Positions 1 to 27,455 of a stretch of 27,455 nt of DNA are shown one piece after another. Numbering within the stretch: position 1 is the stretch's first letter; every line of letters begins with the position of its first letter. The notes under the pieces were generated by a model. That model was not told the DNA's origin, ran no database searches, and saw only the letters and a list, made by a program, of their open reading frames with translations. The DNA is from a virus. The position numbers were made by a program, and so were the translations under genes. Where the stretch lies: positions 1 to 27,455 of IMG/VR virus record IMGVR_UViG_3300047551_001190; one strand, 5' to 3'.

Positions 1-66
1 CAGCACACCGATGGTACCTAGCCGCTGTCGGGGGGGTCGGGGTACGGTGGGGTCGCGCCTTGGGGT

Positions 67-83
67 TTTCCTACCGTAGGATG
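67..83 (+). repeat. Interrupted palindrome, copy 1
   Basis: First copy of the 17-base element TTTCCTACCGTAGGAAA (8-base arms around an unpaired C). The last two bases are TG instead of AA. It lies about 110 bases before the first gene and upstream of that gene's possible promoter. Confidence 0.9.
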
Positions 84-110
84 TTGTGACGTATCAGGCA
101 ATGCCATAAC

Positions 111-141
111 TTAGCAGAGCATGAAAGCATTTTGCTACACT
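111..141 (+). promoter_or_regulatory. Possible extended -10 promoter
   Basis: TACACT at 136-141 is preceded by TGC, as in an extended -10 promoter. A weak -35 candidate TTAGCA lies at 111-116 with a long 19-base spacer. It would place a start about 45 bases before the gene at 194. The -35 is poor, so this is tentative. Confidence 0.35.
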
Positions 142-193
142 AGAGTCACGGCGACGTTGCCGTAAACAACCGTTCTAACTTTTGGAGCATATT

Positions 194-760
194 ATGGGTA
201 CTAAGCAAAACACCAAACCAAGCAAAGTTGAAACAGTCTACTTATCCGCCGAATTGATCTTAGGCGGGATTCAAGAGTGTGCAATTGCACTGGCCGGTGA
301 GAGACGCGCAAGCGATAATCGCTTGCAAGTTTGGGGCGAATGGATTCCGAAGTTGCATGACGCTAAGATCAAGTTTGGTCGGCGCAATGGCAAAAATGCT
401 TGCCCAAACTCAATTGCATTTCACGATCAACTAGTTGCGGAAGGGTTATCGGTTAGCACTGCAAATGACTATTTAACGCTTTTTAGGCAGTGCGTAGAAA
501 GCGGGGAAACACCAGAAGATCTTAATCAGTATCGGAAAGACAAAGCAAAAGCGGCAAAAACAAAATCTAAAGCAAAAGAAGTTAAGGATTACGCTGAGAT
601 TTTGAAAGCTGCATTTCAGCATGATGGCGGGAATAGTTTTCACGCACTATGCACCGCCATCGAACACGCTTTCAATGATGCTGTTTATCCGACAATCTAT
701 GAAGGATTCAAGGATTACATGCTTGAATCTGGGGTGATTGAAGAAGTTAAATCTAAATAA
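194..760 (+). CDS. Hypothetical basic protein, possible DNA-binding
   Basis: A 188-residue protein of unrecognised family. The ATG at 194 is preferred because GGAG at 184-187 lies six bases before it; an in-frame TTG at 182 has no such site. The middle of the protein (LVAEGLSVSTANDYLTLFRQ) could form a helix-turn-helix, and it is followed by a Lys/Ala-rich stretch typical of a flexible basic linker; the C-terminal third is acidic-aromatic. It is soluble, with no signal peptide or membrane segment. It lies between palindrome copies 1 and 2 and is closed by a terminator at 783-807. Its position makes it a candidate regulator of the palindromes, but that is inference only. Confidence 0.75.
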   Translation: MGTKQNTKPSKVETVYLSAELILGGIQECAIALAGERRASDNRLQVWGEWIPKLHDAKIKFGRRNGKNACPNSIAFHDQLVAEGLSVSTANDYLTLFRQCVESGETPEDLNQYRKDKAKAAKTKSKAKEVKDYAEILKAAFQHDGGNSFHALCTAIEHAFNDAVYPTIYEGFKDYMLESGVIEEVKSK

Positions 761-761
761 T

Positions 762-778
762 TTTCCTACCGTAGGAAA
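762..778 (+). repeat. Interrupted palindrome, copy 2
   Basis: Perfect copy of TTTCCTACCGTAGGAAA starting two bases after the stop codon of the preceding gene and four bases before a terminator stem. Confidence 0.95.
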
Positions 779-782
779 TCTT

Positions 783-807
783 AGCCCGTCGAAAGACGGG
801 CTTTTTT
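783..807 (+). terminator. Rho-independent terminator with GAAA loop
   Basis: Arms AGCCCGTC (783-790) and GACGGGCT (795-802) enclose a GAAA tetraloop and are followed by a T run (802-807). The same hairpin recurs at 917-943. Confidence 0.92.
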
Positions 808-820
808 ATAGGAGTTTGCA

Positions 821-907
821 ATGGATAGATTCGACAGTTTCATGCTTGGTTACATGGTAGCAATGCTCATGATGACAATAGCCCTCTGGTTTCATGGAAT
901 TATTTAG
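821..907 (+). CDS. 28-residue membrane microprotein
   Basis: A short ORF with a good ribosome site (AGGAG at 810-814, six bases before the ATG). The peptide starts MDRFDSFMLGYMVAMLMM and ends in WFHGII. About 18 central residues are hydrophobic and Met-rich, so it would form one membrane-spanning helix. It sits alone between two identical terminators, so it is its own transcription unit or depends on read-through. No homology is recognised. Small membrane peptides of phages often affect host membranes, but nothing here shows that role. Confidence 0.55.
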   Translation: MDRFDSFMLGYMVAMLMMTIALWFHGII

Positions 908-916
908 GCTTGATTT

Positions 917-943
917 AGCCCGTCGAAAGACGGGCTTTTTTTT
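917..943 (+). terminator. Rho-independent terminator, duplicate of 783-807
   Basis: Arms AGCCCGTC (917-924) and GACGGGCT (929-936), GAAA loop, then eight T (936-943). The stem and loop are identical to those at 783-802. Confidence 0.92.
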
Positions 944-975
944 CGCCTGTATGTTCTACATTCTAGAACCTATAA

Positions 976-992
976 TTTCCTACCGTAGGAAA
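976..992 (+). repeat. Interrupted palindrome, copy 3
   Basis: Perfect copy of TTTCCTACCGTAGGAAA, 12 bases before the terminator stem at 1005. Confidence 0.95.
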
Positions 993-1004
993 ACTTGGGC
1001 TTGG

Positions 1005-1035
1005 CGTTATGCTGCGAGCAGCATAACGGTTTTTT
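1005..1035 (+). terminator. Rho-independent terminator
   Basis: Arms CGTTATGCTGC (1005-1015) and GCAGCATAACG (1018-1028) are perfectly complementary and are followed by T at 1030-1035. It is the third terminator within 255 bases, so transcription from the left is firmly stopped here. Confidence 0.88.
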
Positions 1036-1057
1036 CGCAATGTGTCAACCCCCCATT

Positions 1058-1085
1058 GATAGTAGTGACCGAGAGCAGCGGCGCG
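1058..1085 (+). repeat. 28-base direct repeat, unit A
   Basis: Begins GATAGTAGTGACCGAGAG and ends CAGCGGCGCG. It is repeated at 1160-1187 with one mismatch (C to A at the 13th base). A palindrome copy follows at 1130. Confidence 0.85.
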
Positions 1086-1129
1086 TTTTCGGAATTTATA
1101 ACTTGCACTATATTGCGTGTGACCAGACT

Positions 1130-1146
1130 TTTCCTACCGTAGGAAA
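1130..1146 (+). repeat. Interrupted palindrome, copy 4
   Basis: Perfect copy of TTTCCTACCGTAGGAAA between the two units of the 28-base direct repeat. Confidence 0.95.
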
Positions 1147-1159
1147 TATATTGCATGTG

Positions 1160-1187
1160 GATAGTAGTGACAGAGAGCAGCGGCGCG
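1160..1187 (+). repeat. 28-base direct repeat, unit B
   Basis: Second unit of the repeat at 1058-1085, 27 of 28 bases identical. It is followed by palindrome copy 5 at 1217, so repeat plus palindrome may have been duplicated together. Confidence 0.85.
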
Positions 1188-1216
1188 TCGATTTTCGTGC
1201 AGCAGATGACGCAGGA

Positions 1217-1233
1217 TTTCCTACCGTAGGAAG
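1217..1233 (+). repeat. Interrupted palindrome, copy 5
   Basis: Copy of TTTCCTACCGTAGGAAA with G in place of the last A. Confidence 0.93.
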
Positions 1234-1257
1234 TTTTGGCAGGATTAGGCACCAGAC

Positions 1258-1640
1258 TGAACTAAAACCTAATGTGGCATAGTTCAACCACATATCACGA
1301 TATGATAGCCACAAATACCCACAATCTCCACTTTATCAATATGCTAGTTTATGCAAGCAGATGATAAACGCATATAATGACATTTACTTATATATATTAC
1401 TATCACTATCACTTTATAATAGTATATGTAAACGTATGAAAATGACGTTCGTAAACCGGTTTTGCATAGGGTTTTTGGAGGTCTGCCAATTTAAATTAAT
1501 AAATTGTTTTATTTTAAATCTGGGGTGCTCCGACCCCCCCAAAACCCCAAAAACAGGGTTTTTGGCAGGACCATTTTTCGCCCTAAGCAAATCAATCACT
1601 TACCCGTCGACAATATAGCCACAAATAGCCACACTTACTT
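1258..1640. other. AT-rich, repeat-bearing segment; candidate replication origin
   Basis: Inverted repeats cluster at the left edge: TGAACTA/TAGTTCA (1258-1264, 1280-1286), ATGTGG/CCACAT (1272-1277, 1288-1293) and CATATC/GATATG (1291-1304). The sequence ATAGCCACAAATA followed by C or G and then CCACA occurs at about 1305 and again at about 1615. Bases 1381-1440 hold only 12 G or C in 60. GGGTTTTTGG occurs at 1469 and 1556, the second as part of a CCAAAAAC/GTTTTTGG hairpin (1547-1565). An easily melted stretch flanked by repeats fits an origin, but no initiator box is identifiable. Confidence 0.35.
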
Positions 1641-1701
1641 ACAAATACTTCTCAACACCCCACACTACCCCTAACCACCATTTCCCACCCAACATCTCAA
1701 T

Positions 1702-1730
1702 TTGACATCCCCTGCCACTTGTGGTATACT
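1702..1730 (+). promoter_or_regulatory. Near-consensus sigma70 promoter
   Basis: TTGACA (1702-1707), a 17-base spacer, then TATACT (1725-1730). This is the best match to the housekeeping consensus in the left part of the window. Transcription would start near 1737, giving a leader of about 600 bases before the first coding region at 2342. Confidence 0.85.
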
Positions 1731-1766
1731 CGAATTTCGAGGTTGGACAAGTCCTCCTCGACAGGT

Positions 1767-1783
1767 TTTCCTACCGTAGGAAA
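1767..1783 (+). repeat. Interrupted palindrome, copy 6
   Basis: Perfect copy of TTTCCTACCGTAGGAAA inside the leader, about 30 bases after the predicted transcription start and seven bases before the boxA. Confidence 0.95.
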
Positions 1784-1789
1784 ACCCCC

Positions 1790-1800
1790 GCTCTTTAACA
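1790..1800 (+). promoter_or_regulatory. boxA antitermination site
   Basis: GCTCTTTAACA followed by ATT matches the boxA of proteobacterial rRNA leaders, the RNA site bound by NusB with NusE (ribosomal protein S10). It lies about 53 bases after the predicted start of the 1702 promoter, as expected for an antitermination signal, and terminator-like hairpins follow downstream. Confidence 0.65.
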
Positions 1801-1963
1801 ATTCAAGCAAGTCCGTAGGCCAGATAGCCCATGCGTATGACCCTGCTCGCGACGAGCGGACATGGGTGCAGCAACCTAAACTGCGTGGCAGCAGTCTAAA
1901 AGCGAGCCGTGTGCATCGTGAACCGAGTAGCGACCACACCCAGCCAACCAACGCCCCTGACAA

Positions 1964-1980
1964 TTTCCTACCGTAGGAAA
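1964..1980 (+). repeat. Interrupted palindrome, copy 7
   Basis: Perfect copy of TTTCCTACCGTAGGAAA in the middle of the gene-free leader. Confidence 0.95.
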
Positions 1981-2082
1981 ACCAGCGAACCCGATTAGGT
2001 AGCACCCACCACCCCGCCCCTGAGTAAAAAGCCCTGCATCACACGCGACGTTATCGACAGTACCGGACATAGGCTCAGACAT

Positions 2083-2122
2083 ACAAGCTCGACCCACTCG
2101 ATGAGGGCTTGTGAGTTTTTTT
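2083..2122 (+). terminator. Possible terminator in the leader
   Basis: ACAAGC (2083-2088) pairs with GCTTGT (2107-2112), followed closely by seven T (2116-2122). The loop is 18 bases, so the hairpin is weaker than the others in this window. It would be a target for antitermination by the boxA system. Confidence 0.45.
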
Positions 2123-2278
2123 GGTGGTTGACACCCACCCCTGCGCCTTCGTTGAACCATTGGGGAACCCCCACTGCTTGCACATGCAGAAACGAAAAAC
2201 AGACTATCGAGGACATAACAGGACGTAGCACGTAGGGTATGGGTAACCGTGCCCCTCTTGGTGCGCCTTGTGCACCGT

Positions 2279-2310
2279 TGGACAAGTCTTGTCCATTTTT
2301 AATCTTTTTC
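2279..2310 (+). terminator. Possible terminator just before the first leader-driven gene
   Basis: TGGACAAG (2279-2286) and CTTGTCCA (2288-2295) are perfectly complementary, then ATTTTT and a second T run (2305-2309) that merges into palindrome copy 8. GTTGGACAAGTC also occurs at 1742-1753, at the start of the leader. Confidence 0.55.
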
Positions 2311-2323
2311 CTACCGTAGGAAA
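2307..2323 (+). repeat. Interrupted palindrome, copy 8
   Basis: Perfect copy; 18 bases separate it from the start codon at 2342. It is followed by ATCTTTACAGGAG, which continues into the ribosome site and is shared with copy 12. Confidence 0.95.
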
Positions 2324-2341
2324 TCTTTACAGGAGTGAATT

Positions 2342-2737
2342 ATGAAGATCGACACAAACGAACTTATCGGCGTTGCACTAGATTGGGTAGTCGCCCACTG
2401 CGAGAAGGAAGAAACACTCATATCCAACGGAAAGCTCAACACTTTCTGGACGGAGGACGGGTATCACCCATCAACAGATTGGTCGCATGGTGGGCCGATC
2501 ATTGAGTGGGAGTGGCTTGAAGTTGTGCCATGGCCAAACGAGTCCGCTTCCAATATGCGTTGGCGAGCCACCCAGCACGATACGCCCGTGACCACAAGTC
2601 AGACCGGTCCAACCCCACTCATCGCCGCCATGCGCTGTTACGTGGCAAGCAAGTTAGGCGACAGCGTGGAGGTGCCTGACGATGTACTGGAGAAATGCGA
2701 CCGTCACAACTTTGGCCCCCATCTAACCCCCCGCTAA
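2342..2737 (+). CDS. DUF2591-like phage protein
   Basis: 131 residues starting at an ATG after AGGAG. The N-terminal part (LIGVALDWVVAHCE) and the C-terminal signature (GPTPLIAAMRCYVASKLGD, then VEVPDDV) match the pattern of DUF2591, a family of small phage proteins of unknown function. The length is normal for that family. The protein is soluble and rich in Trp and acidic residues. It is the first gene after the 1702 promoter and its long boxA leader, so it should be made early if the leader is read through. Palindromes flank it on both sides. Confidence 0.8.
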   Translation: MKIDTNELIGVALDWVVAHCEKEETLISNGKLNTFWTEDGYHPSTDWSHGGPIIEWEWLEVVPWPNESASNMRWRATQHDTPVTTSQTGPTPLIAAMRCYVASKLGDSVEVPDDVLEKCDRHNFGPHLTPR

Positions 2738-2739
2738 AA

Positions 2740-2756
2740 ATTCCTACCGTAGGAAA
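2740..2756 (+). repeat. Interrupted palindrome, copy 9
   Basis: Copy with A for the first T. It begins three bases after the stop codon at 2737 and ends 26 bases before the next ATG. Confidence 0.95.
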
Positions 2757-2782
2757 TCTTTACACATAACAGGAGAGTAACC

Positions 2783-3985
2783 ATGCACGACCAGATCGAC
2801 ACCATTGAAATCCTTGCCCACATTCTGTACGACACACGCGAGTGGCACCGTCGAGAACAGATGAGGAACCCGTTGCATCATGCAATCTACAGCCTGATCT
2901 TTGAGAAGCCTGCACCCGATCTTGGGCCGGTTATCGAGTTGTGTGCACAATGGCCGCACGTAAGCAAGACCGACCCCACTAAAGTAGCTTTCACACAAGA
3001 CGAGAGCAAGGGTATTGCCGACCGTCAAACGGTCACAAACTTTGGTCGGTATGTGCGGAAGTTCTATAGCCCTGCGATCATCAGCGACCACGAGCTGCGC
3101 GACATCGCAGCAAGACTCAAGCCCGACGAGATGCGGTTCGTTACAGACGGTGCGGAGATTTATCGTGCCGTGATTCACGGTCCCACATCGTGCATGAGCA
3201 AATCAAGCGAGTGGGCAGACTACGACGAGCATCCATACCGTGTGTATGACCCTGAGTTGGGTTGGAAGTTGGCTGTGCGGTATGGGCCTACGGGTGATGT
3301 GCTCGGTAGGTGCTGGGTGTACGACAACGCCAAGCGCAAGGGTTTCGTGCGATCCTATAAAAAATGCCCACGCGGTGGATACAGCCACAGCGACGAGGTG
3401 CTCGAAGCATGGCTAACCGAGCAGGGTATCGAGAGGGTGCGTGGTTGGCATCGGTTGAACGCCCAAATCAAAATCATCGATGCGGGTAATGGGCAGCTTG
3501 TAGCACCCTATCTGGACGGTGAATCACAGTACGTGGACGAGGATGGGTACATCACAACCGAGAGTGATGATACCTACGAGTGCTGCCGCACAGACGGTTA
3601 CAGCGACGAGCAGGGAGGTGGACATGAGTGCTCTCACTGTGGTGCTAGGCACAGACAGTACGTCTACGAGAACGAGGGTGTCACGGCAGGGTACTACGGC
3701 GACAACTGGGTAGGCCCATGTTGTGAGCACAACTACGTGCAAGTGATCGGTCGAAGTGGCAGCGAGTACTACGTGCATGACAACGATGCAGTGGAAGTTG
3801 ATGGTGAGTGGTATCACGACAGATACCTGCATGACAACGACATCGTGATGATTACCCGTGGGACTTATGACGGTGAGTACGCACACATTGACGACACAAC
3901 CTGTGACCCTGACACAGGCGACGTATGGCACATCGACGACACGCACGAGGACGCACCCCACAACCGCGTGGCCGAGGACGCGTAA
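2783..3985 (+). CDS. Hypothetical acidic protein with Cys-rich segment
   Basis: 400 residues with a clear AGGAG ribosome site. No family is recognised for the N-terminal 250 residues. From about residue 265 there is a Cys/His-rich stretch (YECCRTDGY, HECSHCGARH, GPCCEHN) that could bind one or two zinc ions. After it come repeated Asp-rich phrases (YYVHDNDAVEVDGEWYHD, then YLHDNDIVMI), an internal repeat of about 18 residues. The C-terminus is strongly Asp/His/Thr-rich. The composition suggests a soluble metal-binding protein. It lies alone between palindromes 9 and 10. Function unknown. Confidence 0.8.
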   Translation: MHDQIDTIEILAHILYDTREWHRREQMRNPLHHAIYSLIFEKPAPDLGPVIELCAQWPHVSKTDPTKVAFTQDESKGIADRQTVTNFGRYVRKFYSPAIISDHELRDIAARLKPDEMRFVTDGAEIYRAVIHGPTSCMSKSSEWADYDEHPYRVYDPELGWKLAVRYGPTGDVLGRCWVYDNAKRKGFVRSYKKCPRGGYSHSDEVLEAWLTEQGIERVRGWHRLNAQIKIIDAGNGQLVAPYLDGESQYVDEDGYITTESDDTYECCRTDGYSDEQGGGHECSHCGARHRQYVYENEGVTAGYYGDNWVGPCCEHNYVQVIGRSGSEYYVHDNDAVEVDGEWYHDRYLHDNDIVMITRGTYDGEYAHIDDTTCDPDTGDVWHIDDTHEDAPHNRVAEDA

Positions 3986-4007
3986 CACCGACCCAACCAA
4001 CCGAACT

Positions 4008-4024
4008 TTTCCTACCGTAGGAAA
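4008..4024 (+). repeat. Interrupted palindrome, copy 10
   Basis: Perfect copy, 24 bases before the ATG at 4049. Confidence 0.95.
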
Positions 4025-4048
4025 AACTACACTCATAAGGAAATTACC

Positions 4049-5050
4049 ATGTCATTTGAACCTACCAAGATCAACACCAAAACACTTTATCAAGTGTTAC
4101 ACAAAGCACTGGGCAGCAAACGACCCCATGCAACGACAGGCACAGCAGCTTTCAGCGCGTGGCTACAAACTAAATTTCCCGCCAACACTTGGCATGTGGA
4201 CGGTGCGGGTAACATGCACGTTGACCTGCGCTTGGACAAGAAACACCGCACACTGTTTGTGGCCCACGTTGATACCGTGCACAAGACCGTGGGTAAGAAC
4301 AACTACAAGCACAGCATCACCGACAACATTATTCGGGCTGATGGGGATGTGCTCGGTGCAGATGATGGTGCGGGTGTGGCGTTACTCATGCACATGATGG
4401 CGCATGGCATCCCTGCGTACTACTTGTTTACCCAAGGCGAGGAGCGTGGTGGGATCGGTGCTAAGTATGTTGCCAAGCACTATGCAGAAACGTTGGTTGA
4501 GTTTGATCGGGCGATAGCTTTCGATCGTAGGGGTAAGGACTCCATCATTACTTATCAGGGTGGGGAGCGGTGCTGCTCGGACAAGTTTGCAGATGCGCTT
4601 GCAGATGAGCTGAACCTCAGACACAACGACTTCCTCTACAGCCCCGACACTTCAGGTGTCTACACCGACACGGCTGAATTTACTTTGTTGATACCCGAGT
4701 GCACCAACATCAGTGTGGGGTATGACCACGAGCACACGACCAAAGAATCCCTTGACATCAACCACTACGATGCACTGGCTAAAGCAGTGGTGCAGATTGA
4801 TTGGGATGCGCTGCCTGCTGCGCGTGATCCCTTGGTCGAGGACAGTCTGTACAAGTTCAACACCACAAGTACACATGGCGGCGATTGGGCTGGGGGGTGG
4901 GGTAAGAAGCATTACAACACCTACGATCTGTACGCTAAGTATGACAACTTGGATCTGTACGGTATGACAAAGCATGAGATGTTGGACATGGCGTACTCCG
5001 ACCCCGAACTGTTGGTTGCGCTGATTCGTAACGAGCTTGGACTTAACTAA
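4049..5050 (+). CDS. Clan MH zinc peptidase (M20/M28/M42-like)
   Basis: 333 residues. The metal-binding pattern of two-zinc aminopeptidases is present in order: AHVDTV (H73, D75), LGADDGAG (D105, D106), QGEERGG (E131, E132) and YDHEHTTKE (H227/H229). In the family these bind two zinc ions and activate water to remove residues from small peptides. No signal peptide, so it should act in the host cytoplasm. It is the first gene of a run ending at 5593: the next start follows its stop by 12 bases and the later genes overlap. Exact family assignment is uncertain; the two-metal peptidase fold is fairly sure. Peptidases of this kind are uncommon in phage genomes and the substrate is unknown. Confidence 0.78.
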   Translation: MSFEPTKINTKTLYQVLHKALGSKRPHATTGTAAFSAWLQTKFPANTWHVDGAGNMHVDLRLDKKHRTLFVAHVDTVHKTVGKNNYKHSITDNIIRADGDVLGADDGAGVALLMHMMAHGIPAYYLFTQGEERGGIGAKYVAKHYAETLVEFDRAIAFDRRGKDSIITYQGGERCCSDKFADALADELNLRHNDFLYSPDTSGVYTDTAEFTLLIPECTNISVGYDHEHTTKESLDINHYDALAKAVVQIDWDALPAARDPLVEDSLYKFNTTSTHGGDWAGGWGKKHYNTYDLYAKYDNLDLYGMTKHEMLDMAYSDPELLVALIRNELGLN

Positions 5051-5062
5051 AGGAGAGTGATG

Positions 5063-5275
5063 ATGGCTTTATGGATGCACTGCCGCTCATGCGGCGATGA
5101 CCTGCGCGACAGGGTTCACATGTTGTCGGGCTTGTGTTGGGACTGCCGCGAGCAAGCGGCTAAAGAAGTTCGCAACAAGTGGTGCGTGGTTCCCATGCAC
5201 AAGTCAAACTATTTTTTCTGTACCAACAAGGATGACCTGCATGGCATCAACAACAAAGGAGGGCTAGTGCGATGA
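5063..5275 (+). CDS. Small zinc-ribbon protein
   Basis: 70 residues. The ATG at 5063 is chosen because it lies seven bases after AGGAG; an ATG at 5060 and a GTG at 5057 are too close. CRSCGDD and LCWDCREQ form a two-knuckle C4 zinc site, and the rest is basic. It follows the peptidase gene closely and its stop codon overlaps the next start (ATGA at 5272). Function unknown; nucleic-acid or protein binding is likely. Confidence 0.75.
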   Translation: MALWMHCRSCGDDLRDRVHMLSGLCWDCREQAAKEVRNKWCVVPMHKSNYFFCTNKDDLHGINNKGGLVR

Positions 5276-5517
5276 AATATATTGAAATGACTGACGAGGA
5301 ATACGAGAACGCATGTGCTGCGTTGCAGGACAAGCTTGTCGAGCTACTGCACGAGGATGATAGCCCTATGGAGGTAGGTATGCACGTTATGAGTGCCTTG
5401 GTTTCACGGGCTAGTTTCCGTAAAGGGCTGACTCAGTTTGAGTGCATCAATCATTTTGTGACGATTGCCAAGGAAGCTTATGACCAAGGAGATGAAGATG
5501 AATCGAACACCGGATGA
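5272..5517 (+). CDS. Hypothetical acidic protein
   Basis: 81 residues starting at an ATG that overlaps the previous stop codon, implying coupled translation (AAAGGAGG lies upstream). Mostly helical and acidic, with MTDEEYENACAALQDKLVEL at the start. No family recognised and no Cys motif or membrane segment. Its end overlaps the start of the small membrane peptide gene. Confidence 0.7.
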   Translation: MKYIEMTDEEYENACAALQDKLVELLHEDDSPMEVGMHVMSALVSRASFRKGLTQFECINHFVTIAKEAYDQGDEDESNTG

Positions 5518-5593
5518 ACTAGTTGTACTGGGTATGGTTGTGGTATCTATTATTTTATTTGGTCTTATCTTGACAGGGGTTGTAGTTTTGTAG
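5498..5593 (+). CDS. 31-residue membrane peptide
   Basis: A short ORF overlapping the preceding gene by 20 bases. AGGAG at 5487-5491 is six bases before the ATG at 5498 (an ATG at 5492 is too close). The peptide has a polar start (MNRTPDE) and then 23 continuous hydrophobic residues ending the protein, a single membrane helix. It is the second membrane microprotein of the left region. Function unknown. Confidence 0.55.
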   Translation: MNRTPDELVVLGMVVVSIILFGLILTGVVVL

Positions 5594-5599
5594 TATCAT
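5570..5599 (+). promoter_or_regulatory. Possible sigma70 promoter
   Basis: TTGACA (5570-5575), an 18-base spacer and TATCAT (5594-5599). It starts inside the end of the small membrane peptide gene and would give a transcript beginning about 20 bases before palindrome copy 11, serving the gene trio at 5659-9084. Confidence 0.5.
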
Positions 5600-5625
5600 A
5601 TGGTTTCAGTTGTACTTTATTAACA

Positions 5626-5642
5626 TTTCCTACCGTAGGAAA
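5626..5642 (+). repeat. Interrupted palindrome, copy 11
   Basis: Perfect copy, 16 bases before the ATG at 5659, followed by the shared ACAGGAGAGT ribosome site. Confidence 0.95.
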
Positions 5643-5658
5643 ACAACAGGAGAGTAGC

Positions 5659-6543
5659 ATGACTAAGCTTGATCTCACTGCACCACAGTTGCAGTCTATC
5701 CCCACACTTCAAACATCGTTCATCGGTGTGGACTTTTCTTTCTCAGTCTGGACGGGTCGCAAGAAGGACAAGGCTGTGTCTGCCGAGGTTACTCGCAGCA
5801 AGGGTGCCAAGGACAACACCGCCAACGTCACCAAAGACCTGCTTGCAGGTAACGCGCAGCTTGAGGCGATCCACAAGTTCATAGCGAATGTTCGCAACGA
5901 GCACTACGAGCTAACCCAACCGTGGGCAGCGATGCGAGTCATCAAGAACGATGTGTTCTTCAATAAGTACACACCACGTATGAACGCACACGGTGTGACG
6001 TTCTGGGCAATGGTGCAGAACTTCTTGGATTCGTACGACACAGACGTATCGGCTGCGGCTTTCTCACTGGGTGGGCTGTTCAATCGTGATGACTACCCAT
6101 CACGCGATGTACTGGCTACGAAGTTTAGGTTTGTGATTGCACCCGTGCCTATCGCTACGGACTTTCGCACTGAGGTGATGGACGAGGCTGCGAAGTACAT
6201 CCAACAGGAGTACACCAAGCACTATGGTGACCTGATACTTAATGCGATGGGTGATGCGTGGGATCGGTTGCACGATGCACTGGCCCGTATGTCCGAGCGT
6301 CTTGACTACGCAGGCAAGGAAGATAAGAAAATCTTTAGGGATAGTCTGGTTGAGAACGCACGGGAGATGATTGACTTGTTGGCTGACTTCAACCTCACGC
6401 AGGATGACAACATGGAGCGAGCGCGGGTCAAGCTGATGGATGCACTGGATGGTGTCACACCGGAAGCACTACGCGAGGATGATTACTTTAGGCACGATGT
6501 TAAGCGCAAGGTTGACTCAATACTCAAAGACCTTGCTTGGTAG
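5659..6543 (+). CDS. Partner of MoxR/VWA pair, possibly DUF3150-like
   Basis: 294 residues, ATG after ACAGGAGAGT. Mostly helical and charged, with no catalytic motif I can name. Its position directly before a MoxR-type ATPase and a VWA-domain protein, and its helical make-up, recall the DUF3150 proteins that accompany such pairs in phages and plasmids. That family name is from context and general resemblance and should be treated as tentative. A likely role is as substrate adaptor or structural partner of the ATPase. The gene ends 11 bases before a strong terminator stem, so the ATPase may need its own transcript or read-through. Confidence 0.65.
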   Translation: MTKLDLTAPQLQSIPTLQTSFIGVDFSFSVWTGRKKDKAVSAEVTRSKGAKDNTANVTKDLLAGNAQLEAIHKFIANVRNEHYELTQPWAAMRVIKNDVFFNKYTPRMNAHGVTFWAMVQNFLDSYDTDVSAAAFSLGGLFNRDDYPSRDVLATKFRFVIAPVPIATDFRTEVMDEAAKYIQQEYTKHYGDLILNAMGDAWDRLHDALARMSERLDYAGKEDKKIFRDSLVENAREMIDLLADFNLTQDDNMERARVKLMDALDGVTPEALREDDYFRHDVKRKVDSILKDLAW

Positions 6544-6554
6544 GTAATGTAATG

Positions 6555-6583
6555 GGGGGTGTTGAGTTCACCCCCACGTTTTT
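6555..6583 (+). terminator. Rho-independent terminator fused to palindrome 12
   Basis: GGGGGTG (6555-6561) and CACCCCC (6569-6575) around a seven-base loop, then ACGTTTTT. The T run is the left edge of palindrome copy 12, so the two signals share bases. Confidence 0.8.
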
Positions 6584-6597
6584 CATACCGTAGGAAA
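6581..6597 (+). repeat. Interrupted palindrome, copy 12 (variant)
   Basis: TTTCATACCGTAGGAAA: the fifth base is A instead of C, the only internal mismatch among the 13 copies. It is 18 bases before the ATG at 6616 and followed by ATCTTTACAGGAG as in copy 8. Confidence 0.92.
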
Positions 6598-6615
6598 TCT
6601 TTACAGGAGAGTTTT

Positions 6616-7740
6616 ATGATTACCGCATCTTCGATGTACGCACTGAATATCAATGAGTGCGTAGACCTCATTCAAATGGTTGGCTCTAAGCGCACGGTGG
6701 TCGTGCGTGGCAACATGGGTTGGGGTAAGACCTCAATCCTTAAGATGTTGAAGCAACGGCTCGGCGACAAGTACGCCTACGCATACTTCGACTGCACAAC
6801 CAAGATGGACAGCGGCGACATTCAGATCCCACAGTTTGCCAAGTCTGATAATGGTACGGACTTCGTACGCTACGTACCCACTGAGGAGTATGGGTTGCAT
6901 CACGGCAAGCCTGTGGTGCTGTGTGTGGATGAGGTTGGTAAGGCTGACCGCAGTGTGAAGAACGCACTGATGCGTGACATGTTAGAGCGTGACCGTCACC
7001 CCGATGGCAGCATCATCTTTGCTACGACAAACAACGCGCTTGAGAAGTTGGGCGACATGCTCATGCCGCATCACCGCAACCGTCTGATCGTGGTCAACAT
7101 GCGTAACTCTACGCAAGAAGAGTGGATCGAGAACTTCGCATACAAGGCAAACATCCACCCCTCGGTTATCTCATGGGCAGGTGAGCACCCTGAGTTGTTT
7201 CAATCCTTCACTGATTTGATGGATGAGAAGGGTGACATATCCCAAGTCAACCGCCAAAGCAACCGCATGATTTACATCCCTGGTGATGCGGATCGTGAAG
7301 CCTTCGTCACAGGTCGTTCGCTTGAAGCAGCAAGTGATGTGATCCATGCGCTTGAGGGTAGGGTTACCGACAAAGTTATTACAGCAAGTCTGATCGGTAC
7401 GATTGGTGCGGCTGCTGCACAAAGCTTGGCTACTTACCTTGCTATGGTCAACGACTTACCCAAGCTCAACGACATCAAGACTTCACCCAAGACTGCGCTT
7501 GTACCCACAACCACAGCGGCTGCTTGCATGATCGTGCACCGTACCTTGTCTGTCATCGAGCGTAACTGGATGGACTCATGGATGGATTACTTGGTGCGAC
7601 TGCCTAAACCTGTACAAGGTATGTTTGCCATGACTGCTAAAAAAGAAACGTATCACAAGCGAAGTGTGGTGATGACGAACGGTAAGTTTCAGGCTTGGGC
7701 CTTAGCCAACAACTACCTAACAACTAACGACAAGATTTAG
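6616..7740 (+). CDS. MoxR/CobS-like AAA+ ATPase
   Basis: 374 residues, starting at the ATG with AGGAG seven bases upstream; the frame is open further back but only through the palindrome. Walker A is GNMGWGKT (residues 32-39), Walker B is VVLCVDEVGK (D105, E106), sensor 1 is IIFATTN, and PHHRNRL probably holds the arginine finger. These features fit the MoxR branch of AAA+ proteins, which form rings that remodel partner proteins using ATP. MoxR-type ATPases typically work with a VWA-domain protein, and one is encoded next, after a 180-base structured gap. The C-terminal 130 residues are not assigned. Confidence 0.88.
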   Translation: MITASSMYALNINECVDLIQMVGSKRTVVVRGNMGWGKTSILKMLKQRLGDKYAYAYFDCTTKMDSGDIQIPQFAKSDNGTDFVRYVPTEEYGLHHGKPVVLCVDEVGKADRSVKNALMRDMLERDRHPDGSIIFATTNNALEKLGDMLMPHHRNRLIVVNMRNSTQEEWIENFAYKANIHPSVISWAGEHPELFQSFTDLMDEKGDISQVNRQSNRMIYIPGDADREAFVTGRSLEAASDVIHALEGRVTDKVITASLIGTIGAAAAQSLATYLAMVNDLPKLNDIKTSPKTALVPTTTAAACMIVHRTLSVIERNWMDSWMDYLVRLPKPVQGMFAMTAKKETYHKRSVVMTNGKFQAWALANNYLTTNDKI

Positions 7741-7770
7741 CCCTCTTTCATAAAAGCTGGGCGCACTAGC

Positions 7771-7867
7771 GGGTAGATGTGAGTGTGTGCTTAGGTTGAT
7801 AGGCAAGAGGGCTAGGAAGGAACTGCCTATCAACATCCAAGACGCGAGGGGGGCGCGGAATCTACCT
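7771..7867 (+). ncRNA. Candidate three-way-junction RNA
   Basis: Between the ATPase and VWA genes. Outer stem GGTAGAT/ATCTACC (7772-7778, 7860-7866) encloses an 11-base perfect stem GTTGATAGGCA/TGCCTATCAAC (7795-7805, 7824-7834) and a CGCG/CGCG hairpin (7843-7846, 7854-7857). An alternative pairing GCGCAC/GTGTGC (7761-7766, 7785-7790) would loop out the left outer strand. No T run follows, so it is not a simple terminator. It may be a regulatory leader element for the VWA gene or a processed small RNA. Confidence 0.5.
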
Positions 7868-7887
7868 TACCCCCCACCACTACATAA

Positions 7888-7904
7888 ATTCCTACCGTAG
7901 GAAA
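7888..7904 (+). repeat. Interrupted palindrome, copy 13
   Basis: Copy with A for the first T; 16 bases before the ATG at 7921 and followed by TTACAGGAGAGT. It is the last copy in the left-hand gene arm; none is seen in the dense operon to the right. Confidence 0.95.
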
Positions 7905-7920
7905 TTACAGGAGAGTAAAC

Positions 7921-9084
7921 ATGTTGATCTTTGGACAAGCATTGACTGCTGCTCAACGACTTGAGCGCAACATACAAATCGTGATGGGGCATGAGTCTGT
8001 CCTCGCAATGGGGCCAACCATCATGCTTGGTACAAAATCTATCGGTGATGTACCGACAGCACAAACGGATGGACTTAACGAAACGTATGGGGAAGCGTTT
8101 ATAGGCTTACTCAACGACCCCGAGTTCAGATACCTGATTCTGCACGAGTGCGGCCACAAGATGTACCGACACATGACTGCATGGCAGCACCTCTATGAAG
8201 AGAACCACCGCAAAGCTAACATCGCCTGCGACATTATCCTGAACGATTGGCTCAACACCATCGCAGCTAAGTACCCCGACTTCATCATGATGCCTCGGGT
8301 GGGTGGGGTGACCGGCGCACAATTCAACATCGACTCCACAGATAAAGATGTGCATGAGGTGTATGCCCTGCTGCCTGACGATTTGCAGGGTGACAACTTC
8401 GACGAGCATGATTGGGAGTCTGCTAAAGAACTTACACCACAAGAACAACAAGAGATTGCCAAGCAAATCGATGAAGCACTACGCCAAGGGCAACTGCTTG
8501 CAAGTAAGGTGGGATCGGGTGGTGATCGACGCATTGACGAGCTGCTGCAACCCAAGGTTGATTGGCGTACACAACTAGCTGACTACCTCATGTCGCACAG
8601 CAAGGGGCGTGGCTTACCTACGTGGCGCAAACCTAATCGCAAGATGCTCACGCATGGCGTGTACCTGCCAGGGCAGATTGCTGAAGCGATGGGCGAGATC
8701 GTGATTGCCGTGGATACATCAGGGTCTATCGATAACAACATGCTAAAAACTTTTTTGACAGAGATCGTAAGCATTGCCCACCTGATGCAGCCTGAAGCAC
8801 TGCGCCTTTTATATTGGGATACAACGGTATGTGCTGATGAAAAGTATGAGCAAGAAGCGTATGATGACATGGCCGAGTCCACTAAACCTGCGGGTGGGGG
8901 TGGCACGATGGTGGAGTGCGTACCCAAGTACATGAGCGACTTTGGTATATCGCCGCAGATTGTGGTGGTGTTCACTGACGGTGTGCTTGGTGGTTCGTGG
9001 GGTACTTGGAGCTGCCCCGTGCTGTGGTGCATTACAACAAAAAAGAAAGCACCGATTGGTTCTACATTACATATTGATCTATAA
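7921..9084 (+). CDS. Metallopeptidase-like plus VWA domain protein (DUF2201-like)
   Basis: 387 residues. The N-terminal half carries LHECGHKMYRH (HExxH at residues 75-79), a zincin-type metal site as in the putative metallopeptidase domain of DUF2201 proteins. The C-terminal half is a VWA-like domain with an intact metal-ion-dependent adhesion site: VDTSGS (D265), GGGGTMVE and VFTDG (D353). In such proteins the VWA part binds partner proteins through a metal ion and docks on a MoxR ATPase. The ATPase is encoded just upstream, so the two probably form a complex, like CobS/CobT in architecture. Whether the zinc site is catalytic is not shown. Cytoplasmic, no signal peptide. Confidence 0.85.
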   Translation: MLIFGQALTAAQRLERNIQIVMGHESVLAMGPTIMLGTKSIGDVPTAQTDGLNETYGEAFIGLLNDPEFRYLILHECGHKMYRHMTAWQHLYEENHRKANIACDIILNDWLNTIAAKYPDFIMMPRVGGVTGAQFNIDSTDKDVHEVYALLPDDLQGDNFDEHDWESAKELTPQEQQEIAKQIDEALRQGQLLASKVGSGGDRRIDELLQPKVDWRTQLADYLMSHSKGRGLPTWRKPNRKMLTHGVYLPGQIAEAMGEIVIAVDTSGSIDNNMLKTFLTEIVSIAHLMQPEALRLLYWDTTVCADEKYEQEAYDDMAESTKPAGGGGTMVECVPKYMSDFGISPQIVVVFTDGVLGGSWGTWSCPVLWCITTKKKAPIGSTLHIDL

Positions 9085-9096
9085 CAGGAGAGTACG

Positions 9097-10020
9097 ATGG
9101 CATCTAAACATTCAATACTATCGCAGCCTTACTTCCCGCCGCATGTGCGTAGGGTAGAGGACGCAACGAAACGCTTTGCCAAGGATGATGTGTTCGAGCA
9201 TTTGATGGCTGCTGCCAACATCCAACTGTCTGTGCTTATGGTGGAGCTGAAGAAGGCTATGCCGACTGTGCAATTTGGGGTTGTGCCTGATGCACCGATG
9301 CACTGGAACGTTGCGGTGTATCGCAAGGGGCATCTGTACTGTATGGGCGAGATTGGCTACGGTAAGTTTATGGCTAACTCTGAGAAAGAAGTTTACATAG
9401 TACGCAGCCCTCGCATATTGAACACACGGTACGCAGAAAAAAATGTTATGCGTAATGCACATGTGACCCAAAGCGTGGACAGCGCGGTGTCAATAGCCTC
9501 TGCAAAATTTATACCCCTGTCAGTGGAAGATGAGGTGGAAGCAACAAAGCACATGCCTCGCAAGAAACTTGTTGAGGCTCTTGCTAGTAAACAGACAAGG
9601 CTAAACGATCTGGGTGTTGTGCATTTTAATGATGTCCTTGCTGAGTTTGAGAACTTACGTGCACAGGGTGTGACGTTTAAGACAGAAGCCTTCATCAACA
9701 TCGCAAGCAAGTTTGATGAACTGACCGACGACTACAACCGTGAAATGTTACGACACACAAACATGTACTACGTATGGATTATGGAGCAGCGGGGTGTGCA
9801 ACATGCCGTGGTTGTGACCGTTGATAACATGAGGAACAAAGGGACGATTTCAGTGGATGGACCGAAACAGGTATTCAAGCTATCTGACTTGCCGATGGAC
9901 ATCGCTGCAAAGATTGCAACGTTATCAATGAGTGATTATCGGTCTTACGTGGAAGGGCTTGGTGTGCGGTTAGACGACACACATTTTTGGATCGAGCGAG
10001 ATGACCAAGGACGAACCTGA
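9097..10020 (+). CDS. Hypothetical protein with C-terminal module shared with next gene
   Basis: 307 residues with a good ribosome site (ACAGGAGAGT), 12 bases after the VWA gene. Family not recognised. Mixed alpha/beta character, no catalytic motif. The last 40 residues (from DLPMDIAAKI to VEGLGVRLDDTHFWIE) align with the C-terminal part of the next protein, indicating a duplicated module. It probably belongs to the same transcript as the MoxR/VWA trio. The stop codon lies 20 bases inside the next gene. Confidence 0.75.
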   Translation: MASKHSILSQPYFPPHVRRVEDATKRFAKDDVFEHLMAAANIQLSVLMVELKKAMPTVQFGVVPDAPMHWNVAVYRKGHLYCMGEIGYGKFMANSEKEVYIVRSPRILNTRYAEKNVMRNAHVTQSVDSAVSIASAKFIPLSVEDEVEATKHMPRKKLVEALASKQTRLNDLGVVHFNDVLAEFENLRAQGVTFKTEAFINIASKFDELTDDYNREMLRHTNMYYVWIMEQRGVQHAVVVTVDNMRNKGTISVDGPKQVFKLSDLPMDIAAKIATLSMSDYRSYVEGLGVRLDDTHFWIERDDQGRT

Positions 10021-10321
10021 GTACAAGAACCTAAGCAACATACTACGTGTCCACTTTGAAGAGGATGGGTTCCTATCCATCATGCCATTCGATACCTTGC
10101 GGTGGTTACTACAACCACCCATCTACACAAAGAACATGGCAGATGTTCCCGAATGGGTGCAGCAGCGTATTGCCATATTGATGATGTTACAGCCTAGAGA
10201 GTTTGTAGAGGGTGTTGGCAGACGAGTGGATGAGTCAACATTTTGGGTTTACTTCGAGGAAACCAATGACACCGGAAGCAAAAGTAAAAATGAAAGTACG
10301 AAACGTACTGAAAGAACTTAA
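10001..10321 (+). CDS. Hypothetical protein, paralogous C-terminal module
   Basis: 106 residues. The ATG at 10001 lies within the end of the previous gene; only a weak purine-rich site precedes it, so translation is probably coupled. Residues about 46-84 (DVPEWVQQRIAILMM to FVEGVGRRVDESTFWVYFE) match the end of the preceding protein, including the spacing of the VEG-G-R-DE/D-FW positions. The tail is basic and Ser/Thr-rich and overlaps the VRR-NUC gene in another frame. Function unknown. Confidence 0.65.
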   Translation: MTKDEPEYKNLSNILRVHFEEDGFLSIMPFDTLRWLLQPPIYTKNMADVPEWVQQRIAILMMLQPREFVEGVGRRVDESTFWVYFEETNDTGSKSKNESTKRTERT

Positions 10322-10553
10322 TGCCTACTACTCCATGCCCATCACAGGCGGCTATGGAAACTCAGGTGCACCAGACTTTCTGGTGTGCTTGAACGGTAGG
10401 TTTATCGGGATCGAATGTAAAGCAGGGCGCAACAAGCCCACCGCTTTACAGGAGAAGAACCTTGCACAAATCCGAAGTGCAGGGGGTATTGCAATCGTAA
10501 TCAACGAGGAGAATGTAAATGGACTTAAAGAAACGCTCACCCAAAAAACGTAG
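10266..10553 (+). CDS. VRR-NUC domain nuclease
   Basis: 95 residues from the ATG at 10266, chosen because GAGGA lies five bases upstream and because this length is normal for single-domain phage VRR-NUC proteins; the open frame extends back to 10212. The catalytic PD-(D/E)XK pattern is GAPDFLV (D37), GIECKA (E50, K52) and PTALQ (Q62). Such enzymes cleave structured DNA, for example at junctions, and fit with recombination or replication in the phage. It overlaps the genes on both sides. Confidence 0.88.
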   Translation: MTPEAKVKMKVRNVLKELNAYYSMPITGGYGNSGAPDFLVCLNGRFIGIECKAGRNKPTALQEKNLAQIRSAGGIAIVINEENVNGLKETLTQKT

Positions 10554-10812
10554 ACCCGTGCGATCTGCGGAAGCTCTGCATATCCTTGCCCTTCGTTCCC
10601 AAGGAAAGACCGTTCATCAGATAAGTGTTGAAACCAAACGTGCGAAATCTACAATTTTCAGAGTCATCGCTAACGCTGCCAAAAGCACTTCATCCTTGAT
10701 AGTAGTTCCCAAGCAAGAGGAAGTGCGCGTTGAGCCGACGTTTGCACAACGCATGGCAATTAAGTTGTGTCGGTTTTTTGGCGTGACTGACACCATGTAC
10801 AAACATAACTAG
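10519..10812 (+). CDS. Small basic helix-turn-helix protein
   Basis: 97 residues. ATG at 10519 preceded by GAGGAG; it overlaps the nuclease gene by 35 bases. A very basic N-terminus (MDLKKRSPKKRRPVR) is followed by ILALRSQGKTVHQISVETKR and KSTIFRVI, which has the pattern of a resolvase/transposase-type helix-turn-helix. The C-terminal third has no clear feature. A DNA-binding regulator is likely; the target is unknown. Confidence 0.7.
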   Translation: MDLKKRSPKKRRPVRSAEALHILALRSQGKTVHQISVETKRAKSTIFRVIANAAKSTSSLIVVPKQEEVRVEPTFAQRMAIKLCRFFGVTDTMYKHN

Positions 10813-10820
10813 GAGTAGTA

Positions 10821-10997
10821 ATGGACATCAAGACAACATCAGAGAGCACCAACGTGCTCGAAACATTTAAACGTCATTGGAGGCTGCTCAAGCAGCCCTA
10901 CCCGTGGAGAGATCCCAAAGTTATCAAGGAGCGTAAGCGTATCGCCGCACTAGACAAAGCGCGTATCGAATTCAGACTAAGTGGGGGTGTGGAATGA
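10821..10997 (+). CDS. 58-residue hypothetical protein
   Basis: Short ORF filling the gap between the HTH gene and the next. AGGAG at 10811-10815 is five bases before the ATG, and its TGA overlaps the next ATG (ATGA at 10994), which strongly supports it as a real operon member. The peptide is basic, with FKRHWRLLKQPYPWRDPKVI and a helical Arg/Lys-rich end. No family recognised. Confidence 0.65.
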   Translation: MDIKTTSESTNVLETFKRHWRLLKQPYPWRDPKVIKERKRIAALDKARIEFRLSGGVE

Positions 10998-11197
10998 ACG
11001 ACGAGATTGATAACTTAAAGAAGGAGTTTCTTGATAGAAGGCGCAGAAGGCGAAGAGATGATTTTGCTATGGCTGCTATCACAGGAATCTTAGCCGGTAA
11101 GTGGGGGCAGATGCCGCAGTATCGACCAGAGGAAGCATTTGCTGACTTTGCATACAAGATGGCAGACGCAATGATTAAACGGAGCGAGCATGAGTAA
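10994..11197 (+). CDS. Hypothetical protein with Arg-rich stretch
   Basis: 67 residues, start overlapping the previous stop. The sequence begins MNDEIDNLKKEFLDRRRRRRRDD, a helix with seven consecutive Arg, then an alanine-rich segment and a short helical end. It may bind nucleic acid through the Arg run. The stop codon overlaps the next start by eight bases. Family unknown. Confidence 0.65.
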   Translation: MNDEIDNLKKEFLDRRRRRRRDDFAMAAITGILAGKWGQMPQYRPEEAFADFAYKMADAMIKRSEHE

Positions 11198-11522
11198 TAT
11201 AAAAATAGCTAACGAAGCTAGGAAAATTTACGGTAAAGATATAGATGACATGACGCTCGATGAACTTAAAAAGTTCAGAGCTTGGTTAGCAAGAGAGCCT
11301 AAAGCAGAACTTGTGCCTCAACCTGTGTTCATCATGCACGGCATTACATATCTGCCTAGCTACAAAGATAAACATAAATGGATCGGCCCTGGTACGCCCG
11401 ATAACCGCAGGGAGTACACCACAACAGAACTGCTTGAACCTGGGTCCGTTGCCAAGTTAAGCGTAAAGATGTTGTGGCACAGGTATTGGACAGAAGAGAT
11501 TAAAGGATGGAGTATGACATGA
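11190..11522 (+). CDS. Hypothetical protein
   Basis: 110 residues; GGAGCG lies six bases before the ATG at 11190. The first 40 residues are helical (DDMTLDELKKFRAWL); the rest is beta-rich with many aromatic residues (WHRYWTEEIKGW near the end). No motif identifies a function. Overlaps both neighbours, as is usual in this operon. Confidence 0.65.
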   Translation: MSNIKIANEARKIYGKDIDDMTLDELKKFRAWLAREPKAELVPQPVFIMHGITYLPSYKDKHKWIGPGTPDNRREYTTTELLEPGSVAKLSVKMLWHRYWTEEIKGWSMT

Positions 11523-11746
11523 ACGACGTTGTTAACCACCCCAAGCACTACACCTCACACCCTAGCGGCGTTGAGTGCATACAGATTACCGAGCACATGA
11601 ACTTCAACCTAGGAAACGCTACAAAATATATTTGGCGAGCCTCATTGAAAGGCAAAGAGATTGAAGATTTAAGAAAAGCAAGATGGTACATAGACCGCGA
11701 GATTGCACGGATATTGAATGATAAGGAGATGAATCGTGAGACGTAA
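11519..11746 (+). CDS. DUF3310 family protein
   Basis: 75 residues. The family signature is clear: VNHPKHYTSHPSGVECI near the start, then NATKYIWRASLKG and EDLRKARWYIDREI. DUF3310 proteins are widespread small phage proteins, sometimes described as nucleotide-kinase-like, without a firm function. The ATG at 11519 is chosen over an in-frame ATG at 11507 because GGAG lies six bases upstream, it overlaps the previous TGA as ATGA, and the protein then begins as family members usually do. Confidence 0.85.
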   Translation: MNDVVNHPKHYTSHPSGVECIQITEHMNFNLGNATKYIWRASLKGKEIEDLRKARWYIDREIARILNDKEMNRET

Positions 11747-11981
11747 AAAGCCTAACGAATTTTATTTAAGTTCTGAAAAAATACCTGCCCTTGAAAAAGA
11801 AAAAACTTTTAAGGTGTATGTACGCAACCCACTTGGCATCAAGCTAAGAGAGTTTTGTTTTGTATTTGTAGAAGGTAAACGCTACCTTGCAGATGTTATT
11901 ACGGGTAGTTTGTACTCTACGATGACGGGGTATTGCACGAGCACCAAGCAACTTAAATTGGTTGGAGGAATAAATGAATAA
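11736..11981 (+). CDS. Hypothetical protein, GTG start
   Basis: 81 residues beginning at GTG, supported by AAGGAG (11723-11728) seven bases upstream and overlap with the end of the DUF3310 gene. Basic N-terminus, then a beta-rich core (TFKVYVRNPLGIKLREFCFV, then EGKRYLADVITGSLYS) suggesting a small barrel. Family not recognised. Confidence 0.65.
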   Translation: MRRKKPNEFYLSSEKIPALEKEKTFKVYVRNPLGIKLREFCFVFVEGKRYLADVITGSLYSTMTGYCTSTKQLKLVGGINE

Positions 11982-12156
11982 ATGTATAACAATATATTAC
12001 AGCGAAGCTAGGGACTTAACAAAGGTTGAGTTTACTGAGCTTTTTGAAAACGCTGATTGGCTCCTAAAAGCCGATGTGCTCAAAGATGCAATACACGAGC
12101 TTACAGATGTGTATGACAAAACTTTAATAGGGTTTAAAGAAGGGAAAAAAGCATGA
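11974..12156 (+). CDS. 60-residue hypothetical protein
   Basis: ATG with GGAGGA about five bases upstream, overlapping the previous gene by eight bases and the next by four. Acidic helical protein (LTKVEFTELFENADWLLKAD). No family recognised; the tight overlaps are the main evidence that it is real. Confidence 0.6.
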   Translation: MNKCITIYYSEARDLTKVEFTELFENADWLLKADVLKDAIHELTDVYDKTLIGFKEGKKA

Positions 12157-12341
12157 CTAGCCCACCGTGGAAGTTCGCCATGCTTGCCGCATGGCTTGAA
12201 GGCTACGCCGAAGGCTTGCCTGACTACTGCACAGCAGAGAAGTTCAAGATCAAAGAAGCTGCTGAGTTGTTAATGGAAGTGTATGAACACAACATGAAGG
12301 AGAGCGAGAAATGGAAGAAAGAAATGAGGGATCAGGCATAA
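12153..12341 (+). CDS. 62-residue hypothetical protein
   Basis: The start codon shares ATGA with the previous stop. The peptide is helical: WKFAMLAAWLEGYAEGL, then EKFKIKEAAELLMEVYEHN. Its 3' end overlaps the next gene by 31 bases in another frame. No family recognised. Confidence 0.6.
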   Translation: MTSPPWKFAMLAAWLEGYAEGLPDYCTAEKFKIKEAAELLMEVYEHNMKESEKWKKEMRDQA

Positions 12342-12643
12342 GGTGTAACGAGCACCCCGACGCGCCACACAGCTTCATGCGTGACGCATCACACAGCGCA
12401 GGTCGTTATGTCTGTGAGTGTGAGTTTTGGGAACCGCAGGGAGTAAAGATACATGCCGGTCCTTATGGTGAGGCGTGGATTGCTCAAGATGGTCCGTTGC
12501 TTGCTACTAAGCGTGAATGGCAGGGGCTGACGGATGATGAGATAGCGCAGTTGATGTTTAAGTGCGATGTGATTGTTACAGGCCCGACGCAGTTTGATTT
12601 TGCCCGTGCGATTGAGGCGAAGCTGAAGGAGAAGAACACATGA
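12311..12643 (+). CDS. Hypothetical phage protein
   Basis: 110 residues; GGAG about eight bases before the ATG. An N-terminal Cys/His part (RCNEHPDAPHSF, then YVCECEFW) could bind zinc. The C-terminal part (WQGLTDDEIAQL, then FARAIEAKLKEKN) is a phrase often seen at the end of small phage proteins of unknown function. The middle (AGPYGEAWIAQDGPLLATK) is variable. Overlaps the preceding gene substantially. Confidence 0.65.
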   Translation: MEERNEGSGIRCNEHPDAPHSFMRDASHSAGRYVCECEFWEPQGVKIHAGPYGEAWIAQDGPLLATKREWQGLTDDEIAQLMFKCDVIVTGPTQFDFARAIEAKLKEKNT

Positions 12644-12672
12644 CACGAGACGACATCAGAGCAAGGGGGTGA
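12640..12672 (+). pseudogene. Ten-codon remnant of the next gene's 3' end
   Basis: A tiny ORF encoding MTRDDIRARG. Its end and the bases after it (GAGCAAGGGGGTGAGCAATG, 12659-12678) nearly repeat the junction at 12890-12908 (GAGCAAGGGGTGAGCAATG), where the protein ends AIRARGEQ. One extra G shifts the frame and ends it early. It is probably left from duplication and loss of a copy of the next gene, though it could also serve as a coupling peptide. Confidence 0.45.
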
Positions 12673-12675
12673 GCA

Positions 12676-12906
12676 ATGAACGAACGAATCCGACTACTTG
12701 CTGAACAGGCTGGTATTTCAGTCAGAGGACATTATGACGAAACAGGCTCAACTCCAATGGAGTTACAAAAGTTCGCCGCACTTGTCGCAGCACATGAAAG
12801 AGAGGCGTGTGCGCAGGTTTGTGATGTGCTTGCTGTACATCCTGAATATGCGTCAGACATTACAAAGGTGGCCGCGCAAGCAATCCGAGCAAGGGGTGAG
12901 CAATGA
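12676..12906 (+). CDS. Conserved small phage protein
   Basis: 76 residues; a G-rich ribosome site precedes the ATG. The pattern NERIRLLAEQAG, then ELQKFAALVAAHEREACAQVCD and a C-terminal AAQAIRARGEQ is common in small phage proteins of unknown function, with the HERE-C-x3-C segment the best conserved part. It overlaps the next gene as ATGA at 12903. Confidence 0.75.
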   Translation: MNERIRLLAEQAGISVRGHYDETGSTPMELQKFAALVAAHEREACAQVCDVLAVHPEYASDITKVAAQAIRARGEQ

Positions 12907-13124
12907 AACGCGAACTATATGACTTCACTACACCGCCAGACACTCCCAAAGAAGCTGTAACAACCATGTATTACTTCCCACATCAAACGGCGAGTAGCAT
13001 GGGGTTACCCTCTCGCGCTCCGGCATACAACGACCCACCCTGCATGGCAGCACACTACGACACTTATGGGAGGTTACTGTTTACACGTTTTATATTTAAG
13101 GACGGTACATGGAGGGACGAATGA
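12903..13124 (+). CDS. Hypothetical protein
   Basis: 73 residues, start overlapping the previous stop. Rich in Pro, Tyr and Phe (YYFPHQTASSMGLPSRAPAY, then YGRLLFTRFIFKDGTW), with little predicted helix. No family recognised. Its TGA overlaps the next ATG (ATGA at 13121). Confidence 0.6.
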   Translation: MKRELYDFTTPPDTPKEAVTTMYYFPHQTASSMGLPSRAPAYNDPPCMAAHYDTYGRLLFTRFIFKDGTWRDE

Positions 13125-13459
13125 GTATGGGCATTGTTCGATTGAGAATCAAAGCTAAAGAAGATCGCGGTCAAGCTTGTCTTAAATACATGGAGACAAG
13201 AACAACTCCGGTGACGCTCAAAGAACTAGCGAGCAAGCTGGGTATGACAACGAAAGCCATATCTAATTCACTGATGCCGCTATTAGATCAAGGACTAATC
13301 AAGCGCGAACTTGTGAAGCGGCAGTCTGTTATTTCCAACAAGCCGGGGTGGGCTTACGGCTACTACGTCACAGAAAGGAAAGACAAGGTGAAGAAAAACA
13401 GGGAACCTAAGTTTCAATACCACGACCCGTTCAACATACGAGGCATACATGCAACCTGA
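13121..13459 (+). CDS. Winged-helix DNA-binding protein
   Basis: 112 residues from the ATG at 13121, with GGAGG five bases upstream and ATGA overlap with the previous stop. Residues about 22-60 (TRTTPVTLKELASKLGMTTK, then NSLMPLLDQGLIKRE) form a MarR/replication-initiator-like winged helix-turn-helix, with a beta wing in the following Ser/Tyr-rich part. The C-terminus is basic. Likely a transcription regulator or origin-binding protein of the replication module just downstream; which of the two cannot be said. Confidence 0.7.
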   Translation: MSMGIVRLRIKAKEDRGQACLKYMETRTTPVTLKELASKLGMTTKAISNSLMPLLDQGLIKRELVKRQSVISNKPGWAYGYYVTERKDKVKKNREPKFQYHDPFNIRGIHAT

Positions 13460-13658
13460 CACACGAGTACGTATCAAGAGCACGAAGGAAATAGGCTACG
13501 TTGTTAAAGAAGATGAGGATGGGATGCTGTGTATACGCATACCCTCAGACAATAGCTGGCCTTTCCCACACTACGCATTTATCAACCGCAGGGATGTTGT
13601 GTTGGTGCGTGTAGCTAAGAACTCTGATTTGAGTGACGTAGAAGAAGCACCTTTTTAG
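13449..13658 (+). CDS. Small beta-barrel-like protein
   Basis: 69 residues, overlapping the previous gene by 11 bases; no strong ribosome site, so translation is probably coupled. TRVRIKSTKEIGYVVKEDED and DVVLVRVAK give alternating beta strands as in SH3-like folds. The end is acidic. Family not recognised. Confidence 0.6.
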   Translation: MQPDTRVRIKSTKEIGYVVKEDEDGMLCIRIPSDNSWPFPHYAFINRRDVVLVRVAKNSDLSDVEEAPF

Positions 13659-13668
13659 GAGAAATAAA

Positions 13669-14001
13669 ATGGACGACAAACGTGCCGTAGGACACGCAAT
13701 GGCTGACCTTGCCGCTGACAACGCAGGGGAGGTTTGGAAAGCAGAAGCCTATGCAGCCTTTAGAGAATACGCAATAAATAATGAAATGTTTACTACCGAG
13801 CAAATTCGTAAATTTAATACGGATATGGACTCACCTCCCGATGAACGTGCGTGGGGGTCGATAGCGTTACGCGCAAAACGAGATGGCATCATAGTTGCAG
13901 AAGGACTTATGCTTGCCGATAGAAAACCTGCTCATGGAAGATATGTAACCAAATGGAGATCGTTAATTTACAGAGGCACACATGAAAATAATAACTATTG
14001 A
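13669..14001 (+). CDS. Phage protein, possible replication-associated winged helix
   Basis: 110 residues, ATG seven bases after AGGAG. The arrangement (AYAAFREYAINNEMFTTEQI, then PPDERAWGSIALRAKRDGII, then GRYVTKWRSL) resembles small phage proteins often found near replication genes, in which a helical start, a winged-helix-like middle and a basic Trp-containing end occur in this order. Function is not established. The gene overlaps the polymerase gene by 20 bases, consistent with coupled expression. Confidence 0.7.
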   Translation: MDDKRAVGHAMADLAADNAGEVWKAEAYAAFREYAINNEMFTTEQIRKFNTDMDSPPDERAWGSIALRAKRDGIIVAEGLMLADRKPAHGRYVTKWRSLIYRGTHENNNY

Positions 14002-15802
14002 TTTTGAAACGTACTACAACCGAGAATACTCCCTGAGCAAATTGACAACTGAGGAGTACATACGCAGCCCATTCTTTGAGGTGATTGGTGTTGCGGTAAA
14101 GGTGGACGACAATCAGACGGAGTGGGCAAGTGGGACACATGAACAGATTAAGGGCTGGCTCGACCAATTCGATTGGAAGAATAGTGCTGGCCTTGCTCAT
14201 AACGCTATGTTTGATGGTGCCATTCTCAATTGGGTTTTTGATATACGCCCTAAGCTATGGCTTGACACTCTATCTATGGCGAGGGCTTTGCATGGTGTGG
14301 AAGTGGGCGGCTCGCTAAAAGCCTTAGCTGAACGCTATAACCTCGGTATCAAAGGCACGGAAGTTGTTAACGCACTAGGGGTGCACCGCACCGAGTTCAC
14401 TGAAGAAGGTTTGGAGGCTTACGGGGATTACTGCATCAATGACGTTGACTTGACCTACAAACTTTTTGATAGGTTAATGATGGGTAAAAACTTTCCGCCG
14501 CACGAACTCAAACTCATTGATTTAACTTTACGGATGTTTACTGAACCTGTGCTCCGCCTGGATAAGGATTTGTTGGAGCAGCATTTGAAAGAGGTCCAAG
14601 AGCGTAAAGAAAAGCTGTTATCCGAAGCCGCAGCAAACCGAGATGACTTGATGAGTAATCCAAAGTTTGCGGACTTGTTGCGCTCAGTAGGTGTGGAACC
14701 GCCTAAGAAGATTAGCCCCACCACAGGTAAAGAAACATTGGCGTTGGCTAAGAACGATGAGGAGTTCAAAGCATTACTTGAGCATCCTGATGAGCGGGTG
14801 CAAGCTCTGGTCGCTGCACGGATTGGTACGAAGTCAACGCTAGAAGAAACACGCACCGAGCGGTTTATCGGTATTGCTGAGCGTGGTGATATGCCTGTCC
14901 CCCTTAGATACTACGCAGCGCATACCGGCAGATGGGGTGGGTCGGACAACTTGAACTTGCAAAACTTACCTAGTCGGGGGGACAACGCAGGAAAGCTCAA
15001 GAAAGCTATCCTGCCACCCAAGGGTTACGTCATCATCGACTCAGACTCTTCGCAGATTGAAGCACGGGTGCTTGCATGGTTGGCGCAACAAGATGACTTG
15101 GTGCAAGCCTTCGCAAACAAGGAAGATGTTTATAAGAAGATGGCAAGTGCGATCTACGGCGTAGCTGAAGATCAGGTCACGAAAGATCAACGGTTCGTTG
15201 GCAAGACCACAATTCTCGGTGCTGGTTACGGCATGGGTGCAGCAAAGTTTCAAGCGCAGCTAAAGACGATGGGGGTTGAAACAGAACTCGATGAATGCCG
15301 TCGGATCATTGATATTTACCGTAAAACAAATCCACACATTGTTGGGCTTTGGCGTGAAGCACAGTTCGCACTTCACTTGATGGCAGATAACGTCAACGGA
15401 ACGCTTGGCAAGCCGGGGGTGCTAGAAGTTATAGGTAAGCACAAAGCGATTAAACTACCCAGTAAATTGATGATGCGTTACGACGGGCTGTCGGCAGAAG
15501 ATGGCAGCGAGTTCTCTTACAAAACCCGCAAAGGGCAAATCAAGATTTATGGTGGGAAAGTTATAGAGAACGTCTGCCAAGCCATAGCAAGGTGCATCAT
15601 TGGCGAGCAGATGATACGTATAGCAAAAGAATATCGTGTGGTGCTAACCGTCCACGACGCCATAGCTTGTATTGCCCCTATCACAGAGCAGTATCGAGCG
15701 CGGGATTATGTGGAAGAATGTATGCGTTGGGTGCCTTATTGGGCACAAGGTTTACCTATTAATTGTGAATCGGGAATTGGAGAAAGTTATGGTGATTGTT
15801 GA
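13982..15802 (+). CDS. Family A DNA polymerase with 3'-5' exonuclease
   Basis: 606 residues. The proofreading exonuclease is complete: Exo I IDFETY (D7, E9), Exo II HNAMFD (N74, D78), Exo III YCINDVD (Y150, D154). In the polymerase part, AAHTGRWGG and LNLQNLPSRG are typical, motif A is DSDSSQIEAR (catalytic D355), motif B is KTTILGAGYGMG, and motif C is TVHDAI (D559). The usual HDE of motif C is HDA here. The lack of a 5' nuclease domain and the length fit phage replicative enzymes. The start overlaps the preceding gene; no strong ribosome site is needed if coupled. It copies phage DNA with the primase-helicase encoded downstream. Confidence 0.95.
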   Translation: MKIITIDFETYYNREYSLSKLTTEEYIRSPFFEVIGVAVKVDDNQTEWASGTHEQIKGWLDQFDWKNSAGLAHNAMFDGAILNWVFDIRPKLWLDTLSMARALHGVEVGGSLKALAERYNLGIKGTEVVNALGVHRTEFTEEGLEAYGDYCINDVDLTYKLFDRLMMGKNFPPHELKLIDLTLRMFTEPVLRLDKDLLEQHLKEVQERKEKLLSEAAANRDDLMSNPKFADLLRSVGVEPPKKISPTTGKETLALAKNDEEFKALLEHPDERVQALVAARIGTKSTLEETRTERFIGIAERGDMPVPLRYYAAHTGRWGGSDNLNLQNLPSRGDNAGKLKKAILPPKGYVIIDSDSSQIEARVLAWLAQQDDLVQAFANKEDVYKKMASAIYGVAEDQVTKDQRFVGKTTILGAGYGMGAAKFQAQLKTMGVETELDECRRIIDIYRKTNPHIVGLWREAQFALHLMADNVNGTLGKPGVLEVIGKHKAIKLPSKLMMRYDGLSAEDGSEFSYKTRKGQIKIYGGKVIENVCQAIARCIIGEQMIRIAKEYRVVLTVHDAIACIAPITEQYRARDYVEECMRWVPYWAQGLPINCESGIGESYGDC

Positions 15803-15989
15803 GCACGACGACTATATTGCAGAGCTAGTAAAAGCTGAGAGTGCACTAAAAGAGATGAAACAAAACTTGCTTGAAAATGACCCAATAAAAGCGTATGGTT
15901 GTATCCTTACTACCCTTACGGCACTCAGACATGTTCGAGACAAAATTGCAACCCAGAGCACCCCTGCTCCCCCCTTGGAGCTACAGTAG
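15789..15989 (+). CDS. 66-residue helical protein
   Basis: ATG at 15789, inside the polymerase gene end, with GGAG six bases upstream. The peptide is helical and acidic (HDDYIAELVKAESALKEMKQ), with a coiled-coil-like first half and a Pro-rich tail. It overlaps the nuclease gene by 59 bases in another frame. Function unknown. Confidence 0.6.
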   Translation: MVIVEHDDYIAELVKAESALKEMKQNLLENDPIKAYGCILTTLTALRHVRDKIATQSTPAPPLELQ

Positions 15990-16635
15990 CATTAAGCTAT
16001 TTGAGCAATGCCCTAAGAAGTATTTTCATCTTAGGGTAGCCAAGGATTTTACCGAACCCCCTACTGAAGCCACGCTTTATGGGGGTAGGTTTCACCGAGC
16101 CGCAGAAGATTACATCAAAGAAGGCACCCCCCTGCCTGAGTACTTCAACTTTGCTAAAGAAGCTTTGGACAAACTCAATAGTATGGAAGGGGAGAAGCTG
16201 TGCGAATACCGCATGGGTCTTACTAGGGATTTTGAACCTTGCACCTTTGGTAGTAAAAATGTTTGGTGGCGCGGGATTGTGGACTTGGCAATCCTTGACC
16301 GAGAACGCAACAAAGCCTTTATTGTTGATTACAAGACAGGGAAGTCTGCCCAATACGCAGACAAGGATCAGCTAGAGCTTATGGCCCTAGCTATTTTCAA
16401 ACACTTTCCTGAGATTACGCAAGTCAAGGCAGGGTTACTTTTTGTGGTGTGTAATGCTTTCGTGAAAGACAAGTACGACCACGAGATGCAAGAAGGTGCA
16501 TGGCAAAAATGGACGGGGCATTACGATAGGTTGTTAGAAGCCTATAGCACTGGGGTTTGGAACCCAAAGACAAGCGGCTTATGCCGCAAACATTGCCCTG
16601 TGTTGAGTTGTATACACAATGGGAAGAATCAATAA
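15931..16635 (+). CDS. RecB/Cas4-like PD-(D/E)XK nuclease with Fe-S site
   Basis: About 234 residues from ATG 15931; an in-frame ATG at 15895 is possible and neither has a strong ribosome site. WSYSSIKLFEQCPKKYF is the typical start of this family. Catalytic residues are H55 (GGRFHRAAE), D118 (RGIVDLA), and D133 and K135 in VDYKTGK. One Cys (C27) near the start and three at the end (C218, C222, C227) are placed as in Cas4 and AddB, where four Cys hold a 4Fe-4S cluster. It probably trims or resects DNA ends during phage replication and recombination. The stop shares bases with the next start. Confidence 0.88.
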   Translation: MFETKLQPRAPLLPPWSYSSIKLFEQCPKKYFHLRVAKDFTEPPTEATLYGGRFHRAAEDYIKEGTPLPEYFNFAKEALDKLNSMEGEKLCEYRMGLTRDFEPCTFGSKNVWWRGIVDLAILDRERNKAFIVDYKTGKSAQYADKDQLELMALAIFKHFPEITQVKAGLLFVVCNAFVKDKYDHEMQEGAWQKWTGHYDRLLEAYSTGVWNPKTSGLCRKHCPVLSCIHNGKNQ

Positions 16636-16940
16636 TGCCTTACGTCAACAAACCTCGCCCCTACAAAAAAGAATACCAACAGCAGCTTGCAAGGGGCGAC
16701 ATCCCCGCAAAGCTTGAACGTCAACGCGCCCGTCGTGCCATTGATAAAACCGGCATAGACAAAGATAGCGACGGTAAAGCTGATAGACGCGAGGGCAAAG
16801 ATGTAGCCCATCGCAAGGCACTCAGTAATGGAGGTTCAAACAAAGACGGTTATTTTATTCAGGACAAGTCAAAGAATAGATCATTTCGTAGAAACGGGAA
16901 AAGCGCCCTTGTATCTGAAACAAGTAAGCGTGAAAAATAA
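16635..16940 (+). CDS. Basic protein, possible HNH-like fold
   Basis: 101 residues from ATG 16635, which overlaps the previous TAA (TAATG); the frame is open back to 16557. The first half is very basic (RPYKKEYQQQLARGDIPAKL). KDVAHRKALSNGGSNKDG followed by KNRSFRR recalls the central part of small phage HNH-like proteins, in which the first catalytic His follows a D-V/I-x pattern. Only one of the expected His residues is clear, so nuclease activity is doubtful. It may bind DNA as an accessory of the neighbouring nuclease and helicase. Confidence 0.65.
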   Translation: MPYVNKPRPYKKEYQQQLARGDIPAKLERQRARRAIDKTGIDKDSDGKADRREGKDVAHRKALSNGGSNKDGYFIQDKSKNRSFRRNGKSALVSETSKREK

Positions 16941-16952
16941 TATGGAGAGTAG

Positions 16953-18512
16953 ATGGAAATCATTCAAAATAAGGCGTTACTATTACGTCTAAAAAACCCG
17001 CAGGTTGTCACAGCACACATACCCGCTAGCCGCATCGTTGGCAAGCAGGACAACTCAACTCAAGTTCTAGTGAAGTGGGGGCTTGACGAAGCACAAGTGC
17101 TAGGCAACCTGAAGATTAAGAACGTACCTTCGCCCATCTTACGAGACTACGATTGGCGCGGGATGTACAAACCCTTTGACCATCAAAAGACCACGGCATC
17201 CTTCTTAACAGTGCACAAACGTGCGTTTTGTTTGAACGAGCAAGGTACGGGCAAAACCGGATCAGTCATTTGGGCTGCGGACTACTTGATGCGGCTAGGC
17301 AAGATTAAACGTGTTCTTGTCATCTGCCCACTATCAATCATGGACTCGGCATGGCGAGCGGATTTGTTTAAGTTTGCTATGCACCGCAGCGTTGACATAG
17401 CCTATGGCTCGGCAGAAAAGCGCAAGAAGATCATTGAAAGCGATGCAGAATTTGTAATCATTAACTATGATGGGGTGAACATAGTAGAAGCCGAAATTGC
17501 TAAAGCCAAGTTTGACCTCATTGTTGTTGACGAGGCTAATGCTTATAAGAACATTAGCACTAAAAGATGGAGAACGTTATACAAACTACTGAAACCTGAA
17601 ACATGGTTGTGGATGTTAACGGGAACCCCTGCGGCGCAGTCGCCCCTTGATGCGTATGCGCTGGGTAAACTAGTTAACCCCACAGGTGTACCAAAAATCT
17701 TTGCCGCCTACAAAGACATGGTGATGTATCAATTATCGCGGTACAGGTGGGAGCCAAAGGACAACGCAACCGACACGGTGTACCGAGTCATGCAACCTGC
17801 CATCAGGTTCACAAAGAAGGAGTGCTTAGACCTGCCTGATATTGTGTACACCACAAGAACAATAGCACTTACACCACAGCAAAATAAGTATTACGAAACG
17901 CTTAGAAAGCAGATGATTGTCAGCGCAGCGGGAGAAGAAATTACCGCAGTTAACGCGGCTGTTGGCCTAAACAAACTGCTACAAATCTCATGCGGTGCAG
18001 CCTACACCGACTCTGGTGAAACAGTTGTATTTGATATAAAAAACAGATACACGGTGCTGTGCGAGGTTGTTGAAGAAACCAACAACAAAGTCATTCTTTT
18101 TGTACCGTTCAAACATACGATTGAAGTACTGCGTGAACGTCTTACCCAAGATGGTGTATCCGTTGAAGTCATTGACGGGGATGTATCGGTAGCCAACCGC
18201 ACCAGAATTTTCAATGACTTCCAGACCACTGACAACATAAAGATGTTGATCGTGCAGCCTCAAGCTGCTGCACACGGGGTTACACTCACTGCCGCTGACA
18301 CAATCATTTGGTGGGGACCAACCCCTTCGATGGAGATCTACGCACAGGCTAACGCCCGTGCACACAGGGCGGGGCAGGTCAACAAGGTTACTGTAGTAAG
18401 ATTGGTAGGTAGTAATGCGGAAAGGCATATATACCAACTTCTTGATAGTAAAATTAACGCTCACACACAGCTTGTAGCGTTGTACAAAGAAGTGCTTGAC
18501 AAAAACATCTGA
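16953..18512 (+). CDS. SNF2-family DNA helicase/translocase
   Basis: 519 residues, ATG after GGAGAGTAG. Motif I is NEQGTGKTG (K101), motif II VVDEANAYKN (D193, E194), motif III MLTGTP, and motif VI ANARAHRAGQ near the end. DHQKTTASFL before motif I is the Q-motif-like region. This is the standard two-domain SNF2 core without extra domains, as in small phage helicases. It uses ATP to move along duplex DNA and probably helps fork progress or remodels DNA-protein complexes. Its 3' end contains the promoter for the next genes. Confidence 0.92.
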   Translation: MEIIQNKALLLRLKNPQVVTAHIPASRIVGKQDNSTQVLVKWGLDEAQVLGNLKIKNVPSPILRDYDWRGMYKPFDHQKTTASFLTVHKRAFCLNEQGTGKTGSVIWAADYLMRLGKIKRVLVICPLSIMDSAWRADLFKFAMHRSVDIAYGSAEKRKKIIESDAEFVIINYDGVNIVEAEIAKAKFDLIVVDEANAYKNISTKRWRTLYKLLKPETWLWMLTGTPAAQSPLDAYALGKLVNPTGVPKIFAAYKDMVMYQLSRYRWEPKDNATDTVYRVMQPAIRFTKKECLDLPDIVYTTRTIALTPQQNKYYETLRKQMIVSAAGEEITAVNAAVGLNKLLQISCGAAYTDSGETVVFDIKNRYTVLCEVVEETNNKVILFVPFKHTIEVLRERLTQDGVSVEVIDGDVSVANRTRIFNDFQTTDNIKMLIVQPQAAAHGVTLTAADTIIWWGPTPSMEIYAQANARAHRAGQVNKVTVVRLVGSNAERHIYQLLDSKINAHTQLVALYKEVLDKNI

Positions 18513-18524
18513 TGCCACTATATT
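18496..18524 (+). promoter_or_regulatory. Near-consensus sigma70 promoter
   Basis: TTGACA (18496-18501), exactly 17 bases, then TATATT (18519-18524), one base from consensus. It is placed in the last codons of the helicase gene and would start transcription near 18531, about 20 bases before the ATG at 18553. Confidence 0.8.
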
Positions 18525-18531
18525 AGTGGCA
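18513..18531 (+). promoter_or_regulatory. Operator-like palindrome over the -10 box
   Basis: TGCCACTA, TAT, TAGTGGCA: perfect 8-base arms centred on the promoter's -10 element and reaching the likely start point. A protein bound here would block RNA polymerase. No second copy was seen in the window. Confidence 0.7.
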
Positions 18532-18552
18532 CAACAACCAACGGAGAGTATG

Positions 18553-18966
18553 ATGACTGAATCTGAGGATGGTATTTCCATCGATAAACTAGTCCGCATT
18601 TACATCAAGATGCGGGAAAAACGAGAAGAGCTGACGAGGACATACGACACCGAGTACGAGAAGCTCAGTGAAAAGATGCGCCTTGTAAAGAACGCACTAC
18701 TCGACCAAATGAAGTCGGCTAACGTAGAAAGCTTACGCACCTCTGAGGGTCTGGTTTACCGCACTACCAGTAAGCGGTACTGGACGGACAACTGGGAAGC
18801 GTTTTATAGCTTTATCTTGGAACATGAAATTCCGCATGTGCTGGAGAAGCGGGTTCATCAAACAAACCTTAAAGAGTTTTTAGAAGGTAACCCTGATCTG
18901 CTGCCACCAGGGTTGAATGTGGACAGCGAATATTCCGTAACCGTTCAACGTAACAGGAGAAGTTGA
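18553..18966 (+). CDS. Conserved phage protein of unknown function
   Basis: 137 residues. The ATG at 18553 is chosen for its six-base distance from GGAG; another ATG at 18550 and a TTG at 18496 are in frame. The first half is a helical, charged segment (LVRIYIKMREKREELTRTYD), likely a coiled coil. The second half, with YRTTSKRYWTDNWEAFY, EHEIPHVLEKRVHQTNLKEF and PPGLNVDSEYSVTV, is the pattern of a phage protein frequently found next to replication genes. No catalytic motif. First gene after the 18496 promoter and coupled to the next gene (TGATG). Confidence 0.8.
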   Translation: MTESEDGISIDKLVRIYIKMREKREELTRTYDTEYEKLSEKMRLVKNALLDQMKSANVESLRTSEGLVYRTTSKRYWTDNWEAFYSFILEHEIPHVLEKRVHQTNLKEFLEGNPDLLPPGLNVDSEYSVTVQRNRRS

Positions 18967-19217
18967 TGGAAGTTGTTGAAGAGAAGTACATAACGATTGA
19001 GGATGTTGCAAAACATTACTCAGTTTCAATATCAACCGTTCGGGCTTGGATGCGGAACGACATCATCCCTACGCTAAAAATTGCAAACGTTTATCGGTTT
19101 AAGTTGTCCGCAGTCGATGCAGCGTTGAAAGCGTATAGCGAAAATAAGGAGAAGCAAGAGCAGCAAAAAGATCCCCGTCAGTTAGAACTTGACCTTAACC
19201 CAGACAAAGACCTGTAA
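18966..19217 (+). CDS. Excisionase/MerR-type HTH protein with clamp-binding-like tail
   Basis: 83 residues, ATG at 18966 sharing TGATG with the previous stop and with AGGAG six bases upstream. Residues 8-45 (YITIEDVAKHYSVSISTVRA, then IPTLKIANVYRF) are the helix-turn-helix of the excisionase/MerR superfamily. After a helical linker, RQLELDLNP contains QLELDL (72-77), matching the QLxLxL form of bacterial sliding-clamp-binding peptides. It could be the repressor of the palindromic operator upstream of its own operon; this is inference from position. Confidence 0.8.
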   Translation: MEVVEEKYITIEDVAKHYSVSISTVRAWMRNDIIPTLKIANVYRFKLSAVDAALKAYSENKEKQEQQKDPRQLELDLNPDKDL

Positions 19218-19227
19218 GGAGAGATAG

Positions 19228-20040
19228 ATGTCTGAATTAGCATTGTTTAAAGGTGGACTCCCCGCGTACCTCAAGGGTATGCAAGATGAAACAACCGAAG
19301 CTTTGGCAGGTAGTAGCGGTGGTGCCAAGCGAATCTCTATCGAGGGCGGCGTGTTTCGCATGTTAGTTGGTGGTAAGGAAATCGCAGTTAACGAAGACCG
19401 CGCCATGAACGTCATCATCGTCAAAGCCGCGCAGAACAACAGCCGTATTTTCTACTCAGGAACTTACGTGAAAGGGCAAGTTTCATCGCCCGATTGTTGG
19501 TCTAATGATGGTATTACGCCTGATCCTAAAGCTAAAAATCGTCAGTCCAGTAAGTGTATGGATTGCCCACAAAATGCTAAAGGTTCAGGACAAGGCGATA
19601 GCCGTGCATGTCGTTTCCAGCGTCGATTAGCTGTGATTCCTGAGAACGAGCCTAACGGGTTTGTGTATCAGTTGGCACTTCCTGCCACCAGTATTTTTGG
19701 TGATGGGGAAAATGGCAAGCTACCTTTGCAAGCCTATGCCAAACACCTCGCAGCACATCGTGCACCCATTACTGGGGTAGTCACTGAAATGCGATTTGAT
19801 ACCAACAGCTCTACACCAAAACTTACTTTTAAGCCTGTGCGTCCAATCACAGAGCAAGAGTTTGAAATGGTACAACAAGCTAAAGATAGTCCCGAGGCAT
19901 TGTCGGCAGTTACGCTTACCGTTTCCCAGACCGACACCGTAAAGGCTCTACCGGCCCCCGCGCCGGAGCCTACTGTAGCCTCGAAAAAAGCCGAGCCAGA
20001 GACTAAACTAGCAGACCTACTAGACGAATTTGACGACTAA
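19228..20040 (+). CDS. Candidate ssDNA-binding protein with zinc site
   Basis: 270 residues, ATG after AAGGAGAGATAG. Four Cys in a zinc-like arrangement: C90 (SPDCWSNDG), C110 and C113 (KCMDCPQN), C128 (RACRFQRRLAV). This resembles a family of phage proteins lying beside primase and polymerase genes. The last 50 residues are low-complexity, Pro/Ala/Glu-rich, ending in LADLLDEFDD, an acidic tip like those of SSB, T7 gp2.5 and T4 gp32, used to contact replication partners. The ssDNA-binding role is inferred from these features and the position between the HTH and primase genes. Confidence 0.75.
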   Translation: MSELALFKGGLPAYLKGMQDETTEALAGSSGGAKRISIEGGVFRMLVGGKEIAVNEDRAMNVIIVKAAQNNSRIFYSGTYVKGQVSSPDCWSNDGITPDPKAKNRQSSKCMDCPQNAKGSGQGDSRACRFQRRLAVIPENEPNGFVYQLALPATSIFGDGENGKLPLQAYAKHLAAHRAPITGVVTEMRFDTNSSTPKLTFKPVRPITEQEFEMVQQAKDSPEALSAVTLTVSQTDTVKALPAPAPEPTVASKKAEPETKLADLLDEFDD

Positions 20041-20121
20041 GTAGGCAACAGGCTACGGGCGACTAGATCGACGGATCGAAAGGGTTTCGCGCCGCAGGGA
20101 ACCCCCGTCGCCCTATTTTTT
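20041..20121 (+). ncRNA. Branched RNA structure ending in a terminator-like T run
   Basis: Starts at the base after the stop codon. GTAG/CTAC hairpin (20041-20044, 20053-20056), then GGGCGAC/GTCGCCC (20057-20063, 20107-20113) enclosing TCGA/TCGA (20068-20071, 20076-20079) and GGGTT/AACCC (20082-20086, 20100-20104), followed by TATTTTTT (20114-20121). The outer stem plus T run can act as an intrinsic terminator, limiting transcription of the primase-helicase gene. The interior is more elaborate than a terminator needs, so a regulatory RNA or small RNA is possible. Confidence 0.6.
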
Positions 20122-20138
20122 CTGCGGAGGAAGCGGCT

Positions 20139-22991
20139 ATGGACACACTACAATTTTTACAAACAGTATTACCTGCACAGGGGATTTACGTTGCGTACAC
20201 ATCGAAAGGAACAAAGAAGCAAGGGGGACCATACAAACAGACTTATCACGAAACACTTTTAGGGCTTATCGCCCGAGGAGATGAAGCTAAAGAAGATGGT
20301 TGGGATGCGTACTTTGCACTAGCCACGTTTGCAGTAAAAGGTACACGCAAAGCCAAAGATGCGTTTTACTTTAAGTCATTATTCCTTGATATTGATTGTG
20401 GCGAAGAAAAGCCTTACGCCACCCGCGAAGATGGGCTACACGCCTTAATTTCCTTCTGTAAAAAATACAACCTACCGCGCCCGCTTATGACAAGCAGTGG
20501 TCGTGGCATACATGTTTATTGGCCTTTCACCGAAGAAGTACCCAAGGCAGATTGGCAGAAGGTTGCGTATAAGCTAGACACCTTATTGCGTGAAAATAAT
20601 TTTCAAGTTGATGAATCTATAACTTGTAACGCGGCTTCAGTTCTTCGCATACCAGGAACACTACACTTTAAAAGCGAACCACGCCCTGTCGTACTCATCA
20701 ACGACAAGTGCAATCCAAGACCATTTTCTTTTTACCAAGCCGCTATTGGTGAAGAAGTAAGAGAAAAGCAACTGTACATACCGCGAGAGGTTGACCCCGT
20801 ATCGCAAGCGATTCTTGGTAGTTATACAAGCAGCTTCAAAATAATCTTACAAAAAACTAATGGGGGAGTTGGGTGCAATCAGCTAGCAGATCTCATACAA
20901 AATCAAGCTGCGATGACAGAACCAAAGTGGCGAGCTGCGTTATCAATTGCTGCGTTTACTGAAGAATCCGAAAAGGCTATTCATGCTGTATCAAGAAAGC
21001 ATCCAGAGTACACCCCAGAAGAGACTGAAGAAAAAGCTGCACAGATTAAAGGCCCATACTTGTGCGATACCTTTGAACGGTATAACCCTGGTAAATGTGA
21101 AGGCTGCGTTCATCGAGGCGTTATTCGTTCACCTATTGCGCTTGGGCGCACGGTTGCTGAAGCCTCAGAAGAGGAAGAAAGCATTGTTATTGATAGACCG
21201 ACCGAACTAACTGAGGGGTACGAACAACAGTACGTCATACCAAAATATCCACCACCATATTTCCGTGGGCGAAATGGCGGTGTGTTTAAGAAAGAATCAA
21301 GAAAAGCAGTAGACGGTTCACAAGTTGAAACAGAAAAGCCGGTTTATCACAACGACTTTTACATTGTAAAACGTTTAATGGATGCAACGTTAGGCGAGTG
21401 TTTGGTGTTTCGCTTGCACATGCCTAAAGACGGAGTGCGCGAGTTTACGCTGTCTAACAAAGCTGCAACATCTACAGAAGAACTACGTAAATCATTAGCC
21501 GAGCAAGGTATCGTCGTCCACAAAATTGACGAGCTTAAAAGTTATGTCGTTGCGTGGGTTAACTACCTGCAATTTCAGGAGAAATCAGGAGTGACACATT
21601 TACAGTTTGGATGGGTTAAGAAAGAAGAAGTCAGACAAAGCTTTGTCGTAGGAAACAAAGAGTTTTTCCCCACAGGGATTGAGCACAGCCCACCATCAAG
21701 CAAAACCTTAGAGTACATACATTTCTTTACTCAGGTAGGTACGCTAGATGCTTGGAAAGAAAACATGAGGTTCTTTAGCAATAAGCCCAATACGGAGTTA
21801 CACAAGTTTGTTATAGGTTGTGGATTCGGTGCACCCTTCATGGATTTCTCGGCAGTTCGTGGACTCGGTGTTCATATCTGGAGTGCGTTATCTGGTTATG
21901 GGAAAACGACAGCCATGCTTGCAGGGGCATCAATCTGGGGCGACCCAAGTCTTTTGATGATGAAGCGGGACGACTCCCATGCAACACGCTTTGCACGAAC
22001 CGAGGTGTTTAAAAACATCTGCATGTGGTTTGATGAGATGACAAACATCGGGTCGGAAGAATCTAGTAATTATATGTATGCAATCCCTAATGGTTTGCAA
22101 CGATCACGTATGGAAGGTAGCAGTAACAAAGAACGTTGGCGTGGTATGCCTTGGAGCACGATTGCTGTATCGACGGGTAACGTCAAGTTGTCAGACAAAG
22201 TAAGAATGGAAAAGCAACTACCCAATGCAGAAATGCGACGGTTGCTTGAGATTGAAGCCATACGTGGGGTAAAGCTTGCTAAAGAAGATACAGATGAATT
22301 AGCAAAAAATATCTTAACAAACTATGGTCATGCACACATCCCCTACTTACAGTGGGTTATGCGTAATTTAGAGGCAACCGAAGAACTTTGGAACCAAGTC
22401 AGACTTAAGCTAGATAAAGAAGCAGAGCTTTCTTTTGAGGACCGATTCTACTCAGCGGGGTGTGCCTCTGCAATTACAGGACTTATTATTGCTAAAAAGA
22501 TTGGTTTGATTGATTGGGACGTACCCAGTGTTTTTAAGTGGCTTGTCGGAATACTTAAAGAAGCGACCACTGCAATTGCCGAAGCTAGAGTTGACCCGCT
22601 TGAGGTTGTTGGTAGGTATTGGGCAGAGAACTTTTCAAACACGCTATCTATTCGTAGCACCGAGGACGCAAGAAAAGATAAGAACGAACTGCTTGAGCAG
22701 ATTGTCATGCCAGATAGTACCCCGCGCATGGCGCTGAAGCTGCGCTATGAATACGACCTAAAAACTTTATACATTGCAGTAGATTCGTTTCGAGAGTGGT
22801 GTGGTAGGCACTCGATTGTGTATGAGCCATTTATTAAGTCTTTGGTGAAAAGCAAAGCTAGAGCAGAGATCAAAAGTAAGCGTATGGCAAAAGGCACCCG
22901 CATGAATATTCCACCAACCAACGCTATTGTGCTTTACAACATGGATGGATTAACGGATGTGGACCCCGCACAAGCCGCTGCCGCCAATTAA
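20139..22991 (+). CDS. Primase-helicase (AEP primase plus DUF927-like helicase)
   Basis: 950 residues; GGAGG about 10 bases before the ATG. The N-terminal 200 residues are an archaeo-eukaryotic-type primase: FLDIDCGEE (D84, D86) and SSGRGIHVYWPF (H125). A linker follows, with the zinc-like motif CDTFERYNPGKCEGCVHRG and SPIALGR, as in phage primases. The C-terminal half is a DUF927-like ATPase with Walker A SGYGKTT (585-591) and SIWGDPSLLMMKRDDS. It should prime and unwind DNA for the polymerase. The single-polypeptide arrangement is common in phages and plasmids. It ends in an overlap with the next gene. Confidence 0.9.
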   Translation: MDTLQFLQTVLPAQGIYVAYTSKGTKKQGGPYKQTYHETLLGLIARGDEAKEDGWDAYFALATFAVKGTRKAKDAFYFKSLFLDIDCGEEKPYATREDGLHALISFCKKYNLPRPLMTSSGRGIHVYWPFTEEVPKADWQKVAYKLDTLLRENNFQVDESITCNAASVLRIPGTLHFKSEPRPVVLINDKCNPRPFSFYQAAIGEEVREKQLYIPREVDPVSQAILGSYTSSFKIILQKTNGGVGCNQLADLIQNQAAMTEPKWRAALSIAAFTEESEKAIHAVSRKHPEYTPEETEEKAAQIKGPYLCDTFERYNPGKCEGCVHRGVIRSPIALGRTVAEASEEEESIVIDRPTELTEGYEQQYVIPKYPPPYFRGRNGGVFKKESRKAVDGSQVETEKPVYHNDFYIVKRLMDATLGECLVFRLHMPKDGVREFTLSNKAATSTEELRKSLAEQGIVVHKIDELKSYVVAWVNYLQFQEKSGVTHLQFGWVKKEEVRQSFVVGNKEFFPTGIEHSPPSSKTLEYIHFFTQVGTLDAWKENMRFFSNKPNTELHKFVIGCGFGAPFMDFSAVRGLGVHIWSALSGYGKTTAMLAGASIWGDPSLLMMKRDDSHATRFARTEVFKNICMWFDEMTNIGSEESSNYMYAIPNGLQRSRMEGSSNKERWRGMPWSTIAVSTGNVKLSDKVRMEKQLPNAEMRRLLEIEAIRGVKLAKEDTDELAKNILTNYGHAHIPYLQWVMRNLEATEELWNQVRLKLDKEAELSFEDRFYSAGCASAITGLIIAKKIGLIDWDVPSVFKWLVGILKEATTAIAEARVDPLEVVGRYWAENFSNTLSIRSTEDARKDKNELLEQIVMPDSTPRMALKLRYEYDLKTLYIAVDSFREWCGRHSIVYEPFIKSLVKSKARAEIKSKRMAKGTRMNIPPTNAIVLYNMDGLTDVDPAQAAAAN

Positions 22992-23184
22992 CCCTGATGG
23001 GGTTGAAATTAAAATCCCTTACGACAAATGGGAAGTAGGCATGTCGGTGTTTGTCCCTGCAATCAACCTGCACAAACTAAAAATACAAGTAAAGCGGGTT
23101 GCAAGAGAGAAAGATTGGCGGGTGGAATTTAGAGGGAGAGTCGAGAATGGGAAGCTAGGACTTCGCATTTGGAGAATAGTGTGA
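22957..23184 (+). CDS. Small beta-rich protein
   Basis: 75 residues; the ATG lies 35 bases inside the end of the primase gene, with a weak purine-rich site upstream. IKIPYDKWEVGMSVFVPAIN, IQVKRVAREKDWRVEFRGRV and LGLRIWRIV suggest a small beta barrel of about five strands, as in nucleic-acid-binding folds. Last gene of the rightward operon. Family not recognised. Confidence 0.65.
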   Translation: MWTPHKPLPPINPDGVEIKIPYDKWEVGMSVFVPAINLHKLKIQVKRVAREKDWRVEFRGRVENGKLGLRIWRIV

Positions 23185-23197
23185 TATTGTTCGCCCC

Positions 23198-23273
23198 GTA
23201 GATGTGTCTCCCATCTACTCTCCTCTCGGTCTGACGATGACCGTTCACCCCGCCAAATGGCGGGGTCTTTTTT
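23198..23273 (+). terminator. Three-hairpin operon end with rho-independent terminator
   Basis: Hairpins GTAGATG/CATCTAC (23198-23204, 23212-23218), CGGTC/GACCG (23227-23231, 23239-23243) and ACCCCGCC/GGCGGGGT (23247-23254, 23259-23266), the last followed by CTTTTTT. The T run serves the plus strand; on the minus strand no T run follows the stem. The last hairpin ends only a few bases from the stop codon of the convergent minus-strand gene. Confidence 0.88.
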
Positions 23274-26200
23274 AGTCTTCGTACTCTGAGGCTAGATCAA
23301 TAAGCTCATCCCGCATAGCCTTTGAAAGCGTAACACCGTGGTACATCTCTTTGGTTGTACGCATATGTTGAGCCATTGACCGTTGGATAGATTGCTCGAC
23401 ACCTTCTGGGAACAGCTTGGGATATTTCTGACGCAGCCCTTGTAATGCTTCTTTAGCTTCTTCACGCCCTTCTGTATCGCCCATGCGACTTGCTATGTAG
23501 TAACGTTTTAACTGCTTGGTTTTTTCCTCAGTGACCGCTTTATCAATACCTTTAACCAGCGCGTTAATCTCAAGCTGTCTTACATATTCGGCAGGGGCAA
23601 ACCCGAAGAACTGAGCCGCTACGTTCCACGTATTGATGTCACCTGTAATGGGATCACCTCGCAAGGTGTTTGCACCTTCATTGGCATATCGGTATGACTT
23701 AAACACATTGCCTAAAGCAGAAGGAAGCGCGGACTCTATCGCACGATCATAATGCCCTTCTTTCATTAACTCTGCTGCACGTTCCCATTTAGTAAAGGTA
23801 CCGTACACGGGGCCACCAAAAGCTTCAAGAAGCCGGATGGGTAACGTTTTCTCGTTTTCATTAATAACGTCCCGCATGATTAAGTCATTCAACCCCATGC
23901 GTGAAGCAATCTCAAGTCCTGTTGTGTAGTTCAGCAAACCTTTAAACGGAAGTTCGCCAATACCCTTACGCACGATAGATTCTAAATCTTCCTCATCGTC
24001 GTCCTTAAACATGTTGTAGAGCATGGCTATCGCACCAAACATCGGCAACCCAGACACCCCTGCGGTAAGTGCTGTCATACCTGCGATATACCCAACCTGC
24101 TTCCATGCAGCCGTGCGGGTAGCTTTGTCTTGGTCCGCCAATGCCGTACGTGCAGACTTAAACAATAAGTAGTACATCGACACGCCGTAGCGTTTGAACA
24201 TGAAGGCAAGTCTGCCAATGGATGATTTTTGTGCGATGAGTGGTGCAGCCGCTGCCGCGATACCCCCGTTAGTCATCTCGGTCAAGTACAGTGCGCGATC
24301 CGCAGCCTCTGCCATAGCTGCATCATCAATCGTGCGCCCCTGTTTCTTCATCTTGGCAAGCTCAAGATTGTAGGCAGCGACCATCGTAACCTGACGGTTC
24401 ATGCGCTCGCCCATGTGCATCATAATCCCAGAGAGCTTATTGGCTTTTGTAACGATGCTGGCATCGTCCATCGCTTCAAGTGTTTCGTACATCTGGGAGC
24501 GATTAAGCATCCCTTGCTCTTGGGCTTTCTGTGCAAGTATTTTTAGACGTTTAACATCTTCCGATAAACCAGGTGCGTCATAGTTGATGTTGTCTAAAGA
24601 AGGCATAGATCGACGATTAACTTCGACATCACCAACGATGGTTTTAACATCACGCTTAAAGCCACTTCCCATAAATACTTTATAGGCTTTGTTGACTTCT
24701 TTCATAACGGTAGGAAACCCACCAACGCTTTGATACTCACCAGCTAAATAAGGTGCAACAATTAACGGTACCTGCCCCAGATTCACCAAAGCCGATGACA
24801 CGTTAAAACCTAATGTCATATTGAAGCCCATCGTTGACAGTATTTGTGCCGCACGATTGGTGTTGGGGTTGATAGCAAACTGAACGTGCTGTTCTAAAAT
24901 ATCTAAGTAAGCTGTTTCAAGTTGTACATCGCCCTTTTTGGTTTCTTGCTTTTTTGTAATGCTTTCCCGCATGTCAGCTACAAGCTTATCTAGCTTGGCT
25001 GCGTATTTCATATTGGCAACTTGCCTTGCAATTGGGAAGGCTTTTTCACGCAGAGCTTTTACAGCGTCCTTGTTAAACCCAGATGTTTCTTTACGAGTTT
25101 GGAAAGACTTAGCAAATGCTGTTTCTGGCATTGCATCTACAAAAAGTTTTAGGATGTCGTCTTTCGACCCTTCAGGCACGTTATTTAAAATAGAATAAAT
25201 AAACGAAGTAGAAGGCACCCGACGATAATTCATCTCGGATAGTTGGGAGAAGGTATTTAAATCAAGCTCGCCCTTCTTATCTTTCAGGATTTTGTTTGCT
25301 TTTTCAAGCTCTTCAATTCGCAGCTTACGAGTGCGCTCTTCTTTGAAAGCCTCAACAACAAAATCCTCTTGTCCTGAAGCATCCTTGGTTCTATATGAAA
25401 GCCAGTATTTACCTTCACGGGTTAGCGGGAAGTAAGGATCAATCCCACCTTTTTTGGCAAGCTTTTCAAGGATAGATTCTTTAACACGCTTGGCTTGTTC
25501 CTTATCCGTTATAACGTCATCAATTCTATTGGTAAGGCTATCAAGAATATACTTATACAACTTCCTGTACGTGTCTCGCGCATCACGATAGGCTTTTTGA
25601 CCATCTGCCCCAAGTGAATCGTAAAGAGCTTTTAATCTTCTAAACTCAGCTTTTGATTCCGCACCAGCATAATCAGCTTCGGTAAGAACAATCTGCTTTT
25701 TTAAATTCTCGTCATAGCGTGGAGCAACATCAATCTTGGCAAGTGTGCTACCGTAAACAAGGTCGTTAAACGCATCAAGCTTGGCTTTCCCTGCACCCTT
25801 AGCCCACTTCTCTACACGAGTTACAACAGGTTCAATTTCTTGATAAGTCTTATCTTCTTCGCCACTACGAAGATTGATTGTTCTATTAATTTCTGCTGCT
25901 TGGGGTAAATACTTTTTAGCTAAATCCGCTACGGCATGGAGAGGGAGAAACTGCATCAAGAACTTACGCGTCGCACCTGTGGCGCTGTTACGCAAAAATT
26001 CATCAATTACTGAAATATTTTCTTGTTTTACACCTGCCGCATTTGCGGCTTTAAGCACCCCATCAACAGTGCTGTTGAACCACTTAGGATTTGCAGACAC
26101 AGCGTAGAGCACCCCTGCATTTCTTTGGTCAGGGGCCGGAGAGAGAATCTGATTGGTAAGCCGATCTACTTGGTCAAACGCAGACTCAGTAGAAATAGTG

Positions 26201-27455
26201 GAGCGCCCCATGAGAGAGCGCAGCATGTTAGCAACCGTGCGGGTAAACCTAGCCCATGCACTGATGGGCTTGCCATCAGGAAACATTGACTGCAACTTAG
26301 CCTGAAACTCAGGGTTGGAAAAAGCCTCAGCAACAAACTCATCCAAACTTGTTGCACCATAAGCCGTATCCAAGCTCCCCTTTACTTTGTCATACAAAGC
26401 CTGAAGTTGTTTAGTTACAGGATGCGAAGGGTTGTCTAGGACATGTGACGTTGCTGCGTGTAAAGCTTCGTGTAATGCAACGTGGCTGTTAAGCCCCGCT
26501 TTTGAATCGAGGAAAATTGTGTTTGTCTGTGGGTCAAAAAACCCAGCAACAGGTTTACCTGCTTCGTCGGTTAAGTTATCAACAACTTGTACGGAGGTAT
26601 CAATGTTAGCTCGTAACAACGCACCAGCAACTTTACCGACCATACCAGACATACTTGCCATCGACTTAAGCGCAGTAGGTAGATCGTCGCTCTTTAGGCA
26701 AGCAATGATGGCAGGGTGCAGGGGGTCGCCTACGGTTGCACCACGCAGGGCTTTACCAGGGCCGGTTCGTTGTACCGTTTTTGTCTGAGGTTTGAACAAC
26801 GTATCCGACAACGCTACTTCATCAGGAATCACAAATACCATACCGCCATCTAACTTGGCAGCGTTAGGCATTAGCTTATTTAAGAACGTTTCATGTTTTG
26901 TATTGATGCACCCATAGCTGATACGCTTATCACTTATGGCTGCGGTGGCTAGACGTTCTTCACGTTTTTCAGTCTTGTCCCCAAGGTATGCAGCATGGAC
27001 AGCAATCACATAGTCGGTGTTGCCGATTCGGTGCTCCGACTCGACAAGTTCAAATGCTTTGCCACCAGCGTAGGGGCTTGATGCAACTTTTAAGGTGTAC
27101 TTACCAGCAGGGGTTACACGTTTTTCACCTTGGAGCACATCACCATAGTCACGCCCATAGAGTGCGGTATCTTGTGCAATTAAATTACCGTCTGCATCAA
27201 ACACATGCAGGCGCCCTGCGGGTTTGTCCGCAATCATAAAACCTTTACCCGATGCTTGAGCTGCGGGGGCCATTGACTCATAGACCTTAACCGCTTCCGC
27301 AGACATGTTCGCCCTTGCATCGGTAGGCACAACCGCTTTAATTTCAATTGTGTCTGTGTAGACTTTTACAGGGTTATAAGAAAACGTATCAATGAGTTGT
27401 GCAGGGTTAAAGATCAAGGCAACCGACATAAGCCCGTTTGCGATCTGTTTAATGA
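23272..27455 (-). CDS. Giant polyvalent virion-type protein with L,D-transpeptidase and zincin domains, 5' end missing
   Basis: At least 1393 residues. An ATG exists at 27429, but the frame stays open to the window edge (upstream codons read IKQIANGL) and no ribosome site precedes that ATG, so the true start lies outside. Numbered from 27429: an L,D-transpeptidase (YkuD-like) domain with VHAAY (H145) and ISYGCINT (catalytic C174); a zincin motif ALHEALHAAT (320-324); long charged helical and coiled-coil regions; and a hydrophobic stretch near the C-terminus (VGYIAGMTALTAGVSGLPMF). GRLAFMFKRYGVSMYYLL recalls the PLxRFG-type internal virion proteins. It probably enters the host with the DNA and modifies peptidoglycan. 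Convergent with the replication operon. Confidence 0.85.
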   Translation of the reverse strand, partial: IKQIANGLMSVALIFNPAQLIDTFSYNPVKVYTDTIEIKAVVPTDARANMSAEAVKVYESMAPAAQASGKGFMIADKPAGRLHVFDADGNLIAQDTALYGRDYGDVLQGEKRVTPAGKYTLKVASSPYAGGKAFELVESEHRIGNTDYVIAVHAAYLGDKTEKREERLATAAISDKRISYGCINTKHETFLNKLMPNAAKLDGGMVFVIPDEVALSDTLFKPQTKTVQRTGPGKALRGATVGDPLHPAIIACLKSDDLPTALKSMASMSGMVGKVAGALLRANIDTSVQVVDNLTDEAGKPVAGFFDPQTNTIFLDSKAGLNSHVALHEALHAATSHVLDNPSHPVTKQLQALYDKVKGSLDTAYGATSLDEFVAEAFSNPEFQAKLQSMFPDGKPISAWARFTRTVANMLRSLMGRSTISTESAFDQVDRLTNQILSPAPDQRNAGVLYAVSANPKWFNSTVDGVLKAANAAGVKQENISVIDEFLRNSATGATRKFLMQFLPLHAVADLAKKYLPQAAEINRTINLRSGEEDKTYQEIEPVVTRVEKWAKGAGKAKLDAFNDLVYGSTLAKIDVAPRYDENLKKQIVLTEADYAGAESKAEFRRLKALYDSLGADGQKAYRDARDTYRKLYKYILDSLTNRIDDVITDKEQAKRVKESILEKLAKKGGIDPYFPLTREGKYWLSYRTKDASGQEDFVVEAFKEERTRKLRIEELEKANKILKDKKGELDLNTFSQLSEMNYRRVPSTSFIYSILNNVPEGSKDDILKLFVDAMPETAFAKSFQTRKETSGFNKDAVKALREKAFPIARQVANMKYAAKLDKLVADMRESITKKQETKKGDVQLETAYLDILEQHVQFAINPNTNRAAQILSTMGFNMTLGFNVSSALVNLGQVPLIVAPYLAGEYQSVGGFPTVMKEVNKAYKVFMGSGFKRDVKTIVGDVEVNRRSMPSLDNINYDAPGLSEDVKRLKILAQKAQEQGMLNRSQMYETLEAMDDASIVTKANKLSGIMMHMGERMNRQVTMVAAYNLELAKMKKQGRTIDDAAMAEAADRALYLTEMTNGGIAAAAAPLIAQKSSIGRLAFMFKRYGVSMYYLLFKSARTALADQDKATRTAAWKQVGYIAGMTALTAGVSGLPMFGAIAMLYNMFKDDDEEDLESIVRKGIGELPFKGLLNYTTGLEIASRMGLNDLIMRDVINENEKTLPIRLLEAFGGPVYGTFTKWERAAELMKEGHYDRAIESALPSALGNVFKSYRYANEGANTLRGDPITGDINTWNVAAQFFGFAPAEYVRQLEINALVKGIDKAVTEEKTKQLKRYYIASRMGDTEGREEAKEALQGLRQKYPKLFPEGVEQSIQRSMAQHMRTTKEMYHGVTLSKAMRDELIDLASEYED
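24700..24717. repeat. Possible degenerate palindrome inside a gene
   Basis: TTTCATAACGGTAGGAAA on the plus strand keeps the variant left arm TTTCATA of copy 12 and the right arm GTAGGAAA, with ACG instead of CC in between. It codes FPTVMK on the minus strand inside the giant protein gene. It may be chance. Confidence 0.3.

Follow-up and report, generated by a model that had tools for sequence, protein, structure and literature searches.

The virion RNA polymerase of phage N4 has hairpin promoters, in which a short stem with a small loop lies upstream of early genes. Mycobacteriophages of Cluster A have stoperators and an immunity repressor, as known from L5 (gp71) and TipsytheTRex (PMC9283540, PMC6550527), and those of Cluster K carry start-associated sequences, SAS and ESAS (PMC3203893), the SAS being the 13-bp GGGATAGGAGCCC, located 3-7 bp from the start codon (PMC3203893). 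Both mycobacteriophage elements were overlooked in the first-pass annotation of the viral DNA considered here (27,455 nt, the whole of which we call the window), which knew of no element like the palindrome it had found.

That interrupted palindrome, TTTCCTACCGTAGGAAA, is indeed present in the window in 13 copies at the positions first reported, on the + strand throughout and with C as the centre base in 13/13. A chance repeat is rejected as its source, as only 0.03 copies would be expected with up to 3 mismatches allowed. Eight copies are exact, four have one mismatch (1217, 2740, 6581, 7888) and one has two (67), i.e., 12 copies, and not eleven, match at 16 or 17 positions. As had been claimed, all 13 lie clear of the genes in region 1-9084, though ~76% of it is coding (P ~4e-9 under random placement), and positions 7905-27455 contain no copies. 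Gaps longer than ~40 bp bear out the claim that copies mark nearly every gene junction; the tight ones, 5050/5057, 5275/5272 and 9084/9097, have no copy, nor do those of the packed operon that runs to 22991. A ~1.4-kb stretch with no convincing genes holds five copies (976-1964), and distances from palindrome to start codon in the window are 16-26 nt. Palindrome copies, genes and predicted promoters (consensus matches only) are listed in order of position:

67..83, + strand: copy 1, TTTCCTACCGTAGGATG, in the divergent region, with late (terminase) genes on one side and ORF1 on the other
194..757, + strand: ORF1, 188 aa, first early gene, a regulator proposed to bind the palindromes as a dimer; helices 71-82 and 87-103 form a predicted helix-turn-helix
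762..778, + strand: copy 2, exact; intrinsic terminator 783-802 directly downstream
976..992, + strand: copy 3, exact; flanked by terminators 917-936 and 1005-1028
1130..1146, + strand: copy 4, exact
1217..1233, + strand: copy 5, 1 mismatch
1702..1730, + strand: predicted sigma-70 promoter, TTGACA-17-TATACT, upstream of copy 1767
1767..1783, + strand: copy 6, exact
1964..1980, + strand: copy 7, exact
2307..2323, + strand: copy 8, exact; terminator 2279-2295 just upstream, ATG of the NinX-like gene 18 nt on
2342..2737, + strand: NinX-like protein (PF10765)
2740..2756, + strand: copy 9, 1 mismatch; ATG 26 nt on
2783..3985, + strand: 400-aa protein with no family match
4008..4024, + strand: copy 10, exact; ATG 24 nt on
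4049..5050, + strand: M28/M20-like peptidase
5570..5599, + strand: predicted sigma-70 promoter, TTGACA-18-TATCAT, upstream of copy 5626
5626..5642, + strand: copy 11, exact; ATG 16 nt on
5659..6543, + strand: DUF3150-like protein, 294 aa, named from the annotation of a cyanophage homologue
6581..6597, + strand: copy 12, 1 mismatch; terminator 6555-6575 directly upstream, ATG 18 nt on
6616..7740, + strand: MoxR-type AAA ATPase
7888..7904, + strand: copy 13, 1 mismatch; ATG 16 nt on
7921..9084, + strand: VWA/DUF2201 protein
10519-10812, 13124-13456 and 18966-19214: proteins with recognisable HTH domains

The window's element exemplifies a pattern that is widespread among related phages. For 151 IMG/VR loci sharing its DUF3150-like/AAA/VWA gene module, at least four copies of a lineage-specific interrupted palindrome were found in 125, compared with 0/84 unrelated viral contigs and 0/151 shuffles. 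The earlier idea of a phage regulatory signal is supported. The palindrome is nearly uniform in sequence inside each genome and different from lineage to lineage. Where a start codon was identified, most copies are transcribed and lie 10-40 nt ahead of it, almost never overlapping the start codon or ribosome-binding site. Many copies also lie ~40-90 bp downstream of predicted sigma-70-like promoters, with the excess strongest at 40-60 bp. Two Marinifilum loci hold palindrome clusters in both orientations that are seemingly unrelated, and a host operator is unsupported, with 16 scattered matches in genome contigs.

The constant centre base had suggested an asymmetric reader. Sites are palindromic in nearly all lineages, hence unlike an asymmetric site, and the centre base is T or A in the window's closest relatives and any of the four bases in phages sharing its ORF1 type. 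Orientation bias at p<=0.05 was detected in only 14/117 loci; the single orientation of the window (13/13) does not hold in sister lineages of the same ORF1 type, and therefore the asymmetry argument fails. An oriented or asymmetric element is thus rejected on its variable centre base, and the proposed check for both orientations in relatives defeats the oriented element and leaves the regulatory signal standing.

A search with the window-type ORF1 led to locus L359, which bears copies of the variant palindrome TTTCATACNGTATGAAA, and the reverse search found that variant in multiple copies on 15 contigs, of which 14 have window-type ORF1. The DUF3150-like tree groups the carriers of this ORF1 and palindrome (support 87/96), and their link, confounded by kinship, could be plain shared ancestry; for this reason our argument rests mainly on natural swaps, i.e., near-identical phages with different palindromes, in which ORF1 differs and most other core proteins are 95-100% identical. 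Compared over roughly 10-20 kb, L181 or L177 and L182, and likewise L188 and L209, differ in palindrome (e.g., GTTAGGGAATTCCCTAAC in L181 and GGTAGTCC-N2-GGACTACC in L182) and have ORF1 proteins that are unrelated or ~20% identical, with most structural and core proteins of the same pairs at 95-100% and a few genes lower. L182 and L209 have a palindrome and ORF1 class in common, and their DUF3150-like proteins are ~83% identical. What differs between L170 and L174 is chiefly the N-terminal portion of ORF1; the segments of the proposed specificity helix are RRFVTTEMGSRL and KRWIQQQIGSRL, respectively.

Among pairs with core identity of at least 0.9, ORF1 identity was 0.59-1.00 where the palindrome was the same (n=52) and 0.06-0.20 where it differed, except in L169/L170 and L170/L174 (0.75-0.77). 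L310/L311 were left out of the different-palindrome pairs as mis-called, since that score was a naming artefact and the GTAACATGTTAC core is common to both. An unsupervised mutual-information scan placed most of the top palindrome-tracking columns of ORF1 in one segment, KRYWQQQIGAR, which falls inside a confidently modelled helix (87-119). At the level of sequence, these comparisons show the sites, their distribution, their co-replacement with ORF1 and a helix that tracks specificity. Such co-replacement and co-variation lend strong backing to the 194-760 product as the probable partner, the candidate named in the first-pass annotation.

For ORF1 there was no convincing match in Pfam or the PDB, no fold match or DNA-binding relative in Foldseek comparisons of both ORF1 models with the PDB (the window model being of moderate quality, pLDDT 73) and no match in isolated phages. 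Window-type and common-type ORF1 are handled as separate families because profile comparison gave no homology between them. We conclude, on sequence grounds, that ORF1 would be a DNA-binding protein, probably dimeric, with the palindromes as its operators, and the co-change suggests that these regulators are a new DNA-binding family in phages, with fast-changing DNA specificity. A bolder reading, to which we give a little under even odds, takes ORF1 as the founding member of a new superfamily of sequence-specific DNA-binding proteins, borne by podovirus-like phages that are obligately lytic. Its specificity and the whole set of 10-20 dispersed operators would turn over together as the gene is replaced, under selection to evade cross-silencing by relatives that infect the same cell. 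Were that true, these phages would have immunity to superinfection in the absence of lysogeny, and their helix-to-base code could be read. Neither a tyrosine integrase nor a serine resolvase was found in 20 long relatives, with which extrachromosomal lysogeny remains compatible.

Our main reading, with a probability of about 0.68, is that the palindromes are operators of the ORF1 product used as stoperator or roadblock sites, with one palindrome/ORF1 pair per lineage. Transcription of ORF1, the first early gene, would start from a host-type promoter of the divergent region, and the ORF1 product, a small all-helical protein, would bind the 13 palindromes on double-stranded DNA, probably as a homodimer: one next to the leftward (structural) promoter and ~10 in early-gene leaders, just ahead of ribosome-binding sites, many of them ~40-90 bp downstream of host-type promoters. 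Bound ORF1 would block initiation or elongation in the manner of a stoperator or roadblock, setting the timing of early and late transcription or switching it off; phages of the same type that infect the same cell could be silenced as well. The pair would be particular to its lineage, such that replacement of ORF1 brings replacement of the whole site set. What we infer is that ORF1 physically binds the sites, that it dimerises and in which direction it regulates, its likeliest role being that of a stoperator-like roadblock repressor. Counting against the operator reading, several of the copies at 976-1964 are not followed by a clear gene, no promoter is visible within a short distance of copies 2740 and 4008, and Foldseek gave no DNA-binding relative of ORF1.

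ORF1 might instead bind the same DNA sites and activate or antiterminate, loading onto or modifying host RNA polymerase for read-through of early-arm terminators. Intrinsic terminators that directly precede copies 2307 and 6581 and directly follow 762 and 976 fit this, as do the position of palindromes in transcribed leaders near promoters and the failure to find a phage RNA polymerase for middle or late transcription, but known antiterminators use one or two sites per operon, not one at every gene, and copies placed after a terminator could not rescue read-through of it; we consider it unlikely. Quite improbable is an RNA-level role, earlier raised from the window alone, in which the element would work as a 5'-leader hairpin that governs processing, stability or translation and that ORF1 possibly recognises in the RNA. 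The arms could pair into a 7-8 bp stem, and transcribed copies mostly lie 10-40 nt ahead of a start codon. However, among 734 copies G-U deviations (11) show no preference over the mirror A-C (15) and compensatory changes number only 11, start codons and ribosome-binding sites are almost never overlapped, Rfam gave no match and in many genomes the ORF1 transcript starts only about 75-85 bp downstream of the first palindrome.

That another phage protein, e.g., one of the three HTH proteins of the window, reads the palindromes and ORF1 co-varies for some other reason is very improbable. Those proteins do have recognisable domains where ORF1 has no convincing known family, yet L181/L182 replaces ORF1 and keeps the 97-aa protein beside the polymerase gene 89% identical, and the helix-level covariation is located within ORF1. 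Hardly credible are promoters for a phage RNA polymerase of the N4 kind. Sites come after terminators and before genes, and N4-like phages have distant homologues of the AAA gene, but the arms and loops vary freely between lineages, tracking ORF1 rather than a polymerase, and the single-subunit polymerase domain (PF00940) was found in 0/19 relatives in a search that a highly divergent virion polymerase would escape. With T7 positive as the control, a T7-type polymerase promoter is unsupported.

On the operator reading, a regulon is defined for a large group of uncultured phages, together with a candidate for its master regulator, a protein with no assigned family. Near-identical phages with swapped regulator and operators are natural experiments, bearing on a long-standing problem of regulatory evolution: how the specificity of a regulator shifts in concert with that of a dozen dispersed sites. 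Because the palindrome is readable from sequence alone, the protein-DNA specificity code is directly testable on dozens of natural pairs.

Set beside N4, the palindromes likewise offer a short stem with a small loop ahead of early genes, but no polymerase was found, their sequence changes along with that of a small protein, putatively DNA-binding, and they lie downstream of predicted host-type promoters. Like the SAS and ESAS of Cluster K, they are a repeated short element near start codons of non-structural genes (~11-19 copies), and the ESAS contains 17-bp inverted repeats; the SAS, however, is asymmetric, lies 3-7 bp and not 10-40 nt from the start, differs in sequence and has no known partner protein, whereas here a lineage-variable element has a named partner gene. 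Unlike the stoperators of Cluster A, which are asymmetric 13-mers, the sites are palindromes of unconserved orientation, no integrase was found in the 20 long relatives searched, ORF1 has no convincing known-family match in Pfam or the PDB and turnover of the site sequence is complete, where in Cluster A it involves a few positions. As in Cluster A, one short site recurs many times between the genes of the early arm and also occurs at an early promoter, a single protein is encoded by the phage, and specificity changes with that protein from one related phage to another.

The window, a 27,455-base IMG/VR virus fragment, holds the 13 copies of the 17-mer palindrome TTTCCTACCGTAGGAAA at the positions that the first-pass annotation had reported, all on the plus strand and with C at the centre, against a chance expectation of 0.03 matches. 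Eight copies are exact; of the other five, four differ at one base and one at two, and the earlier count of eleven copies matching at 16 or 17 positions is corrected to twelve. That the copies avoid genes was borne out: none of the 13 overlaps a gene of 1-9084, though this region is 76% coding (P about 4e-9), and no copies occur in the window right of 7904. Five fall within a stretch with little coding sequence, six have a gap of 16-26 nt to the downstream gene, and one lies downstream of each of the window's two best predicted rightward promoters (1702-1730 and 5570-5599). Other features of the window were as follows.

783-802 and 917-936: identical 20-base intrinsic terminator stems, AGCCCGTCGAAAGACGGGCT, with a possible 28-aa ORF (822-908) between them
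1058-1085 and 1160-1187: two copies of a 28-base element, GATAGTAGTGAC(C/A)GAGAGCAGCGGCGCG, the second beginning 13 bases past a palindrome
5659-9084: DUF3150-like, MoxR AAA and VWA genes, a module conserved across about 150 related loci; cyanophage Pag-Yong1 has distant homologues
23272-27429, leftward: a 1385-aa protein with matches to the large polyvalent domain LPD39 and DarB-like antirestriction families

The 28-base element is a second conserved signal; in many relatives a cognate form, GAT(A/G)CCAGTT...GAG..GCG..G, lies about 7-14 bases past a palindrome.

Relatives that share the region and palindrome (G001-G005 and G007) extend further left, where large terminase, portal and capsid genes are among the divergent neighbours; the terminase is nearest to that of 60-kb phages of the HTVC023P/DSL-LC04 group. 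Genes right of the palindromes encode AAA/MoxR and VWA proteins, polymerase A, an SNF2 helicase, a PD-(D/E)XK nuclease and a DUF927 protein. Searches of the long relatives for an integrase, a serine resolvase or a T7-type polymerase found none.

Locus L152 has the window's gene order at about 50% protein identity and lacks the 17-mer; it bears nine copies of another palindrome, CTTATAC-N4-GTATAAG, some at matching gene junctions. (Near 7336, a longer inverted repeat, CGTAAAGTTCTTTTTTT ... AAAAAAAGAACTTTACG, encloses one of them.) Profile searches with the DUF3150-like and AAA proteins gathered about 150 further loci, most of which have their own palindrome family, among them:

GTTAGTG-N3-CACTAAC
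GTTAGGGAATTCCCTAAC
GGTAGTCC-N2-GGACTACC
GTTATACG-N-CGTATAAC
TTGATGACA-N2-TGTCATCAA

At least four copies were present in 125 of 151 relatives, a number that none of 84 unrelated viral contigs or 151 shuffled sequences reached, and in long genomes they were mostly limited to one 10-20 kb arm. Since the arms are near-uniform inside one genome and widely different between genomes, explaining the pattern requires a trans-acting, sequence-specific reader, which would have changed between lineages. Locus L250 has two symmetric variants together, with TTATGC and TTATGG arms (8965, 9964, 12373, 14497), possibly a specificity change in progress. In two Marinifilum chromosomes (L129, 6972-7324; L131, 1340-1692), clusters of TTTCCTANNNTAGGAAA-like palindromes in both orientations, partly about 42 bp apart, probably belong to an unrelated regulator.

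The first-pass annotation had suggested the product of 194-760, the first early gene (ORF1), as the palindrome's partner, and co-replacement of the two favours this. In near-identical phages that differ in palindrome (L181 or L177 versus L182; L188 versus L209), most of the structural, terminase, DUF3150-like and AAA proteins agree at 95-100% identity (VWA in L188/L209 is among a few exceptions), while ORF1 either finds no match or reaches about 20% identity. L182 and L209 themselves have in common the GGTAGTCC palindrome and a homologous ORF1 at a DUF3150-like identity of only about 83%. Among pairs with core identity of at least 0.9, ORF1 identity was 0.59-1.00 where the palindrome was the same (n = 52) and 0.06-0.20 where it differed, save two pairs with L170 (0.75-0.77) and one artefact; L170 and L174 have identical ORF1 C-termini and differ N-terminally, including the segment RRFVTTEMGSRL versus KRWIQQQIGSRL. 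In a mutual-information scan of 39 non-redundant ORF1 proteins, most top columns fell in one segment, KRYWQQQIGAR, in which QQQ goes with GTTA sites, K/R-Q with GTAG and G-K/R-Y with TTAT; in the AlphaFold model it is part of a long helix, 87-119, predicted with confidence (mean pLDDT 92). Other ORF1 classes behave alike, the members of L250/L280, of L268/L270 and of L276/L287 having ORF1 and all or most of the palindrome in common. It is the swapped pairs that carry the causal weight for this link, and binding by ORF1 is proposed from them.

The window's own ORF1, whose model shows a helix-turn-helix, has no detectable homology to the common type. A search with it returned one locus missed via the 17-mer, L359, with copies of TTTCATACNGTATGAAA, a symmetric change of one base per arm. 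Of 15 contigs with at least three copies of this variant, 14 have a window-type ORF1 gene (E 1e-23 to 1e-46), and the common type occurs in none of the 15; window-type ORF1 was absent from all other relatives examined. This association supports the pairing without proving it, because, as trees indicate, shared ancestry can account for it.

The earlier idea of an RNA-level role, as a hairpin in the leader, found no support: of 734 copies 635 are exact, and since the deviations include 11 G-U and 15 mirror-image A-C pairs, with only 11 compensatory changes, nothing favours an RNA stem. The oriented centre stood for the window but is unconserved beyond it, the centre being T, A or G in close relatives, any of the four bases among phages of the same ORF1 type, and biased in orientation in only 14 of 117 loci; the C in 13 of 13 copies is a trait of the window's own lineage.

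Copies concentrate in the 10-40 nt ahead of start codons or a short way into genes, avoiding the start itself, and on the coding strand there are more sigma-70-like promoters than expected with their start 40-60 bp ahead of the palindrome (63 matches in that bin versus 9 on the minus strand; 32 of 64 sequence clusters). On the simplest reading, ORF1 would act at the palindromes as a repressor or roadblock. Because terminators adjoin several copies, the main rival is that ORF1 activates or antiterminates instead. In many genomes about 75-85 bp separate the first copy from the predicted ORF1 start downstream of it, and in several that copy sits directly downstream of a predicted leftward promoter; from these positions ORF1 would be made early, act at both arms and leave its own expression alone.

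Placement resembles that of the Cluster K start-associated sequences (PMC3203893), which differ in form. Nearest in proposed working are Cluster A mycobacteriophage stoperators, a set of 20-30 asymmetric, oriented sites at which a single repressor binds and halts elongation (PMC9283540, PMC6550527); here, however, the sites are palindromic and unoriented, the long relatives yielded no integrase, and ORF1 matches no known family convincingly and is rated a new one, with DNA binding as its proposed activity.
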